Assembly (NCBI RefSeq): GCF_014699005.1
Contig: NZ_JACWZY010000002.1
Span: 248,001-312,000 of the forward strand
Length of the DNA: 64,000 bases
Reading direction: 5' to 3'
From: Spirosoma profusum
GTDB taxonomy: Bacteria > Bacteroidota > Bacteroidia > Cytophagales > Spirosomataceae
The translations under genes and the position numbers were made by a program. The notes beneath the pieces are model-generated. The model was not told the origin of the DNA. It did no database searches and saw only the letters and a program-made list of their open reading frames with translations. The first letter of the stretch is position 1; each line of letters begins with the position of its first letter. Shown here piece after piece: positions 1 through 64,000 of the stretch.

Positions 1-423
1 AATCGCCGGGCATCATTTGAATACGTTTTTCTGGAAACGTATACGGCTGGTATTGTCCTGACCGGTACCGAAATTAAATCGATTCGCCAGGGGAAAGTCA
101 ACTTGCAGGATGCTTACTGCCTGATTTTGAACGACGAAATGTTTATTCGCCAGATGAGTATTTCTGTATATACAGAAGGGACGCACTACAACCACGAACC
201 CCTCCGCGAACGTAAACTCCTATTGACCAAACGCGAAATCAAGCGCCTTACCGAAAAGCTGAAAGACCAAGGGCTTACAATTGTTCCAATCCGACTTTTT
301 ACCAATGAGCGCGGTTTTGCTAAAATCGAAATTGCACTGGCGAAAGGTAAAAAGCTCTATGACAAGCGCGAAAGCATAAAAGAACGCGACGTAGAGCGCG
401 ATATGCAGCGCGAGAGATACTGA
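1..423 (+). CDS. smpB: SsrA-binding protein SmpB, 5' truncated by window edge
   Basis: The reading frame is open from base 1 and the start codon lies before the window, so only the C-terminal 140 residues are seen. SmpB binds tmRNA and delivers it to stalled ribosomes for trans-translation. The visible part carries family signatures: the GTEIKSIRQGKVNL stretch of the RNA-binding barrel (residues 23-36 of the fragment), the HYNHEPLRERKLLL block, and the basic tail with KKLYDKRESIKERD that enters the decoding site. The length is consistent with a normal protein of about 150 residues missing only its first few. It is followed at once by an inverted repeat. Confidence 0.95.
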   Translation, partial: NRRASFEYVFLETYTAGIVLTGTEIKSIRQGKVNLQDAYCLILNDEMFIRQMSISVYTEGTHYNHEPLRERKLLLTKREIKRLTEKLKDQGLTIVPIRLFTNERGFAKIEIALAKGKKLYDKRESIKERDVERDMQRERY

Positions 424-425
424 TA

Positions 426-513
426 GAAGGCTCTGACAGGCTCCGGCTGTCGGAGACGTGATGGCGGCTAATTCTGTAGCTTAAACTGACAGCGGGAGCC
501 TGTCAGAGCCTTC
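426..513. repeat. 26-bp inverted repeat after smpB
   Basis: Arms at 426-451 and 488-513 are complementary over 26 positions with one mismatch and enclose a 36-base loop. The arms contain CTCTGACAGGCTCC. No T-run follows, so it is not a classical intrinsic terminator, although a transcript could fold into a very stable hairpin. It looks like a REP-like or MITE-like intergenic repeat; whether it recurs elsewhere cannot be seen here. Confidence 0.6.
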
Positions 514-594
514 GCTAAACTAAATTTCCCCGAATTATTGTCCATATGTGGATAACTCTGTAACTTGCTACCGTACAGAGGCATCTAAACGTGT

Positions 595-1110
595 ATGGGT
601 AGGAAAGTATTAGTCTTAAATCAAGATTACAGTGCCCTGAGCATTTGCTCCGTTCCCAAAGCATTCTTGCTGGTTTATCTGGATAAAGCCGAACTTGTTG
701 CCGAATCCGAGCAATTTATGCTCCGAACCGTGTCTGCCGAATATCCCATGCCAGCCGTCATTCGGCTACACCGCTACGTTAATCTGCCTTACAAAGGTGT
801 TATGCTAACCCGGCAAAATATCTTTAAGCGCGATGGTCATCACTGCCAATATTGCGGAACCACCGAAGATTTAACGTTAGATCACGTACTGCCAAAATCG
901 CGGGGCGGGAAAACAAGCTGGGATAATCTAGCGACGGCCTGCAAACGATGCAACTCACGCAAAGGCGATTTTACTCCGGAGGAAGCCAACTTGAAACTAC
1001 GTCAGAAACCATTCAAGCCAACTTTTCTGGTTTTTCTGCGTGAATTTTCAGGTTCGATCGAGCAAAGCTGGATGCCATTCCTGGCGAAGAAAGAACGGGC
1101 GTTTCAATAA
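595..1110 (+). CDS. HNH endonuclease
   Basis: This 171-residue protein has an HNH nuclease domain in its second half. A CQYC pair (about residues 84-87), the DHVLPKSRGG catalytic block (about 96-105), a conserved WDNL and a CKRCN pair (about 116-120) form the zinc-supported beta-beta-alpha-metal fold. The first 80 residues (starting MGRKVLVLNQDYSALSI) are typical of the stand-alone HNH proteins conserved across Bacteroidota. The family cuts DNA; the cellular role of this subgroup is not known. The ATG at 595 is the only start that preserves the conserved N-terminus. Transcription probably ends at the palindrome at 1122-1194. Confidence 0.9.
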   Translation: MGRKVLVLNQDYSALSICSVPKAFLLVYLDKAELVAESEQFMLRTVSAEYPMPAVIRLHRYVNLPYKGVMLTRQNIFKRDGHHCQYCGTTEDLTLDHVLPKSRGGKTSWDNLATACKRCNSRKGDFTPEEANLKLRQKPFKPTFLVFLREFSGSIEQSWMPFLAKKERAFQ

Positions 1111-1121
1111 GCGCGCTTACT

Positions 1122-1194
1122 AATAAAAAGGAGACGAAAAGTTGAGAGTGAAATGCCCATACATTCACTCTCAACTTTTCGTCTCCTTTTTATT
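1122..1194. terminator. Perfect 31-bp palindrome, likely bidirectional terminator
   Basis: Arms 1122-1152 and 1164-1194 are perfectly complementary over 31 bp with an 11-base loop. The outer ends are A-rich on the left and T-rich on the right, so a transcript from either side would form a hairpin followed by U residues. It separates the HNH gene from the rpsA promoter region. Confidence 0.8.
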
Positions 1195-1256
1195 TTCTTC
1201 GCCCTCAAACTCAAACACTTTTGCTGGTTCCGAAACTTTTTTCCGAAAGCAATTGC

Positions 1257-1264
1257 TATCTTTG
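1257..1264 (+). promoter_or_regulatory. Candidate -7 box of the rpsA promoter
   Basis: TATCTTTG fits the Bacteroidota -7 consensus TAnnTTTG. No clear -33 TTG lies at the usual 19-21 base spacing. If used, it gives a leader of about 90 bases before the rpsA ATG, long enough for the autogenous control known for S1 in other bacteria; that last point is inference. Confidence 0.5.
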
Positions 1265-1359
1265 CAGTCCTTTTTCGAAAGAAACAATTTTACAACCAAA
1301 AGTCAGTCCGCCATTGACCTACGGGCTGATGTACTGAGTGGGTCAGGAAACTTTTTTTT

Positions 1360-3141
1360 ATGAGCAAAACGCAGCAACGCGAACTGCCGGCATTTGATTG
1401 GGACCGCGCAGACAACAAAGGTTTTGGGAGTGGCTATTCGGATGCAGACCGCAACCGGATGTTGGAGATGTACGACAATACATTGTCGGAAGTAAAAGAG
1501 AAAGAAGTAGTAATGGGAACCGTCGTTGGGATAACGGACCGGGAAATATTACTCAACATTGGATTTAAGTCGGATGGCTTGGTTCCTGCTTCGGAATTCC
1601 GGGATTTGCCGGACCTGAAGATGGGCGACGAAATTGAAGTTTACGTAGAAAATCAGGAAGACCCGAACGGTCAGCTGGTTCTTTCGCGTAAGAAAGCGAA
1701 AGTAATTACGGCGTGGCAGAAAATTCAGAAAGCGCTTGACGATGACCTCGTTATCGATGGTTTCGTGAAACGCCGGACGAAAGGTGGTCTGATTGTCGAT
1801 ATTTATAGTGTTGAAGCGTTCTTGCCAGGTTCGCAGATCGACGTGAAGCCAATTCGCGATTTCGATATCTTCGTTGGTAAGAAAATGGAGGTTAAAGTCG
1901 TCAAGATCAATTATGCAAACGACAACGTAGTAGTTTCGCATAAAGTCCTGATTGAGAAAGACCTCGAAGCACAACGTGCTCAAATCCTGAACAACCTGGA
2001 AAAAGGCCAGGTACTGGAAGGCGTTATCAAAAACATGACCAACTTCGGTGTGTTCATCGATCTTGGTGGTGTCGATGGTCTGTTGCACATCACGGATATT
2101 TCGTGGGGACGTATCAGCCACCCATCGGAAGTTCTGCATCTCGACCAGAAAGTCAACGTAGTAGTTCTCGACTTCGACGAAGACAAAAAACGTATCTCGC
2201 TGGGCATGAAGCAACTTCAGGCTCACCCATGGGATGCGCTGGCCGAAGACATCCAGGTTGGCTCGAAAGTAAAAGGCAAAATCGTGAACGTAGCAGATTA
2301 CGGTGCGTTCCTTGAAATCCAGCCAGGTGTAGAAGGTTTGATCCACGTATCAGAAATGTCGTGGTCGCAGCATCTTCGTAACCCACAGGAATTCCTGAAA
2401 GTGGGTGACGAAGTTGAAGCCGTTGTGCTGACGCTGGACCGTAACGACCGGAAAATGTCGCTCGGCATCAAACAACTGACGGAAGATCCCTGGACTCGTC
2501 CAGAACTACGCACTAAATACGCTGTTGGTACGAAACATAAAGGTGTAGTACGTAACCTGACCAACTTCGGCCTGTTCCTTGAACTGGAAGAAGGTATCGA
2601 CGGACTGGTACACGTATCAGATTTGTCTTGGACGAAGAAAATCAAGCATCCTTCTGATTTCATCAAAGTGGGTGACGACCTCGATGTTGTAGTACTGGAA
2701 CTGGACGTAGACAACCGTCGTCTGGCCCTGGGTCATAAACAACTCGAAGAAAACCCATGGGATACGTTCGAAACGGTCTTTGCCGTTGGCACGATTCACC
2801 GTTGCACCATCCTGAGCAAAAATGACAAGATGGCAACCCTCGAGTTACCTTACGGAATTGAGGGCTTCTCGTCGCTGAAGAACCTGTCGAAAGAAGACGG
2901 CACGTTTGCTGAGGTAGGCGAAACGCTTGATTTCAAAGTAACTGAGTTCTCGAAAGAAGAGAAACGTATCATGCTTTCGCACACCAAGACATGGCAGGAG
3001 AAGAACGAACCAGCTAAAGAGGCCAAAGCCGCTAAAGCTACTTCTACTAAAGCCGCCCCTGCACAGGCAGAGCGTGGTGCTACGTTAGGTGATCTTGATG
3101 CACTGGCTGCTTTGAAAGAGCAGATGGAAAGCAAGAACTAA
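1360..3141 (+). CDS. rpsA: 30S ribosomal protein S1
   Basis: S1 tethers mRNA to the small subunit and is needed to start translation on most messages. The 593-residue protein contains six S1/OB-fold repeats starting near residues 53, 132, 220, 304, 393 and 481. Repeats 3 to 5 are the most regular (NFGVFIDLGGVDGLLHITD, DYGAFLEIQPGVEGLIHVS, NFGLFLELEEGIDGLVHVS), and the first two and the sixth are divergent, as usual for S1. The last 45 residues are an Ala/Lys/Glu-rich tail. The start is ATG after a run of T residues with no Shine-Dalgarno sequence, normal for this phylum. An intrinsic terminator follows. Confidence 0.97.
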   Translation: MSKTQQRELPAFDWDRADNKGFGSGYSDADRNRMLEMYDNTLSEVKEKEVVMGTVVGITDREILLNIGFKSDGLVPASEFRDLPDLKMGDEIEVYVENQEDPNGQLVLSRKKAKVITAWQKIQKALDDDLVIDGFVKRRTKGGLIVDIYSVEAFLPGSQIDVKPIRDFDIFVGKKMEVKVVKINYANDNVVVSHKVLIEKDLEAQRAQILNNLEKGQVLEGVIKNMTNFGVFIDLGGVDGLLHITDISWGRISHPSEVLHLDQKVNVVVLDFDEDKKRISLGMKQLQAHPWDALAEDIQVGSKVKGKIVNVADYGAFLEIQPGVEGLIHVSEMSWSQHLRNPQEFLKVGDEVEAVVLTLDRNDRKMSLGIKQLTEDPWTRPELRTKYAVGTKHKGVVRNLTNFGLFLELEEGIDGLVHVSDLSWTKKIKHPSDFIKVGDDLDVVVLELDVDNRRLALGHKQLEENPWDTFETVFAVGTIHRCTILSKNDKMATLELPYGIEGFSSLKNLSKEDGTFAEVGETLDFKVTEFSKEEKRIMLSHTKTWQEKNEPAKEAKAAKATSTKAAPAQAERGATLGDLDALAALKEQMESKN

Positions 3142-3163
3142 GCGTTACGTTATATAAAGATTA

Positions 3164-3197
3164 TACCCCCAAGCTCACGAGCTTGGGGGTATTTTTT
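3164..3197 (+). terminator. Intrinsic terminator of rpsA
   Basis: A 12-bp perfect stem (3164-3175 with 3180-3191, TACCCCCAAGCT on the left) has a 4-base loop and is followed by six T residues (3192-3197). It lies 22 bases after the rpsA stop codon. Confidence 0.92.
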
Positions 3198-3229
3198 AAA
3201 TCTACCTATTACTTTAATTGATAAAGTCG

Positions 3230-3237
3230 TATGTTTG
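3230..3237 (+). promoter_or_regulatory. Candidate -7 box for tRNA-Cys
   Basis: TATGTTTG matches TAnnTTTG exactly and lies about 40 bases before the tRNA, right after the rpsA terminator, where a promoter is required. No convincing -33 TTG is visible at normal spacing. Confidence 0.5.
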
Positions 3238-3278
3238 CACTCCCAAATACGTGATACATCATGTATGAGGAAAAATAG

Positions 3279-3352
3279 GGTTCCGTGGCCGAGTGGCTAG
3301 GCAGTGGTCTGCAAAACCTCGTACAGCGGTTCGAATCCGCTCGGAACCTCCA
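3279..3352 (+). tRNA. tRNA-Cys (anticodon GCA)
   Basis: Acceptor arms GGTTCCG (3279-3285) and CGGAACC (3342-3348) pair perfectly. The D-arm, an anticodon loop CTGCAAA with GCA at 3311-3313, and a T-loop with GGTTCGAATCC are all present. Base 73 is U, the cysteine identity element, and CCA is encoded at 3350-3352. The anticodon stem has one T-T mismatch. The last bases of this gene reappear at 17987-17998. Confidence 0.95.
3339..3350 (+). repeat. Possible att core in the 3' end of tRNA-Cys
   Basis: GCTCGGAACCTC inside the tRNA acceptor/T-arm is repeated exactly at 17987-17998. The 3' end of a tRNA is the classic target of tyrosine recombinases, so this could be the left attachment site of an inserted element. 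Confidence 0.35.
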
Positions 3353-3366
3353 CCTATAGTATCAAG

Positions 3367-3418
3367 GCTAATCAGTTATACAGCAAAAACGCTGTTTTTC
3401 AACTGATTAGCTTTTTTT
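3367..3418 (+). terminator. Terminator of tRNA-Cys
   Basis: An 11-bp perfect stem (GCTAATCAGTT at 3367-3377 with 3401-3411) encloses a smaller ACAGC/GCTGT hairpin and runs into seven T residues at 3412-3418. It follows the tRNA by 15 bases. Confidence 0.85.
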
Positions 3419-3777
3419 GTTGTCTATACCTGATGGAAAATAATCAACTATAATAAACTAAATCCGTCCCTTGGCGTAAGCTTTACCGATTCGAAGGTAA
3501 ACCGCAACAAATGCGACCGTAAAACAACAAAACTATTAACGCCCACCTCGAGCGTTACCGCTTTCGAAGCAGCTTTATATTGAATGTATCGAGAAAGGCC
3601 CTATCTATAGAGTATGCGGAGGATAATCCCTCTTTGTTTTATATAGGAGTATTGGCTGAGAATCTAAGTTGCTGGTTGTCAATCGCTTATGTTTGGAATT
3701 GAGTGGCTGGGAAATTTGGCGACTATTTCCCAGTTAAACTGCTGTCTGCTGAATGTGGTGACTCAGTCAATCCTAGA
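3419..3777. other. Intergenic stretch without a recognisable gene
   Basis: No reading frame here looks like a protein in either direction. The only points noted are CCGTCCCTTGG at 3464-3474, which resembles the CGTCCCCT repeats near 17877-17925, and a TAATCAACT at 3441-3449 that also occurs near 17955. Both are weak on their own. Confidence 0.5.
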
Positions 3778-4116
3778 TTAGACCTGTAGCTGGCGCAACG
3801 TCTGTTTTACCTGGCGGATGCGCCGACGGGGAACCACTACTTCCTGTGGGCTCCCACAGCCCGCCAACTTCACCACCAACTGCTTGGTCTCAGTCCGGTG
3901 CCAGCCCGAAATCAGACCAGGATCAACCGCCATTTGTTTACTCAGCCGTATCAGGTATGGATAACGTTGGCAAAGTTTACAAAGGGTAATGGCTGACAGG
4001 TAATAACCACCCTTGTGAAAATACACATGAGTATAGTTGCCTTCGGCCAGCAGCCAGCTCACCGGGGGCGGACCATCCGTTAGGTGGGGTTTTAAATGGG
4101 GTGTTGGTTTAGTCAT
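3778..4116 (-). CDS. Orphan LytTR-domain DNA-binding protein
   Basis: This 112-residue protein is essentially one LytTR DNA-binding domain: the WLLAEGNYTHVYFHKG strand region (about residues 20-35), a central ITLCKLCQRYP helix with a following IRLSKQMAVDP segment, and the C-terminal VVVPRRRIRQVKQTL block. No receiver domain precedes it, so it is a single-domain regulator of the kind abundant in Spirosoma-like genomes. It lies downstream of the giant surface protein on the same strand, 121 bases away. Its target is unknown; the neighbouring genes are candidates only by position. Confidence 0.85.
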   Translation of the reverse strand: MTKPTPHLKPHLTDGPPPVSWLLAEGNYTHVYFHKGGYYLSAITLCKLCQRYPYLIRLSKQMAVDPGLISGWHRTETKQLVVKLAGCGSPQEVVVPRRRIRQVKQTLRQLQV

Positions 4117-4237
4117 TAACGGAGATGTAGTTGTTAGCAGTGGATGTAGCCAGCCCTACGGCCAATCTACAGGTAGGCAGGTTGCGTAGCTCTAGAAGGT
4201 AAGCTCTCCAAGACCACACAACCTGCTATCTGAAGAG

Positions 4238-7200
4238 CTAGTTAGTGCCCAGTCGCAGTCGGCTGTTGGTGCTCAGTAACAGCCGCCCAGCGGGCGAGTA
4301 CACCACCCGCTGGGCCTGTCCCTGGTAACTGGCTGGCAAGCTCACCGCATGGTTGAGTGTCACGACATCGGTGATGAACGGCACCCGTCCACACGACCAC
4401 ACACTCGCATCACTCCAATCTCCCGCCTTCACACTGTACATGCTGGCACAGTTGCTCCCTGGATTCACTACACTCAGAGGTAGGATAGTGGAAATGGAGC
4501 CTCCAGCGGGGTCACTGGCTACCACCGTCACACTGTAGAACGAGCTGGTACTAGCTAATACTGTGCCACTGATCGTGTTCGGCGCCACGAAGCTCAATCC
4601 TGCCGGTAAACCCACCACCGACAGGCTCAGACTATTCGGCGTTTCAGCATCGGTGAAGGTGTTGGCCGGAATGCTGTAACTGAAGGCCTGGCCGACCGTC
4701 ACCGACTGGGGTGGGATGGCATTCTCCACCCTTGGATTGCCGTTGGCGCAATAAGCCAACCAGTTGTAAGCAAACGTGGCCTCTCCCGGTGTGCCCTGCT
4801 GGCGGGCCTTGAAGACAATTACCGGGTTGTCGGTGTAGACTGTCAGCTGATAGGGTTCAACGATAGTCTGGGTGGTTAGCTCATTGACCACCGACACACT
4901 GATGGGCTGGCCGTTGGTATCCCTGTAGTTGATCAGGAAGTTGATGCGTCGCTCGTAATAGCCCACCAGGTTGCAGTCCAGCATGGTAACCCCGGTGATG
5001 GCAAAGCCAGTGGGTTGCACGCTCAGGCTAAAGCTGGTGCTGGCCGATAAGCCACCTGGATCCGTGGCTACCACCGTCACCGAGAAGGGGGAGCCCAGGG
5101 TGGTGGAAGGGGGGCCGGTGATGGTGTTGGGAGCCACGAAGCTCAGGCCAGCGGGCAAGCCACTAACCGAAAGGCTGAGGCTGGTCGGTGTTTCGGCATC
5201 GGTGAAGGTGTTGGCCGGGATGCTGAAGGTGAATGAAGCGCCCAGGGTAGCCGTCTGGGAGGGGATGGGGTTGGCCAGGGTGGGGGCGCAGTTCTGATAG
5301 CTCACGCTCACACTGGCGGTGCTGGAGCAGCCGTTAGCCCCCGTTAGGGTCACCGAGTAGGTGCCTGCGGTAGCGGTGGTGAAGCTTTGAGATGTGCTGC
5401 TAAAGCCACCCGGTCCTTGCCAGCGGTAGCTTAGGCCGCTACCCGTCGCGCTGACCGAGACGGTAACACTCGTGACCGTACAGCTCAACGGACCACTGCT
5501 GGCTGCCACTACGTTCTGAGGGGGAGTGTTGTTCTGCTCCACCTGGGTAGTGGCCGTGGCCGTACACCCGTTAGCACCGGTAACGGTTACCGAGTAGAGG
5601 CCTCCTACACTGACGGTTACGGTTGGGTTGGTACCCGTCTGATCCAGGTTTGGCCCTTGGAAACGGTAGGTGCTTGCTCCCGCTGGCGCACTCAGTTGCA
5701 CACTGGTTTGGGAACAGGCCAACGTACCCGAACTCGTCAGGCTAGCGGTCGGGCTAGCCGTGTCGCTGGTCACGGTGGTGGTCGCAGCGGCCGAACAGCC
5801 ATTGGCACTGGTGACGATAACTGTATACGTACCTGGGCTATCAACGGTGGCGGTATTGCCCGTGCTACCTCCTAGCTGATTGGCTCCCGAGCTGAACACG
5901 TAACTTGCACCTCCGGAACTGGCCGTCAGGGTTACGCTGGTAGCGGCACAGCTCAACGGACCATTGTTGCCCAACGTAGCCGTTGGCGCGGTGGGAGCCA
6001 TTAAGGTTACCGGCCCTGGGGCTGTGCCTGAGCAGCCATTATTGCTGATGGAGAAGTTCGAGTAGGTGCCTGCACTCAGACCCGTCAGGCTGAACGCACC
6101 GCTGCTTACCGTCACTGCTCTGGGGCTACCTGCTCCGGTATAGATCAGGCTGTAAGACCCATCCGCCAGGTTGGTCGTGAAGCTGATACTACCCGTATTG
6201 CCCGAGCACGAACTAGGGTTAGTTGGGTTGCTCACTGCTAAAGTTGGCGCCGTGGTGCTGCCCGTGACAGTCACCTGAGCTATCGCTGAGCAGCCTGCTC
6301 CGTTGGTGATGGTGACCGAGTAGGTACCTGCTTGCGAGACAGTGGCCTGATTAGACGTACCGATCCGAGTAGCCCCACCGCTGAAGACGTAGCTGGCCTG
6401 ATTAGCCGGGCTGGCCGTCAGCGTCACACTCATGTTGGCGCAGGTCAACGTGCCCGACACTACCAGACTGGCGTTGATGCTCGCCGTGCTGCTCTGGATG
6501 GTGGTGCTGGCTGAAGCCGTACAACCGTTGGCCCCAGTAACCACCACCGAGTAGCTGCCACCTGCCGTTACCACCGCCTGGTTAGACGTACCAATCTGAC
6601 TGGCTCCTGTACTGAAGACATAAGTGCCTTGGCCCGCTGGTGAAGCGGTGAGCGTCACACTGGTGTTGGCACAGGTAATCGTACCGTTGCTGGCCAGGCT
6701 CACTGTGGGTGCTGTGGTGCTGCCCGTGACAGTCACCTGAGCCACCGCCGAGCAGCCTGCTCCGTTAGTGACGGTGACCGAGTAGGGGCCCGCCTGGGCG
6801 ACGGTGGCCTGGTTAGACGTACCGATCCGAGTAGCCCCTGCACTGAAGGAGTAGCTGGCTTGCCCGGTTGGGGTGGCGGTGAGTGTCACGCTGGTGTTGG
6901 CGCAGGTGATAGTACCCGAAGACGCCAGCCCCACCGTGGGTGCCGTGTTGACGGTCAGGCTGAAGTCCGTTGAGGTCACGCTGCCACAGGCCCCCGTCAC
7001 CACCACCGAGTAACTGCCCGCATCCCCTGTCTGAACATTGCTCAGCGAGAGGGTGGTTGTAGTCTGGCTTTGCACGGGGCTGCTGAGGCTGTTTTTGTAC
7101 CACTGATAGGTGTAGGGACCCGTGCCGCTTACGCTCACCGCTACGTTTACTTGGCTGCCTCCGCACACCGCCGAGCCACTGGGAGGTTGAGCACTGATGC

Positions 7201-10200
7201 TGGGTGCCGGGTTGACCGTTAGGGTGGCCGCTGTGGAGCTGACCGAGTTAGAGCCGCTCACCACCACCCGGTACTGGTAACCGCTAAGGGCTGTTGTGGC
7301 GCCTGTCAGCGTCAGGGTGGCACTGGTGACCCCGCTGTAGGGGGACGTATTGCTCAGGTTGGTAAAGCCCGAGCCGGCATTGACCTGCCACTGGTAGGCC
7401 GTAGCGTTACTGGCCACCACGCTGAAGCTGGTGTTGGCTCCAGCACAGACGGTAGCCGATGCCGGAGAGCCTGTAATGGCCACCGGGGGAAGCTGATTCA
7501 GCCGGACACTCACATTGTTACCGAAAGGATTTGCAGTTAAGAAGTCCAGATCGCCGTCTCCATCCACATCTCCCAATGCTATACTTTGAGAGCCACTGTC
7601 CACTGATACATTGGTGGTGCTGCTGAAATTACCACTGCCATCATTGAGCCGCACACTCACCGTGGCACTGCCAGCAACGGCGGTTATGAAATCCAGATCA
7701 CCATCTCCGTCCACATCTCCTACTGCTACACTCGTAGGAGTATTGCCCACCGCTACGTCAGAGCCGCCACTGAAATTGCCACTGCCGTCATTCAAGCGCA
7801 CACTCACCACGGTACTGTTTAAATTAGCGGCTAAGAAGTCTAAATCGCCATCGCCATCCACATCCCCCAACGCTACACTAATAGGCTGAGTGCCCACCGC
7901 TGCGTTGTTGTTGCCACTAAAATTACCGTTGCCATCATTGAGCCGAACACTTACCGAGTTACTGCCATAATTAGCGGCTAAGAAGTCTAAATCGCCATCC
8001 CCATCCACATCCCCCAACGCCACACTTCGAGGGGAATTGCCTACCCCTACGTTGGTAGTGCCACTAAAATTACCACTACCGTCATTCAAGTGTACACTCA
8101 CATTGCTACTGCTGAAATTAGCAGTTAAGAAGTCCAGATCGCCATCCCCATCCACATCTCCCACCGCCACACTAGCAGGCCCACTGCCCACCGCTACATT
8201 GGAGCTGCCACTGAAATTACCACTACCGTCATTCAAGCGTACACTCACATTGCTACTGCTGAAGTTAGCAGTTAAGAAGTCCAGGTCGCCATCCCCATCC
8301 ACATCCCCCAACACGACACTTTGAGGAGCATCGCCCACCGCTACGTTGGAGCCACCACCAAAAGAACCACTACCGTTATTCAACCGCACACTCACATTGC
8401 TACTGCTGAAATTAGCAGTTAAGAAGTCCAGGTCGCCATCCCCATCCACATCCCCTACCGCTACACTTCGAGGAGAATTGCCTACCCCTACGTCGGAACC
8501 ACCAGGGAAGGTGGCGGGGGCCGTGGCAACTGCCGTAGTGAATTGATACACTTGAGCTTTGGCCAGGCCACTGGCTGTGGTGGTGGTGACATAGACCACC
8601 TCTCCCGGCTTGAAGTCCACCGAGGGATTGAAGGTTAATGAGTTGCCATTGATGGTGGCCGTACCCGCTTTTTTGCCCCCGGCCTGCTGGCTCCATACCG
8701 TCAGGGCGCTGGCGCTGATGGGGGGGCTACTCAGGGTAACGCTGACGTTGGTGTTTCTGGTTACTGACTTGGCATTGCGGGCTGGTGATAAGGCAGAAAG
8801 GGAAAGGGGCTGAGCGCCCACCGTCAGGCTGTAGGCCGTGCTGGCCACACCTACGCAGCCGTTGGTATCCCGAGCCTGCACCAGCAGGCTGTAGCTGCCT
8901 GCCTGTGTGGGCGTACCCGACAACACGCCCGCACTCGACAGGCTGAACGTAGCGGGTAGGTTGGAGCTGGCTACGCTGAAGCTGTAGGGGGTAGTACCAC
9001 CTCCAGCCGTGAAGGTCTGACTAAAAGCCACCCCCACCGTAGCGGTGCTCACGGCCGGGTTACTCACCGATATGGCGGTGGGTGTACCCTGATACTCGAC
9101 GGCACCCATGTCGACTCGCCCCCCAACGATGCGGGGGTTGCCCACCAGATCGGTGGGGGGCAGGGCGGTGGCTGAGTAGGGCGGGCTGGTTATGGTAACA
9201 CTGGCGGGGTTACCGGCGTTGATGGCCGGGGCGCAGGCGTTGAGCGCTACGCTGGTATTGCTCACAAAGGGGCTGGTGGTGGTAGTAAGGTTGTTGGAAC
9301 CCGTATAGTCCGTCTCGCCCGTCTCAAAGAGCGAATAGGAGGCCGCTACGCTGCCCACAATCGTGTTCTGCCCTCCGTTGCCGAAGAATACACAGCTTGT
9401 CAGGGTCGGACTGCTGCCACTATTATTTAGTGCCCCGCCATTGGCCGCGGTATTGTTACTAAAGCTACAGTTAACTAGGCTGGCATTGCTGCTAGACAAG
9501 TTGACCATCCCTCCGCCATTGTTAGTAGCCGTATTGCTCTGAACGCTACAGTTAGTCAGGGACGGACTGCTGTTGAAGTTGAACATCGCCCCGCCAAACG
9601 TTGCCCGGTTGCCGATAAAGCTACAGTTGATCAGGCTGGGACTGCCACTGTTTTCATTGTACATACCGCCGCCCCGATCCGTGTTTCCGCCGGTGCCAGT
9701 GGAATTGCCGCCAGTAATGACAAAGCCGTCCAGCACGGCTGTATTGTTTAGCACCGAGAGGTTATTGATGACGTGGTAGCTGTTGTCGGTGTTGTCAACT
9801 GGTGTACCGATATCGCCCGAAAGGATGGTGGGGTTAGTGGCCGGGTTACGCTGGGTTAACGTGGGATTGCCCGTAGCCGGGAAGCCCCCCAGGATGGCCA
9901 GCCCATTGCGCAGGGCGAAGCTGGCGCTGCGGTTAGTGGTACTGGTGGGCTTGTAGGTACCAGCGGCTACCCAGACCTCGGTCACATTCTGCGAACAGGA
10001 GTAGGAAAGGGCGGCCTGCAGATCGGGCAGGGCATCGGCCCAGCTCAGGCCCGTGGCGGCCCCTGTGGCACCGACCCGCACGTAAAGCCGCGTGGGGGCG
10101 TTGATCGTTAGGGTGGCCGCCGTCGAGGTGACCGAGTTGGAGCCGCTCACCACCACCCGGTACTGGTAGCCGTTGAGGGCTGTGGTGGCTCCGGTCAGGG

Positions 10201-12661
10201 TCAGGGTGGCACTGGTGACCCCGCTGTAGAGGGCCGAGTTGCTCAGGTTGGTAAAGCCTGGGCCGGAATTGACCTGCCACTGATAGGACGTAGCGTTGCT
10301 GGCCACTACAGAGAAGCTAGTGTTGGCCCCGGCACACACTGTAGCCGATGCCGGAGAGCCGGTAATGGCCACTGCGGGAAGCCCATTCAAGCGCACACTC
10401 ACATTGGCATTGCCATTATTAGCGGCTAAGAAATCCAAGTCCCCATCCCCATCTATATCCCCCAACGCTACACTAAGAGGACCACTACCCACCCCTACGT
10501 TGGTAGTGCCACTGTAATTGCCAATACCGTCATTGAGCCGCACACTGACGTTACTACTGTTATTAGCGGTTACTAGGTCCAGATCCCCATCCCCATCCAC
10601 ATCCCCCAATACTACACTTTGAGGGCTACTGCCCACCGCTACGCTGGTGCTGCCACTAAAAGTACCAGTGCCATCATTCAACCGCACACTCACATTGTTA
10701 TTGCCCTGATTGGCGGCTAAGAGGTCCAGATCGCCATCCCCATCCACATCCCCCAACGCCACACTTCGAGGAGCACTACCCACCCCTACGTTGGTAGTGA
10801 CACTAAAGTTACCACTACCGTTATTCAAGCCCACACTCACATTGGCACTGTTAAAATTAGCAACTAGCTGGTCCAGATCGCCATCCCCATCCACATCCCC
10901 CACCGCCACACTCCAAGGATTTATACCTACATCTATACCGAAACCACCACCAAAATTACCACTACCGTCATTGAATCGCACACTCACATTGTTACTGTTA
11001 CTATTGGCGGCTAATAGGTCCAGATCCCCATCCCCATCTATATCCCCCAATGCGACACTTTGAGGGCTGCTTCCCACTCCAACGTTGGTGGTGCCACTGA
11101 AATTACCACTGCCATCATTGACTCGTACACTCACATTGTTACTGTTATAATTAGCGGTTACAAAATCCAGATCGCCATCCCCATCTACATCCCCTACCGC
11201 CACACTAGCAGGATCATTGCCCACTCCTACATTGGTGCTGCCACTGTAATTGCCACTTCCGTCATTTACCCGTACACTCACATTGTTATTGCTATAATTT
11301 GCGGTTAATAAGTCCAGATCGCCATCCCCATCCACATCTCCCAATGCGACACTATAAGGATTAGCGCCCACCGCTACGTTGGTAGTGCCACTGAAAATGC
11401 CTGAGGCTGTAGCGGCTGCGGTGGTGAACTGATAGACCTGGGCCTTGGCCAGACCGCTGGACGTGGTGGTGGTGGCATAGACCACCTCCCCCGGCTTGAA
11501 GTCCGCCGAGGGATCAAAGGTTAATGAGTTGCCATTGATGCTAGCCGTACCCGCTTTTTTGCCGCCGGCCTGCTGGCTCCACACCGTCAGGACGCTGGCA
11601 CTGGCGGGTCCAGTGGGGGGGCAGCTCAGGGTAACGGTGACACTGGTGTTGCTGACCACCGACTTAGCATTGCGAACAGGCGATAAGGCTGTTACAGTGA
11701 GGGGAGAGTTCACCAAGATAGAAATGGTTTTATCATCTTCACTACAGGTTACAAGATCGGGTTTGCCATCGCCATTCAGGTCACCAAGAGCCGATGAATT
11801 CGGCCTGTTACCAGCCGCATAAGCGAACATGGGTGAAAAGGTGCCATCACCTTTCCCTAACAGCACTGATACAGTTTTGCTAGACCTATTGGCTGTTAGT
11901 ATATCCGGGATTTGATCCAGATTCACATCGCCCAGTATCAGCGTGCGTGGAAAATCGCCAGCTGCATACGTTGTGGATGTCGGGAAAGTACCATCGCCCA
12001 CTCCCAAAAAGACTGATACGTTATCCGAACTGTTGTTAGCCGTGACTAAATCTGCCTTCCCATCACCATTCAGGTCGCCGATCTGCACTGAGAAGGGAGA
12101 GGAGGCATTAGAAGGCATAGTGTAAGACACCTTAGGCAGAAAAGTGCCATCCCCATTCCCTAATAGCACAGATATAGTATTGCCAAAGGAGTCGGCGGTA
12201 ACTATATCTATGTTACCATCGTTATTTAAGTCACCTGAATCTATACCGCGCGGATCAGTCCCTGTAGGGTAGCTAACGGCGTTTTGAAATGTGCCATCGC
12301 CCATGCCCAGAAACACCTCAATCGCTGAGTTCGTGCCGGACGGAAAGTTTACGCTTGACTCAATCAGATCGATCCGACCGTCCTTATTGACATCAGCCGC
12401 CGTTAGCCAAAGGCCTGCACCCGTATTGTTCCCTTTGGTAACGGGTGGCTGAAACGACCCGTCGCCGTTACCCAATAGTATCGATAGTCCCTGAGTCAAC
12501 CCCGAAGAAAAATTTGCCGTTGCCACATCAGGCTTTCCGTCGGCATTCAGATCGGCCACCACTACTGCAACAGGGTCAGTTCTCTGATTTTCATTTGGTC
12601 CTGTAGGGTAGTTAACCGAGGGTTGAAAGGTCGCGTCTCCGTTGCCCAGACTCACCGTCAC
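4238..12661 (-). CDS. Giant FG-GAP/VCBS and Ig-like repeat surface protein (main reading frame)
   Basis: This 2,807-residue frame lacks its own signal peptide and starts at a GTG (12659-12661); the natural N-terminus is in the overlapping frame at 12658-12942. Order from the N-terminus: six FG-GAP repeats (to about residue 320); a Big_5-type Ig domain; seven 49-residue VCBS repeats with the calcium-type motif DVDGDGDLD; an Ig-like domain; a right-handed beta-helix region with RGGGMYNENSG and repeated INCSF/TNCSV turns (about 860-1180); a putative-Ig (He_PIG) domain; a second Big_5; a second set of seven VCBS repeats; then a series of Ig/PKD-like modules around GxxTCANTSVTLTA and two GLPAGLSFVAPNTI domains. 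It ends with a WSDASVWSCGRVP module; no obvious type IX sorting tail was recognised. It is probably exported and adhesive or scaffold-like; substrate unknown. Confidence 0.85.
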   Translation of the reverse strand: MTVSLGNGDATFQPSVNYPTGPNENQRTDPVAVVVADLNADGKPDVATANFSSGLTQGLSILLGNGDGSFQPPVTKGNNTGAGLWLTAADVNKDGRIDLIESSVNFPSGTNSAIEVFLGMGDGTFQNAVSYPTGTDPRGIDSGDLNNDGNIDIVTADSFGNTISVLLGNGDGTFLPKVSYTMPSNASSPFSVQIGDLNGDGKADLVTANNSSDNVSVFLGVGDGTFPTSTTYAAGDFPRTLILGDVNLDQIPDILTANRSSKTVSVLLGKGDGTFSPMFAYAAGNRPNSSALGDLNGDGKPDLVTCSEDDKTISILVNSPLTVTALSPVRNAKSVVSNTSVTVTLSCPPTGPASASVLTVWSQQAGGKKAGTASINGNSLTFDPSADFKPGEVVYATTTTSSGLAKAQVYQFTTAAATASGIFSGTTNVAVGANPYSVALGDVDGDGDLDLLTANYSNNNVSVRVNDGSGNYSGSTNVGVGNDPASVAVGDVDGDGDLDFVTANYNSNNVSVRVNDGSGNFSGTTNVGVGSSPQSVALGDIDGDGDLDLLAANSNSNNVSVRFNDGSGNFGGGFGIDVGINPWSVAVGDVDGDGDLDQLVANFNSANVSVGLNNGSGNFSVTTNVGVGSAPRSVALGDVDGDGDLDLLAANQGNNNVSVRLNDGTGTFSGSTSVAVGSSPQSVVLGDVDGDGDLDLVTANNSSNVSVRLNDGIGNYSGTTNVGVGSGPLSVALGDIDGDGDLDFLAANNGNANVSVRLNGLPAVAITGSPASATVCAGANTSFSVVASNATSYQWQVNSGPGFTNLSNSALYSGVTSATLTLTGATTALNGYQYRVVVSGSNSVTSTAATLTINAPTRLYVRVGATGAATGLSWADALPDLQAALSYSCSQNVTEVWVAAGTYKPTSTTNRSASFALRNGLAILGGFPATGNPTLTQRNPATNPTILSGDIGTPVDNTDNSYHVINNLSVLNNTAVLDGFVITGGNSTGTGGNTDRGGGMYNENSGSPSLINCSFIGNRATFGGAMFNFNSSPSLTNCSVQSNTATNNGGGMVNLSSSNASLVNCSFSNNTAANGGALNNSGSSPTLTSCVFFGNGGQNTIVGSVAASYSLFETGETDYTGSNNLTTTTSPFVSNTSVALNACAPAINAGNPASVTITSPPYSATALPPTDLVGNPRIVGGRVDMGAVEYQGTPTAISVSNPAVSTATVGVAFSQTFTAGGGTTPYSFSVASSNLPATFSLSSAGVLSGTPTQAGSYSLLVQARDTNGCVGVASTAYSLTVGAQPLSLSALSPARNAKSVTRNTNVSVTLSSPPISASALTVWSQQAGGKKAGTATINGNSLTFNPSVDFKPGEVVYVTTTTASGLAKAQVYQFTTAVATAPATFPGGSDVGVGNSPRSVAVGDVDGDGDLDFLTANFSSSNVSVRLNNGSGSFGGGSNVAVGDAPQSVVLGDVDGDGDLDFLTANFSSSNVSVRLNDGSGNFSGSSNVAVGSGPASVAVGDVDGDGDLDFLTANFSSSNVSVHLNDGSGNFSGTTNVGVGNSPRSVALGDVDGDGDLDFLAANYGSNSVSVRLNDGNGNFSGNNNAAVGTQPISVALGDVDGDGDLDFLAANLNSTVVSVRLNDGSGNFSGGSDVAVGNTPTSVAVGDVDGDGDLDFITAVAGSATVSVRLNDGSGNFSSTTNVSVDSGSQSIALGDVDGDGDLDFLTANPFGNNVSVRLNQLPPVAITGSPASATVCAGANTSFSVVASNATAYQWQVNAGSGFTNLSNTSPYSGVTSATLTLTGATTALSGYQYRVVVSGSNSVSSTAATLTVNPAPSISAQPPSGSAVCGGSQVNVAVSVSGTGPYTYQWYKNSLSSPVQSQTTTTLSLSNVQTGDAGSYSVVVTGACGSVTSTDFSLTVNTAPTVGLASSGTITCANTSVTLTATPTGQASYSFSAGATRIGTSNQATVAQAGPYSVTVTNGAGCSAVAQVTVTGSTTAPTVSLASNGTITCANTSVTLTASPAGQGTYVFSTGASQIGTSNQAVVTAGGSYSVVVTGANGCTASASTTIQSSTASINASLVVSGTLTCANMSVTLTASPANQASYVFSGGATRIGTSNQATVSQAGTYSVTITNGAGCSAIAQVTVTGSTTAPTLAVSNPTNPSSCSGNTGSISFTTNLADGSYSLIYTGAGSPRAVTVSSGAFSLTGLSAGTYSNFSISNNGCSGTAPGPVTLMAPTAPTATLGNNGPLSCAATSVTLTASSGGASYVFSSGANQLGGSTGNTATVDSPGTYTVIVTSANGCSAAATTTVTSDTASPTASLTSSGTLACSQTSVQLSAPAGASTYRFQGPNLDQTGTNPTVTVSVGGLYSVTVTGANGCTATATTQVEQNNTPPQNVVAASSGPLSCTVTSVTVSVSATGSGLSYRWQGPGGFSSTSQSFTTATAGTYSVTLTGANGCSSTASVSVSYQNCAPTLANPIPSQTATLGASFTFSIPANTFTDAETPTSLSLSVSGLPAGLSFVAPNTITGPPSTTLGSPFSVTVVATDPGGLSASTSFSLSVQPTGFAITGVTMLDCNLVGYYERRINFLINYRDTNGQPISVSVVNELTTQTIVEPYQLTVYTDNPVIVFKARQQGTPGEATFAYNWLAYCANGNPRVENAIPPQSVTVGQAFSYSIPANTFTDAETPNSLSLSVVGLPAGLSFVAPNTISGTVLASTSSFYSVTVVASDPAGGSISTILPLSVVNPGSNCASMYSVKAGDWSDASVWSCGRVPFITDVVTLNHAVSLPASYQGQAQRVVYSPAGRLLLSTNSRLRLGTN
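7500..8520. repeat. Seven tandem 147-bp coding repeats (VCBS array 2)
   Basis: The repeat marker encoding DVDGDGDLD recurs about every 147 bp, giving 49-residue units that differ mainly in loop residues. Seven units are present. Seven FG-GAP-type repeats are what one beta-propeller needs. High DNA identity between units makes this region prone to unequal recombination and to short-read assembly error. Confidence 0.85.
10380..11400. repeat. Seven tandem 147-bp coding repeats (VCBS array 1)
   Basis: This has the same 49-residue unit and the same flanking domains (Big_5 before, Ig-like after) as the array at 7500-8520. The two arrays are therefore copies of one larger module duplicated within the gene. 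Units carry DVDGDGDLD or DIDGDGDLD. Confidence 0.85.
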
Positions 12662-12942
12662 GTAATTATACCATAATAACCGTTTACCATATCTAACTTA
12701 CCATCGGCATTTAAATCGGCCATGACGATGTGTACTGGCGAAGAACCTACTGCGATGGTTGACGAGACCGTAAAACATTGTGACCAGGTAGTGCCCGCTG
12801 AGCAAAGCAGACAAAATAGCATCCAGAGTAATGGATGATTACGTAGTAGCCGTCCAAAGCGGGAAACCTGCCCGATGGGAAGTTGGCGCTGTATGTGTAA
12901 GCCCGGATTGGTTGTTCTCAGATACGTAAAGGATAAAGTCAT
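12658..12942 (-). pseudogene. N-terminal fragment of the giant surface protein, separated by a frameshift
   Basis: From ATG at 12942 (MTLSFTYLRTTNPG) this frame encodes a hydrophobic signal segment, LLWMLFCLLCSAGTTWSQC, then TIAVGSSPVHIVMADLNADG, the first half of an FG-GAP repeat. It stops at 12658, where the frame used by the main protein continues with VTVSLGNGDATF, the missing second half. One lost base near 12666-12672 would explain the break. Read through, the product would be about 2,900 residues with a signal peptide. It may be a sequencing error, a real inactivating mutation or phase variation; I cannot tell which. Confidence 0.75.
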
Positions 12943-13080
12943 GGTACTCGGGCTGTGGGGTTTAATCACATTGAAACAGCCACGCAATAGTACCGGTATT
13001 GGTGCCAAAACAGGTGGAGAAATCACCTTAAAAGGTGGACTTTTTGCCACAATGGCCACCATTCGCGCAAAAAAGTGAGT

Positions 13081-16000
13081 TTAGGGGTGGCTTTTGCTGG
13101 ACAACCGAAAGCTGCCGGGCGACTGGCCGACGTCTTCGGAGAAAATGCGGCTAAAGTATTTGGGGTCGTCCAAGCCTACCGCATAGGCTACTTCGGCGAT
13201 GGTCAACTCTGTGGTGACTAACAATTCCTGGGCTTTGCGCAAGCGAAGCGAACGAAGGTACTTACTCATGGGCATCCCCGTTAGTGAAATTAGCTTCTTA
13301 TTGAGGGGAGTACGGCTCATGCCCATCCATTGGCAAATCTCATCGACCGAAAGCTGGGTATTATCTAAGTTAGCTTCTAGGGCGGTACGTAGCTTACTTA
13401 AAAACGTATCCTCCAAAGGCTCGTCTGGCTGGTCAGTGGAAGTCGTAGCCGGAACGGTCTCTAGCTGTGTACTGCCCAATGCCAGCTGGCGGTAATGGCG
13501 TTGCAGCAGCCGCCGGGACTGAATCAGGTTCGTTAGCACAACCAGCAACTCTTCGCGCAGGAACGGTTTTACTAAATAGGCATCAGCGCCCCGTCGTAAA
13601 CCGGAAAGTCGGTCGCTTACGGCGGCCCGGGCGGTCAGTAGCAGGATGGGAATATGACTGGTTCGCTCATCGTTTTTCAACGTATCGCACAGCTCAAATC
13701 CATCTTTGACGGGCATCATTACGTCGCTCAGAATTACGTCGGGGCTCTTCTCGAAAGCCAGGTCAATACCGATCTGCCCGTTTTCAGCCCGGATCACCTG
13801 GTAATCGGCCCGGAGGCAGGTTTGAATGTAGGTCGCTACGTCGTCATTATCTTCCACCAGCAAGAGCAGTGGCTGGTTGGCGGCAGAGGGGGACATTTCC
13901 GGCTCGATCCACTCCGAACGATCAGGGATGGTCAGAACCGGAGCCACTGACAGCTCCTGAGTAGGCCCGGCCTGGATTGGCTCGGCCTGACGGGTCAGTG
14001 GTAAGCTAACCACAAACTCAGCACCCAGGCCGGACCCATTCGGGCCCGAACGATTTCGAACGGCTAGTCCGCCATTCATGAGCAACACTAACTCCCGTAC
14101 CAGTGACAGCCCAATGCCGGTGCCATTAACCGGTGAAGCGGACGGTGTGCTACCCTGACGTGTTCCCGCCATGTCTGGCCCGGCTTGAAAGAAGCGGTCA
14201 AACACCTTAGACAGAATCGATGGCTCAATACCGGGTCCGGTATCGCTGACGCTGAACCGAATCCAGGGCTTATCCAGATGATCCGTTGGCGTAAGTTCTT
14301 CATAGTATCCCTCCGGACGTAGTGGTTGCCAGCTCTCCAGCCGCTTCAACTGGTAGTCGATTTGTCCGCCCTCAGGGGTAAACTTCAGAGCATTAGTCAG
14401 CAGATTAGACAGGATATCCTGCAACTTGTCTTTATCAAAATCAGCTTCGCATTCCTCCGTGAGAACATGCACTTGTATGTTCTTAACCTTGGCCATCGAC
14501 TGGAACGATTCGATAACGTAGCGGGAAAAAGTTGCCATATCAGCCCGCACCAGGCGCAGATGCATCTCACCAGACTCAATTTTGGAGAGGTCCAGTAGCT
14601 GATTGATCAACCGAAGTAGATTGGTGCCGTTTCGTTTGATTAAATCAGCCGCCTGCCGCAGTTGCTGGGGTTTGTCGTCCGGTTTATACGCTTCCAGTCC
14701 GGCGGCCATACCCAGGATTACCGTGAGCGGGGTACGAAACTCATGCGAAATATTGGCGAAAAAGTGAGAACGGGTCTGGTTGAGCCGAAGCAGGTCCTGC
14801 GCCTGTTGCTCAATAATCTCTTTATCGTGCTCAATGCGAGCGGTTGCCTGCCTAACCTGGGCTTCCAGCCGAAGCTGTTCGGCCCGATGTCGCCAGATTC
14901 GCCAACGTAACCAGACCCAGATGCCTGCCCCGACCAGGATCACCATCAATATTAAAAACCAAGCCTGCAAATAAAAGGGACGTACCACCACCAGTTTTAT
15001 AGTCAACGTATTGGTTGACCACTGGCCATCGAAAGCCTGCGCCTTGATCAGCAACGGGTGTTCGCCATAGGGCAGATTGCTCAAACGTAGCGTTGGCTCC
15101 GACTGGTACGTCCAGTCTTTATCCAGGTCGCTGAACCGATACGCATACAGGTTCTTTTCGGCGTTGGCATAGTTGAGTAGGGCAAAATCCAGCACACTGG
15201 AGCGGTCATCGGGCTGAATAGTAATGATATTACTGGTTACTACGTCCTGAGTTTTGTCGACGACCTTGTCGACCGAATTGTCGTATTGCCGGAACGAGGT
15301 GATACGTACCAGTAGCTCAATTGGTTTCTGGGTTTGAAAATCCTGTGGGTCAAAGGCCGTAATGCCGTTCAGTCCCCCAAAGTAGATACGGCCGTTCTTT
15401 TCCTGAAAATGGGAAATCCGGTTGAACTCATTATGGGTAATGCCATCTTCGACCAGATACGTCCGGGTCGTCAGTCGGACGGGGTCAAACTGCATGATGC
15501 CAAAATCGCTGCTCATCCAGAGGTGGCCCTGGTTGTCGGGATAAACGGCATAAATATTATCGTTGGATAAGCCTTCACTACGTCGAAACGGCTGATACGT
15601 TCCCTTTCGGCGGTCCCACCGGATCAGTCCCGCATTGGCGGTAGCCAGCCAGTAAATACCCGCCTTATCCTGATAGACATGATGGAAGCTTTCAGCGGGC
15701 AGATAAAACCCTTGTTTGCCCCCACTTCCGTAACGGGCCGTGATCCCTTGTTGCGGATGGAGCGTGTATAAGCCCGTATTGGCGCAAATCCAGATGACGC
15801 CCTGTCGGTCGGGAGCGATGTGCATGACCTGTGCCTGGGCCAGTTCGGTAAATTGATTGTACTGGGCATAGGGCGTTACCTTCCCCTGTGTTGTCTCGAA
15901 CAGGTAAAGCCCTCTTCGTCCACCCAGCAGCCATTGTTGAGCGTTCAGGGGGTGCAGCGCCCAGGCATCCCAGATTTCAGGAAACTCGGCCACGCTGGAA

Positions 16001-17328
16001 CTGCCGGTAGCCGGCTGGTAACGAACAAGCCGATTTCCAATACCGCTATAGAGCGTGCCCTGCCCATCCTGCATTAACCCATACCCCAACGCAAATGCAT
16101 CGCTGTTTGTCTTGAATATATTGGGGGTATACTGCTTCCTGGATGTTCCGCCCAATCGCGGGGTGCTATACAAACCAAACTTTTCCAGATTGGCAAAGAC
16201 CTGATTGCCCAGGACGGTAATTCCCCGAACCGTCGCGGCCTGTTTGGCCTTTGTATCCTGCTCATAAAATAAGCGTTGAAAGTGGTTCTGGGCCAGTTCA
16301 ACCTGATACACGCCAAAACTGGTACCTAACCACAACAGGCCGTTCCGGTCGCGGAAAAAGCTTCGGTTCACAATTGGCTCGGCCGACAGTTGAGGAGTAA
16401 TTGTCAGGGCAACGCCTTTGGTCACATTCCTTAGGCTCGTTCCATCCCAAATTAACCCGCTACGGTCAACGGCATAGCAAACCGGGAAAAGTAATTGGTT
16501 TGATGATGTAATCAACGAAGCCGGCCACTCTTGCTGGTGCCCCGACTCATCTACGCTATACAGTACACCGAACCCTGGCTTTGTCGGGGTTAGGGCAGCA
16601 TAGAAAAACTCGATACCGGCGTTTCGCTGACCATAAAAGATAATAATTGACCCCAGCACATGCGAAAACTGATGCACGATACGTCCATCGAGGGTTAGCT
16701 CTAGCACAAACGTATCATCAGCAATGGCCCAAACTGTGTGGTGATTAGTAGCCCGAACGGCAACCAGTTTTTTAAACGGCGGAACGGCCACGTATCGCAG
16801 CCCGGATTTTGGATGGTACGTTACCAACCGGGCGGATTGAAAGTCGGTGAAAACGATCGTACCATCCTCGGTGCTGAACAGGCGATACTGATGATCGGGT
16901 GTCGTTAAGGAAGGTTGTTTGCCAAACTTTTCGTCAAACGAAATAGCCCGGCCGGTTAACGGGTTAAACAGCGAGATCTGCACCTGACCGTTGGAGCCCA
17001 TCAGCCACAGATAGCCTTCGGCATCCTGAGCGATGGATTGTATATCGTCGAAACCGAGTCCGTTCCGATCCTTCGTATAGGTGGTAAATTTTAAGCCATC
17101 GAAGCGGTTAAGCCCGAACTTGGTGCCAAACCACATAAAGCCCTGCTTATCCTGGAAAATGGCATTCACCTCCCGGTGCGACAAGCCCTGCTCGGGTCCA
17201 TACTGTGTCACCGAGGCCGTATAGGATTGAGCGTGGACACCCCAACTTCCCCAAAGCCACAGCACCATGACCAAAGCGGAAAGGACTACGCTCCATTTTT
17301 CGGTTCCAACGACAATATACTTGCTCAT
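13081..17328 (-). CDS. Hybrid two-component system regulator (HTCS)
   Basis: This 1,415-residue one-protein signalling system starts with a signal peptide (about 1-34, ending GVHAQ) and a periplasmic sensor made of two-bladed-propeller-type repeats (to about 690, with HREVNAIFQDKQGFMWFGT as the first blade). A Y_Y_Y domain, one membrane segment (about 785-805) and the kinase follow: H-box SHEFRTPLTVILG near 861, N-box NLLTNALKFTPEGG, and glycine motifs DTGPGIEP and GTGIGLSLVRELV. A receiver domain (acidic VEDND near 1146, phospho-acceptor in LSDVMMPVKDG near 1202) and an AraC-type DNA-binding domain (about 1310-1410) complete it. HTCS proteins usually sense glycan fragments and activate adjacent genes; the adjacent target here would be the giant surface protein 138 bp downstream. 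Confidence 0.95.
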   Translation of the reverse strand: MSKYIVVGTEKWSVVLSALVMVLWLWGSWGVHAQSYTASVTQYGPEQGLSHREVNAIFQDKQGFMWFGTKFGLNRFDGLKFTTYTKDRNGLGFDDIQSIAQDAEGYLWLMGSNGQVQISLFNPLTGRAISFDEKFGKQPSLTTPDHQYRLFSTEDGTIVFTDFQSARLVTYHPKSGLRYVAVPPFKKLVAVRATNHHTVWAIADDTFVLELTLDGRIVHQFSHVLGSIIIFYGQRNAGIEFFYAALTPTKPGFGVLYSVDESGHQQEWPASLITSSNQLLFPVCYAVDRSGLIWDGTSLRNVTKGVALTITPQLSAEPIVNRSFFRDRNGLLWLGTSFGVYQVELAQNHFQRLFYEQDTKAKQAATVRGITVLGNQVFANLEKFGLYSTPRLGGTSRKQYTPNIFKTNSDAFALGYGLMQDGQGTLYSGIGNRLVRYQPATGSSSVAEFPEIWDAWALHPLNAQQWLLGGRRGLYLFETTQGKVTPYAQYNQFTELAQAQVMHIAPDRQGVIWICANTGLYTLHPQQGITARYGSGGKQGFYLPAESFHHVYQDKAGIYWLATANAGLIRWDRRKGTYQPFRRSEGLSNDNIYAVYPDNQGHLWMSSDFGIMQFDPVRLTTRTYLVEDGITHNEFNRISHFQEKNGRIYFGGLNGITAFDPQDFQTQKPIELLVRITSFRQYDNSVDKVVDKTQDVVTSNIITIQPDDRSSVLDFALLNYANAEKNLYAYRFSDLDKDWTYQSEPTLRLSNLPYGEHPLLIKAQAFDGQWSTNTLTIKLVVVRPFYLQAWFLILMVILVGAGIWVWLRWRIWRHRAEQLRLEAQVRQATARIEHDKEIIEQQAQDLLRLNQTRSHFFANISHEFRTPLTVILGMAAGLEAYKPDDKPQQLRQAADLIKRNGTNLLRLINQLLDLSKIESGEMHLRLVRADMATFSRYVIESFQSMAKVKNIQVHVLTEECEADFDKDKLQDILSNLLTNALKFTPEGGQIDYQLKRLESWQPLRPEGYYEELTPTDHLDKPWIRFSVSDTGPGIEPSILSKVFDRFFQAGPDMAGTRQGSTPSASPVNGTGIGLSLVRELVLLMNGGLAVRNRSGPNGSGLGAEFVVSLPLTRQAEPIQAGPTQELSVAPVLTIPDRSEWIEPEMSPSAANQPLLLLVEDNDDVATYIQTCLRADYQVIRAENGQIGIDLAFEKSPDVILSDVMMPVKDGFELCDTLKNDERTSHIPILLLTARAAVSDRLSGLRRGADAYLVKPFLREELLVVLTNLIQSRRLLQRHYRQLALGSTQLETVPATTSTDQPDEPLEDTFLSKLRTALEANLDNTQLSVDEICQWMGMSRTPLNKKLISLTGMPMSKYLRSLRLRKAQELLVTTELTIAEVAYAVGLDDPKYFSRIFSEDVGQSPGSFRLSSKSHP

Positions 17329-17472
17329 TTTAGTTACTAGGCATCACAGGCAATGGGTCTATTATACTATATCCTCCCAGTAACAAGATACCACTACTAT
17401 GAAAATACGTATTAATATATACGGATAAAATAAGTTTTCTAGTTTCCTTAATTTCTTGTCGATTTAAACGCT

Positions 17473-17630
17473 CGTGGCTGTTGCACAACTCATCTGGGCC
17501 ATCATAGTCGTTCAAATAAGCTGCATTCTCGTTGTTGTTCTATCGCTATCGTCTTTAGGGCTTAAATTGTGCTCAATAGAAGCGGATTCTAGTGGATACC
17601 TTGCCGACTGGGAGTTGTGCAACAGCCACG
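17473..17630. mobile_element. MITE-like element with 19-bp terminal inverted repeats
   Basis: Perfect 19-bp inverted repeats (CGTGGCTGTTGCACAACTC at 17473-17491 and its complement at 17612-17630) enclose 120 bases without coding capacity. CGCTC occurs at both edges (17469-17473 and 17629-17633), overlapping the repeat ends, and could be a target-site duplication. The size and structure fit a non-autonomous insertion derivative; the parent transposase is not in the window. Confidence 0.6.
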
Positions 17631-17876
17631 CTCATTTTGAGCGACACCGATTATATGGACAGATATTTATGCAGAACTAATTGAGGCAGTCATAAATTGT
17701 TATCTCACAAATTCAGCTAAATCTGAGTGTGTGATACACTTAGAAAATAAAATAGGTCGGGGGAACCACCCACCCGACCCGATGAGCCGAGGGAACCACC
17801 TGCCCGGCTCTGACCAAACCAAGAATCACAGAAGATTCGAGATCACAGCAAAGGTAACGATGACTAACCGGCCTGT

Positions 17877-17925
17877 CGTCCCCTAGCCTCAATAATTATC
17901 TGTTTCGTCCCCTAATTCGTCCCCT
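17877..17925 (+). repeat. Three direct repeats of CGTCCCCT
   Basis: CGTCCCCT occurs at 17877-17884, 17906-17913 and 17918-17925. Short direct repeats next to a tRNA-derived repeat are what integrase arm-type sites look like, but they could also be part of the RNA candidate. Confidence 0.4.
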
Positions 17926-17986
17926 GGGTTTTTATTGATTAATAAACGGTTTGATAATCAACTGATTGATTATCATGGTTCAGGTT

Positions 17987-17998
17987 GCTCGGAACCTC
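17987..17998 (+). repeat. Copy of the tRNA-Cys 3' end (possible right att site)
   Basis: GCTCGGAACCTC is identical to 3339-3350 of tRNA-Cys. The preceding bases (GGTTCAGGTT) partly match the tRNA T-arm. A 22-bp palindrome with ATAATCA/TGATTAT arms lies just upstream (17953-17974). Confidence 0.4.
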
Positions 17999-18019
17999 TT
18001 TCCTAAATTAATAATCTTA

Positions 18020-18066
18020 CCATTTTGCCGATACTCCTGTGTGAGTTTGGCAAAATGGCATTTTTT
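18020..18066 (+). terminator. Intrinsic terminator upstream of the act promoter
   Basis: A 10-bp perfect stem (CCATTTTGCC at 18020-18029 with 18049-18058) is extended inward by ACTC/GAGT and followed by CA and six T residues (18061-18066). It shields the respiratory operon from upstream transcription. Confidence 0.8.
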
Positions 18067-18170
18067 GTGACTAAAGTACTAAACAAAGGATAAGGTTTGC
18101 GTAAACAATATGACTATTAACTACGGCTTAATTAGAAAGGGTATAAATAAAAAACACTGAAACCACAACT

Positions 18171-18202
18171 TTTGCCTATACAGTAATCGTGTCGTACTTT
18201 TG
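18171..18202 (+). promoter_or_regulatory. Promoter of the act-cox respiratory operon
   Basis: A -33 element TTTG (18171-18174) and a -7 element TACTTTTG (18195-18202) are separated by 20 bases. This fits the Bacteroidota housekeeping consensus (TTTG, 19-21 bases, TAnnTTTG) exactly. Transcription would start near 18209, about 55 bases before the preferred actA start. Confidence 0.85.
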
Positions 18203-18262
18203 GACGCTAATAAATAAGTAGTAGTGATTATGTTGATTCACTCGAATAATAAAGTTCATAAA

Positions 18263-19513
18263 ATGAGTCGTTTATACAAGCTTTGCGGGGCTATTGTTCT
18301 TTTGCTAATGCTATTGGCCTCCAATAGTCAGGTGAAAGCACAAGATGCAGCCCCAGCAGGTGGTGCGGACGCTGAAAAAGGAAAGACCTTATTTACTAAC
18401 AATTGCGCCCAGTGCCACTCTGTAACGGACGAAAAGGTTGTAGGTCCTGGCCTAAAGGGAATCCGGGATAGAGCTCCGGGTGGTGATTGGCTGCACAAGT
18501 GGATTAAAAACTCGTCGGCGCTTATCGCTTCGGGAGATCAGTACGCAAACCAGGTTTTCAATGCCAATGGTAAGATTCAGATGTCAAGCTTCCCAAGTCT
18601 GTCGGATGCTGACATTGATGGAATTCTAGCTTACGTTGACCAAGCAAGCGCCCCTGCAAAACCTGCTGCAGGAGGAGAGCAAGGCAACAATACTGCTCCA
18701 GCCGGAGCGACAGCATCTTCAGGCCCATCTGAGATGTTTACAGTTGTACTGGTTGCCCTGCTGGTTGTAATGTTGTTAGTACTCGGCGTTCTGCTGGTAA
18801 TCGTAACAATCCTGTCAAAAGCTGTTTCGCCCGTTACAACTACAGATGGTACGCAGGTTCCTTCTGCTTTTGGTCAAAAACTGAGAACAGGTCTATCTAA
18901 TGCATTTAATAATCCAACGCTACGTTCAATTGTTATCTGGTTGTTCTTACTAGTAGCTGCTAAAGAAACGATTGATGGCGCTTATGGGGTAGGTATCCAG
19001 CAGGGATACGCTCCGAAACAGCCTATCGCTTACTCGCACAAACTTCACGCGGGACAATATAAAATCGATTGTAATTATTGTCATACAGGTGCTCAGAAAG
19101 GTAAGAATGCAACCATTCCAGCCGCTAACATTTGTATGAACTGCCACGGCGTTATTAAGAAAGAATCGCCGGAGATTCAGAAGATTTACGCAGCCATCGA
19201 AAATAATCGGCCTATCGAATGGATTCGGGTTCACAATCTTCCTGATTTAGCGTACTTCAACCACTCGCAACACGTAAACGTAGGAAACGTAGCGTGCCAG
19301 ACTTGCCATGGCGAAATCGAAAAGATGGAAGTAGTGGAAGCACGTACTTCGCTGACGATGGGCTGGTGTATCGATTGCCACCGCCGTACGGATGTCAATA
19401 CGAAAGACAATGCGTATTATGACAAACTTGTTGCTCTCCACCGGAAAGAAAGCAAAGATCCACTGAAAGTGGCCAATATTGGTGGTTTAGAATGTTCTAA
19501 ATGTCACTATTAA
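18263..19513 (+). CDS. actA: Alternative complex III subunit ActA, multiheme cytochrome c
   Basis: ActA is the multiheme cytochrome that takes electrons from the iron-sulfur subunit of quinol:cytochrome c oxidoreductase. Six CxxCH heme sites are visible: CAQCH near residue 48 in an N-terminal class I cytochrome domain, then CNYCH, CMNCH, CQTCH, CIDCH and CSKCH (about 271-415) forming the pentaheme part. A signal peptide (MSRLYKLCGAIVLLLMLLAS), a strong membrane helix (about 157-183) and a second (about 222-236) separate the two heme domains. In-frame starts exist at 18224 (GTG) and 18230; 18263 is preferred because it gives a clean signal peptide. First gene of the operon. Confidence 0.92.
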   Translation: MSRLYKLCGAIVLLLMLLASNSQVKAQDAAPAGGADAEKGKTLFTNNCAQCHSVTDEKVVGPGLKGIRDRAPGGDWLHKWIKNSSALIASGDQYANQVFNANGKIQMSSFPSLSDADIDGILAYVDQASAPAKPAAGGEQGNNTAPAGATASSGPSEMFTVVLVALLVVMLLVLGVLLVIVTILSKAVSPVTTTDGTQVPSAFGQKLRTGLSNAFNNPTLRSIVIWLFLLVAAKETIDGAYGVGIQQGYAPKQPIAYSHKLHAGQYKIDCNYCHTGAQKGKNATIPAANICMNCHGVIKKESPEIQKIYAAIENNRPIEWIRVHNLPDLAYFNHSQHVNVGNVACQTCHGEIEKMEVVEARTSLTMGWCIDCHRRTDVNTKDNAYYDKLVALHRKESKDPLKVANIGGLECSKCHY

Positions 19514-19569
19514 TCCACAGGGCCATATAGGCCATTCAACCAATAGGATACTTACCGCATACAACACGC

Positions 19570-22500
19570 ATGGAAAATACATCTAAACGGTATTGGAAAG
19601 GGGTTGAAGAATTACGTAACGACGCTACGTTCGTAAAGAACGCAAACAGCGAATTTGCGAATCCAGACCTAAGCGAATCGTCGAGTGACCTGGACGGTCT
19701 GCTCGGTGGATCGAATACCCAACGCCGTGACTTTCTTAAAGTAATGGGTTTTGGTATGGCCGCCGTTTCGCTGGCCGCCTGTGAAACGCCGGTTCATAAA
19801 GCCATTCCTTATATTAATAAGCCGGAGTTTACGTTCCCTTCCATCTCTGACTACTACGCGTCTACATTTAGTGAAGGGGGAGATTATGCTGCCATTCTAG
19901 TTGAAACCCGTGAAGGGCGGCCCATTAAAATTGAAGGAAACCCTTCGTCAAGCGTATCGAAAGGAGGGACAACGCCCCGTTCGCAGGCTTCAGTTCTATC
20001 TCTCTACGATATTGACAAACTGAAAGGCCCAAAACGTGGTGAAGCAGATATCGACTGGGCCACAGCGGACCGGGAAATTATTAGTCAACTAAATTCAGTT
20101 GCCGCGAAGGGTGGCGCTATCCGAATCGTTACGTCGACGATTCTAAGCCCAACTACTAAAGCCGTAGTCGCTGATTTTATCGCCAAATTCCCGACCGCCA
20201 GCCACATTACGTACGATGCCAATTCTGTTTTTGGACTCATGCAGGCTAACCAGGCTTCGTTTGGTAAAGCAGTCATTCCATCTTACGATTTTGGTAAAGC
20301 ACAAACCATTGTCGGCATTGGAGCCGATTTCTTGGGTACGTGGGTTGCTCCAATCGAATATATGGGTGGGTACGTAAAAGGACGTCAGGTGGGTGCGATA
20401 GGTGGTGGCAAGAAAACCATGTCGCGGCACTACCAATTTGAGACAGGCCTTTCGCTAACAGGCGCCAATGCTGACTACCGCACGGCTATTAAACCATCGC
20501 AGGAAGGGCTTGTTGTAGCTGCTCTATATAATAAGGTAGCTGCTAAAGTTGGTGGAGCCGCTATTAGTACTTCTAGTATTGATGTTCCTAATCTGGATAA
20601 AGCCGCTACTGACTTAGCTAGCTCGCGTGGCAAAGCGTTGGTCGTTTCTGGCTCGAATGATCCCAACATACAGATTGTTGTTAACGCACTAAATAACCTG
20701 CTGGGAAGTTACGGCGTAACCATTGATCTGAATTCACCAGTTAATTATCGGCAAGGTAATGATCAGCAGATGAATGCCTTCATCGATGAAGCGAAAGCTG
20801 GACGTGTTGGTGCTGCTCTGTTTTTTGCGTCGAACCCAGTTTATGACCACCCACGTGGCGCCGAACTGGCTGAGGCATTACCAAAGCTTCAATTATCTGT
20901 TTCCTTCGCCGATCGGGCCGATGAAACGGCTTCGCTGGCTAAATATATCACCCCGGCTCCTCATTTTCTGGAGTGCTGGGGCGATGCTGAGCCCAAACCA
21001 GGATTTTACAGCCTTACGCAACCGGCCATTACCCATATTTTCAAAACTCGTCAGTTCCAATCGAGTTTATTGACTTGGGTAGGCAAATCAAATGATTACC
21101 AGGCTTATCTGAAAAACTACTGGCGTACAACGCAGTATCCAAAAGCATCTGGCTTTAGTTCGTTCGATGCATTCTGGGTGAAATGCCTGAATGATGGAGT
21201 GTTCGAGCCAACTACGGGTGCTACGTCTGGTGGAGCTTCCTTCACAGGCAATGTTGCTCAGGCTGCTGCTGGTATCGCGCAACGTTACAAACCAACTACA
21301 GGTATGGAAGTATGTCTGTACGAAAAGGTTGGTGTAGGTACGGGGGCAATGGCCAATAATCCGTGGTTACAGGAATTACCTGATCCAGTTACGAAAGCCT
21401 GCTGGGATAACTATGCTGCTCTTTCACAGAAGACCGCCAAAGAACTAAACGTCGTACAGAATGATCTGGTGACAGTTACAGTCAATGGTAAATCGGTTGA
21501 ATTGCCTGTAATAATTCAACCTGGTCAGGCTGATAACACGGTTTCGATTGCCATCGGTTATGGACGTGAGAAAGGAGGTAAATCAGCAAATGGCGTAGGT
21601 GAAAATGTGTATCCATTTGTAAGCCTTGTTGGTGGATACGCTACGTATGCAGCGTTTAGCGCGAAAGTTGAGAAAGCAAGCGGCTCCCATGAAATTGCTC
21701 AGACCCAGACACACGATACGGTAATGGGTCGGAAAGCAGTGTTGCAGGAAACACGTTTAGCTGAGTACGTAAAAAATCCAAAAGCTGGCCGGTATGAACC
21801 GCACGTTCAAACCTCAAAAGGCCCTGTTGATCCGAACGACATTACACTCTGGAATGGCTACGGAAAACCCGTTCACTCTTGGGGAATGGTCATTGACCTT
21901 AATTCCTGCCTGGGTTGTGGTACGTGTATCGTAGCTTGTAATGCGGAGAACAACATTCAGGTGGTTGGTCGGAAAGAAGTAATTCGACGTCGTGAAATGC
22001 ACTGGCTACGTATCGACCGATACTACAGTAGTGATGCCGACGTAGAGGATTATTCGGCTATGGAGGTTGCTTCTGCAAATCCGGAAGTTACGTTCCAGCC
22101 GATGCTTTGCCAGCACTGCAGTAACGCTCCTTGTGAAACGGTTTGCCCGGTTCTGGCAACGACACACAGCACGGAAGGACTGAACCAAATGACGTATAAC
22201 CGTTGCATTGGAACGCGCTACTGTGCCAACAACTGTCCCTATAAAGTACGTCGTTTCAACTGGTTCAAATACTTCGATAATGATAATTTCGATTATCATT
22301 TTAACAATGACCTTGGTAAAATGGTCATTAACCCAGACGTAACGGTACGTTCACGGGGGGTTATCGAAAAGTGTTCATTCTGCGTACAACGTATTCAGGA
22401 GAGCAAACTGACCGCGAAGAAAGAGCGTCGTACCTTGGCTCCTGATGAAGTACAGACAGCATGTTCGCAAGCATGTTCGACAGGTGCCATCATTTTTGGA

Positions 22501-22680
22501 GATATGAACAACCCTGAGAGCACTATTTCGAAAGTCTTAATGGCTGAACAGAATGAACGTGCTTTTCACGTACTGGAAGAAATTAACGTGAGACCGCAAA
22601 TCTCGTACCTGACCAAAATTCGGAATAAGGACGAAGAGCCTAAAAACAATAAAAACGCTCAGCAGGAATCTCACGCATAA
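19570..22680 (+). CDS. actB: Alternative complex III subunit ActB, molybdopterin-like/iron-sulfur protein
   Basis: This 1,036-residue protein fuses a molybdopterin-oxidoreductase-like domain (about 60-740), which in this complex lacks a working cofactor, to a ferredoxin-type domain. Cysteine clusters CLGCGTCIVAC (about 780), CQHCSNAPCETVCPV (about 847), CANNCPYKVRRF and CSFCVQRIQESK with CSQACSTGAI hold the iron-sulfur centres that pass electrons to ActA. A twin-arginine motif, RRDFLKVMGFGM, begins near residue 51 after an unusually long N-terminal extension, as in other ActB proteins, and is followed by SLAAC, a possible lipobox. It follows actA by 56 bases. Confidence 0.95.
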   Translation: MENTSKRYWKGVEELRNDATFVKNANSEFANPDLSESSSDLDGLLGGSNTQRRDFLKVMGFGMAAVSLAACETPVHKAIPYINKPEFTFPSISDYYASTFSEGGDYAAILVETREGRPIKIEGNPSSSVSKGGTTPRSQASVLSLYDIDKLKGPKRGEADIDWATADREIISQLNSVAAKGGAIRIVTSTILSPTTKAVVADFIAKFPTASHITYDANSVFGLMQANQASFGKAVIPSYDFGKAQTIVGIGADFLGTWVAPIEYMGGYVKGRQVGAIGGGKKTMSRHYQFETGLSLTGANADYRTAIKPSQEGLVVAALYNKVAAKVGGAAISTSSIDVPNLDKAATDLASSRGKALVVSGSNDPNIQIVVNALNNLLGSYGVTIDLNSPVNYRQGNDQQMNAFIDEAKAGRVGAALFFASNPVYDHPRGAELAEALPKLQLSVSFADRADETASLAKYITPAPHFLECWGDAEPKPGFYSLTQPAITHIFKTRQFQSSLLTWVGKSNDYQAYLKNYWRTTQYPKASGFSSFDAFWVKCLNDGVFEPTTGATSGGASFTGNVAQAAAGIAQRYKPTTGMEVCLYEKVGVGTGAMANNPWLQELPDPVTKACWDNYAALSQKTAKELNVVQNDLVTVTVNGKSVELPVIIQPGQADNTVSIAIGYGREKGGKSANGVGENVYPFVSLVGGYATYAAFSAKVEKASGSHEIAQTQTHDTVMGRKAVLQETRLAEYVKNPKAGRYEPHVQTSKGPVDPNDITLWNGYGKPVHSWGMVIDLNSCLGCGTCIVACNAENNIQVVGRKEVIRRREMHWLRIDRYYSSDADVEDYSAMEVASANPEVTFQPMLCQHCSNAPCETVCPVLATTHSTEGLNQMTYNRCIGTRYCANNCPYKVRRFNWFKYFDNDNFDYHFNNDLGKMVINPDVTVRSRGVIEKCSFCVQRIQESKLTAKKERRTLAPDEVQTACSQACSTGAIIFGDMNNPESTISKVLMAEQNERAFHVLEEINVRPQISYLTKIRNKDEEPKNNKNAQQESHA

Positions 22681-22779
22681 AACCAAAATACGACTTACGA
22701 TATAAGGATTACGTAGTAAAGCTGTCGTAATTTTATAGTTCGTAAATCGTGCATCGCAAATCGTAAATACAGTAAGTAT

Positions 22780-24210
22780 ATGTCGCATGTTACATCAGCT
22801 GTAAGAACTCCTCTCGTTACCGGTGGTAAAACCTATGCCGACGTAACGGAGGATATCAGCAAACAGGTTGAAGGTGCCCCTACTCGTGAGTGGACCATTG
22901 CCTTTATTATTGCTGTAGTTGTACTCATTTACGGTACTGCCTGTTTGTTCTGGACATGGTGGGAAGGTCTGGGTGTTTGGGGACTTAACAAAACCGTTGG
23001 TTGGGCCTGGGATATTACCAACTTCGTATGGTGGGTCGGTATCGGGCACGCTGGTACGCTGATTTCGGCGATTCTCCTTTTGTTCCGGCAGAAATGGCGG
23101 ACAGCCGTTAACCGTGCTGCTGAGGCTATGACAATTTTTGCCGTTATCTGTGCCGCCAGCTTTATCATGATGCACGCTGGACGTCCGTGGGTAGCTTACT
23201 GGTGTCTGCCACTACCTAATACGTTAGGCTCCCTCTGGGTAAACTTCAAATCTCCACTGGTTTGGGACGTATTTGCCATCAGTACGTATTTTACCGTATC
23301 GCTGGTGTTCTGGTATATGGGTCTTATTCCTGATTTAGCCACAATCCGCGATCGGGCACGTAGCAAAGTATCTCGTTACATGTACGGAGCTTTCTCACTC
23401 GGCTGGAACGGTTCCGCAAAAACATGGGCTCGTTATGAATACATGAGTTTGATTCTGGCTGGTCTGTCTACACCGCTGGTACTTTCTGTACACACGATTG
23501 TAAGTATGGACTTTGCTACATCGGTTATTCCTGGCTGGCACACCACTATCTTCCCCCCCTACTTCGTGGCTGGTGCTATCTTCTCCGGTTTCGCGATGGT
23601 ACAAAACCTGGTGTTGATTATCCGGGTTGTGTTCAAACTAGAAGATTACATCACTGTTGAACACATCGAATCGATGAACAAAGTCATTACGTTGACAGGT
23701 TCGATCGTGGGTGTAGCCTATTTAACGGAGTTCTTTATTGCCTGGTATTCAGGAGTTGAATTTGAAAGTTATGCCTTTATCAACCGAGCTACTGGGCCAT
23801 ACTGGTGGGCATACTGGGCCATGATGACCTGTAACGTAATTACGCCACAGCTTTTCTGGTCGCGGGCTATCCGTCGGAGCATTGTCTGGACATTTGTGCT
23901 ATCCGTTGTTGTAAACATCGGTATGTGGTTCGAGCGTTTCGTAATTATTGTTACGTCGCTACACCGCGATTACCTGCCATCGAGCTGGGCTATGTTCCAC
24001 CCAACATTGTTTGACATCAGCGATTACATTTTCTCATTTGGCTTATTCTTCACTTTGTTCCTGCTGTTCTCGAAATTCCTGCCGGTAGTGAACATGGCCG
24101 AAGTGAAAACCATTATCAAATCATCGTCCGAAAAACTACCTGCTTCTGTATCAGGTGTAGCTAAAGGCGAACGGGTTGCTAATCCGACGTTTAACAAAGA
24201 CGTAGAATAA
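22780..24210 (+). CDS. actC: Alternative complex III subunit ActC, NrfD-like membrane subunit
   Basis: ActC is an NrfD/PsrC-family integral membrane protein of 476 residues with about ten hydrophobic helices. It forms the quinol-oxidising membrane core of the complex. Recognisable features are the [14 protein letters not shown] first helix, the [19 protein letters not shown] segment (about 86-104) with its quinol-site histidine, and [19 protein letters not shown] (about 237-255). The 99-base gap before it contains short repeats of TCGTAAAT and is not obviously a promoter. Confidence 0.95.
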
Positions 24211-24274
24211 AAAATGTTTCGGTGGAACAGCTTGGCGGTTCGACCGAACCTGAAAATTTGAACCAGTAAAAAGT

Positions 24275-24808
24275 ATGTCAGACGCACATAGCAACGGTAA
24301 ATTCTTAGTCGGCATTTATGATGATGACGACGTAGTATTGCAAGCCGTTAAGGATGTAAAAAAAGCAGGAGTTCGGATTCACGAAGTCTATTCACCATTC
24401 CCGATTCACGGACTAGATGTAGCACTTGGACATCCGCGTTCGAGACTGGGTATTGCGGCTTTTATGTTCGCTTTGTCGGGAACGATTACGGCATTATCAC
24501 TAACGTTCTACACAGAAGGTTTTGATTGGCCAATGATCGTGGGTGGTAAAGATTCCTATTCGCCTATTATTTACGTGCCGATTTTTTTCGAATTAACGGT
24601 ACTATTCTGTGCTTTAGGTATGGTGGGCACCTTTCTGGTTTCGAATGGCTTGGGACCAACCGTTAAGCCATTGATGTACGACTTACGAACTACCGACAAT
24701 AAGTTTGCAATGGCCATCGACCTGAGCAAAAATAATATTGGTGAGGTTGATATTGAGCAGATTCTGAAAAGTTCAGGCGCTGCTGAAGTAAATGTTAAGC
24801 AGTTCTAA
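24275..24808 (+). CDS. actD: Alternative complex III subunit ActD (DUF3341)
   Basis: A 177-residue membrane protein of the DUF3341/ActD family. It begins with a soluble ferredoxin-like segment (GIYDDDDVVLQAVKDVKKAG, then VYSPFPIHGLD, about 11-50), followed by two membrane helices (about 66-85 and 103-123) and a C-terminal soluble tail. In the complex it packs against ActC. Position between actC and actE is the standard order. Confidence 0.93.
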   Translation: MSDAHSNGKFLVGIYDDDDVVLQAVKDVKKAGVRIHEVYSPFPIHGLDVALGHPRSRLGIAAFMFALSGTITALSLTFYTEGFDWPMIVGGKDSYSPIIYVPIFFELTVLFCALGMVGTFLVSNGLGPTVKPLMYDLRTTDNKFAMAIDLSKNNIGEVDIEQILKSSGAAEVNVKQF

Positions 24809-24816
24809 TAGTAAGA

Positions 24817-25428
24817 ATGAGAATGATTACTAAACATACGAGCATAACCACACTGGCTTTCATCGGACTACTGTTTGCGGGTACATCCTGTAAAAAAGGC
24901 CATGAAAACACCGGTGTCGAATATGCACCACAGATGTATGATGCCGTGGGGTATGAGCCATATCGCCAGATTAGGCCTAATACCATCAATCCACAGGGAT
25001 TAAACATGCGCTTACCAGCTCGCGGTACGGTAGCTCGTCCAAATTATCACACCAAGTTTGGTGAAGGTGCTTCGGCTACTACCGACCTGATGATCTATAA
25101 TATTCCGGCTGATAGTATCGGAATCGCTGAACGGGTATTAACCAATCCTATTCCACAGACGGAGAAATCAATGGCTGAAGGCCAACTACTTTACACTCGT
25201 TATTGCAGCCATTGCCATGGTGCAGATGGTAAAGGTGATGGACCTGTTGGCAAGGAGTATAAAGGGGTACCTAACTATTCATCCGATGCCTTAAAAACAT
25301 TGAATGATGGGCATATTTTCCACGTGATTACTCATGGTAAAGGGCGTATGTGGCCACATGGTTCGCAAATCACACCTGAAGACCGATGGAAGATTGTACA
25401 GTATGTGCATAAATTACAACAAGGGTAA
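24817..25428 (+). CDS. actE: Alternative complex III subunit ActE, monoheme cytochrome c lipoprotein
   Basis: This 203-residue protein has a lipoprotein signal (lipobox LFAGTSC, cysteine near residue 27) and one class I cytochrome c domain with CSHCH near residue 130 and a distal methionine candidate in GKGRMWPHG. It is a peripheral electron-transfer subunit of the complex. It follows actD by 8 bases; ATG at 24823 is an equally possible start. Confidence 0.92.
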   Translation: MRMITKHTSITTLAFIGLLFAGTSCKKGHENTGVEYAPQMYDAVGYEPYRQIRPNTINPQGLNMRLPARGTVARPNYHTKFGEGASATTDLMIYNIPADSIGIAERVLTNPIPQTEKSMAEGQLLYTRYCSHCHGADGKGDGPVGKEYKGVPNYSSDALKTLNDGHIFHVITHGKGRMWPHGSQITPEDRWKIVQYVHKLQQG

Positions 25429-25524
25429 TCTTGAGTTCTCAGAATTGAGGAGTATGGACTTCGTTCGCGAATCATCCAACTCCCTGACTGATAACTAAAA
25501 ACTGAAAACTGAAAACCATTAAGA

Positions 25525-26841
25525 ATGGCATCGGCTCACGCAATACCGTCCTTAGACGAACAATTTGAATTTACTGCGGAATCCAAACGTCGAATTTTCA
25601 TCGGCCTTGGAGTCGGAGTCGCGCTGGTAGCAATTGGCGCGTATTTACTAGCATCAGGTGCAGGTTCGCACGGACATGATGCGCATGCAACTGCCCATGG
25701 GGCTGGTGCTCATGAGGCCCACGAAGGTGGACATCATGCTTACAAATGGACTAACCGACTTTGGGCTAATGTTTGGCTGAATGCTATCTATTTTACAGGC
25801 GCTGCGGTTACAGGCATGTTCGTCATGTCTTATAATTACCTGGCCCAGGCAGGCTGGTCTGTTTCGTTTAAGCGTGTGTCAGAAGCGATGCCGGCTTATT
25901 TGCCATTTATGGGTGCGGTTGTGTTAGCCGTTTTTTTTATTGCTGGCCATGATCTTTTCCACTGGACCCACCCTGAACTATATGACAAGGCAAGTCCTGA
26001 GTTTGATCCTATCATTAATGGCAAAAAAGGATTTTTAAATATGCCTTTCTATGTAGGACGTATCATTGCCTATTTTGGCCTCTGGTATTTCCTATGGTTA
26101 AAGCTGCGTAATTTTTCATTGCAGGAAGATTTATACGGTGGTACCGATTACTATGAGAAAAGTATCAAGTTCGGAACGGCTTTTCTATTGGTCTTTGGTG
26201 TTACGTCGTCGACATCTGCCTGGGATTTTGTTATGTCTATTGATACGCACTGGTTTAGTACCATGTTTGGTTGGTATACATTGGCAAGCTGGCACGTAAC
26301 AGGACTGGCCATTATTACGTTAACGGTCGTTATGTTGAAGGAGCGTGGCTATATGCAATGGGTAAATGAAAGCCATCTGCATGATCTTGGCAAATTTATG
26401 TTTGCGTTCACGATTTTCTGGACTTATGTATGGTTTGCCCAGTTCATGCTTATTTACTACGCTAACTTACCTGAAGAAACCATTTACTATCGGGAGCGTT
26501 TTAGTGGGTATGGTGGGATATATAGGACTCCGTTTTTGGTAAACATCCTACTTTGCTTTGTATTCCCTTTCCTGATTCTGATGACACGGGATGCGAAACG
26601 GACGCATATTATTTTGAAACTAGCAGCTTGGTGTATCATTGTAGGTCACTACTTTGATTTCTACAATAACATTATGCCCGGTACGGTAGGTGAACATGGT
26701 GGTTTCGGACCTATGGAATTTGGCATGATACTGATTTTTGCTTCTGGATTTGTCTGGTCTCTCTACTCGCAGTTGGCAAAAGCAAACCTGATTCCGAAAA
26801 ATCACCCAATGCTTGAAGAGACTCTGCATCACGACATTTAA
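25525..26841 (+). CDS. actF: Alternative complex III subunit ActF
   Basis: This 438-residue membrane protein has about ten helices and is homologous to ActC but smaller. Family features include the ISPASAHAIP-like N-terminus with a histidine-rich loop (about residues 50-75, HGHDAHATAHGAGAHEAHEG), SSTSAWDFVMSIDTHWFSTM (about 229-248) and WFAQFMLIYYANLPEET. It completes the ActABCDEF set. The 96-base gap before it includes a short run of AACTGAAA repeats. Confidence 0.93.
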   Translation: MASAHAIPSLDEQFEFTAESKRRIFIGLGVGVALVAIGAYLLASGAGSHGHDAHATAHGAGAHEAHEGGHHAYKWTNRLWANVWLNAIYFTGAAVTGMFVMSYNYLAQAGWSVSFKRVSEAMPAYLPFMGAVVLAVFFIAGHDLFHWTHPELYDKASPEFDPIINGKKGFLNMPFYVGRIIAYFGLWYFLWLKLRNFSLQEDLYGGTDYYEKSIKFGTAFLLVFGVTSSTSAWDFVMSIDTHWFSTMFGWYTLASWHVTGLAIITLTVVMLKERGYMQWVNESHLHDLGKFMFAFTIFWTYVWFAQFMLIYYANLPEETIYYRERFSGYGGIYRTPFLVNILLCFVFPFLILMTRDAKRTHIILKLAAWCIIVGHYFDFYNNIMPGTVGEHGGFGPMEFGMILIFASGFVWSLYSQLAKANLIPKNHPMLEETLHHDI

Positions 26842-26860
26842 TTTATAATCCGCTAGCACG

Positions 26861-27979
26861 ATGATTTATATAGTTATTCTATTATCGGTAATTTTTCTAG
26901 GACTAGCTGCAGTGGTAGTTTCCCGGATGGCTACCGTTGTGAAGAACGCTAATGGACCAGTGGAAGAAGGCCACATTGGAATGAGTAACCGGATTAATGG
27001 AGCCTTATTCATGATTTTCTTAGTATTGTCCATAATCGGTTTTGTCTGGTCGTTTTTATATGCTAAGCAGTTTTTTCTACCAGAAGCATCAACTCCGCAC
27101 GGGCGTCGGACCGATTTTCTATTCTGGCTTTCTATGGGCATCATCACGGTTGCATTCGTTATTACAAATGCACTGTTGTTTATCTTCGCTTGGCTTTACC
27201 AGTACAAGGAAGGACGTAAAGCTGCTTATTACCCTGAAAACCACAAATTGGAATTGATCTGGACGGTTATTCCAGCCGTGGTCATGGCTGTAATGGTATT
27301 CACAGGCTGGCGGGCATGGCGTGATATTATGTCAGAAGCGCCAGCCGATGCGCAGGTTTTCGAAATTGTAGGTAAACAATTTAACTGGATTGTTCGATAT
27401 CCAGGTGTAGATAACAATAAGTTGGGAGCGTTTAATTACAAACTCATTGACAGTAATAACGAAACCGGAATTGACTACACCGATGAGGCTTCGTTCGATG
27501 ATTATGTATCTACGTCAGAACTCCATATTCCTGTAGGACGGCCTGTTTTATTGAAAATCCGTGCGCGTGACGTATTGCATAGCGTTTTCATTCCGCACCT
27601 ACGAGTTAAAATGGACGCTGTGCCTGGCATGCCAACTCGTTTCTGGTTCACTGCCGATAAAACAACCGATGAAATGCGTAACATAACCGGTAACCCAAAT
27701 TTCGGTTATGAGATTGCATGTACAGAAGTATGTGGACAAGGACATTTCTCAATGCGTATACGCTTGATTATTGAAGATGAAGCATCTTATCAGGCATGGT
27801 GTAAAGAACAAAAACCGCTTCTTTCAGCTGTTCCTGAACTTGCTTCTCGCATCCCAGCTAATTTAAAATCCAAAGCAGCTAAGTACCTGCCAGCAGAAGA
27901 AACGGCGGCACCGGCTGATAGCGTAACCGCATCAGTAATTACAAAAGGAGTAAAAGTAGCCAGCGCTACGCTCCGTTAA
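26861..27979 (+). CDS. coxB: Cytochrome c oxidase subunit II
   Basis: Subunit II carries the binuclear CuA centre that accepts electrons from the ACIII cytochromes. Three hydrophobic segments occur in the first 160 residues: a leading helix plus the usual pair (SMGIITVAFVITNALLFIF; LIWTVIPAVVMAVMVFTGW). The periplasmic cupredoxin domain follows, with SVFIPHLRVKMDAVPGM and CTEVCGQGHFSMR, supplying the Cys, His, Glu and Met ligands (about 285-300). No cytochrome c domain is fused at the C-terminus, so this is an aa3-type and not a caa3-type subunit II. It follows actF by 19 bases. Confidence 0.95.
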   Translation: MIYIVILLSVIFLGLAAVVVSRMATVVKNANGPVEEGHIGMSNRINGALFMIFLVLSIIGFVWSFLYAKQFFLPEASTPHGRRTDFLFWLSMGIITVAFVITNALLFIFAWLYQYKEGRKAAYYPENHKLELIWTVIPAVVMAVMVFTGWRAWRDIMSEAPADAQVFEIVGKQFNWIVRYPGVDNNKLGAFNYKLIDSNNETGIDYTDEASFDDYVSTSELHIPVGRPVLLKIRARDVLHSVFIPHLRVKMDAVPGMPTRFWFTADKTTDEMRNITGNPNFGYEIACTEVCGQGHFSMRIRLIIEDEASYQAWCKEQKPLLSAVPELASRIPANLKSKAAKYLPAEETAAPADSVTASVITKGVKVASATLR

Positions 27980-28005
27980 TTTTAAACTTATAGAAACCAA
28001 ATACT

Positions 28006-29889
28006 ATGGCGACTGAATCAGCTAATCCGGCGACTGTGGCACATGCAGCTGAGCATGACCATCATGAGCCGCAAAGTTTTTGGCGCAAATACATATTTTC
28101 GGAAGACCATAAGACCATTGCTAAACAATACCTTATTTCTGGTATTATCTGGTCAATAATTGGTATCAGCTTGTCTGTAATGTTCCGGCTTCAATTAGGA
28201 TTCCCTGCTATGAAGCTTGATTTCCTGCGCCCGATTCTTGGTGGCTGGATTGACGAAACTGGTAAACTAGATCCCGATTTCTATCTGGCGCTCGTAACTA
28301 TGCACGGTACCATCATGGTATTCTTCGTGTTGACAGCCGGATTAAGCGGTACGTTCTCTAACTTCCTGATCCCGCTTCAGGTCGGTGCACGGGATATGGC
28401 GTCTGGTTTTCTGAATATGCTTTCTTACTGGTTCTTCTTCATCGCCAGTATGCTGATGCTGTGGTCATTATTTATTGAAACAGGTCCTGCTTCGGGTGGG
28501 TGGGTTATTTATCCTCCACTAAGCGCACTTCCACAAGCGCACAAAGGGTCTGAATTTGGTATGACCCTCTGGCTAATCAGTATGGCATTATTTATTGTAT
28601 CGCAGTTGCTGGGTGGTATAAACTATATCACTACAGTTATTAACCTGCGGACACGCGGTATGTCATTCAGTAAGTTGCCATTGACAATCTGGGCTTTCTT
28701 CCTAACAGCTGTACTTGGATTGATTTCTTTCCCTGTACTTCTGTCGGCAGCCTTACTGTTAATTTTTGATCGCAGCTTCGGTACCAGCTTTTATTTATCG
28801 GAAATCTATATTAAAGGAGAAGCCCTGCCAAACGTAGGTGGTAGCCCTATTTTGTTCCAGCACTTATTCTGGTTCTTAGGACACCCTGAAGTGTATATCG
28901 TATTGCTGCCAGCATTGGGCATGACTTCAGAAATCATCGCGACTAACTCCCGTAAGCCTATCTTCGGTTATCGTGCCATGATTGCATCCATGATGGGTAT
29001 TGCGTTCCTTGCTTTCATTGTATGGGCACATCACATGTTCGTAACAGGGATGAATCCATTTCTGGGGTCAATATTCATGTTCCTAACGTTGATTATTGCT
29101 GTTCCATCAGCTGTAAAAGCGTTTAACTACATCACGACACTGTGGCGCGGTAATATTCGATTTACTCCTGCGATGTTATTCTCGATAGGATTGGTATCAT
29201 TCTTTATCTCAGGCGGATTAACCGGTCTTATCTTAGGAAACTCGGCCCTAGATATTCAGTTGCACGATACGTATTTTGTGGTAGCTCACTTCCACCTTGT
29301 AATGGGAGCTGCATCGGCATTCGGGCTATTAGCAGGTGTTTATCACTGGTTCCCTAAAATGTTCGGGCGGATGTTGAATGAGAAATTGGGATACGTTCAC
29401 TTCTGGATGACATTTATTGGTATCTATCTGGTGTTCTTCCCGATGCATTACATTGGTATTGCCGGATTCCCACGTCGCTACTACGCCTTTACTAGCTACG
29501 ATTTCACGAAGAATATCTTCGCTGATATGAATGCTTTTATTAGCCTTGCCGCCATTTTTACATTTGCAGCGCAATGGATATTCATTTACAACTTTGTTTA
29601 TAGCTTAATCAAAGGACGTAAAGCACCTCAAAATCCGTGGAAATCCAATACGTTGGAATGGACAGCCCCAATCAATCCTGGACATGGTAACTGGGTTGGT
29701 GAAATTCCGCCTGTTTATCGTTGGGCATATGACTACAGCAAGCCAGGTGCAAAGGATGATTTCATTCCACAAAATGTGCCTTTCTCGCAAACTCCAGAAT
29801 CGAATCTGCCACATGAAAATGAGCTGATCGGTATGGAGAAAGAAATTGAGGCACAGTATCTGAATGACCAATTCAACCAGCCCCATTAA
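28006..29889 (+). CDS. coxA: Cytochrome c oxidase subunit I
   Basis: The catalytic subunit reduces oxygen at the heme a3-CuB site and pumps protons. The 627-residue protein has twelve or more helices, GHPEVYIVLLPALGM with the CuB histidine near residue 290 and its cross-linked tyrosine, AHHMFVTGM (about 340, two further CuB ligands) and VVAHFHLVMGA (about 427, heme a3 and heme a ligands). The N-terminus carries a short His-rich stretch (AAEHDHHEP). Its end overlaps ctaA by 26 bases. Confidence 0.97.
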   Translation: MATESANPATVAHAAEHDHHEPQSFWRKYIFSEDHKTIAKQYLISGIIWSIIGISLSVMFRLQLGFPAMKLDFLRPILGGWIDETGKLDPDFYLALVTMHGTIMVFFVLTAGLSGTFSNFLIPLQVGARDMASGFLNMLSYWFFFIASMLMLWSLFIETGPASGGWVIYPPLSALPQAHKGSEFGMTLWLISMALFIVSQLLGGINYITTVINLRTRGMSFSKLPLTIWAFFLTAVLGLISFPVLLSAALLLIFDRSFGTSFYLSEIYIKGEALPNVGGSPILFQHLFWFLGHPEVYIVLLPALGMTSEIIATNSRKPIFGYRAMIASMMGIAFLAFIVWAHHMFVTGMNPFLGSIFMFLTLIIAVPSAVKAFNYITTLWRGNIRFTPAMLFSIGLVSFFISGGLTGLILGNSALDIQLHDTYFVVAHFHLVMGAASAFGLLAGVYHWFPKMFGRMLNEKLGYVHFWMTFIGIYLVFFPMHYIGIAGFPRRYYAFTSYDFTKNIFADMNAFISLAAIFTFAAQWIFIYNFVYSLIKGRKAPQNPWKSNTLEWTAPINPGHGNWVGEIPPVYRWAYDYSKPGAKDDFIPQNVPFSQTPESNLPHENELIGMEKEIEAQYLNDQFNQPH

Positions 29890-30883
29890 TCGACAGGAAC
29901 GACGGTTCCAAAAGCTGGCATTTCTGACTATACTTACTGTTTATCTATTAATTCTTGCAGGGGGTATAGTCAGAAGTACGGGTTCTGGAATGGGGTGTCC
30001 TGACTGGCCTACATGTTTTGGTCGCTGGGTTCCACCAACCGAAATCTCACAATTACCAACGGACTATCGGGAGATTTACGGGTCAAAATTGAAAGGAGAA
30101 ATAGAGTTCAATGCCGTAAAAACCTGGATAGAATACGTTAACCGACTGTTAGGCGTTTTATCCGGTTTTTTCGTTTTTGGTACGTTGCTGGCATCCACTA
30201 CGTATCTCCGCAAAGATCGGACTGTATTTTGGGGCAGTTTCACCGCATTCGTCCTTATTGGCCTAAACGGCTGGCTCGGTTCAAAGGTAGTAGCTACTGA
30301 ACTGGCTCAATACATGATAACGCTACATATGTTATTAGCCATAGCAGTTGTATTCGCCCTAATTTTTGCATTAGTACGTTCAAGGGGCTCGCGTTTACAA
30401 TCGGGGATTGAAGTAGAAAAAACGGCGACGTTACGTTGGTTACTGGTTTTTATAATGGTGATAACTATTATCCAGATAGTCCTCGGTACGCAGGTACGTA
30501 GTACACTCGACGACGTAGTGAAACGGTTGGGTTACGAACAGCGGAATAACTGGATTGCCAATTTACAAGGAAGCTTTTACGTACACCGATCATTTTCGCT
30601 GATCATATTAGCTTTTCATGGAGTAGTTATTTATCAACTGCGGAAGCTACGTAACAGTGAATGGTTGACAGGGCTGGCTAATGGATTGATTGCAATTGTA
30701 GCTATTGAAATAGGTGTCGGTGTGATTATGGCTTATCTGGCAGTGCCTGCCATAACACAACCTATTCACTTATTATTGGCTATTTTATTGATAGGAGGGC
30801 AGTTTGCAGGTTGGTTGGTACTCAATCCAGCGCTCATTGTTCCAAGAACAACATCAACAAAATCTCGACTTGTCGAAATTTAG
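29864..30883 (+). CDS. ctaA: Heme A synthase (CtaA/COX15)
   Basis: CtaA oxidises heme O to heme A for the oxidase encoded upstream. The 339-residue protein has eight predicted membrane helices and the hallmark GGIVRSTGSGMGCPDWPTC (about 28-46) with its loop cysteine pair. Conserved heme-ligand histidines lie in ITLHMLL, VHRSFSLIIL and ITQPIHLLLA. It starts inside the end of coxA, which suggests coupled translation, and is one base short of touching ctaB. Confidence 0.93.
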   Translation: MTNSTSPINRQERRFQKLAFLTILTVYLLILAGGIVRSTGSGMGCPDWPTCFGRWVPPTEISQLPTDYREIYGSKLKGEIEFNAVKTWIEYVNRLLGVLSGFFVFGTLLASTTYLRKDRTVFWGSFTAFVLIGLNGWLGSKVVATELAQYMITLHMLLAIAVVFALIFALVRSRGSRLQSGIEVEKTATLRWLLVFIMVITIIQIVLGTQVRSTLDDVVKRLGYEQRNNWIANLQGSFYVHRSFSLIILAFHGVVIYQLRKLRNSEWLTGLANGLIAIVAIEIGVGVIMAYLAVPAITQPIHLLLAILLIGGQFAGWLVLNPALIVPRTTSTKSRLVEI

Positions 30884-30884
30884 T

Positions 30885-31763
30885 ATGGAAAAAGTAACTG
30901 CAATAGCTATTCGAGCCGAAAAAGCTAAAGCATATATTGAATTATTGAAACTGAAACTGACGCTGGCGGTTGTCTTTTCCGGCGTGTTCGGTTATTGCCT
31001 GGCGGTCGATCAAATCAGTTGGTGGAAAATAGCTGTACTTACAATTGCTTCAATTTTCATTACGGGTGCCGCCAACATTATCAACCAAATTATTGAAAAA
31101 GAGTCGGACAAAGTTATGAAACGTACTGCGGTACGTCCTTTACCAACTGGCCGCCTGAGCGTTCGGGAAGCAACCATTTTCGCTTTTCTCTTATTCAGTA
31201 TTGCCTGCTACCTCTACGTTCAATTTTTTAACATTCGGACGGCTGCGCTTGCGGTACTTTCCTTACTATTATACGGGTTTGTTTATACACCCTTAAAGCG
31301 TAAGGGGCAAATTGCTGTATTTGTTGGGGCATTGCCCGGAGCTTTTCCTCCAATGATTGGCTGGGTTGCGGCTACGAACCACTTTGGCTGGGCTCCAGGT
31401 ATTTTATTCGCTATTCAGTTTTTCTGGCAGTTTCCGCACTTTTGGGCAATAGGTTGGCTGGCATTTGATGAGTACAAAAAAGCGGGTATTCAGATGATGC
31501 CTGGAAATGGAAAGACAACTGAAACGGCCTTCCGTATCATGATTTATACGTTGTTTTTGATTCCCGTTGGTTGGCTACCTTACCTGTTGGGAATGACAGG
31601 TATTAATTCAGCCCTGGTAGCTATGATTGGGGGAATCTTGTTTCTGGCGCAAACGTTCCATTTGATGAGAACCTGCACAGACAAGGCGGCCCTGCAAATG
31701 ATGTTTGGATCATTGCTCTATTTACCAATTGTGCAGATCGTTTACCTGCTCGATAAAGTATAA
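30885..31763 (+). CDS. ctaB: Protoheme IX farnesyltransferase (heme O synthase)
   Basis: CtaB adds the farnesyl chain to protoheme to make heme O, the substrate of CtaA. This UbiA-family prenyltransferase has nine membrane segments and the two aspartate-type motifs: NQIIEKESDKVMKRT with RPLPTGR (about residues 67-88), and the second loop region around WLAFDEYKKAG. The longer frame open from a TTG at 30804 overlaps ctaA by 80 bases and is unlikely; ATG 30885 lies one base after the ctaA stop and gives the normal 292-residue length. Confidence 0.94.
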   Translation: MEKVTAIAIRAEKAKAYIELLKLKLTLAVVFSGVFGYCLAVDQISWWKIAVLTIASIFITGAANIINQIIEKESDKVMKRTAVRPLPTGRLSVREATIFAFLLFSIACYLYVQFFNIRTAALAVLSLLLYGFVYTPLKRKGQIAVFVGALPGAFPPMIGWVAATNHFGWAPGILFAIQFFWQFPHFWAIGWLAFDEYKKAGIQMMPGNGKTTETAFRIMIYTLFLIPVGWLPYLLGMTGINSALVAMIGGILFLAQTFHLMRTCTDKAALQMMFGSLLYLPIVQIVYLLDKV

Positions 31764-31772
31764 CAACAAAAC

Positions 31773-32363
31773 ATGAACGAATTAGTAAACAATATTTCAA
31801 TTGTAGAAGAGCCAGAGGAAACTCTCTCGATGAACCCCCGTAAATTCATTTTATGGTTATTCATTGTGAGTATTATTATGCTCTTTGCGGCAATGACCAG
31901 TGCCTATTTGGTACGTAGAGCCGAAGGTAACTGGCTGGAATATGACATTCCGACAATCTTTAGTTACAGCTCAGTTGTTCTGGTAATTAGTAGTGTGACT
32001 ATGCATTGGGCGTACCTGGCTGCAAAAAAAGACAATTTTGGCAGCCTGAAGATTGCGATAACTATTACTTTTGTACTCGGAGTCATCTTCCTGTATATGC
32101 AGTTTCAGGGCTGGGTCGATTTAGTCAATGAAAATGTGTTTTTCGTTGGCAATCCCGCCGGTTCGTTCATGTATATTTTTACAGGATTACACGGCTTCCA
32201 TTTGATTTCGGGATTAATCGTGCTGATAGTAGCGTTGATCGCAGCTTTCCGTTTAAAAATCCACGCAAAAAGCCTGAATCAGATAGAAATTGCCGCTACT
32301 TACTGGCATTTTTTAGACATTTTATGGTTGTATTTGTTTTTCTTTTTAGTCTATTTTCATTGA
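31773..32363 (+). CDS. Cytochrome c oxidase subunit III-like protein, first copy
   Basis: This 196-residue protein has five membrane helices and belongs to the heme-copper oxidase subunit III family. It shows the FTGLHGFHLISGLIVLI helix (about 133-150) and an ending ATYWHFLDILWLYLFFFLV that matches the subunit III C-terminal helix. It is shorter than the second copy that follows 15 bases later. Paired subunit III genes are common in Bacteroidota oxidase operons. Confidence 0.9.
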   Translation: MNELVNNISIVEEPEETLSMNPRKFILWLFIVSIIMLFAAMTSAYLVRRAEGNWLEYDIPTIFSYSSVVLVISSVTMHWAYLAAKKDNFGSLKIAITITFVLGVIFLYMQFQGWVDLVNENVFFVGNPAGSFMYIFTGLHGFHLISGLIVLIVALIAAFRLKIHAKSLNQIEIAATYWHFLDILWLYLFFFLVYFH

Positions 32364-32378
32364 TAATCTTTTAGACGC

Positions 32379-33176
32379 ATGGCGGCTAGTGTAACCCACG
32401 ATACCCTGACGACCGATTCAGACGCAGTTTTTGATAAAAAGATCTGGATGGGCGGTGTCGAACCCATGAAAGTGAGCTACGGCAAGCTGATGATGTGGTT
32501 CTTCCTGATTTCGGATACATTCACTTTCTCAGCGTTGCTGGTCACGTATGGCTTAATTCGCTATAGCTACCCAGCCTGGGACCCCGCTATTTATGGTGAA
32601 GTATTTAAGTTTTCGAACTTGTACTGGCCAACCCCCGAAATGGTGTATGCAGCGTTGCCATTTCTGCATGGCGTACATGCCCCACTGATTTTCGTGGGTA
32701 TCATGACCTTTATTCTGATTTTTAGTAGCGTCACCATGGTATTGGCCGTAGAAGCTGGACACCGGATGGATCAGGCAGATGTAGAAAAATATATGCTCTG
32801 GACAATTCTGGGCGGTTTTACCTTCCTGGGAAGCCAGGCTTGGGAGTGGAGCCACTTTATTCATGGTACAGAAACTGGTACTACGATCAGCGAAATTATA
32901 AATGGGCAAACGATCCAACGTACCATTTTTGGCGCTAATCTCGTCGAAAATCAGTACGGACCACCAGCTTTTGCCGACCTGTTTTTTTTCATCACGGGTT
33001 TCCACGGAACACACGTTTTTAGTGGCGTTGTTTTAAATATCCTGATTTTCTACAGAGCTGCCACCGGCCTGTACGCTCGTCGTGGGCATTACGAAATGGT
33101 TGAGAAAGTTGGTCTTTACTGGCACTTTGTTGATCTGGTTTGGGTATTCGTCTTTACGTTCTTCTATCTAGTTTAA
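32379..33176 (+). CDS. coxC: Cytochrome c oxidase subunit III, second copy
   Basis: This 265-residue subunit III has about six hydrophobic segments. It contains WFFLISDTFTFSALLVTYG (about 33-51), GSQAWEWSHFI with the conserved glutamate region, FFITGFHGTHVFSGVVLNI and the C-terminal VGLYWHFVDLVWVFVFTFFY. It has a longer soluble insert (TGTTISEIINGQTIQRTIFG) than copy one. Subunit III stabilises proton uptake and the assembled oxidase. Confidence 0.93.
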   Translation: MAASVTHDTLTTDSDAVFDKKIWMGGVEPMKVSYGKLMMWFFLISDTFTFSALLVTYGLIRYSYPAWDPAIYGEVFKFSNLYWPTPEMVYAALPFLHGVHAPLIFVGIMTFILIFSSVTMVLAVEAGHRMDQADVEKYMLWTILGGFTFLGSQAWEWSHFIHGTETGTTISEIINGQTIQRTIFGANLVENQYGPPAFADLFFFITGFHGTHVFSGVVLNILIFYRAATGLYARRGHYEMVEKVGLYWHFVDLVWVFVFTFFYLV

Positions 33177-33191
33177 TAACCGATTTTTACC

Positions 33192-33521
33192 ATGTCTGAT
33201 CACACACACGGTACACACGAAGTAGGTGAAATCCCACCTGCCAATACAGGTATTATTTGGCGGACCTTTTGGATACTATTAGGTATTACGATGATCGAAT
33301 TTACACTTGCTTATCTTATGAAAGCGGGTGGAATGCGGACTTCAATTTTCGTCATAATGACGTTAGTGAAAGCCTTCTATATTGTTGGCGAATTCATGCA
33401 CTTAAAACATGAAGTAAAAAGCCTAATCTGGGCAATTGTTATCCCAATTGTCTTTATTGTTTGGTTACTGGTTGCATTACTGGCCGAAGGTGGTTCAATT
33501 GGTACTTCGGTTTTTGGTTAA
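33192..33521 (+). CDS. Cytochrome c oxidase subunit IV-like protein
   Basis: A 109-residue protein with three membrane helices and a histidine-rich N-terminus (SDHTHGTHEVG). VKAFYIVGEFMHLKHEVK (about 57-74) is the signature of the bacterial COX4_pro/prokaryotic subunit IV family. It follows coxC by 15 bases. It is a small accessory subunit of the oxidase. Confidence 0.88.
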   Translation: MSDHTHGTHEVGEIPPANTGIIWRTFWILLGITMIEFTLAYLMKAGGMRTSIFVIMTLVKAFYIVGEFMHLKHEVKSLIWAIVIPIVFIVWLLVALLAEGGSIGTSVFG

Positions 33522-33524
33522 TAC

Positions 33525-34235
33525 ATGACGACATCTGGAAAGGCCGGGATTCTGCTCGCTACGTTGCTGATCCCGGCTTTACTGTATCTATTTCTTCGCT
33601 TTGGTACGCAAAATCACTACGTACTACCACGCTACTTGCCCAAAATTGACTCAGCCAAAGGTGAACCATTACTGGGTAAAGTTAAATTGGCCAACGGAAA
33701 CGTAGTAATAGATACAATTTATAACCGTATACCACCTTTTAGCCTTATTGATCAGGACGCTAAATCGGTCAATGAATCGATTGTAAAAGGGAAAATATAC
33801 GTAGCAGACTTCTTCTTCACTCGCTGCGGGACTATTTGCCCCCGTATGTCATCCCAACTGACACGCGTACAGGACATTTTTCGAAATAACCCTGATGTAA
33901 TTTTCCTATCGCATACCGTTGATCCTGAACACGACCGGCCTGAAAAGCTTAAAGCCTACGCGAGGAAATACGAAGCGATACCTGGTAAATGGTATTTTCT
34001 AACGGGTAGCAAAGACGCTATTTATGAACTTGCCATGCATGGATATTATTTACCAACTGTCGATGCGGGCGTGAAGGAAGGCAAACCCGACGAAACTTTT
34101 ATTCACAGTGAAAAGTTGGTTTTAGTAGATAAAGAAGGGATTGTCAGAGGGTTCTATGATGGGACTGACAAAGAAAATGTTGATCGTTTAGTACTTGAGA
34201 TTCGTGTCTTGCTAGATATTTACAAAAAAGAATAA
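33525..34235 (+). CDS. SCO1/SenC family copper chaperone
   Basis: SCO proteins deliver copper to the CuA site of subunit II or keep its cysteines reduced. This 236-residue membrane-anchored protein has one N-terminal helix and a thioredoxin-like domain with the copper-binding RCGTICPRM (CxxxC near residues 101-105) and the distal histidine in ETFIHSEKLVLVD (about 194). It lies three bases after the subunit IV-like gene. Confidence 0.93.
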   Translation: MTTSGKAGILLATLLIPALLYLFLRFGTQNHYVLPRYLPKIDSAKGEPLLGKVKLANGNVVIDTIYNRIPPFSLIDQDAKSVNESIVKGKIYVADFFFTRCGTICPRMSSQLTRVQDIFRNNPDVIFLSHTVDPEHDRPEKLKAYARKYEAIPGKWYFLTGSKDAIYELAMHGYYLPTVDAGVKEGKPDETFIHSEKLVLVDKEGIVRGFYDGTDKENVDRLVLEIRVLLDIYKKE

Positions 34236-34239
34236 GCAA

Positions 34240-34782
34240 ATGGACGTAGTAGAAGCCGCTCAGGAGCAGAAAGCGAATCGGGTCATTAATGGGCTGGCTT
34301 TAGCCATTCCGATTGCCGTAGCTGTGCTGCTGGGTATCCGTCGGAAGGTGGACTTGGGGGAATGGACAACGTACCTGCCGCACATAAACGGTGTGATTAA
34401 TTCAATTACCTCTATTTTGCTTCTATTAGGCTTTTACTTCATCAAACAAAAGAACGTAGTGGCCCATAAGCGAACAATGTTAGCCGCTTTTGCATTAGGT
34501 TCTGTTTTTTTAGTGTGTTACGTTCTTTACCATTTAACAAACGAATCGACTCCGTTTGGAGGAGAGGGCTGGATACGTCCGGTTTACTATTTCCTCCTGA
34601 TATCGCATATTGTGTTATCGGTCGTTGTGGTTTGGTTCGTGCTACGAGCCGTGTATTTTGCGTTGAGTGGACAAATTTTAAAACATAAACAGACCGTAAA
34701 ATACGCGTTTCCAATCTGGCTTTACGTTAGCATTACAGGCGTAATCGTGTACCTGATGATAAAACCGTATTATATTCATTAA
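34240..34782 (+). CDS. DUF420 membrane protein (CtaM/YozB-like)
   Basis: This 180-residue protein has about five hydrophobic helices and belongs to the DUF420 family, known from oxidase operons. In Firmicutes the relative CtaM is needed for heme-copper oxidase assembly, so an assembly role is likely here. Conserved histidines occur at LPHINGVINS, VAHKRTMLAAF and LLISHIVLS, and a C-terminal LKHKQTVKYAFPIWLYVSIT. Four bases separate it from the SCO gene. Confidence 0.88.
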   Translation: MDVVEAAQEQKANRVINGLALAIPIAVAVLLGIRRKVDLGEWTTYLPHINGVINSITSILLLLGFYFIKQKNVVAHKRTMLAAFALGSVFLVCYVLYHLTNESTPFGGEGWIRPVYYFLLISHIVLSVVVVWFVLRAVYFALSGQILKHKQTVKYAFPIWLYVSITGVIVYLMIKPYYIH

Positions 34783-34793
34783 CTTATAAGAAA

Positions 34794-35075
34794 ATGAAAC
34801 GTTGGCAAGTGTGGTTGATGATTGTTCTGTTGATGGCTGTTACGCCTGACGTAATGGCGCAGTGTGCCATGTGCCGGAGTACTGTCGAGAGTACGATAAG
34901 TAACGGACGTAGCGTTGTGGCGTCGGATTTAAATTTTGGTATTCTGTATCTGCTACTAATCCCTTATCTGATCGTTGCATCAATTGGCTATTTGTGGTAT
35001 CGTCATAGCAAACAAGAATATGGGCGACGTATCGAGATTGCAGGCCGCGTTAAACGGGCTATGTCCCAGGTGTAG
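34794..35075 (+). CDS. Small membrane protein with CAMCR motif, unknown function
   Basis: A 93-residue protein with a signal peptide ending DVMAQ, directly followed by CAMCRSTVE (two cysteines spaced CxxC near residue 24) and one membrane helix (ILYLLLIPYLIVASIGYLW, about 50-68). A periplasmic CxxC on a small anchored protein in an oxidase operon would suit redox or metal handling during oxidase assembly, but this is inference; no named family is recognised. Its end overlaps the next gene by 56 bases. Confidence 0.8.
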   Translation: MKRWQVWLMIVLLMAVTPDVMAQCAMCRSTVESTISNGRSVVASDLNFGILYLLLIPYLIVASIGYLWYRHSKQEYGRRIEIAGRVKRAMSQV

Positions 35076-35397
35076 GAAAGGGAAAATTTTTAAAAGGCCC
35101 TTTTACACACCCAAAGGATTCGACGAAATGTATGAACATTGTCCGCATTGCGGACTACGTTACGAAGTCGAACCCGGTTATTTTATTGGTGCCATGTATG
35201 TTAGCTATGCAATTTCTGGTGGCGTTGCTTTGGTAGTTGGTTTCCTGCTATTTTATTGGGCGGGCGATCCCGAAGGATGGGTTTATGCCGCTGTTGTTGC
35301 ACCACTCATGATCTTAATTGCCCCTGTTAACTTTCGAATTTCGCGCGTAATCTGGTTGCATTACGTAGCAGGTATTAAATATGTGAAAGGGCTGTAA
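35020..35397 (+). CDS. DUF983 family protein
   Basis: A 125-residue protein with an N-terminal zinc-ribbon-like pair (LCPRCRKGKIF and EHCPHCGLRYEVEPGYFIGA) followed by two membrane helices (about 62-80 and 86-103). This is the DUF983 family, often encoded near cytochrome oxidase genes. Its function is unknown. The start at 35020 (MGDVSRLQ) is chosen because an upstream alternative at 34975 is not an ATG and would deepen the overlap with the preceding gene. Confidence 0.85.
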   Translation: MGDVSRLQAALNGLCPRCRKGKIFKRPFYTPKGFDEMYEHCPHCGLRYEVEPGYFIGAMYVSYAISGGVALVVGFLLFYWAGDPEGWVYAAVVAPLMILIAPVNFRISRVIWLHYVAGIKYVKGL

Positions 35398-35411
35398 CAA
35401 GCCCTTTTTTA
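35388..35411 (+). terminator. Terminator of the respiratory operon
   Basis: AGGGCT (35388-35393) pairs with AGCCCT (35400-35405) over a 6-base loop, followed by T residues to 35411. The hairpin contains the stop codon of the DUF983 gene, marking the operon end. Confidence 0.8.
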
Positions 35412-35502
35412 TTGGGCAAGAAAATTGCCGGACAAAAAATTACACCAGATGCAACCTGCTACGTTCTAACTTGCATCTTAGTAGTGAACCTGAACGAAAT
35501 AA

Positions 35503-35581
35503 ATGAATAATGTAAAATGAATAATGATCAATGTTCTATGAGCAGGCAATTATTCATTAATCAGTATACATTACTCATTTA
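35503..35581. repeat. AT-rich inverted repeat before the sigma factor gene
   Basis: Several ATGAATAAT / ATTATTCAT words on the left are complementary to words on the right (for example TGAATAATG with CATTACTCA near 35571), so the region can fold into an imperfect hairpin. It lies just before the sigma factor start and may be a repeat or a regulatory structure. Confidence 0.35.
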
Positions 35582-35590
35582 AGTATACCT

Positions 35591-36196
35591 ATGCTCCGAC
35601 TTATACCGTTTTTTACAACCGAAGCGCAGTTGATTACTGCCTTGAAGCGTGGCGAAAGTCGCGCCCATAAGGTTGTTTATGAACGATTTGCGGGAAAAAT
35701 GCTGGCGGTATGTACGCGTTATTGCGCCAATCGTGCCGATGCCGAAGAAGTGATGCTGGATGGGTTCATGCGGGTGTTCGAAAAAATTGAGCAGTTTCGG
35801 GAGCAGGGGAGTTTTGAGGGCTGGATTCGCCGGATCATGGTAACAGAATCATTAATGTTTCTACGCCGGAATAGACAATGGCGTCAGGAAATTCCGATTG
35901 ATGAAACGACACCCGAACCCGATTATGAATGGGCCGATGCCGCACTAAATGAAAACGATTTGCTACGTATGGTGAATCAATTGCCCGACGGTTATCGTAC
36001 CATATTTAACCTATACGCTATTGAAGGATACGCCCATGCTGAGATTGCCGAAATGCTGGGTATTTCGGAAGGGACATCCAAATCGCAGTTAAGCCGGGCA
36101 CGGACACTGTTGCAGACGAACTTAAAGAAATTAGAACAGGAGCCGGAATACCGGTCTGACTACTATGAAAAAACATACCGAAAAACAGCCCATTGA
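35591..36196 (+). CDS. RNA polymerase sigma-70 factor, ECF subfamily
   Basis: This 201-residue ECF sigma factor has region 2 (YERFAGKMLAVCTRYCANRA through FEGWIRRIMV, about 30-88), which melts and reads the -10-type element, and region 4 (LPDGYRTIFNLYAIEGYAHA, then IAEMLGISEGTSKSQLSRAR, about 137-177), a helix-turn-helix. The next gene overlaps its end by 32 bases and has the layout of a membrane anti-sigma factor, so the pair probably forms a signalling switch. Confidence 0.93.
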   Translation: MLRLIPFFTTEAQLITALKRGESRAHKVVYERFAGKMLAVCTRYCANRADAEEVMLDGFMRVFEKIEQFREQGSFEGWIRRIMVTESLMFLRRNRQWRQEIPIDETTPEPDYEWADAALNENDLLRMVNQLPDGYRTIFNLYAIEGYAHAEIAEMLGISEGTSKSQLSRARTLLQTNLKKLEQEPEYRSDYYEKTYRKTAH

Positions 36197-37067
36197 CGAC
36201 TTGTTTGCCCGAAAACTGGGTGATATGTCGCTGAGACCTAGCGCTGATGGTTTCGAGCGTTTACAGGCGCGTATGGGCCAGCAGACGGCAGAAACCAGGC
36301 TTGTTTTCTGGAGAAATCCGGCAATGCAACGCTACGTATCGGCAGCCGCTTGTTTGGTACTGGTTTGTACTCTGGGCTGGCGTTACTGGCCAAATAGCGA
36401 TAAAGCAATTTCTGGCGGCCCCAACGTAGCAGTCAATAAATCGCAAACAACGCGTCCCAAAAATCCCGTAAATCCAGCGACCGAAGTTCTGACAAAGCAA
36501 TCGTCATCTGACGATGCTACGTCTGCCCAACCTGCTACGTTAGCCAATGAACAAACGCAGTTGGTAGCCAAAACGCCAAGTAAACGTAGCAAACTAACAA
36601 CGCAGCCTATACATGAACAGAAATCGGTGGGGGCTCCCGAACGTAGCGAACCTGTTTTAGCGAAGATAGAATCAACGCAGTCACATCCAACTATAGAAAA
36701 CGCACGTCCGAACGTAGCACAAATTGATCCGATGAATTCTGGTCAGATTGCGTCTCCTGAAAGAACTGTAAAACCAATAGCTGCTTCTGAGCGGGTTCTG
36801 GTTGTAACGATTGCTGAACCGGAAGCATTGGCCGCTGCCCGTCAGGATGTAAAAGAAGTCAACGCAGAAAAATCGATAGCCGACACGGATCAGAATCCAG
36901 AGAAATCAGCGAAAACGGGTGGTTTATGGAATCAGGTAAAACGCTTCAAAGAGGGCGAAATATTTGCCCGACGTGATAACCAGCCTAGTGAAGACCGAGG
37001 TTTGTTAAGTCGGGCTTATACGGGCCTGAAACATAGTTTAGAGAAAGATAAATCCACCAAACAATGA
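36165..37067 (+). CDS. Putative membrane-bound anti-sigma factor
   Basis: A 300-residue protein with a short cytoplasmic N-terminus (about 1-48; PIDDLFARKLGDMSLRPS), one membrane helix (YVSAAACLVLVCTLGW, about 49-66) and a long low-complexity Ser/Thr/Lys/Glu-rich periplasmic part. Sequence alone does not show a zinc anti-sigma motif; the role is inferred from topology and from its 32-base overlap with the sigma factor gene. The gene is unusually rich in GCTACGT/ACGTAGC words (seven between 36331 and 36718). Confidence 0.65.
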   Translation: MKKHTEKQPIDDLFARKLGDMSLRPSADGFERLQARMGQQTAETRLVFWRNPAMQRYVSAAACLVLVCTLGWRYWPNSDKAISGGPNVAVNKSQTTRPKNPVNPATEVLTKQSSSDDATSAQPATLANEQTQLVAKTPSKRSKLTTQPIHEQKSVGAPERSEPVLAKIESTQSHPTIENARPNVAQIDPMNSGQIASPERTVKPIAASERVLVVTIAEPEALAAARQDVKEVNAEKSIADTDQNPEKSAKTGGLWNQVKRFKEGEIFARRDNQPSEDRGLLSRAYTGLKHSLEKDKSTKQ

Positions 37068-38080
37068 ATACGTTACTGCGTGTGGTAATTGCCACACTTA
37101 TCAGTACTGCGACATGGAACGCTCACGCGAAATCACTGGGACCTACTGATTCATTAGTGATTCGATTTGCCAATCGGACGAGACTGGTTATTTATGCGCC
37201 CGACAAAGCTGGTATTCAGGCGCTATCGAACTACGATCTCAACAAGATTGTGCGCGAAATGGGCATGAAACTGGATTCAGTTCCGGGTGGACAGACAGCT
37301 ATTTCGCAGGGAGGAGACCGATTTTTGAAAGATACGGTGCTGGTCGTTAAAACCGATAATAACACTACCACAGTCACAACTGAAAAAGTTACAGTCGAAC
37401 GTAGTGAATCCGATAAGCAGCGAGATCGTGACAGGGAGGAAGAAGAACGTAGAAGGCGCAGGCGGCACGAAAACCGAGGGCCTGATATAGGCGGTAGCTT
37501 TGGTCTTAATAGTTTCATTCAGCAGAGCCCAACTCCAGCTTTCCCCGAAACGGACTATGATTTATTGCCCTTGGGATCTCGGTACGTTGCACTATCAATA
37601 GGGGCTACACCTACACTCATTCCAGGTCGTTATGCTGCGTTGAAACTGTATTATGGTGTTGAGGTAGCCTGGAATAATTTCATGTTCGATGGAAACAATA
37701 TGGTTGTAAAAGGTAATACAACCGTCGAATTTCCAGATGCGGGCCGTGAATTACAGAAAAGCAAACTGACAGTCTGCACAATTGGTCTTCCAGTGGTGCC
37801 ACGGCTAACATTTTACAATAGCAGTGGTCGCAAGGTTGGTCATTTTGGGGTAGGAGGTTACATTAATTATAGGCTTGATAGCTATCGGAAAATAAAAGAA
37901 GCAGATGGCAGCACTGACCGGCGTCACTTCGATTTTTACCTCAACAATTATCGTTATGGGGTAATGGCTCAAGTGGGTATTCGAAGCTTCGACTTTTTTG
38001 TGAAGTATGATATTAGTCCGCTTTTCCAACCTGGAAAAGGGCCGGACGTTCGGGCGCTCAGCTTCGGCATTGGCCTGTAA
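37064..38080 (+). CDS. Predicted outer-membrane beta-barrel protein
   Basis: This 338-residue protein has a signal peptide (LLRVVIATLISTATWNAHA), a mixed-charge central stretch with many Arg/Glu residues (about 120-145, DKQRDRDREEEERRRRRRHE) and a C-terminal half of alternating hydrophobic strands ending in a glycine-rich SFGIGL. This suits a small outer-membrane barrel. It overlaps the anti-sigma-like gene by 4 bases (ATGA), so sigma factor, regulator and barrel are one transcription unit; the barrel could be a target or a sensor input. No specific family recognised. Confidence 0.7.
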   Translation: MNTLLRVVIATLISTATWNAHAKSLGPTDSLVIRFANRTRLVIYAPDKAGIQALSNYDLNKIVREMGMKLDSVPGGQTAISQGGDRFLKDTVLVVKTDNNTTTVTTEKVTVERSESDKQRDRDREEEERRRRRRHENRGPDIGGSFGLNSFIQQSPTPAFPETDYDLLPLGSRYVALSIGATPTLIPGRYAALKLYYGVEVAWNNFMFDGNNMVVKGNTTVEFPDAGRELQKSKLTVCTIGLPVVPRLTFYNSSGRKVGHFGVGGYINYRLDSYRKIKEADGSTDRRHFDFYLNNYRYGVMAQVGIRSFDFFVKYDISPLFQPGKGPDVRALSFGIGL

Positions 38081-38082
38081 TT

Positions 38083-38922
38083 ATGCCTAATCAAACCATT
38101 TCGATTATTGGCCTGGGCTGGATTGGTTTGCCACTCGCCGAAAATTTAGTAGCCGAAGAATTTCGTGTAAAAGGCAGCGTTACGTCCGCTGAAAAAAAGG
38201 CAACGTTACGTGAAAAAGGTATTGATACATATCAGCTTCAATTAAATCCTGAGCCAATTGGCGATCTGGACACGCTACTTCAAACCGATACGTTGGTCAT
38301 TAACGTACCTCCAAAAGCCGGAAAGTTCGGTGATACGTATCATCCGCAGCAAATTCAGTTTTTGACTGATGCCATACAAAATTCGCCTGTCAGGAACGTT
38401 CTCTACGTTAGTTCAACGTCCGTCTATCCTGACATAAGCGCCGACGTAGCGAACCACGTAGTGCGCGAAACTGACGTAACATTACTTGATCACTCAGCAG
38501 CCCCTGCCTTGTTTCAGGCGGAAGATTTGATACGTGGCCTTTCGCCAGATCGGTTGGTGACCATTGTCCGTTGCGCTGGGTTAATGGGTTACGACCGCAT
38601 TCCCGGTAAATACGTAGCAGGACGTAGCGTAGACAGTGGCAGGCTGCCCGTTAATTACCTGCACCAGGACGATGCTGTTGGTATTTTAACAGCCCTGATT
38701 CAACAGCCCATTTCTGGCACGTTCAACGCCGTCGCTCCAGAACATCCTGCCCGTGAAGCCATCTATCGGAAAAGCTGCGCGCAATTTGGCTACGGATTAC
38801 CCACCTTCGTTGAACCTAAGGGATTGTTACCTTATAAAATCGTGTCAGGCCAAAAACTTGACGAAGCCACTCGCTACATCTTTAAATATTCGGATCCTTT
38901 GCAATTTTTCTACAAGCGATAG
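38083..38922 (+). CDS. NAD(P)-binding SDR/epimerase-like protein (YeeZ-like)
   Basis: This 279-residue protein starts with a Rossmann nucleotide-binding motif (IIGLGWIGLPLAENL, residues 8-22) and has an extended SDR layout with NVLYVSSTSVYPD (about 105-117). It resembles YeeZ-type NAD-dependent epimerase/dehydratases, whose substrate is unknown. The usual YxxxK catalytic pair is not evident at the expected place. It follows the barrel gene by 2 bases. Confidence 0.82.
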   Translation: MPNQTISIIGLGWIGLPLAENLVAEEFRVKGSVTSAEKKATLREKGIDTYQLQLNPEPIGDLDTLLQTDTLVINVPPKAGKFGDTYHPQQIQFLTDAIQNSPVRNVLYVSSTSVYPDISADVANHVVRETDVTLLDHSAAPALFQAEDLIRGLSPDRLVTIVRCAGLMGYDRIPGKYVAGRSVDSGRLPVNYLHQDDAVGILTALIQQPISGTFNAVAPEHPAREAIYRKSCAQFGYGLPTFVEPKGLLPYKIVSGQKLDEATRYIFKYSDPLQFFYKR

Positions 38923-38975
38923 GTGTTACAATAGATAATCACGTTCTCATAACGTAGCTAATACGTATCAACTTA

Positions 38976-39608
38976 ATGAAAAATCCAGTGCTTATTTTCG
39001 GAGCAGGTAGCCTTGGCGTAACGGCTCTGGACCTGTTTCAACGTAATAACGTAGTAGTTTATGGTCTGCTCGACGATACTAAAGAACTGCATGGAAAGGA
39101 ATTCGGCGACGTATCAGTTTTGGGCGATACCGACGATGATGGCTTTCTAAAATTAATCGGTCATAAATGTGAAGCGTTTGTGGCTATCGGCGATGCGCGG
39201 GTCCGTAAACGGCTTGTGAAGATGCTGAACGAACGACGCAAAGTGCAGCCCGTCAACGCCATCCATGATACATCCATCGTTTCGACTTTGGCCAGTATAG
39301 GCCACGGAAATTTAATTGCAGCCAGAGCGGTCGTTAATCCATATGCTGAAATCGGGCATCACTGCATCATCCAGTCGGGAGTTGTTATCGAAAGTCAGGC
39401 CAAACTAGGTGATTACGTTCAAATTGGAACGGGTAGCCTGGTTAGCAGTGGAGCTGTGATAGAAGAAGGAGTGTTTGTTGGGGCAGGAGCTGTTATTGTC
39501 GCGGGAATTACGATTGGTAAAAATGCCCGCGTTGGTGCAGGTTCGGTCGTGATTGAGAACGTAGCAGCAGGCGCAACAGTCTTCGGGAATCCAGCGAAAG
39601 GGGTTTAG
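38976..39608 (+). CDS. NeuD/PglD-family sugar O- or N-acyltransferase
   Basis: This 210-residue protein has an N-terminal PglD-type Rossmann-like domain (LIFGAGSLGVTALDLF, about 4-19) and a left-handed beta-helix made of hexapeptide repeats (ARAVVNPYAEIGHHCIIQSG onward, about 113-205) ending NPAKGV. Family members transfer acetyl groups to sialic acids or to amino sugars for glycan synthesis. fcl, another nucleotide-sugar gene, lies nearby. Confidence 0.88.
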   Translation: MKNPVLIFGAGSLGVTALDLFQRNNVVVYGLLDDTKELHGKEFGDVSVLGDTDDDGFLKLIGHKCEAFVAIGDARVRKRLVKMLNERRKVQPVNAIHDTSIVSTLASIGHGNLIAARAVVNPYAEIGHHCIIQSGVVIESQAKLGDYVQIGTGSLVSSGAVIEEGVFVGAGAVIVAGITIGKNARVGAGSVVIENVAAGATVFGNPAKGV

Positions 39609-39613
39609 GTAAG

Positions 39614-39658
39614 CGTAGCGCGGACGGTCTGCCATTGCAGTGGACCGTCTGCGCTACG
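39614..39658. terminator. 16-bp inverted repeat between convergent genes
   Basis: CGTAGCGCGGACGGTC (39614-39629) pairs with 39643-39658 over 16 bp with one G-T type mismatch and a 13-base loop. It lies exactly between two converging genes. There is no T-run, so it may be a factor-assisted or REP-type element. Its stem tips are CGTAGC/GCTACG, part of the word enriched across the window. Confidence 0.55.
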
Positions 39659-39662
39659 ACAC

Positions 39663-40667
39663 CTAATTATTCGTTTCGTCGTCCTCTACGACTTTCTCTT
39701 TGGCGCGTTCGAACGTTACTTTTCCTTTTTCATCCCATTCCGTAAGAACGAACGATTCGAACTCGCTGTCCCAACGATCTGCCGCGTGCTGTATGAGTTT
39801 TCGGCGCATCCGTCGGCCACTTGGATTGATAGGATAATATTCAGTCCAGCGACCAATTTTAACGCCATTGTCGTATTTGCCTTCTTCGGCCAGCAACCCA
39901 TTTTCGTGGAAGGCCATATAGCTTCCTTTCACCTTGCCATATTCGACCGGAATAATTTCTTTGATTTTATGATGCGATGAATCATAGAACACCAACCTTG
40001 ATTCGGCCGGAACACCCCGAAGCCAGCGCATTTTGTCGGTAAGCATGAAATGGGTATCGTATTTTTCCCAGCGACCATCTTTCATACCCGCATAGTAAAA
40101 ACCTTCTTCAACGAGGTCACCGTTCTGATACCGTTTGTAAGGGCCATGCAACAATAAACCATTGCCTTCGTCGCGGACAATTGAACTCGTTACGCGTCCT
40201 GATTTCTGGTAATACCGATAAATTTCGCGAACGTAAGGAAGGGGCTTAGCTGCGTCATTATCGCGCAAAATATGAAATTCTTCCACAATGGTCCGGTCGC
40301 CACTACCCAGTTTGGTATAGGCTTTCACCATCGACAAGCCTTCATACTCGCTTTTTGACTGCTTATTTTTGGCTTTTTTGTCAGCTTTTAACTTTTTAAG
40401 CTGTTTCACTTTCAGCCCCAAATCTTTAACCTCAGCCAAATACGAATCTTTTTGCTCTTTCAGCGAAGACATACTCGGCAGACCAAGCGTGGTTAACGAT
40501 GAAGGCACTGATGAGAACGGAGAAGCTGGTGCGCCGGACGATTCTAATACTGGTTTCGACGCCGTAGTCAACGACGACGGGGCCGTTGGTGGCTGGGCAT
40601 GAGCAAGTGTCAACGATCCGTTGAATAACAAAAGAAGAATTGGGAGTTTTAAATCAGAAGCAAACAT
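39663..40667 (-). CDS. Exported protein with MORN/YwqK-like repeats
   Basis: A 334-residue protein with a signal peptide ending LTLAHAQ, a Ser/Pro-rich linker, a Lys-rich coiled segment (about 75-110) and repeats of the MORN/YwqK type: LHGPYKRYQNGDLVEEGFYY (about 173-192), MKDGRWEKYD, AFHENGLLAEEGKYDNGVKI and GRWTEYYP. Such repeats are common in secreted Bacteroidota proteins and are sometimes labelled YwqK-family antitoxins, but no toxin is adjacent. Function unknown. Confidence 0.75.
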   Translation of the reverse strand: MFASDLKLPILLLLFNGSLTLAHAQPPTAPSSLTTASKPVLESSGAPASPFSSVPSSLTTLGLPSMSSLKEQKDSYLAEVKDLGLKVKQLKKLKADKKAKNKQSKSEYEGLSMVKAYTKLGSGDRTIVEEFHILRDNDAAKPLPYVREIYRYYQKSGRVTSSIVRDEGNGLLLHGPYKRYQNGDLVEEGFYYAGMKDGRWEKYDTHFMLTDKMRWLRGVPAESRLVFYDSSHHKIKEIIPVEYGKVKGSYMAFHENGLLAEEGKYDNGVKIGRWTEYYPINPSGRRMRRKLIQHAADRWDSEFESFVLTEWDEKGKVTFERAKEKVVEDDETNN

Positions 40668-40700
40668 GGCGTCTGGAAACGGTTGTGGCCTTAAGTTTGT

Positions 40701-40708
40701 TACTTTTG
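40701..40708 (+). promoter_or_regulatory. Candidate -7 box of the fcl promoter
   Basis: TACTTTTG matches TAnnTTTG and lies 73 bases before the fcl start. A TTG at 40683-40685 is only 15 bases upstream, shorter than usual. Confidence 0.5.
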
Positions 40709-40780
40709 CAACGTTAAAGAAAGCTTTATTATTTTATCATTCAACCGTCTGCTTGTCTGCGGTTTGTTTCTTAGTCATCT

Positions 40781-41722
40781 GTGGAAAAACAGGCTCGTAT
40801 TTATATTGCCGGACATCGTGGTATGGTGGGTTCGGCCATTACTCGTAAACTTCAATCGGAAGGTTATACTAACCTGATCACCCGTACTTCATCCGAACTG
40901 GATTTACGCAACCAGGCTGCTGTCGCCGATTTTTTCGCGGAGGAGCAACCTGAATATGTATTTCTGGCGGCCGCTAAAGTTGGCGGTATCATGGCCAACA
41001 ACACCTATCGTGCCGAATTTCTGTATGATAACCTCATGATTGAATCAAATATCATTCATCAGGCTTATGTAACAGGCGTTAAGAAATTGTTGTTCCTGGG
41101 TTCGTCGTGTATTTATCCGAAACTGGCTCCGCAGCCCCTAAAGGAAGAATATTTGCTGAGCGGTTTTCTGGAAGCAACAAACGAGCCATACGCTATTGCT
41201 AAAATCACGGGTATAAAACTTTGTGAGTCATACCGGAGTCAGTACGGTTGTAATTTCATTTCGGCCATGCCAACCAATCTGTATGGGCCAAATGATAACT
41301 ACGATTTGCAGGGTTCGCATGTATTACCAGCACTGATTCGTAAGTTTCACGAAGCGAAAATCAACGACCAACCCTCTGTTGAAGTTTGGGGAACCGGGTC
41401 GCCACGGCGTGAGTTTCTCCATGCCGATGATTTGGCCGATGCCTGTTTCTATCTGATGCAGCACTACAGCGATGAGTCATTTGTGAACATCGGTACTGGT
41501 GAGGACGTAACGATACGAGAACTGGCCGAATTGGTGAAAGAAACAATTGGATTTGAGGGCGAACTACGCTGGAACACTGAAAAGCCGGATGGTACGCCCC
41601 GCAAATTGATGGACGTATCACGCTTGCATTCGATGGGCTGGAAGCATACAACCGAGCTTAAAGAAGGTATCGAACAAACGTATCAGGATTTTCTGGCGAA
41701 CGAGGTATTGTACGTCGAATAG
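40781..41722 (+). CDS. fcl: GDP-L-fucose synthase
   Basis: This enzyme converts GDP-4-keto-6-deoxymannose to GDP-L-fucose by epimerisation and NADPH reduction. The 313-residue SDR protein has the nucleotide-binding [10 protein letters not shown] (about 9-18), the catalytic [11 protein letters not shown] serine region (about 105-115) and the YAIAK pair (about 136-140). The start is GTG at 40781, needed to include the nucleotide-binding strand. Its partner gmd is not in the window. A bidirectional terminator follows. Confidence 0.95.
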
Positions 41723-41740
41723 CCAACATATTCGCTCATA

Positions 41741-41772
41741 AAAAAGCCATCGTATTCACCGATGGCCTTTTT
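41741..41772. terminator. Bidirectional terminator after fcl
   Basis: GCCATCG (41746-41752) pairs with CGATGGC (41760-41766) over a 7-base loop, with A residues before and T residues after, so it serves both fcl and the converging TPR gene. Confidence 0.88.
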
Positions 41773-41809
41773 ATTGGATTATATCCGACGACTTAAGACT
41801 GACGACTAT

Positions 41810-42601
41810 TTACTTAAATACTCCTTTGGGGTCAGGTTGTTTAGCCAATAATTCATTAAGGTATGTTAAATCGAGTGACGACAGATCGATGCTACGTGCC
41901 TGGTGAAAATATTCCCAGGCTTTGGGATAGTCGGCTTTCAGAAATTGAACGACGGACAGCTTCTGAAAGGATAACGCGTTCGGGTTTAACGTAACGGCAC
42001 GATGTAAATGCGCTTCTGCTTCTGCCAGCATATCGGCATCGGGTTTATCCTGGTAACATTTAATTTCGACCGTTGCCAAATCAGTTAATAAAACGGTGTT
42101 ACTGTCGGCTATTGCTGTTCCTTTTCTCAGTATCTTGATGGCGTCTGTCAGGTGGTTTTTCTGGTAACAAATTACGCCTAGCCCCCAGTACGCATCGACA
42201 TTGTCGTGGTTGAGCAACCAGGATAAATTAAAGCGATGGGCTGCCGTATCAAGTTGTCCTTTATCGACATAATCCCAACCACGGGCGGCAAAAAAATCGC
42301 TGGCATCTGAGCGGCTGGCGAAATTACGATCACAATCGTTCAGAAAACGGATTTCCTGGTCAATCTGATCGCTCGTTTTCGCGCTCTCATTCAGCAAAGG
42401 CAAAGTATTGACTTCGCCCCCGCTTGTTTCAATTGAGGTAGACTCTGTAGATTGATTTGACTCCTGATGGGTGGTTGGCGTTTGAACAGCCGTACCCGAA
42501 CGCGCTGATATAATAAGCTGCTTAGGCTGGGCTACCGACAAAATTGGCAAGCCAACGAAAGAATACACTATCAGTTTTATCCAAGTACGCATAGGGGGCA
42601 C
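41810..42601 (-). CDS. Exported tetratricopeptide-repeat protein
   Basis: A 263-residue protein with a signal peptide (LIVYSFVGLPILSVAQ), a low-complexity Thr/Ser/Glu linker and several TPR-type helices, for example AAHRFNLSWLLNHDNVDAYW, GLGVICYQKNHLTDAIKIL and KAWEYFHQARSIDLSSLDLT. TPRs mediate protein contacts; the partner is unknown. Confidence 0.78.
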   Translation of the reverse strand: MPPMRTWIKLIVYSFVGLPILSVAQPKQLIISARSGTAVQTPTTHQESNQSTESTSIETSGGEVNTLPLLNESAKTSDQIDQEIRFLNDCDRNFASRSDASDFFAARGWDYVDKGQLDTAAHRFNLSWLLNHDNVDAYWGLGVICYQKNHLTDAIKILRKGTAIADSNTVLLTDLATVEIKCYQDKPDADMLAEAEAHLHRAVTLNPNALSFQKLSVVQFLKADYPKAWEYFHQARSIDLSSLDLTYLNELLAKQPDPKGVFK

Positions 42602-42664
42602 TAAACCACAGGTTTGGTTTCGATAAAACGAAAAAGGAACCGAAGTTAGTACATTCTCAGTGAA

Positions 42665-44065
42665 TTACCGACGTCCGCGCCGTAAACTTGTACGCTTTGC
42701 TGGCCCCGATTTAGGTGCTGTATTTACACCCGGTCGCCGACTGACCAAACCAGACTTTGCTGGCTGATTACCAGCCGATTTCGATTTAGGCTTTTTTGAC
42801 CCTTTGGGTAGGTTTTTTGCCTTTTTTTCGTGGAAAGCTCCCTTAAAATCAGGGTCTTCTTTTCTACGTTGCAGGTCAATTTCACGTAGCATATCCTGCT
42901 GCTCATCGAACGGCGTTTCGACAACTTCTACTTGGGGAGGTAATGGTTGCCGGGGAATAGTCATTCTGATGATTTTCTCAATTTTCTGTACGTGATATTC
43001 TTCGGCCATTGTCAGGAACGTAATGGCTTCACCCGTATGTTTAGCGCGCCCAGTTCGACCAATCCGGTGTACGTAATCTTCGTAAATCAGCGGCAAATCG
43101 AAATTGATAACGTGACTCACTTCCGCTACGTCGATACCACGGGCTGCTACGTCGGTAGCTACCAGAACCTGAAGAGTCCCGTCTTTAAAAGCCTCCATAG
43201 CGTTGATACGTGTATTTTGGCCTTTGTTGGCATGGATTACCCGAATTTTATCAGATTCAACCACTTTGCGGGCCAGAAACTTATAAATATTTTCGGCCGT
43301 GGTCTTCGTCCGTGCAAAAATAATGACGCGCTGGAATTGGTCTTTGCTGATCAGGTAATCAAGAAAATTGATTTTGGTGCGAAAATTTGGCACTTCATAC
43401 AAAACTTGATTAACCATTTCGGCCGTCGATGCCTGTGGAGAGACTTCCACTTTAATAGGAGCTTCCAGAAATTCACCCGAAAGCCGTTCAACTCGCCCGC
43501 CAAACGTAGCAGAGAAAAGCAGATTCTGCCGTTTGGTGGGAATAACCTCTAAAATCGACCGAATCTGGGGCATAAAACCCATGTCCATCATTTTATCGGC
43601 TTCATCCAGCACCATCGTGCGGATTTCTTTCGTCACAATTTCGCCCATCCGATACAGGTCCATGAAGCGGCCGGGAGTTGCCACCAGTAAATCGACGCCT
43701 TTACGTAACGTTTCAATTTGTGTTTTTGGACCAAGTCCGCCGTAAAGTGCTACGTGCCGCAGATCGGTGTACTTGCCTATTTGCCCAACGGCTTCGTTGA
43801 TTTGGAGAACCAGCTCGCGGGTGGGAGCCAGAATCAATGCACGAGGGTTCATGCCCTGCGCGTATTTTATTTTCATCAGCAGCGGAAGCAGATAGGCCGC
43901 TGTTTTGCCAGTACCGGTCTGTGCGATGCCCAGTACGTCATGATTACCCAGACTCAGCGGAATGGTTTTCTGCTGTATTGGGGTAGGTTCGGTATACCCC
44001 AGATCGGCTACAGCATTCAGCAACTGCCGGTTCAACTCAAATTGTTCGAAAGAAGTAAAATCCAT
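42665..44065 (-). CDS. DEAD-box ATP-dependent RNA helicase (RhlE-like)
   Basis: This 466-residue helicase shows all core motifs in order: Q-motif GYTEPTPIQQKTIP (about 19-32), Walker A AQTGTGKT (about 48-55), PTRELVLQI, DEADKMMDMGF (about 155), SATF, VIIFARTKTTAENI, ATDVAARGIDVAEV and HRIGRTGR. A basic Lys/Arg-rich tail (about 400-466) adds RNA affinity, as in RhlE relatives that unwind structured RNA in ribosome assembly or decay. It is transcribed from its own start next to the kinase gene. Confidence 0.95.
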   Translation of the reverse strand: MDFTSFEQFELNRQLLNAVADLGYTEPTPIQQKTIPLSLGNHDVLGIAQTGTGKTAAYLLPLLMKIKYAQGMNPRALILAPTRELVLQINEAVGQIGKYTDLRHVALYGGLGPKTQIETLRKGVDLLVATPGRFMDLYRMGEIVTKEIRTMVLDEADKMMDMGFMPQIRSILEVIPTKRQNLLFSATFGGRVERLSGEFLEAPIKVEVSPQASTAEMVNQVLYEVPNFRTKINFLDYLISKDQFQRVIIFARTKTTAENIYKFLARKVVESDKIRVIHANKGQNTRINAMEAFKDGTLQVLVATDVAARGIDVAEVSHVINFDLPLIYEDYVHRIGRTGRAKHTGEAITFLTMAEEYHVQKIEKIIRMTIPRQPLPPQVEVVETPFDEQQDMLREIDLQRRKEDPDFKGAFHEKKAKNLPKGSKKPKSKSAGNQPAKSGLVSRRPGVNTAPKSGPAKRTSLRRGRR

Positions 44066-44128
44066 AGGTGTTAGTCAACAGTCGATAGTCAACGGTCTTT
44101 TAAAACTACCGCCTATTAACTACCAACT

Positions 44129-45028
44129 CTAAAACTGTTTCAAAACTCGTTCTACACCGCTAACGTAGCCAGAGCCAAACAGATTCACATGAACCAGCAG
44201 AGGATACAGATTGTAGATGGGGATACGTTCGCGAAAACCGCTTTGCAAGGGGAGCGCTTCGTCGTAAGCTTCATAGAATCGCTCGTCGAAACCACCGAAT
44301 AGGCGCGTAAAAGCAAGTTCGGCTTCGCGAAAGCCATAATAAATGGCTGGATCGATGAGTACCGGTGCGCCAGCTTCGTTGATCAATACGTTACCAGACC
44401 ATAAATCGCCGTGGAGGAGGGCTGGACGCTCGGCTGGCAGCAATTCAGGAAGCTGGGCCTGAAGTCGGAAAAGGGCGTCATAAGTCGTTTTTGGCAGGAG
44501 ACCTTTGTAAAGCGCCAGACCAGCCTGAGGCAGTAAGCGATGTTCAAAAAAGAAATCGTAGCCATTGCTCGTCAGGGTGTTTGCCTGAGCCAGTGAGCCG
44601 ATATAATTATTGAAAAACAGCCCAAACTGAGCCTGAGTATGTGAATGCAGCGCTGCCAGCGATTGCCCCAATTTCTCCCAATATGTATCGCTGGGTGAAC
44701 CAGCGTCAATATATTCCAGAACCAGATACGTTTTGTCGCCATGCCGACCGTGACCAATTACGTGCGGAATCGTAAAAGTCTTCGTTTTTCGAAGCACATG
44801 GAGCCCTTTTACTTCTGCCTCAAACATATCAGGAAGCCCTGCTTCATCCTGGTCATCGATATAATTCCATTTGACGAAAAAAGTACCCTCTGATGAAATT
44901 ACCTGAGCGGCTGTATTGATGTCGCCCCCGGACAAAAACCGGGCTTCGAAAATGTCGACCTGGCGGCCCAATACCGCAAAGAGCGTTCTTTCAAAGAAGG
45001 TAAATTGTTCATCACCCCAAAAACTCAT
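44129..45028 (-). CDS. Fructosamine kinase family protein
   Basis: This 299-residue protein has the protein-kinase-like fold of fructosamine/ketosamine-3-kinases. Visible motifs are GGDINTAAQVI (about 33-43), FFVKWNYID (ATP-binding lysine), LLHGDLWSGNVLI (about 205-217, catalytic loop) and PVLIDPAIYYGFREAELAFT (about 223-242, metal-binding aspartate). The family phosphorylates sugar adducts on proteins or amines for removal. It is upstream of the helicase on the same strand, 63 bases away. Confidence 0.93.
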   Translation of the reverse strand: MSFWGDEQFTFFERTLFAVLGRQVDIFEARFLSGGDINTAAQVISSEGTFFVKWNYIDDQDEAGLPDMFEAEVKGLHVLRKTKTFTIPHVIGHGRHGDKTYLVLEYIDAGSPSDTYWEKLGQSLAALHSHTQAQFGLFFNNYIGSLAQANTLTSNGYDFFFEHRLLPQAGLALYKGLLPKTTYDALFRLQAQLPELLPAERPALLHGDLWSGNVLINEAGAPVLIDPAIYYGFREAELAFTRLFGGFDERFYEAYDEALPLQSGFRERIPIYNLYPLLVHVNLFGSGYVSGVERVLKQF

Positions 45029-45128
45029 TCGTTTCGTAGTATATAGTGGACAGGTTTAGGTAGATTAACAGCCAAATTCATCGAATTTAGCCTGCAAAGT
45101 ACTTATAAACAGGGATAATTAACTGAAA

Positions 45129-46325
45129 ATGAACGCGCAGATTCAGCATTTATATAATATCGCCAGCAAAGCGGAACGACGTATTGTCGGATTAATGTCG
45201 GGAACGTCGCTCGATGGGCTTGACGTAGCACTATGCCGTATTTCGGGTAGCGGGCCCGCTACAAACGTAACGATTGAACAGTTTGAGACATTGCCTTATG
45301 ACGATGAACTGAAGGCAGCTATTCGACGCGTTTTTGCCAGGAAAGAAATTGATTTTGAGCATCTCTGCTTACTGAATGCGTACATCGGTCGGTTACATGG
45401 TCAACTCATTCTTGATTGTCTGCATGATTGGAAAATAGAACCTGCTGACGTAGATATTATTGCCAGCCACGGCCAGACGGTTTACCATGCACCACGGACG
45501 CAACACCGTCAGGAAGAGTTTCCGAATGCTACGTTACAGATTGGCGACGGAGACCATATTGCCGCCGTAACGAGCATCATTACGTTCAGCGATTTTCGGC
45601 AGAAACACGTAGCACATGGAGGAGAAGGCGCTCCTTTAGCCGTTTACGGCGATTATTTTGTCTTCTCAAATTCAGGTGAAAATAGAATACTGCTCAACAT
45701 GGGCGGCATAGCCAATTTTACGTACTTACCCGCTGATGCCGACGCCCGGAATGTATTTACAACCGATACTGGCCCTGGTAATACGTTGCTGGATGCTTAC
45801 GCCCGGAAACTGCTGGGTAAAGCTTATGACGAAGATGGCAAGCTGGCTCGTCAGGGAAAACCCAACGACCAGTTGCTACAGGCGTTAAAAAAGAATCCAT
45901 TTTTTGACGCTCCATTCCCCAAAACTACTGGCCCGGAGGTTTTCAATGTAGACTACGTAGCGAAAGCACAGGAGCAAAGTCAGACCGGTAATCTCTCAGC
46001 GGCCGATTTAATGACAACCCTTGTACAGTTCAGTGCCGATACCATCGTCGATAGTATTCGGCGCGTGATGCAGCCCCATGAAACGTATCGTATTTACATG
46101 AGTGGTGGTGGAATGCACAATCCAGCCTTAACCGACGCTATTATGCAGCAACTTCCAAACAGTACGTTCGGACGTACCGACGAGCTGGGTATCAATGGAG
46201 ACGCTAAAGAAGCGGTGCTGTTTGCCGTGCTGGCCAACGAAAGCCTGGCGGGTGGTGTTACGTCGTTTGGTAATCGTCAGGGCGTGCCCAGCATAACGAT
46301 GGGAAAAGTGAGTTTTCCAGGGTAG
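45129..46325 (+). CDS. anmK: Anhydro-N-acetylmuramic acid kinase
   Basis: AnmK opens and phosphorylates 1,6-anhydro-MurNAc from peptidoglycan turnover to give MurNAc-6-phosphate for recycling. The 398-residue protein has the phosphate-binding MSGTSLDGLDVALC (about 23-36), ASHGQTVYHAP (about 113-123) and TGPGNTLLDAYARKL (about 214-228). It is divergent from the fructosamine kinase-like gene and followed by an inverted repeat. Confidence 0.96.
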   Translation: MNAQIQHLYNIASKAERRIVGLMSGTSLDGLDVALCRISGSGPATNVTIEQFETLPYDDELKAAIRRVFARKEIDFEHLCLLNAYIGRLHGQLILDCLHDWKIEPADVDIIASHGQTVYHAPRTQHRQEEFPNATLQIGDGDHIAAVTSIITFSDFRQKHVAHGGEGAPLAVYGDYFVFSNSGENRILLNMGGIANFTYLPADADARNVFTTDTGPGNTLLDAYARKLLGKAYDEDGKLARQGKPNDQLLQALKKNPFFDAPFPKTTGPEVFNVDYVAKAQEQSQTGNLSAADLMTTLVQFSADTIVDSIRRVMQPHETYRIYMSGGGMHNPALTDAIMQQLPNSTFGRTDELGINGDAKEAVLFAVLANESLAGGVTSFGNRQGVPSITMGKVSFPG

Positions 46326-46338
46326 ACTTGTCATTTTT

Positions 46339-46418
46339 TGTCATTCTGACGAAGGAAGAATCTTAATGCATCCAGATTCAGGAGTGAGGAAAGTTTAAGA
46401 TTCTTCGTCAGAATGACA
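46339..46418. repeat. Inverted repeat of the TCATTCTGACGAAG type
   Basis: TGTCATTCTGACGAAGGAAG on the left (46339-46365 in full) is complementary to 46396-46418, apart from a 4-base GAAG duplication in the left arm. Very similar intergenic hairpins (TGTCATTCTGA-GCGAAG) recur in many bacterial genomes and behave as REP/MITE-like repeats. Here it lies between the converging anmK and MoaB-like genes. Confidence 0.7.
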
Positions 46419-46428
46419 GAAGCCAACT

Positions 46429-46953
46429 CTAATTCTTTGGCCTGAACACACTCATCTTGGCTTCGTCGGTTGTCAAAAACGGGCCACCGATGAGGTCGAT
46501 GCAGTAAGGGATAGCCGGGAACACGACCGACAGACATTGACCAATTGCTTTGGGACGTCCGGGGAGATTGAGAATCAGGGTTTTGTTACGTATACCCGCC
46601 GTCTGGCGTGATAGAATGGCAGTTGGTACGTATTTCAGGCTTTCCTGTCGCATTAACTCGCCAAAACCGGGCAGCATTTTCTGGCAAACAGCTTCAGTGG
46701 CTTCCGGTGTTACGTCACGTAGCGCTGGACCAGTACCTCCCGTTGTGACGACCAGACAGCAACTTTCTGAATCGGCCAGTTCAATCATCGTGGCTTCGAG
46801 CTGATCCTGTTCGTCGGGAATGATTCGGTAAACAGGTTCCCAGGGGCTCGTGAGCCACTCAGTAAGCAGACTTACTACGGCTTTACCGGGAATGTCTTCG
46901 TATACACCCGCGCTGGCCCGGTCGGAAACGTTAATAATGCCGATACGTATCAT
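46429..46953 (-). CDS. MoaB/Mog-family molybdopterin biosynthesis protein
   Basis: The family adenylylates molybdopterin or inserts molybdate in cofactor synthesis. The 174-residue protein has the fold's IGIINVSDRASAG start (residues 3-15) and the active-site block VTTGGTGPALRDVTPEAT (about 70-87). The frame is open to 47022, but ATG 46953 gives the usual N-terminus, and the extra part would run through a palindrome. Confidence 0.92.
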   Translation of the reverse strand: MIRIGIINVSDRASAGVYEDIPGKAVVSLLTEWLTSPWEPVYRIIPDEQDQLEATMIELADSESCCLVVTTGGTGPALRDVTPEATEAVCQKMLPGFGELMRQESLKYVPTAILSRQTAGIRNKTLILNLPGRPKAIGQCLSVVFPAIPYCIDLIGGPFLTTDEAKMSVFRPKN

Positions 46954-46962
46954 TGGATGTAG

Positions 46963-47044
46963 GATGTAGGATGGATGAACTCTGATGTATGATATAGGCT
47001 GCCTAACCAACCTAACATACATCAGAGTTCATCCATCCTACATC
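46963..47044. repeat. Perfect 29-bp inverted repeat between glycogen synthase and MoaB-like gene
   Basis: Arms at 46963-46991 and 47016-47044 are perfectly complementary (GATGTAGGATGGATGAACTC on the left outer side) with a 24-base loop. It contains tandem GGATGTA words. It lies between two genes of the same strand and could end or attenuate transcription; no T-run is present. Likely an intergenic repeat family. Confidence 0.7.
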
Positions 47045-47047
47045 AGA

Positions 47048-48946
47048 TTAAGGTTTTTTCCGCTTCAGGGCTAAATCATGCGCCGTGTCGTAGTAGGAGC
47101 GGAGGCTACCCCAGTCAAACACATCGGCAATGCTTTCGACCAGATTGCGTTGCTTGATGCGGTCGCGCTGGGCCATCCGGACGAAGCGATATAGTACGTC
47201 GGCCAGTTGGTCGGCGGCTTCATTGAAGGATTGAGTTCGGCGATTGATGACGTATATACCCCGGTTTTCGTAATCACGCATAATTTGCATGATGAAATCG
47301 CCGAAACCCGACTGATCGCTGGTCACCGTCGGAATGCCCCGAACAACGCACTCCAAAGGTGTATAACCCCAGGGCTCGTAATAACTTGGGAACACGCCAA
47401 GGTGGCAACCCCGCACAAACTGGCTGTAATCCAGACCAAATAGTGGATTTGTAGATGCAATAAAATCAGGGTGATAAACGATTTTGACCCGGTCCTGCTC
47501 ATTATTCACCAAATTGGCCTGCCGGATAAATCGCGTCATGTCATCTTCCTGAACGAGGTTATGCGTAACGAACGGCGGTAACTGCCGGGTTTTCCAGCTC
47601 TGAACGGTACGTCGGAGTCGGAGACGCCAGTATTCATCCACAAAACTGTTCAGATCGGGTAATGTCGTAGTCTGGGTGTTTGAAGCTGCCGCGTGGAAAA
47701 GTCGCTCACCAACTTGCTTTTCAATAGCCTGCGTAGTTTCCTGAATTTCGTCGAGTAAAGCACGAGAGTGGAGTACATCAGGATTAATGGACGTATACGG
47801 CTGTTTTGTTACCATAAACATAACCACCGTCGTGTCCATAGCGGCCTGCCGCATCTTATAATTAAGTCGTGCCAGTGCTTCGAGTGTTAGATCGTAGCCT
47901 TTGTTCGTGAACTCAAAACGGCCCGACGTAAAGAAATACAGCGTTTTTTCCAGGTCGAAGGAATACGTCTGGAAAAAGTGACCCATCACAAACTCATGAA
48001 TTTTCTGCTTGTAACGGACATGCAGATTCTGGAATTCATGGACGGCAGCAAAGCGCGTTACGTTGAGGCCGTTGGGTAGAATCAAATCGGGATTTCGGCC
48101 CAGAAACACCTCGCATTCGCGCGCTGTTACGTCGCTGACCGTTGTAAAAACATGGGACTGTAATGCCGCCAGCCGTTCAATAGTAGCTTGCGTTTCGATG
48201 CCGTAATGCTGTGCTTCACGTTTCCAGTCGAAAAAAGGCAGTTTTCCATAAAAACCAGGCTCGTTCTGAGCCAGATACCGCCCGAGCATGGTAGCGTGGG
48301 TGGTGAAGACTGTAGCTACTTTGACGTTATCGCGACGGAGATCGGGTAGACCTGTGCTGGCCATCCACTCGTGGAAATGCGCCACAAAATCAACCCGTTT
48401 GGCATGACCTTCGGCCAGAATCGTGATAAAAACACGAACCATTTCTCCGAAAACAATTGTCTGATTGACCAGATCTTCAACATTGAGTGTGGATAACTGA
48501 TGATTTAACCACAACTGCGTTTTTATTTCGTTGAGTTTGTTGCTATTGACGCTGTTGATATCGAACAAGACCACCCGAGGGCGACCGGTAACAAGCCAAT
48601 ATCCGTATTCGACACCGTAGCCCATCTGCCGCATCTTTCGGACAGTTTGCCCGATTTCGGTTTCGTCAGAGTCTGTAATGGGTTCAAATTCAGGGGCTGC
48701 CCGTTGTGGGAAATAAGGGCCGAGTGCTACGTAGTTATCGTCCCACTTTTCGACCATTGCTGGCACTTTCGACCGGATAACCGTATAAATTCCGCCTACC
48801 TGATTACATACCTCCCAGGCGATTTCGAGTAGGAGTTTCCGCTTCGATGTTGAGAATACCGATTCCAATGTAGTTAATGATTTTGGGCTATTATTTACCA
48901 GGACTGATTGCCCAGTCTTTACGGGGCAATTAAACACTATAAACAA
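47048..48946 (-). CDS. Glycogen synthase, GT3 family (eukaryote-like type)
   Basis: This 632-residue protein has the start LLLEIAWEVCNQVGGIYTVI (about 38-57), AHFHEWMASTGLP (about 190-202) and the GT3 signature EPWGYTPLECVVRGIPTVTS near the C-terminus, with the catalytic E-x7-E pair. These match the animal/fungal-type glycogen synthases (GT3) and not bacterial GlgA (GT5). Such genes are found in several Bacteroidota. It would extend glycogen from a nucleotide-glucose donor. No other glycogen gene is near. Confidence 0.9.
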   Translation of the reverse strand: MFIVFNCPVKTGQSVLVNNSPKSLTTLESVFSTSKRKLLLEIAWEVCNQVGGIYTVIRSKVPAMVEKWDDNYVALGPYFPQRAAPEFEPITDSDETEIGQTVRKMRQMGYGVEYGYWLVTGRPRVVLFDINSVNSNKLNEIKTQLWLNHQLSTLNVEDLVNQTIVFGEMVRVFITILAEGHAKRVDFVAHFHEWMASTGLPDLRRDNVKVATVFTTHATMLGRYLAQNEPGFYGKLPFFDWKREAQHYGIETQATIERLAALQSHVFTTVSDVTARECEVFLGRNPDLILPNGLNVTRFAAVHEFQNLHVRYKQKIHEFVMGHFFQTYSFDLEKTLYFFTSGRFEFTNKGYDLTLEALARLNYKMRQAAMDTTVVMFMVTKQPYTSINPDVLHSRALLDEIQETTQAIEKQVGERLFHAAASNTQTTTLPDLNSFVDEYWRLRLRRTVQSWKTRQLPPFVTHNLVQEDDMTRFIRQANLVNNEQDRVKIVYHPDFIASTNPLFGLDYSQFVRGCHLGVFPSYYEPWGYTPLECVVRGIPTVTSDQSGFGDFIMQIMRDYENRGIYVINRRTQSFNEAADQLADVLYRFVRMAQRDRIKQRNLVESIADVFDWGSLRSYYDTAHDLALKRKKP

Positions 48947-48962
48947 TAAAAGAAAAACTTGT

Positions 48963-49952
48963 TTATTTTAAATACGATTTTGCATCGGTCACCTCCGTCT
49001 TTTTGTTTTTTGTTAAGGTATAATTGAAACCTGACTGTATACTATAAGCACCAAACTCGCCCTTTTTGTTTACGGCCAGAAATCCAACCTGAATATCTTT
49101 ATAGTCCTGCTTCTTAATGATACGTAACGCAGCTTCTTCGCAGGCCTGTTGTGGAGTGCGCCCCTGACGCATTAGTTCAACCACCAGAAACGATCCACAG
49201 GTACGCATTACCAGTTCGCCCAGGCCGGTCGCACAGGCTCCGCCAATGTCATTATCGACGAACAAACCGGCTCCAATAATCGGCGAGTCACCAACGCGGC
49301 CACGCATTTTAAAAGCCAGCCCGCTGGTTGTGCAGGCACCCGAAATATTGCCTTTATTATCAATCGCCAGCATACCGATGGTATCGTGGCGTTCGATGTT
49401 GACAACGGGTTTGTATTTGGCCGTTTTGAGCCATTTTTTCCAGGCTGCTTCAGATTCTTTCGTCAGTAGATTTTCTTTCTTAAAGCCCTGAGAAAGAGCG
49501 AAATTCAGCGCGCCTTCTCCGCTGAGCATTACGTGGGGTGTTTTTTCCATCACAGCGCGGGCCACCGAAATTGGGTGCTTAATGTGCTCCAGGAACGTAA
49601 CGGAACCCGCATTGCCTTTTTCGTCCATGATACAGGCGTCAAGTGTTACGTGTCCGTCGCGATCAGGGCGGCCGCCGTAGCCAACGCTGGTATCTTTGGG
49701 GTCTGATTCGGGTATACGAACACCGGCTTCAACGGCATCTAACGCACTACCTCCTTTGTCGAGGGCAGCCTGCGCAGCAGCGTTTGCTTTAGGTTGTTTC
49801 CAGGTCGAAATAACCATTGGTGTTGCTGTTGCTGTTTCTATAACAGGCTTATTATCAATTGGTGAAGCAACAGATGGCTTGGCGCCAAATGATAGTGTGG
49901 GAAACAGGCCCGCTAACGAGCCAAGGGCCAAAAAACGTCGTCGATTTACCAT
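48963..49952 (-). CDS. Isoaspartyl peptidase/L-asparaginase family (glycosylasparaginase-like) hydrolase
   Basis: This 329-residue Ntn-hydrolase is made as a precursor that cleaves itself at a threonine, visible in ERHDTIGMLAID (about 188-199), which becomes the nucleophile. GACTTSGLAFKMRGRVGDSP (about 205-224) and GACATGLGELVMRTCGSF line the substrate site. This arrangement matches N4-(beta-N-acetylglucosaminyl)-L-asparaginases, which release glycan-linked Asn. A twin-arginine signal (NRRRFLALGSLAGLFPTL) indicates export in folded form. Confidence 0.9.
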   Translation of the reverse strand: MVNRRRFLALGSLAGLFPTLSFGAKPSVASPIDNKPVIETATATPMVISTWKQPKANAAAQAALDKGGSALDAVEAGVRIPESDPKDTSVGYGGRPDRDGHVTLDACIMDEKGNAGSVTFLEHIKHPISVARAVMEKTPHVMLSGEGALNFALSQGFKKENLLTKESEAAWKKWLKTAKYKPVVNIERHDTIGMLAIDNKGNISGACTTSGLAFKMRGRVGDSPIIGAGLFVDNDIGGACATGLGELVMRTCGSFLVVELMRQGRTPQQACEEAALRIIKKQDYKDIQVGFLAVNKKGEFGAYSIQSGFNYTLTKNKKTEVTDAKSYLK

Positions 49953-50003
49953 AGGGAGAAGGGCTTGTGGGCCAAAGTAAAGGAATAAATGGCTCCGATT
50001 CGC

Positions 50004-50011
50004 TACTTTTG
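50004..50011 (+). promoter_or_regulatory. Candidate -7 box of the purU promoter
   Basis: TACTTTTG matches TAnnTTTG. It gives a transcript start close to 50018 and so supports the ATG at 50034 over the longer frame that starts at 49989, which would begin before the transcript. Confidence 0.55.
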
Positions 50012-50033
50012 GCCAATTTCTTCAAAACCACGA

Positions 50034-50897
50034 ATGACGGTTTCTGACAAACACGTATTGTTGATGGATGGTCCTGACAGCAAGGGGTTGATTTACCACG
50101 TAACAGGCGTTCTGTTTCGGCACGGACTGAACATTATTCATAACGATGAATACGTAAGTCCATCGGGGCAATTTTTCATGCGGACGGAATTTGAATCAGG
50201 AAATGCTACGTTCGACAGCGAAGCCTTGCTGCATGAGTTACGTACTACGTTGCCGGAAGGAGCAAATCAGGAGGCCATTACGTTCCGACTGAATCCAAAG
50301 CGGAAGAAAAACATCGTGGTGCTGGTCACTAAGGAACACCATTGCCTGGGTGAGTTATTGATACGTTACGCATTCGATGAATTGGATGCGACGATTCTGG
50401 CAGTGGTTAGTAATTACAATCTGCTGCAACCATTGGTCGGAAAGTTCGGAATTCCATTTCACTACGTATCACACGAAGGCAAAACCCGCGAAGAACACGA
50501 GCAGGCCATTTTGCGCACGCTTGCGATTTATGAGCCTGAATATCTGGTACTTGCCAAGTACATGCGTGTGCTGACACCTGGCTTTGTGAATCAATTTCCC
50601 AATCGAATTATCAATATTCACCACTCATTCCTACCGGCATTTATAGGTGCTAATCCATACCGGCAGGCGTATGAACGTGGTGTGAAAATCATCGGCGCAA
50701 CTGCGCATTTTGTCAATAATGATCTGGATGAAGGGCCAATTATTGCGCAGGACGTAAAGGAAGTGAACCACCGCCAAACAGCCGCCGACATGGCGACGGA
50801 GGGCAAAGACGTCGAAAAAATCGTGCTTTCGCAGGCGCTGAAACTAGTGTTTAACGACCGCGTTTTTATTTCCGGAAATAGGGCGATTGTACTGTAG
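50034..50897 (+). CDS. purU: Formyltetrahydrofolate deformylase
   Basis: PurU hydrolyses 10-formyl-THF to formate and THF, balancing the one-carbon pool and supplying formate for purine synthesis. The 287-residue protein has an N-terminal ACT domain (LLMDGPDSKGLIYHVTGVLF, about 8-27) and a formyltransferase-like C-terminal domain with INIHHSFLPAFIGANPY (about 199-215) and GATAHFVNNDLDEGPIIAQD. The start at 50034 gives the normal family length. Confidence 0.94.
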   Translation: MTVSDKHVLLMDGPDSKGLIYHVTGVLFRHGLNIIHNDEYVSPSGQFFMRTEFESGNATFDSEALLHELRTTLPEGANQEAITFRLNPKRKKNIVVLVTKEHHCLGELLIRYAFDELDATILAVVSNYNLLQPLVGKFGIPFHYVSHEGKTREEHEQAILRTLAIYEPEYLVLAKYMRVLTPGFVNQFPNRIINIHHSFLPAFIGANPYRQAYERGVKIIGATAHFVNNDLDEGPIIAQDVKEVNHRQTAADMATEGKDVEKIVLSQALKLVFNDRVFISGNRAIVL

Positions 50898-50905
50898 CGC
50901 ACGTT

Positions 50906-51634
50906 TCAGCTTGCTTCCGAAACCACTGCTCGAATCTTCTCTTCATTAGCTTCAACGTATTCGTATTCACTTGGTACTGAAGAAGCCATTGACACCGCTG
51001 GTTGGCGATACGTCATGCGGCTATCTTCTTTACGGCTGCCGCTCAAGTGTAATGCATGAACACCCGCGTCTATGAGCGCTTTCGCGTTACGTTCGTTCAC
51101 ACCTGCACCAGCCATAATTTCGATACGTTTGTTCGCTTGATGCGCTATTTGACGTAGTGTAGCTAATCCAGCGTCGACCGTTTGTTGCTGCCCAGATGTT
51201 AGAATTCGGACTGCTCCCGTACGAATGACGGCTTCCAACGCTTCCAGCGGATCTCGGGTCATATCGAAGGCGCGGTGGAACGTAACAGGTAAGGGCTGAG
51301 CTAGTTCAATCAGGGCTTTGCTACGTTCTTCATCGATTGTACCATCGGGACGTAGTAAACCCAAAACTATTCCGCCAGCACCTAAAGATTTCGCGTGTTT
51401 TATATCAGCCTCCATGACGGCCAATTCAGTTTCGTTGTACAGAAAATCGCCCCCGCGAGGACGTATCATGACGTAGAACGGAATTTTCAGGTGTTTTCGA
51501 GCTAGTTCAATTAGACCAGCGCTGGGCGTAATACCACCTTCGGCCATACCACCACACAATTCAATACGTCCTGCCCCAGCTCGCTGGGCTGTCAGGGATG
51601 AGTCAAGAGAATAAGCACAAACTTCGATAAGCAT
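50906..51634 (-). CDS. cutC: Copper homeostasis protein CutC
   Basis: This 242-residue TIM-barrel protein shows MLIEVCAYSLDSSLTAQRAG at the start, ELCGGMAEGGITPSAG (about 25-40), VMIRPRGGDFLY and HRAFDMTRDP, all CutC hallmarks. CutC is linked to copper handling, although its biochemical activity remains uncertain. The open frame continues upstream to 51790, but that part lies in a long inverted repeat; 51634 is the natural start. Confidence 0.93.
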   Translation of the reverse strand: MLIEVCAYSLDSSLTAQRAGAGRIELCGGMAEGGITPSAGLIELARKHLKIPFYVMIRPRGGDFLYNETELAVMEADIKHAKSLGAGGIVLGLLRPDGTIDEERSKALIELAQPLPVTFHRAFDMTRDPLEALEAVIRTGAVRILTSGQQQTVDAGLATLRQIAHQANKRIEIMAGAGVNERNAKALIDAGVHALHLSGSRKEDSRMTYRQPAVSMASSVPSEYEYVEANEEKIRAVVSEAS

Positions 51635-51644
51635 ATGGAAAAGA

Positions 51645-51765
51645 GTGAAAGAGCGAATGAGTGAAACCGGGCCGCCGGAGCGGTGCGAATAGCCGGCGCA
51701 CGACTTTCTGCCGAACGGTATTCGCTCCGCTCCGACGCCCCGGTTTCGCTCAATCACTCTTTCAC
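51645..51765. repeat. 47-bp imperfect inverted repeat upstream of cutC
   Basis: Arms at 51645-51691 and 51719-51765 match in 41 of 47 positions and enclose a 27-base loop. The arms carry GTGAAAGAG and GAAACCGGG. It stands between the divergent cutC and DUF2795 genes and would fold into a strong cruciform or hairpin. It resembles a mobile intergenic palindrome more than a terminator. Confidence 0.65.
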
Positions 51766-51862
51766 CATTGAAATTTGGAACATGAAACAATTTTTTTTAT
51801 TTCGCGTTAAAGGCCTAAATCACAGTATAATTGCAGAAACGAACATTTTTGCTAAAAATAGC

Positions 51863-51890
51863 TTGGATATTAATGGTTTTTTTACTTTTG
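51863..51890 (+). promoter_or_regulatory. Promoter of the DUF2795 gene
   Basis: TTG (51863-51865) and TACTTTTG (51883-51890) are spaced by 17 bases, slightly short of the usual 19. Transcription would start near 51897. Confidence 0.55.
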
Positions 51891-51929
51891 CACCCTCATT
51901 AAAAAAATAGACACAAACTACGACACACT

Positions 51930-52151
51930 ATGTACTGGACTCTCGAATTAGCATCGTATCTGGAAGATGCTCCGTGGCCTGCCACCAAAGATGAGTTGAT
52001 TGATTATTCCATTCGCTCTGGCGCCCCGCTCGAAGTGGTAGAAAATCTACAGGAACTCGAAGACGATGGGCAGCCCTACGAAAGCATTGAAGAAATCTGG
52101 CCGGACTATCCGACGAAAGATGATTTCTTCTTCAACGAAGACGAATACTGA
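51930..52151 (+). CDS. DUF2795 small protein
   Basis: A highly acidic 73-residue protein starting MYWTLELASYLEDAPWPATK with RSGAPLEVVENLQELEDDG and a terminal FFFNEDEY. This is the DUF2795 family, short helical proteins widespread and highly conserved in Bacteroidota, function unknown. It has its own promoter and terminator, so it is a single-gene unit. Confidence 0.9.
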   Translation: MYWTLELASYLEDAPWPATKDELIDYSIRSGAPLEVVENLQELEDDGQPYESIEEIWPDYPTKDDFFFNEDEY

Positions 52152-52172
52152 GTCGCTTCAGCGGTTTCACGT

Positions 52173-52214
52173 AAAAAAAGGCGTAATCTGGTCAGTCAGG
52201 ATTACGCCTTTTTT
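52173..52214. terminator. Bidirectional terminator
   Basis: GGCGTAATC (52180-52188) pairs with GATTACGCC (52200-52208), flanked by seven A residues before and six T residues after. It serves the DUF2795 gene and the converging crtZ. Confidence 0.9.
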
Positions 52215-52233
52215 GTGTATTACGTTCCGACTG

Positions 52234-52710
52234 CTACGTTGTTTTGGATTTTGCAGCGGTACTTTTTACGGGTTTGTCGTATTTCTTGGGAGCGTAAAGA
52301 AATCCAAAGGCTTCGGCACCTTCTTTTGTATGTACCTTATGATGAATATAGTGCGCCCGCATGATACGTTGCATGTAGCGCCCGCTGGTGTCAATTTTGA
52401 ATTTTACGCGCCGATGCACGATAATGTCATGGAACATGAAGTAAAAGAAGCCGTACAACGTAACACCCGCGCCAATCCAGGTTAAAAAATCAAGGCCAGG
52501 AACGTAGACGCCCAGGGCAATCAGGCCAATAGCGGTCACGGCGAACACAACCGCGAACAAGTCGTTTACCTCAAAAAAGCCTTTGTGATGATTGTGATGG
52601 TCATGGTGCCAGCTCCACAAAAAACCGTGCATGACGTACTTGTGTGTGAACCAGGCAACACCTTCCATAAACAGGAAAGTCCCTAAAACCAAAGCAACGT
52701 TTACCCACAT
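52234..52710 (-). CDS. crtZ: Beta-carotene hydroxylase
   Basis: CrtZ adds hydroxyl groups to the beta-rings of carotene to form zeaxanthin. The 158-residue membrane protein has the di-iron histidine clusters of the fatty-acid hydroxylase family: HKYVMHG (about 23), HHDHHNHHKG (about 35), FHDIIVHRR (about 93) and HYIHHKVH (about 120). No other carotenoid gene is in the window. Confidence 0.92.
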   Translation of the reverse strand: MWVNVALVLGTFLFMEGVAWFTHKYVMHGFLWSWHHDHHNHHKGFFEVNDLFAVVFAVTAIGLIALGVYVPGLDFLTWIGAGVTLYGFFYFMFHDIIVHRRVKFKIDTSGRYMQRIMRAHYIHHKVHTKEGAEAFGFLYAPKKYDKPVKSTAAKSKTT

Positions 52711-52860
52711 ATTTACGTTTGTATTATAGAGAAGGTTAGCAGGCCAAAAGCTGCAAAACTTTAGGCAAGTTACCTCATTTAACGGTTAATAATCCAGAAA
52801 AGTTGACTCAGTTGAGTCGGGTTTTCTCTCTTAAATAACGATACGCGCTGTTGTACTTGC

Positions 52861-53577
52861 ATGTTTGAGGAAAAGCCGTATATTTATCCCAATTCGGTGC
52901 TCAACCAGATGAACCCATCGGTTATGGACTATCAAGCGCTCAAGAACCTGGTTAAACGGGGAGAGAGCAGCCACTTAGAGTTCAAGCTGAAAACAAATCA
53001 TCCCGAGAAAATTATCCGGGGCGTGGTAGCCTTCGCTAATACAAACGGCGGTATCATGCTCATCGGCGTCGGCGACGACAAGAAAATTGCGGGATTGAAA
53101 TACGCCGATGAAGACGAATACCTCCTCGTCCGGGCTATTAACAAATTTTGTTTTCCGCGCATTTCTTACACCATCGAGCGAGTACAGCTTTTGGATGAAC
53201 GGGAGGTTCTTGTCATCCGCGTGCCCCGCAGCGTCACTCGCCCCCACTATGTTATTCCCGATCCCGACAATCCCGACGACAAAAAGGCATACGTGCGAGT
53301 CGGTGATAAATCGGTGCAGGCGAGTCGCGAAGTGCGCGAAATTCTGAAAGGCGAACAGGCCGAACGGAATATCCGGTTTACCTACGGTGACAAAGAGCAT
53401 CTGCTCATGCAGCACCTCGGCGAGCATCCTAGTATCACCGTCGATCTGTTTGCGTCAATTGCGGGTATTTCGCGCCGGATTGCCTCCCGAACGCTCGTGC
53501 TGCTCGTATTGGCGCACGTACTGGAAATCCATCCCAGCGACGTAGTAGACCGGTATACAACGCGGGCCATGCAGTGA
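52861..53577 (+). CDS. AlbA_2/Schlafen-like ATP-binding domain protein
   Basis: A 238-residue protein with an AlbA_2 domain (about 25-150): ESSHLEFKLKTN, VVAFANTNGGIMLIGVGDD and RPHYVIPDPDNP...AYVRVGDKSVQAS. A short winged-helix-like C-terminal segment follows (about 175-238). Such proteins are often annotated as putative DNA-binding or transcriptional regulators; some relatives work in antiphage defence, but nothing else here suggests a defence locus. ATG at 52861 or at the internal 52909/52924 are possible starts. Confidence 0.85.
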   Translation: MFEEKPYIYPNSVLNQMNPSVMDYQALKNLVKRGESSHLEFKLKTNHPEKIIRGVVAFANTNGGIMLIGVGDDKKIAGLKYADEDEYLLVRAINKFCFPRISYTIERVQLLDEREVLVIRVPRSVTRPHYVIPDPDNPDDKKAYVRVGDKSVQASREVREILKGEQAERNIRFTYGDKEHLLMQHLGEHPSITVDLFASIAGISRRIASRTLVLLVLAHVLEIHPSDVVDRYTTRAMQ

Positions 53578-53659
53578 AATCGGCAACGTAGTGCGGTATG
53601 TTGACAGAAAGCCTTACTTTGTGATACGTTATGCCTGACGCATCACAACTCGTTTGACT

Positions 53660-55720
53660 ATGTCTAAATCGACCGCCGACCATAAACCGTTTGTTCCCGC
53701 AACGGAATCTCCTGCTGAATTTACCCTGAAAGCCATTATTACGGGCGCTGTTTTCGGCGTGCTGTTTGGCGCTGCTACCGTGTATTTATCGCTGAAAGCC
53801 GGGCTTTCGGTATCGGCTTCCATTCCGATTGCGGTACTGGCCATTTCGCTTGGGCGGAAATTCCTCAATACTACCATCCTCGAAAATAACATCATCCAGA
53901 CCACCGGCTCGGCGGGGGAAAGTATTGCGTCGGGAGTTGTGTTCACCATGCCGGGGTTTCTGTTTCTGACCAACGGCAGTGGCGCCGATTTCTTCAACTA
54001 CTGGACGATTCTGACACTGGCGATTCTGGGCGGTCTGATTGGCACGTTGATGATGATTCCGCTACGTCGGTCGCTGATTGTGCAGGAACATGGTACGTTG
54101 CCTTATCCTGAGGGAACGGCCTGTGCGTCAGTACTGATCGCTGGTGAAAAAGGCGGTGATTTCGCCAAAACAGCGTATCAGGGCCTGGGCGTAGCGCTGC
54201 TGTATGCTTTCCTGCAAAAAGTTTTACATCTGGTTGCTGAGGTCCCCGTCTGGGCGACGAAACAAACCAATCGCTATTTTCCGTCGGCGCAGGTTGCGGG
54301 CGAAATTACTCCGGAATATCTGGGAGTTGGCTACATCATCGGTTTTCGGATTTCGGCTGTATTGGTCGGTGGAGGGATTCTGGCTTGGCTTGGTCTGATT
54401 CCGTTACTGGCGACGTTAGTACCGGGCGATACCATTGCGCTGCAACTTCAAAAACTTGGCTATCTCGCCAATCTGCAAACGGCGGGCGGTCCCGGTGGCT
54501 GGGATCCAACGACGCATACGTTCAACGATACGGCAGCGGCTGTTTACCGAGCCTACATCCGGCAAATTGGTGCGGGAGCTGTAACTGCGGGCGGATTCAT
54601 GACGCTGATCAAGACCATTCCGACCATTGTTTCGTCGTTTAAGCAAAGTTTCAGTAAGGCGTCGATGAGTGCTATCGAAAAAGAAGAAAAGCTGAGCAAT
54701 GGTAACCGTACACCTCGTACGGAGCAGGATTTGAGCGTTCGGATTGTGGTTATCGGTAGCATTGCGCTGGCAGGATTGATGGTTGTGCTACCGCAAATTC
54801 CGGGCGATTCCGTTCTGACCAAGCTGCTGATTGCGTTACTGGTCATCATATTTGGATTTTTCTTCGTCACGGTTTCCAGCCGAATCGTTGGTCTGATTGG
54901 GTCGAGTTCGTCACCAGTATCAGGGATGACCATTGCTACGATTATGGGTACCTCACTGGTTTTCATCGGCTTCGGCCTGACGGGAAAACTATATGAACCG
55001 GCGGTACTGGTAGTGGGTAGCATGATTTGCGTGGCGGCTGCCAACGCGGGCGGTACGTCGCAGGATTTAAAAACCGGCTATCTGGTCGGTGCTACGCCTA
55101 AATACCAGCAGATGGCGTTGTTTATCGGTGTGATTGTGTCGTCATTGGTTGTGGGAGCTACGGTGAAAGTTCTGGATACGCCCACGCCTGATTTGCTGGC
55201 GCAGGGCATCACCCACGCCATTGGTTCCGATAAATTTCCGGCTCCGCAGGGAACGTTGATGGCTACGTTAATCAAAGGGCTTTTGTCGTTTAATCTCGAC
55301 TGGCAGTTTGTGTTGGTTGGCGCTTTCATCGCCTTTGTATTTGAACTAGTTGGTGTGAGTGCGCTGGCTTTTGCCGTCGGGCTTTACCTGCCTCTTTCCA
55401 CTACGTTACCTATTTTCACAGGTGGACTCGTGAAAGCAATTGCCGATTGGAATGCCAAACGGAAAGGCATCGTAGAGGAAGATGCCGATTTAGGAAAAGG
55501 TAGTCTCTTTGCTACTGGACTGGTGGCTGGTGGGGCGCTGGCAGGTGTGCTTGTGGCGTTGCTATCAGTCAATGAGTCAATTTATAATGGTCTGGCTGTC
55601 CTAACGCTGGAACCTGCTTTGGCCGATACGTTGGGCGAGGGCGGTTATATGACTTTGGGTGCATTAGCCTTTATAGGATTAGCGACAATTTTATGGCGTG
55701 TGGCGGAAAACAGGAGATAA
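53660..55720 (+). CDS. OPT-family oligopeptide/metal-chelate transporter
   Basis: This 686-residue membrane protein has about 15-16 hydrophobic helices. The family hallmark near the N-terminus is FTLKAIITGAVFGVLFGAAT (about 23-42), followed by QTTGSAGESIASGVVFTMPG and LPYPEGTACA. OPT carriers import peptides or metal-chelates with protons. The ATG at 53660 is preferred over a TTG at 53654. Confidence 0.93.
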   Translation: MSKSTADHKPFVPATESPAEFTLKAIITGAVFGVLFGAATVYLSLKAGLSVSASIPIAVLAISLGRKFLNTTILENNIIQTTGSAGESIASGVVFTMPGFLFLTNGSGADFFNYWTILTLAILGGLIGTLMMIPLRRSLIVQEHGTLPYPEGTACASVLIAGEKGGDFAKTAYQGLGVALLYAFLQKVLHLVAEVPVWATKQTNRYFPSAQVAGEITPEYLGVGYIIGFRISAVLVGGGILAWLGLIPLLATLVPGDTIALQLQKLGYLANLQTAGGPGGWDPTTHTFNDTAAAVYRAYIRQIGAGAVTAGGFMTLIKTIPTIVSSFKQSFSKASMSAIEKEEKLSNGNRTPRTEQDLSVRIVVIGSIALAGLMVVLPQIPGDSVLTKLLIALLVIIFGFFFVTVSSRIVGLIGSSSSPVSGMTIATIMGTSLVFIGFGLTGKLYEPAVLVVGSMICVAAANAGGTSQDLKTGYLVGATPKYQQMALFIGVIVSSLVVGATVKVLDTPTPDLLAQGITHAIGSDKFPAPQGTLMATLIKGLLSFNLDWQFVLVGAFIAFVFELVGVSALAFAVGLYLPLSTTLPIFTGGLVKAIADWNAKRKGIVEEDADLGKGSLFATGLVAGGALAGVLVALLSVNESIYNGLAVLTLEPALADTLGEGGYMTLGALAFIGLATILWRVAENRR

Positions 55721-55814
55721 GGGCGGAGTAAGCCGTTTGATAGATATATGAAGGTGAATACGTATAGAACAGAGTGGCCAATCCTTTGTCAGGATAATTC
55801 CTCTTCTCTAAACC

Positions 55815-56375
55815 ATGCTCACTACGTTGTCTGCGTTTTTCAACCGAATTTCCTCCTGGAAAACGCTGCTTTTGGCCATTGCGCTCTACGTGCCTTTCCC
55901 GATCTACTTCTTTAAAAATCTTCAGTTGCAGATGAAGGACCTGGCGCTCAAGGCCGTTGATCCAATTGATCTGCTGTTTGGATACGATCCGGCTCGTATT
56001 ATCGAGATGATTGGCTGTTATGGGCCTGAAGGCCGGGCGGTGTATGCGCAGGGCGAAATGACAATTGATCTTGCTTATCCGATTATTTATACCGCGCTGT
56101 GCTGCATTATTCTTACGTTGCTATTCCGGAATCGAACGTATGCCCCATTTCCGCTGGTGAACGTATTTCCGGTTGCCGTGCTCGTGATGGATTATCTGGA
56201 AAATGCCTGTATCGTTTACCTGATCAAAAGTTATCCCGATTTATCGAGCCTGATTGCCTCACTTTGTTCCATATTTACCAATCTGAAATGGGGGCTTTTT
56301 TTTGTCGTTGTTGCGCTGGCAGTTTATGGACTGATACGACTCGCCATCGGCGGGCGACAAAAACAGGTTGCCTGA
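55815..56375 (+). CDS. Integral membrane protein, unknown function
   Basis: A 186-residue protein with about four membrane helices: TLLLAIALYVPFPIYFF (about 15-31), PIIYTALCCIILTLLF, VNVFPVAVLVMDYLENACIV and a last one near LFFVVVALAVYGLIRL. A periplasmic loop holds GYDPARIIEMIGCYGPEGRA. Not recognised as a named family. It ends two bases before the converging P1 peptidase gene. Confidence 0.75.
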   Translation: MLTTLSAFFNRISSWKTLLLAIALYVPFPIYFFKNLQLQMKDLALKAVDPIDLLFGYDPARIIEMIGCYGPEGRAVYAQGEMTIDLAYPIIYTALCCIILTLLFRNRTYAPFPLVNVFPVAVLVMDYLENACIVYLIKSYPDLSSLIASLCSIFTNLKWGLFFVVVALAVYGLIRLAIGGRQKQVA

Positions 56376-56376
56376 A

Positions 56377-57519
56377 TTATCGGGCTTGTCCTGCATTCTT
56401 CAGGATCTCCACTACCTTTTCAACAGGCAACCGTTCGATTCGATGCCCCTGATGTCCGGTAAGTGTTTTGGCAGCAAAGAGCGAATTGATGATGGCTTCT
56501 TCGGTAGCTTCAATGGCTGCCATAAACAGCGGTGATACGTTGTCGTTACGTAGCAGCTTGACCTCATCAAAAGCATTTTTGCTCGCGTGAGGAATCTGGT
56601 AAGCGGTTGAAACCGCAATGACGTAATCGCCACTACCATTAGACGCAATTCCTCCTGTGTGTCCCAATCCCAGGAAAGCGCGTTTGGCTAAACGTTTGAG
56701 ATTGCGGGCATCCAGTGGCGCGTCGGTCAAAACGACCATCATGCATGAACCGTCGAGGTTATCTTTGAATTCGTAACGTCCCAGCGCCACGCCAACAGGT
56801 ACGCCGGCAATCTGCAACGTACCGCCAAAATTCGTTTGCACCAGTACCCCAACCGTATAGCCGCCCAGCGAAGCAGGTAACTTCCGCGAGGACGTACCAA
56901 TGCCGCCTTTAAACCCAAAACAGATCGTGCCGGTGCCAGCTCCCACGTTTCCTTCCTCAACCGGCCCCGTTTTCGCCTGCTGAATAGCATCTATTACGTT
57001 CTGTTTCGTTACGTGTCTGCCACGAATGTCATTCAGAAAACCATCGTTGGTTTCGCCCACCACCGGATTCACGGAACGTATCTGTTCATTTCCCGACTGA
57101 GATAGGGTATAATCGATAATGGCGTCGGCAGCGGTTGGTACGTTCAACGTATTGGTCAGCACAATAGGCGTTTCTAACGTACCAAGCTCCTCTACCTGAC
57201 TGTAGCCCGCCAGTTTCCCGAACCCGTTGCCAATGTAAATAGCCGCCGGACTTTTCTGTTGAAACTGATTTCCAACATGAGGTAAAATAGCCGTAACGCC
57301 CGTTCGCACATTTTCTCCATGATTCAGCGTTACCTGCCCAACTCGAACGCCCGGTACGTCGGTAATGGCATTTAACTGACCAGTAGGCATTACCCCAAAA
57401 CGGATTCCGTACTCGCGGGGGCGTTTAGATGCCTGCGCCATGCTGGTGTAGGAGGATAGTGCGAATACAATCGCGAGAGTGAGCGAGTAATGTAGCGAAT
57501 GGGCCATCTGATGAAGCAT
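56377..57519 (-). CDS. P1 (DmpA/BapA) family aminopeptidase
   Basis: This 380-residue protein has a signal peptide (ending SMAQA) and the self-processing Ntn-type peptidase fold of family S58. The start GVMPTGQLNAITDVPGVRVG (about 42-61) and the cleavage/nucleophile region ASNGSGDYVIAVSTAYQIP (about 293-311), with a candidate nucleophile serine in GSGD, are characteristic. The family releases N-terminal residues, often D- or beta-amino acids, from peptides. Export suggests a periplasmic role. Confidence 0.9.
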   Translation of the reverse strand: MLHQMAHSLHYSLTLAIVFALSSYTSMAQASKRPREYGIRFGVMPTGQLNAITDVPGVRVGQVTLNHGENVRTGVTAILPHVGNQFQQKSPAAIYIGNGFGKLAGYSQVEELGTLETPIVLTNTLNVPTAADAIIDYTLSQSGNEQIRSVNPVVGETNDGFLNDIRGRHVTKQNVIDAIQQAKTGPVEEGNVGAGTGTICFGFKGGIGTSSRKLPASLGGYTVGVLVQTNFGGTLQIAGVPVGVALGRYEFKDNLDGSCMMVVLTDAPLDARNLKRLAKRAFLGLGHTGGIASNGSGDYVIAVSTAYQIPHASKNAFDEVKLLRNDNVSPLFMAAIEATEEAIINSLFAAKTLTGHQGHRIERLPVEKVVEILKNAGQAR

Positions 57520-57536
57520 TTAAGCTTCAAGATACG

Positions 57537-57995
57537 TTAGCGGCAATCTATTTTCATCAAAACGTACTCGTAAGATTGCTCTGGATTTTTCAACACCCAT
57601 TTACCTTGTTTCTCGATACGTTCGCCTTCGCGCCAGGTGATGCCGTCACCTTTCAACGTGAAAATTACCTCATACGGTTGCGTGACACCCTCACCAGACC
57701 GCTGCCAATCGGCTTCTATCCGATTGCTGGTCAGTAGTTTTCCCCGAATGGCGCCACGAGCCCGATCTTTCTCAAACGGCAATACGTTCAAGTCGCCCGT
57801 TACGTTGGTGCCATTTACGTAAAGACGTAACGTAGTAGAATCGCGACCCACGATCTGCCGAAAACAGAGCGTATCAGGTGGTGGGCTCACTGAATTGACC
57901 AGCGAGTCGGTAGGAGCCGATACAGATTTGGCGTTACGTTCACCACAGGAGTTCAGTAAGGCCAACGCAATAATAGAACTCAGGAAAAGGCGCAT
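57537..57995 (-). CDS. Predicted lipoprotein, unknown function
   Basis: A 152-residue protein with a lipobox (ALLNSCGE, cysteine at residue 17). A beta-rich domain follows, with FRQIVGRDSTTLRLYVNGTN and EADWQRSGEGVTQPYEVIFT. It is probably anchored in the outer membrane. No family recognised. The next upstream gene on this strand encodes CbpM, 18 bases away. Confidence 0.78.
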   Translation of the reverse strand: MRLFLSSIIALALLNSCGERNAKSVSAPTDSLVNSVSPPPDTLCFRQIVGRDSTTLRLYVNGTNVTGDLNVLPFEKDRARGAIRGKLLTSNRIEADWQRSGEGVTQPYEVIFTLKGDGITWREGERIEKQGKWVLKNPEQSYEYVLMKIDCR

Positions 57996-58013
57996 AATTT
58001 TGGCGATTGGGTG

Positions 58014-58310
58014 CTAACGGGGCTCATAAAAAAACAGACGATTCTGTAAGTGCAATACCTGTTCTTGCAGGCTCTCAACACGATCTAACAGATCGCTCAC
58101 TACGTCGAGGTCATCGACGTGAATGGACAAATCCTGATGCAGCCGGACAAATTTTTCCAGGCGCGTCAATTGCTCTGGCTCGACGTAGCGAATCTGCTCG
58201 ACAATCGTGGTTTCGATCAGCCCGTTGTCGGCCAGACTTTCGACAAAAGTGATTTCTATATGGTGATGCCGACAAAACTCGCGGACGGAAATTAAATGGG
58301 TCGTTTGCAT
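58014..58310 (-). CDS. cbpM: Chaperone modulator CbpM
   Basis: A 98-residue MerR-like protein with an N-terminal helix-turn-helix (LISVREFCRHHHIEITFVES) and a coiled C-terminal segment (LDRVESLQEQVLHLQNRLFF). CbpM binds and inhibits the J-domain co-chaperone CbpA. It lies 12 bases downstream of cbpA, the usual pairing. Confidence 0.88.
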   Translation of the reverse strand: MQTTHLISVREFCRHHHIEITFVESLADNGLIETTIVEQIRYVEPEQLTRLEKFVRLHQDLSIHVDDLDVVSDLLDRVESLQEQVLHLQNRLFFYEPR

Positions 58311-58322
58311 AAGGTCAGTACG

Positions 58323-59225
58323 TTATAGGGCAGCCAGTTGGCGGAATAGTTCTTTCTGTTGCTCAGTCAGGTTGGTTGGTAGTTTTATTTGCCACTGGAC
58401 GTAGAGATCCCCGAATTTGCCGTCCTGTTTGTAAATCGGAAATCCTTTGCCCTTCAATCTGACTTTGGTACCATTCTGCGTTTCGGGCGGAACGGTCAGT
58501 TTCACTTTACTGTCGAGCGTTTCAATGATTTTTTCGCCACCCAGCAACGCCGTATATAGATCAATTTCTTCGTCGACGTATAAATCATTGCCTTTCCGTT
58601 TGTAGCGATTATCGTCGGCAATGACGAACGTAATGTACAAGTCGCCGTTGGGTCCGTTATTTACGCCCGGTGCACCATAACCTGCCAGCTTAATTTTCTG
58701 CCCGTTTTCGATACCGGCTGGAACCGTGATGCGTATATTTTTTCCATTCACGGTCATGGTTTGTTTGTGCGTTGTGTAAGCATCGCGCAGATTCAGATTG
58801 AGTTCGGCCTGGTAATCCTGCCCTCTGAACGTAGCCTGCTGCCGACCTCGCGCCCCGCCTTCCTGACCAAATAACGAGGATAGAAAATCGGAGAAATCTG
58901 CGCCACCGAAACCGCTCGAAAAATCATAATCTCCAGCGTCGCCCTGCGCGTATTGCTGACGGGATTGCTGTTGCCGCCGGGCTTGCTCAAACTGTTCGGC
59001 ATGTTGCCAGTCTTTTCCGTACTGATCGTATTTCTTCCGTTTTTCCGGATCGCTCAGTACTTCGTTGGCCTCGTTAATCTGCTGAAACTTCTTGTTCGCT
59101 TCAGCATCGTTCGGATTTAAATCGGGATGATGTTTCCGCGCCAGTTTCCGATACGCTTTCTTAATATCGTCGTCTGAGGCCGTTTTCGGGAGACCCAGTA
59201 CGTTATAATAATCGACAAAATCCAT
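58323..59225 (-). CDS. cbpA: DnaJ-class co-chaperone CbpA
   Basis: This 300-residue protein has an N-terminal J-domain ([20 protein letters not shown], about 6-25, with HPD in RKHHPDLNP that activates Hsp70), a Gly/Gln-rich linker (about 85-130) and two DnaJ C-terminal beta-domains. It lacks the four-CxxCxGxG zinc finger of DnaJ, which identifies it as CbpA type. Confidence 0.93.
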
Positions 59226-59373
59226 GTTGGGTGGGAGGGATAAAAGTGTCTGCTACGTTATAAACAAGGAACAGTATGAGAAGGTTGTTTAAGACTATTG
59301 TTCAGGGCTCTGCAAGGCGGAACGAACTAAAGATTCACGTATCTTGCCGACGAAAATTTAATTCAATACGTTT

Positions 59374-59871
59374 ATGCAATCTATTCGAACAACCCTCCTT
59401 TACGCTCTGGTATTTTTTGCTACGTTCACTTCTTACGCCCAGACTAAAAACGCTACGTTGGCTGATGTCAGTTTTATGGAAGGACGTTGGCGCGGTATGT
59501 TCAATGGTGGTCCTATTGATGCTGCATGGGTAGCTCCCGAAGGCGATAACCTGACGGGTTTCATGCGGATGATGAAAGACAACAAAGTGACCATGTACGA
59601 AATGCTCATTTTCGAGCAAACCGAACAGGGGCCAATTGTGCTGGTGAAGCACTTCAAACCCGGTCTGATCGGGCAGGAAGAGAAGGACGTATCAGACCGT
59701 TATTCTTTCGTTGAAGCCAAAAAAGATTACGCGCTTTTTGAGAAAATCGACCATTCGATACGTATCATTTACGAAAAACGCGGACCGAACCAATTAGCGA
59801 TTCAACGTGGTCAGCAGAAAGATGGCAAGTGGGATTTTAAAGACCTATTCGTCTTTAATCGAGTCAAGTAA
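59374..59871 (+). CDS. DUF6265 exported protein
   Basis: A 165-residue protein with a signal peptide (LLYALVFFATFTSYAQ) and a DUF6265 lipocalin-like domain: VSFMEGRWRGMFNGGPIDAA (about 33-52), FMRMMKDNKVTMYEML and a series of beta-strands ending KWDFKDLFVFNRVK. Function unknown. It is divergent from cbpA. Confidence 0.82.
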   Translation: MQSIRTTLLYALVFFATFTSYAQTKNATLADVSFMEGRWRGMFNGGPIDAAWVAPEGDNLTGFMRMMKDNKVTMYEMLIFEQTEQGPIVLVKHFKPGLIGQEEKDVSDRYSFVEAKKDYALFEKIDHSIRIIYEKRGPNQLAIQRGQQKDGKWDFKDLFVFNRVK

Positions 59872-59887
59872 AGCCAGAAACATTACG

Positions 59888-60538
59888 TTACTCGCGTTCA
59901 AACGAATACGATTTGCCGGGTTCTAAAAGCGGATGCAGTCCTTCAAGGCCATCGTCTGAAAGAGTATATGCTTGATTCTCAAAGAAAACGTCCATAATCC
60001 AGGGCTCAAACCGGAATTCGTAATAATTATGCGCTTTATTCGTGATCGGAAATACGGAATAACGCTCTGGCGCAAACTCGAAACGTAGCGAAATCGCTTC
60101 GTTTTGTGGCTGTTTGAGAAAAGATACTTCGCCCTTTTCGTTGGTTATCTGGCGTTGAACGTCCGTGCCATTTTTGACCGCACTCTCCACGTGGCGAAGT
60201 AGATTGGTATTTGGGTCAACTATGCGGATAGTCAGCTTATTCCCTGGAACCGTTTTGCTGGTAACTAAAGCGAAATCTTTGGGTGGGCGCTGGCTACTGG
60301 TTAATATAACTTGTTTACCCTGTAGTTTCCAGGTACCCTTACCGAATCGATCGAGCGCTCCGTAGACGAAGAAAAACTCAAACGTAAAGTCGTCATTGAG
60401 TTTGATACCTGAACCTACTTCCTGAACTCCTCTCAGATAGTATTCGCCGGCCAGAGATTTTGGCGTTGGTTGGGCATTGGATGTAGTCATGAATAGGCTT
60501 GCTACGGATATAGCGGTTAACAAATGAAATAAGCGCAT
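59888..60538 (-). CDS. Exported protein, unknown function
   Basis: A 216-residue protein with a signal peptide (MRLFHLLTAISVASLFMTTS, ending NAQ) and a beta-rich mature part with GEYYLRGVQEVGSGIKLNDD and FRFEPWIMDVFFENQAY. Not recognised as a named family. The longer frame to 60592 adds a non-signal extension; 60538 is preferred. Confidence 0.75.
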   Translation of the reverse strand: MRLFHLLTAISVASLFMTTSNAQPTPKSLAGEYYLRGVQEVGSGIKLNDDFTFEFFFVYGALDRFGKGTWKLQGKQVILTSSQRPPKDFALVTSKTVPGNKLTIRIVDPNTNLLRHVESAVKNGTDVQRQITNEKGEVSFLKQPQNEAISLRFEFAPERYSVFPITNKAHNYYEFRFEPWIMDVFFENQAYTLSDDGLEGLHPLLEPGKSYSFERE

Positions 60539-60732
60539 AAGTAATTTGTTTATCAAAACTATGCAGTAGCAACACGTAGCATCCACTGACAACTAATACC
60601 AGGAGCGAACGAGTTAATAAGCGGAGGTATTACCTGGTTAATGGGCTGGCTGGCGCAGTCGTTATGACGAAGGATTTATTCCCGGCTTGTTCATGTTAGG
60701 ACTCTAGATTTTCGCGTTCAACTGATTACATC

Positions 60733-61230
60733 ATGACTCCTGATTCATACACAATACCCGACCAAACTCGTATTGGTCATGTGCATCTGAAAGTAGCTGA
60801 TATAGACCGCGCATTGGCGTTTTACCGGGATTTGCTGGGTTTCTCGCTCGTGACGATGTACGGGAAGGATGCTGCTTTTATTTCAGCGGGTGGTTATCAC
60901 CATCATATTGGATTGAATACGTGGTACAGTAAAAACATGCCGCCAGCGCCGATACGTAGTGCCGGTTTATTTCATACAGCCATATTGTACCCGACTCGCC
61001 GGGATTTGGCCGTAGCTTTAAAACGGCTTATCGACGCAAAATATCCACTTACGGGTGCTTCTGACCACGGCGTATCGGAAGCATTATATCTAAATGATCC
61101 CGATCAGAATGGAGTAGAATTATACTGGGATCGACCTAAAGAAGAGTGGCCGCTTACGCCAGATGGTTCAATCGAGATGTACACGCGTTCGCTTGATCTG
61201 GAGGGATTGCTACGTGAAATAAAGAACTAG
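60733..61230 (+). CDS. VOC-superfamily (glyoxalase/dioxygenase-like) protein
   Basis: This 165-residue protein has a metal-binding VOC fold: IGHVHLKVADIDRALAFYRD (about 13-32, first metal histidine), AFISAGGYHHHIGLNTW (about 55-71) and GVELYWDRP (glutamate ligand, about 134-142). It resembles one half of CatE-type catechol 2,3-dioxygenases, but the substrate cannot be read from the sequence. A 26-bp palindromic terminator follows. Confidence 0.88.
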   Translation: MTPDSYTIPDQTRIGHVHLKVADIDRALAFYRDLLGFSLVTMYGKDAAFISAGGYHHHIGLNTWYSKNMPPAPIRSAGLFHTAILYPTRRDLAVALKRLIDAKYPLTGASDHGVSEALYLNDPDQNGVELYWDRPKEEWPLTPDGSIEMYTRSLDLEGLLREIKN

Positions 61231-61232
61231 CT

Positions 61233-61290
61233 ACGTAGCATAAAAAAGAGAGAGCCATAATAATATGGCTCTCTCTTTTTTATGCTACGT
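61233..61290. terminator. Perfect 26-bp bidirectional terminator containing ACGTAGC/GCTACGT
   Basis: Arms at 61233-61258 and 61265-61290 are perfectly complementary with a 6-base loop (AATAAT). The A/T tracts needed for termination lie inside the stem, and the outer end of each arm is the word ACGTAGC or GCTACGT. It separates two converging genes. Confidence 0.85.
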
Positions 61291-61299
61291 TATAAAACT

Positions 61300-61893
61300 C
61301 TATAAAGGAGTCAGTTCCAAATTTTTCCAGCGGACTTTGATTCCGCCACCGTCATGAATCTGTAAGGCGATACCTCCTTCGCCTTTGCCAATTTTTTCAT
61401 CGTTGAAATCAACCATTGACGTACCATTCAGAAACGTTTGTACGTGATCGCCCTCAACACGGATGCGGAGTTTGTTCCATTCGCCGGGTTTTAGGATGTT
61501 TTCTTTTTCATCGGGAATTTGGACGAGCCAGTTCCGGCCGTACGATTCGTAAATGCCACCTGTATCGTGATTCGGTGGAGCTACTTCTACCTGCCAGCCG
61601 CTCACTTTCGTTCCTTCAACCGTAGAACGGAAAAAGACACCACTGTTGCCGTTGGCTTCCTGTTTGAACTCCAGCGTGAGATCGAAGTTTTTGTAAAATT
61701 TCTCGGTAGCCAGGTAGCCGTATTTTTTGTCAGGACCGCTTTCACAAATCAGTTCGCCATTCTCTACGTACCATTTTTCGGTGCCGTAGATTTTCCAACC
61801 AGTCAGGTCCTTGCCGTTAAACAGATTAATTTTTTTCAGGGGAGCCGTAAAGGCTAAAACGGTCAGTAAACCAAGGATGAAACAATATTTCAT
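61300..61893 (-). CDS. DUF1080 (3-keto-disaccharide hydrolase-like) exported protein
   Basis: A 197-residue protein with a signal peptide and the DUF1080 concanavalin-like fold: INLFNGKDLTGWKIYGTEKW (about 22-41), LEFKQEANGNSGVFFRSTV and a closing GGIALQIHDGGGIKVRWKNL. Some members act on 3-keto-glycosides; activity here is inferred. Confidence 0.88.
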   Translation of the reverse strand: MKYCFILGLLTVLAFTAPLKKINLFNGKDLTGWKIYGTEKWYVENGELICESGPDKKYGYLATEKFYKNFDLTLEFKQEANGNSGVFFRSTVEGTKVSGWQVEVAPPNHDTGGIYESYGRNWLVQIPDEKENILKPGEWNKLRIRVEGDHVQTFLNGTSMVDFNDEKIGKGEGGIALQIHDGGGIKVRWKNLELTPL

Positions 61894-61944
61894 TAGCTAA
61901 AAAATTAAAAGTGAATGAATGATACGTAGCAATCAGGGCGATTA

Positions 61945-63063
61945 TTACTTAGCCATGATAACGCAAACCGGAGCAGGTACTTTTACCGACTGACCGGTAT
62001 ACGTCAGTTTGCCGGTTTGCTGATCGCGTTTGAAAATGGTGATGTTATCGGTATCCTGATGCGCCACAAAAATAAATTCTCCTTTGGGATCAATCAGGAA
62101 ATTTCGTGGAGTTTTGCCTTCGGTGAGCTGTTCGCCGACTTTCGTCAGTTTGCCATCATTTCCGATGGCGAAGATAGCCAGACCATTATAACCCCGATTG
62201 GACTGATACAGAAACTTGCCCGACGGGTCGATATGAATATCGGCGCTGGTATTCGATTCGGTAAAATTAGCAGGCAACGTTACTACGTTGTCCTGAATCA
62301 AAGTTAACTCGCCTGTTTTCGCGTTACGTGAGAACGTAGCAACGGTTGATGTCAATTCTTCGACCAGATAAGCGTATTTGCCATTTGGGTGGAACGTAAA
62401 ATGACGCGGTCCTGAACCCGCCTTCACCGTAGCGAAAGGAGGCTGAGCTGGCTTTACCTTGCTATTCGTTACGTCGATATTGAAAATATTTACCTTATCT
62501 GTCCCCAGATCGGCAACGTAGAGAAAACGATTATCGGGAGCTAACGTAGCAGAATGGACATGCGCTTTTTCCTGACGTTTGGCGTTCGGCCCCGTTCCTT
62601 CATCCTGAACCTTATCTGTAGGTTCTCCCAACGTACCGTCCGACTTGATGGGTAACACAGCCAGACTTCCGCCCCCATAGTTCGATACAAAAGCCGTTTT
62701 GCCTGTTTGATCGACGCTGATGTGACAGGGACCAGCCCCCATCGATGACTGGCTATTCAGGTATTGCAGCTTTCCAGTTGTTTTATCGACGGAATAAGCA
62801 CTGACGCCCCCATTTTTATCAGCTCCTTCATTCACTGAATACAAGTACTGCCCAGATGGGTGAAGCGCTAAAAATGACGGACTCTTTACGTTCGATACTG
62901 ATTGGAGCGGCTGCATGGTGCCAGCTTTTCGGTCAAATTCGAACACGTAAATGCCCTCGCTCCCCCGGAGGGAATACGTACCGACATACATAATTTCTTT
63001 CCCAGATTGTGCCTGTGCTGCCATGCTAAATCCGAGTAAACCTGTAAGGACTATCTTGTTCAT
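61945..63063 (-). CDS. Lactonase-fold (6-phosphogluconolactonase-like) exported protein
   Basis: This 372-residue protein has a signal peptide (MNKIVLTGLLGFSMAAQAQ) and a seven-bladed propeller of the Pgl/YbhE type: MYVGTYSLRGSEGIYVFEFD (about 24-43), HPSGQYLYSVNE, GPCHISVDQTGKTAFVSNYG and GSGPRHFTFHPNGKYAYLVE. The classical member hydrolyses 6-phosphogluconolactone, but secreted versions probably act on other sugar lactones. The longer frame to 63096 adds a non-signal stretch, so 63063 is chosen. Confidence 0.88.
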   Translation of the reverse strand: MNKIVLTGLLGFSMAAQAQSGKEIMYVGTYSLRGSEGIYVFEFDRKAGTMQPLQSVSNVKSPSFLALHPSGQYLYSVNEGADKNGGVSAYSVDKTTGKLQYLNSQSSMGAGPCHISVDQTGKTAFVSNYGGGSLAVLPIKSDGTLGEPTDKVQDEGTGPNAKRQEKAHVHSATLAPDNRFLYVADLGTDKVNIFNIDVTNSKVKPAQPPFATVKAGSGPRHFTFHPNGKYAYLVEELTSTVATFSRNAKTGELTLIQDNVVTLPANFTESNTSADIHIDPSGKFLYQSNRGYNGLAIFAIGNDGKLTKVGEQLTEGKTPRNFLIDPKGEFIFVAHQDTDNITIFKRDQQTGKLTYTGQSVKVPAPVCVIMAK

Positions 63064-63274
63064 AAATGGAATAGTGAGCTCGTTTAATAAGCACAATAGC
63101 TAGCTAAACTACCGATAACCAGCTACAAATGGAACAGGGCGAGTACTTGTAAACATTAACGTAGCGTTAAAGCACTACTTGAATTTTATAAGGCTTATTA
63201 CCTTAAATAGAGAAAAAATACAACAGAAGTTGTTTTAAATGAAAAAGTTATGAAATCAGTTCATAAGAATCCAT

Positions 63275-63282
63275 TATTTTTG
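63275..63282 (+). promoter_or_regulatory. Candidate -7 box for the OmpA-like gene
   Basis: TATTTTTG fits TAnnTTTG. It lies 67 bases before the ATG of the OmpA-family gene. No TTG is present at normal spacing. Confidence 0.5.
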
Positions 63283-63348
63283 TAGAACGATTTGCTCACG
63301 TATAAGCTCATATCGTCACTCTAATTTTTTGTTAACATTTCCGGTACC

Positions 63349-64000
63349 ATGAAAAGAGTATTGATTATTGTTTCGGCAGTGGTAATGCTGGCCTCCTGCA
63401 ACAGTAAAAAACGCCTTGCTGAAATTAAAGCCCTCCAGGAGGCTCGTGACAAAGCGGTTGCATCGCTGAATGATTGTGATCAGCGCACAGCCGATTTGCG
63501 GTCACAATTATCTGCCAAGGACACCGACCTACAAGGTAAAGACAAGCAAGTATCTGACCTCCAGGGACAGATTGACTATCTGAAAAAAACCAATACGAAC
63601 CTGTTGGATCGGATGTCGGATCTGTCGATTGTGAGTAAATCAGGCGCTGAGAGCATCAAAAAATCGCTCGAAACGCTGAACGAACAGACCAAATACACCA
63701 ATAACCTGAATTCTTCCATCCAACGTAAAGATTCGCTGAATCTGGCCCTTGTGATGAACCTGAAGCGGTCGCTGGATGATATCAACGATCAGGACGTACA
63801 GGTTGAGGTTAAGAAGGGAGTGGTATACGTATCACTTTCGGATAAGCTGCTGTTTAAATCGGGTAGCTATGATATTCTGCCAGCAGCTGAAACTGTACTG
63901 GGTAAAGTGGCGAAGGTTGTTAACGACCACAAAGAGCTTGATATTCTGGTAGAAGGCCATACAGATGTTGTGCCCATTTCTACGTCGGCTATCAAAGACA
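63349..64000 (+). CDS. OmpA-family lipoprotein with coiled coil, 3' truncated by window edge
   Basis: ATG at 63349 opens a frame that runs out of the window (217 codons seen). It has a lipoprotein signal (VLIIVSAVVMLASCN, lipobox cysteine near residue 16), a long heptad-like coiled coil (about 20-145: EIKALQEARDKAVASL and so on) and the beginning of an OmpA C-terminal peptidoglycan-binding domain (LLFKSGSYDILP about 168-179; ILVEGHTDVVPI about 201-212). Such proteins link the outer membrane to the cell wall. Confidence 0.9.
   Translation, partial: MKRVLIIVSAVVMLASCNSKKRLAEIKALQEARDKAVASLNDCDQRTADLRSQLSAKDTDLQGKDKQVSDLQGQIDYLKKTNTNLLDRMSDLSIVSKSGAESIKKSLETLNEQTKYTNNLNSSIQRKDSLNLALVMNLKRSLDDINDQDVQVEVKKGVVYVSLSDKLLFKSGSYDILPAAETVLGKVAKVVNDHKELDILVEGHTDVVPISTSAIKD

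What the first reader, a model, noticed from the sequence alone, without database searches (positions are those of the whole stretch)
36331..36718. GCTACGT/ACGTAGC is heavily over-represented and sits in terminator stems: a possible DNA-uptake-like word
In 388 bp of the anti-sigma-like gene the word occurs seven times (GCTACGT at 36331, 36516, 36534; ACGTAGC at 36424, 36584, 36641, 36712). The copies fall in all three reading frames and both orientations, so neither codon choice nor a protein repeat explains them. Random expectation for 388 bp is about 0.05. The word recurs through the right half of the window (for example 38450, 38628, 39558, 43503, 45217, 50210, 59420, 59452, 62544) and in terminator stems (61233-61290; partly 39614-39658). 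In Neisseria and Pasteurellaceae, uptake sequences behave this way: dispersed, orientation-balanced and paired in terminators. Alternatives are a methylation target or a chromosome-organisation motif. I counted only the listed positions by eye.
Basis: partly seen in the sequence, partly recalled or inferred. Interest (0 to 1): 0.75.

Follow-up and report, generated by a model that had tools for sequence, protein, structure and literature searches.

The report
Genome-wide favoured word in Spirosoma
A short DNA word fills this soil bacterium's genome about ten times more often than it should, even steering codon choice, in a few scattered species of one genus, and what drives it is unknown.

Summary
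GCTACGT occurs 75 times in the window (6.2 expected) and 10,552 times in the 8.73-Mb genome, against 1,191 for the reversed word. The unit is a non-palindromic 8-mer, ACGTANYR: 39,401 copies (4.5 per kb) against 3,143 for the control, strand-balanced and mostly inside genes. One-mismatch cores sit at 0.91 of a codon-shuffle null, the exact word at 6.1. Of the sites where the protein allows the word, 47% carry it, against 6% in 18 low relatives; genes that look recently acquired have almost none. It is strong in five Spirosoma genomes and weaker in a second genus; the nearest relatives of two carriers lack it. Codon usage, Chi-like polarity and a terminator role are not supported. No type IV pilus ATPase was found, nor, in five Pfam families, a methyltransferase shared by all five carriers. 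Best reading: an unidentified, patchily distributed DNA recogniser biases fixation site by site, akin to the HIP words of cyanobacteria. Uptake-driven spread is a close rival.

The parts
36330..36337 (-). ACGTANYR copy (ACGTAGCG on - strand)
36334..36341 (+). ACGTANYR copy ACGTATCG, sharing the ACGT core with the previous one (palindromic double)
36424..36431 (+). ACGTANYR copy ACGTAGCA
36515..36522 (-). ACGTANYR copy ACGTAGCA
36533..36540 (-). ACGTANYR copy ACGTAGCA
36584..36591 (+). ACGTANYR copy ACGTAGCA
36641..36648 (+). ACGTANYR copy ACGTAGCG
36712..36719 (+). ACGTANYR copy ACGTAGCA
36165..37067 (+). Host gene of the cluster (300 aa, no Pfam match, downstream of an ECF sigma factor); 8 of its 10 codon-permitted sites carry the motif
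35591..36196 (+). ECF sigma factor gene upstream of the host gene (context only)
   Evidence: Pfam Sigma70_r2/r4
61232..61291 (.). Hairpin, about 27 paired bases, with an ACGTANYR copy on each arm
1..64000 (.). Whole window: 252 ACGTANYR copies (123 +, 129 -) as part of 39,401 in the genome

Best explanation
ACGTANYR is the recognition word of a sequence-specific DNA-acting system that is resident in some Spirosoma species and absent or lost in close relatives. Shown: the word is enriched about tenfold on both strands; core mismatches are not favoured; neighbouring copies do not repel each other; about half of all codon-permitted sites in G000 are filled; and genes that look freshly imported lack it. 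Inferred: point mutations that create the word are preferentially kept and those that destroy it preferentially removed, a fixation bias of about ln(14) = 2.6 by the odds ratio of occupancy. Most likely this happens inside the cell, through processing or repair of individual sites by an enzyme-like recogniser, as postulated for the HIP words of cyanobacteria. The protein is not identified.
For: Genome-wide count and reversed control. Codon-shuffle null 1924 observed against 314 expected in G000, 283 against 284 in 18 low relatives; sense 947, antisense 977. Core mismatches near baseline. Occupancy 1914/4046 against 282/4729, with 10.1 against 7.6 permitted sites per kb, so amino acids have shifted too. 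No repulsion between neighbouring copies. A second, overlapping motif on the same core is only weakly favoured (45% against 16-32%), as expected if the duplex is one site. In 18 of 261 genes with 6 or more permitted sites occupancy is under 5%, apart from the main hump; several of the empty genes look mobile by eye, and restriction genes are often nearly empty. Aligned low relatives show single mismatches at every specified position, fewest at 7 and 8. Patchy tree distribution.
Against: No DNA methyltransferase common to the five strong carriers was found, and many of those examined are recent arrivals by motif content. The repair model published for HIP predicts saturation near one site per kb (PMC4390886 section 3.4, part 1); here the density is 4.5 per kb. 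Two core neighbours are mildly depleted in G000 (ACATANYR 0.61, ATGTANYR 0.68), which I cannot explain. I have no mutation data, and an uptake drive or ordinary selection would give several of the same patterns.
Confidence: 0.36

Rival explanations
1. DNA-uptake word: a competence system without a recognisable type IV pilus ATPase prefers DNA carrying ACGTANYR, and recombination of that DNA spreads the word (molecular drive), as in Neisseriaceae and Pasteurellaceae.
For: Dispersed, orientation-balanced, missing from genes that look mobile, patchy between species. ComEC in 214 of 222 family genomes, 34 of 36 Spirosoma. A Bacteroidota species, Riemerella columbina, prefers its own DNA in competition assays; that paper lists only A/T-rich frequent words (PMC7965970 sections 14 and 16 read). 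Very dense uptake words exist: nearly six thousand kingDUS in 2.4 Mb; and a DUS also has a near all-or-none CTG core with graded flanks (PMC3630211 passages).
Against: No pilus ATPase found. One-mismatch cores not elevated, whereas they are for known uptake words (PMC1939737 passages). No diminishing return between copies tens of bases apart.
Confidence: 0.3
2. Ordinary weak selection for binding sites of an abundant nucleoid or defence protein; each copy adds a little and the total number matters.
For: No repulsion and no polarity in G000. The YR step at positions 7-8 is accepted in all four forms, which suggests readout of a flexible step (inference).
Against: Needs about 39,000 sites each under scaled selection near 2.6. 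Related species with the same gene neighbourhood do without it. No candidate protein.
Confidence: 0.2
3. Methyltransferase-coupled mismatch repair in the strict published sense: an orphan DNA methyltransferase for ACGTANYR marks the word and repair preserves it.
For: The HIP paper states that all cyanobacterial genomes with highly over-represented words have at least one putative methyltransferase able to act on them, though six lack the CGATCG enzyme or carry it mutated (PMC4390886 passages). The IUPAC-like specificity with N, Y and R resembles such enzymes.
Against: PF01555 absent from G000 and G031; PF00145 absent from G003, G008, G029, G031; PF02086 absent from G000, G008, G031. Among the fetched carrier proteins close relatives are shared by two carriers only: G000-G031 HsdM 56%, G003-G008 PF01555 enzyme 72%, G008-G031 type IIG 67-80% over two pieces; the rest lie at 21-34% apart from one 41% match over 133 residues. 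Not all hits were fetched, and the g33 carriers were not searched for these families.
Confidence: 0.1
4. Compositional artefact (codon usage, dinucleotide bias, or repeats).
For: Codon usage itself carries some of the word.
Against: Three null models fail: dinucleotide shuffle, second-order Markov, codon shuffle. Low relatives of similar G+C give 283 against 284. Antisense equals sense.
Confidence: 0.01

Closest known systems
HIP1 and alternate HIP words of cyanobacteria (GCGATCGC, GGCGCC, rCCGGy, GCsGC)
   Same: Species-variable, hyper-abundant short words through the whole genome, present or absent between related genomes; degenerate forms exist; similar abundance. HIP1 is 300-2700 per Mb in most cyanobacteria (PMC4390886 Table 2); the commonest single 8-mer here, ACGTAGCA, is about 700 per Mb (324 in 464 kb).
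   Different: ACGTANYR is not palindromic, is degenerate (all forms together about 4,500 per Mb), occurs in Bacteroidota, and no cognate methyltransferase was found.
DNA uptake sequences (Neisseriaceae DUS, Pasteurellaceae USS)
   Same: Non-palindromic, orientation-balanced, dispersed in both strands, strict core with graded flanks; hints of dialects between species (top flanks GCA and GCG in G000; GTG first or second in G008, G029, G031, small samples).
   Different: No pilus ATPase found, no elevated one-mismatch forms, shorter degenerate word, only a mild hairpin excess.
Chi and other polar chromosome motifs (KOPS, AIMS; properties recalled)
   Same: Non-palindromic octamer with a strict core and a tolerated N.
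   Different: No bias to either strand by local GC skew in G000 (913 against 877); far denser and more enriched (recalled comparison).

Membership tests
DNA uptake sequence (DUS/USS) | Dispersed, orientation-balanced over-represented word | tested here: met
   19,710 forward and 19,691 reverse
DNA uptake sequence (DUS/USS) | Type IV pilus / competence pseudopilus machinery | tested here: not met
   PF00437 in 36 Spirosoma: best 26.6 bits; 3 genomes pass the cut-off (G034, G000, G031), each over 119 or fewer of 370 positions; 14 of 14 controls ring, 13 over the cut-off. The top three and one more G000 hit are TrwC relaxases; the 21 other, weaker rows were not examined, and 40 candidates at most were scored per genome (40 of 44 in G000)
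DNA uptake sequence (DUS/USS) | One-mismatch forms also over-represented | tested here: not met
   2783 observed against 3064 expected for 15 one-off cores in G000; flank one-offs about 1.5; published contrast in PMC1939737 passages
DNA uptake sequence (DUS/USS) | Inner-membrane DNA channel ComEC | tested here: met
   Present in G000 and 34 of 36 Spirosoma; also in low-motif species, so not discriminating
DNA uptake sequence (DUS/USS) | Uptake or transformation depends on the word | not testable with these tools
   Needs a transformation assay
HIP word of cyanobacteria | Hyper-abundant word, sporadic among related genomes | tested here: met
HIP word of cyanobacteria | Palindromic | tested here: not met
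   Core ACGTA with 3' NYR; 252 of 2153 instances have the opposite-strand partner
HIP word of cyanobacteria | Cognate DNA methyltransferase in the same genomes | tested here: inconclusive
   No member shared by all five strong carriers among the fetched hits of PF01555, PF00145, PF02086, PF02384, PF07669; other families, unfetched hits and specificity swaps not excluded
Chi / replication-polar motif | Strand bias with replication | tested here: not met
   Block counts chi2 30.2 on 21 blocks; skew-oriented fraction 0.510 in G000, 0.522 in G003, 0.488 in G008, 0.547 in G029, 0.431 in G031, none significant; G173 alone 0.609, p = 0.02 on 128 copies

The most novel reading that the evidence does not exclude
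A previously unknown kind of genome-wide word system: a patchily inherited recogniser, neither a known uptake pilus nor a shared methyltransferase, that rewrites the host chromosome one site at a time until about half of all codon-permitted positions, and some amino acids, conform to ACGTANYR. Its copy number would then act as a clock of how long each gene has lived in the genome.
Probability: 0.35. Interest if true: 0.92.

Novelty: new variant of a known kind. Interest (0 to 1): 0.8.

Why it matters
Few hyper-abundant genomic words are understood; uptake sequences in two families and HIP words in cyanobacteria are the ones I recall. This one is in Bacteroidota, where own-DNA preference has been reported without a convincing word (PMC7965970). 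It shifts codon and amino-acid choice and is present in some species and absent from their nearest sampled relatives. That makes gene-content association and simple genetic tests possible. It may also give a direct marker of recently imported genes.

Tried and rejected
Codon usage or protein repeats: rejected by the codon-shuffle null and antisense equality. Vsr-like single-base repair bias: not supported, because single mismatches in aligned relatives affect every specified position and the most depleted neighbours are still at 0.61-0.68. The Vsr seen beside the G000 m5C methyltransferase sits with an MvaI-like nuclease in an island nearly free of the motif (0.07 per kb). Terminator function: only a mild hairpin excess. 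Chi/KOPS polarity: not supported. A second enriched word in the same genomes: masking ACGTANYR left only milder words and the dispersed repeats. Decay of an ancestral word in intermediate genomes: one-off forms as a group not elevated (1.02-1.05). Shared positions between carriers (16 of 28 G031 sites are also in G000): partly convergence on permitted sites, but G000 is filled at 16 of 21 permitted sites where G031 has the word and 21 of 61 where it lacks it, so shared ancestry or site effects remain possible.

Paper searches for the word itself (0 papers), Spirosoma with motif terms, Spirosoma/methyltransferase/methylated motif, Bacteroidetes octanucleotides, Bacteroidetes and uptake sequence and Spirosoma competence: no listed title pointed to this word. 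Of the papers listed there I opened only PMC7965970; subscription papers are not held.

Selections and rows dropped: the genome search lists only the first places, so counts come from the per-genome columns. The 18 'low' genomes were picked, out of the 25 that it then placed under twofold. Of the other seven, six tested singly gave 0.78-1.36 of their shuffle null; G011 had too little sequence. G011, G021 and G033 were not in the tree. G033's high whole-genome count (6,389) was not seen in the 15 kb fetched (0 of 45 permitted sites in its 8-kb stretch; 0 per kb in L238).

On re-check I fetched unexamined methyltransferase and PF00437 hits and re-read DUS passages. Since a DUS also has a near all-or-none core, I lowered the leading mechanism from 0.38 to 0.36 and raised uptake from 0.27 to 0.30.

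Full report
What was checked. GCTACGT is found at all seven stated places and 75 times in the window against 6.2 expected from 100 dinucleotide shuffles. In the whole genome, G000 (8,731,341 bases, 81 contigs, window on contig 22), it occurs 5253 + 5299 times; the same word read backwards occurs 579 + 612 times. The genus is Spirosoma: contigs of G028 and G030, same genus as G000, have the same lengths as the named records of S. luteum and S. oryzae (520,592 and 392,925 bases).

The real word. In 464 kb of G000 the strongest 5- to 9-mers contain ACGTA or overlap it. Compared with 18 low-motif relatives (706 kb), ACGTAGCA is 27-fold and ACGTAGCG 25-fold enriched; position 6 is any base (G strongest), position 7 C > T, position 8 A or G. 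So the unit is ACGTANYR, with weak upstream preferences (less C at -1, more C at -2). Genome-wide it occurs 19,710 + 19,691 times against 1549 + 1594 reversed, about 4.5 per kb. After masking it, no other comparable word remains.

Strict core. Against a codon-shuffle null, the exact word in G000 genes is 1923 observed to 317 expected, while the 15 one-mismatch cores together are 2783 to 3064 (0.91; single values 0.61 to 1.24); flank mismatches are about 1.5. Low relatives give 0.97 for the word and 1.00 for the one-offs.

Not codon usage. Shuffling synonymous codons within genes predicts 314 copies; 1924 are seen, sense 947 and antisense 977; the low relatives give 283 against 284. Density is 4.82 per kb in genes and 3.21 outside. 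Of sites where the protein sequence permits the word, 1914 of 4046 carry it in G000 and 282 of 4729 in the 18 low relatives. Other genomes: G008 321 of 1006, G029 267 of 813, G031 178 of 618, G003 271 of 1332, G173 150 of 770, G174 57 of 478, G007 89 of 767. Permitted sites themselves are more frequent in G000 (10.1 against 7.6 per kb), so proteins have shifted as well.

Spacing and history. Occupancy does not fall near other copies: 0.50-0.59 with the nearest copy under 120 bp, 0.34 at 250-500 bp, in genes with leave-one-out occupancy of 0.25 or more. The positive association probably reflects differences in gene age or constraint that this filter leaves. No strand bias by local GC skew in G000 (913 to 877), G003, G008, G029 or G031; G173 is the exception, 78 to 50, p = 0.02. 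Blocks show no clear excess orientation (chi2 30.2 on 21 blocks). In 20 blocks of G000, 22 genes with 5 or more permitted sites have none filled; several look like relaxase, integrase or transposase by eye from their first residues, others do not. Restriction genes of the carriers are often nearly empty. Occupancy thus behaves like a residence clock (inference).

Distribution. Of 222 family genomes searched, strong enrichment over the reversed control is seen in G000 (12.5-fold), G029 (8.7), G008 (7.8), G031 (5.9), G003 (5.8), and in both members of genus g33 (4.7, 4.8). It is weaker in G033 (3.7), G007 (3.2), G002 and G014 (2.8), and a few others near 2 (G016, G030, G234, G236). Among the sampled Cytophagales outside the family none exceeds about 1.6. 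The reversed word is a rough control: some genera fall below 1. A named 20-kb stretch of Fibrisoma montanum also carries the word (28 against 9.6 in genes); that g33 is Fibrisoma is a guess. In a tree of 19 syntenic proteins (5384 columns, 33 Spirosoma) the carriers are scattered. G000 groups with G004, G020 and G027 (all 1.2-fold; support 93), G029 with G017 (1.0-fold; support 100), G008 with G031 (both carriers; support 48), and G003 branches alone; several inner branches have support of 46-64.

Looking for the driver. Five methyltransferase families were searched in 36 Spirosoma genomes. PF01555 is missing from G000 and G031, PF00145 from G003, G008, G029 and G031, PF02086 from G000, G008 and G031. 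PF02384 and PF07669 are common. Among the carriers' fetched members, close relatives are shared by two carriers at most: G000-G031 HsdM 56%, G003-G008 PF01555 enzyme 72%, G008-G031 type IIG 67-80% in two pieces; the rest compare at 21-34% apart from one 41% match over 133 residues. Of 19 carrier restriction-type genes tested, many have few filled sites; clear exceptions are the G000 HsdM (10 of 18) and a G029 type IIG enzyme (20 of 42). PF00437, the pilus ATPase family, gave only weak partial matches (best 26.6 bits; three genomes, G000 and G031 among them, just over the cut-off). The four examined, including the top three, are TrwC relaxases. ComEC is nearly universal. So neither a shared methyltransferase nor a pilus was found.

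Mechanism. Because core mismatches are not favoured, neighbours are near baseline, and copies do not repel, the data fit a fixation bias near equilibrium imposed by a strict recogniser. In published uptake words one-mismatch forms are over-represented (PMC1939737, passages). A DUS, however, also has a near all-or-none CTG core with graded flanks (PMC3630211, passages), so strictness alone does not exclude uptake. The HIP words of cyanobacteria are the nearest phenomenon (PMC4390886; abstract, passages, section 2.2 and the first part of 3.4 read). They are palindromic, mostly come with methyltransferases, and the model there predicts saturation at about one per kb. I therefore commit, with modest confidence, to an unidentified intracellular recogniser, and keep uptake drive and ordinary selection as rivals.

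Limits. Only 464 kb of G000 (plus restriction loci) and about 4-160 kb of each relative were read base by base; whole-genome statements rest on pattern counts. Genes were called by a simple open-reading-frame rule (100 codons or more). Genomes are one per species, so gains and losses could not be polarised. The g33 carriers were not searched for methyltransferases or pilus genes.

Noticed in passing
Spirosoma loci of 36 genomes (2.18 Mb); window 9667 is one of the few exceptions: GMGGCG (GCGGCG and GAGGCG) is almost absent: 9 and 8 copies against 1131 and 597 expected (second-order Markov), while one-base neighbours run from 0.55 to 1.67. Zero also in single stretches of Fibrisoma, Larkinella and g33, but not in Dyadobacter or Rufibacter. 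In G000 four of five exceptions lie in L019 and L026, the blocks poorest in ACGTANYR. Possibly more striking than the finding itself.
   Followed up: partly
G314, G327, G350 (three of the five g77 genomes sampled, order Cytophagales): ACGTANYR is nearly absent there (for example 19 copies against 1280 reversed in G314), the opposite of Spirosoma.
   Followed up: no
L221 (G000:C22:456000-470000): m5C methyltransferase, Vsr and MvaI/BcnI-like nuclease together in an island with almost no ACGTANYR, hence probably recently acquired.
   Followed up: partly
L009 and other G000 loci: REP-like dispersed repeats around TCAGCATGACAAA (34 copies in 464 kb) and GAAGCATCTTAA (26); some of the copies shown are paired in inverted orientation.
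   Followed up: no
window 4238-12661, - strand: Giant 2807-aa internally repeated reading frame with low motif occupancy (12 of 120), suggesting recent expansion.
   Followed up: no
Spirosoma loci: CAGGAAG and TCAGGA-type words are mildly over-represented (about twofold or more) in many Spirosoma genomes sampled, high and low alike; a candidate for a Chi-like or other conserved word.
   Followed up: no
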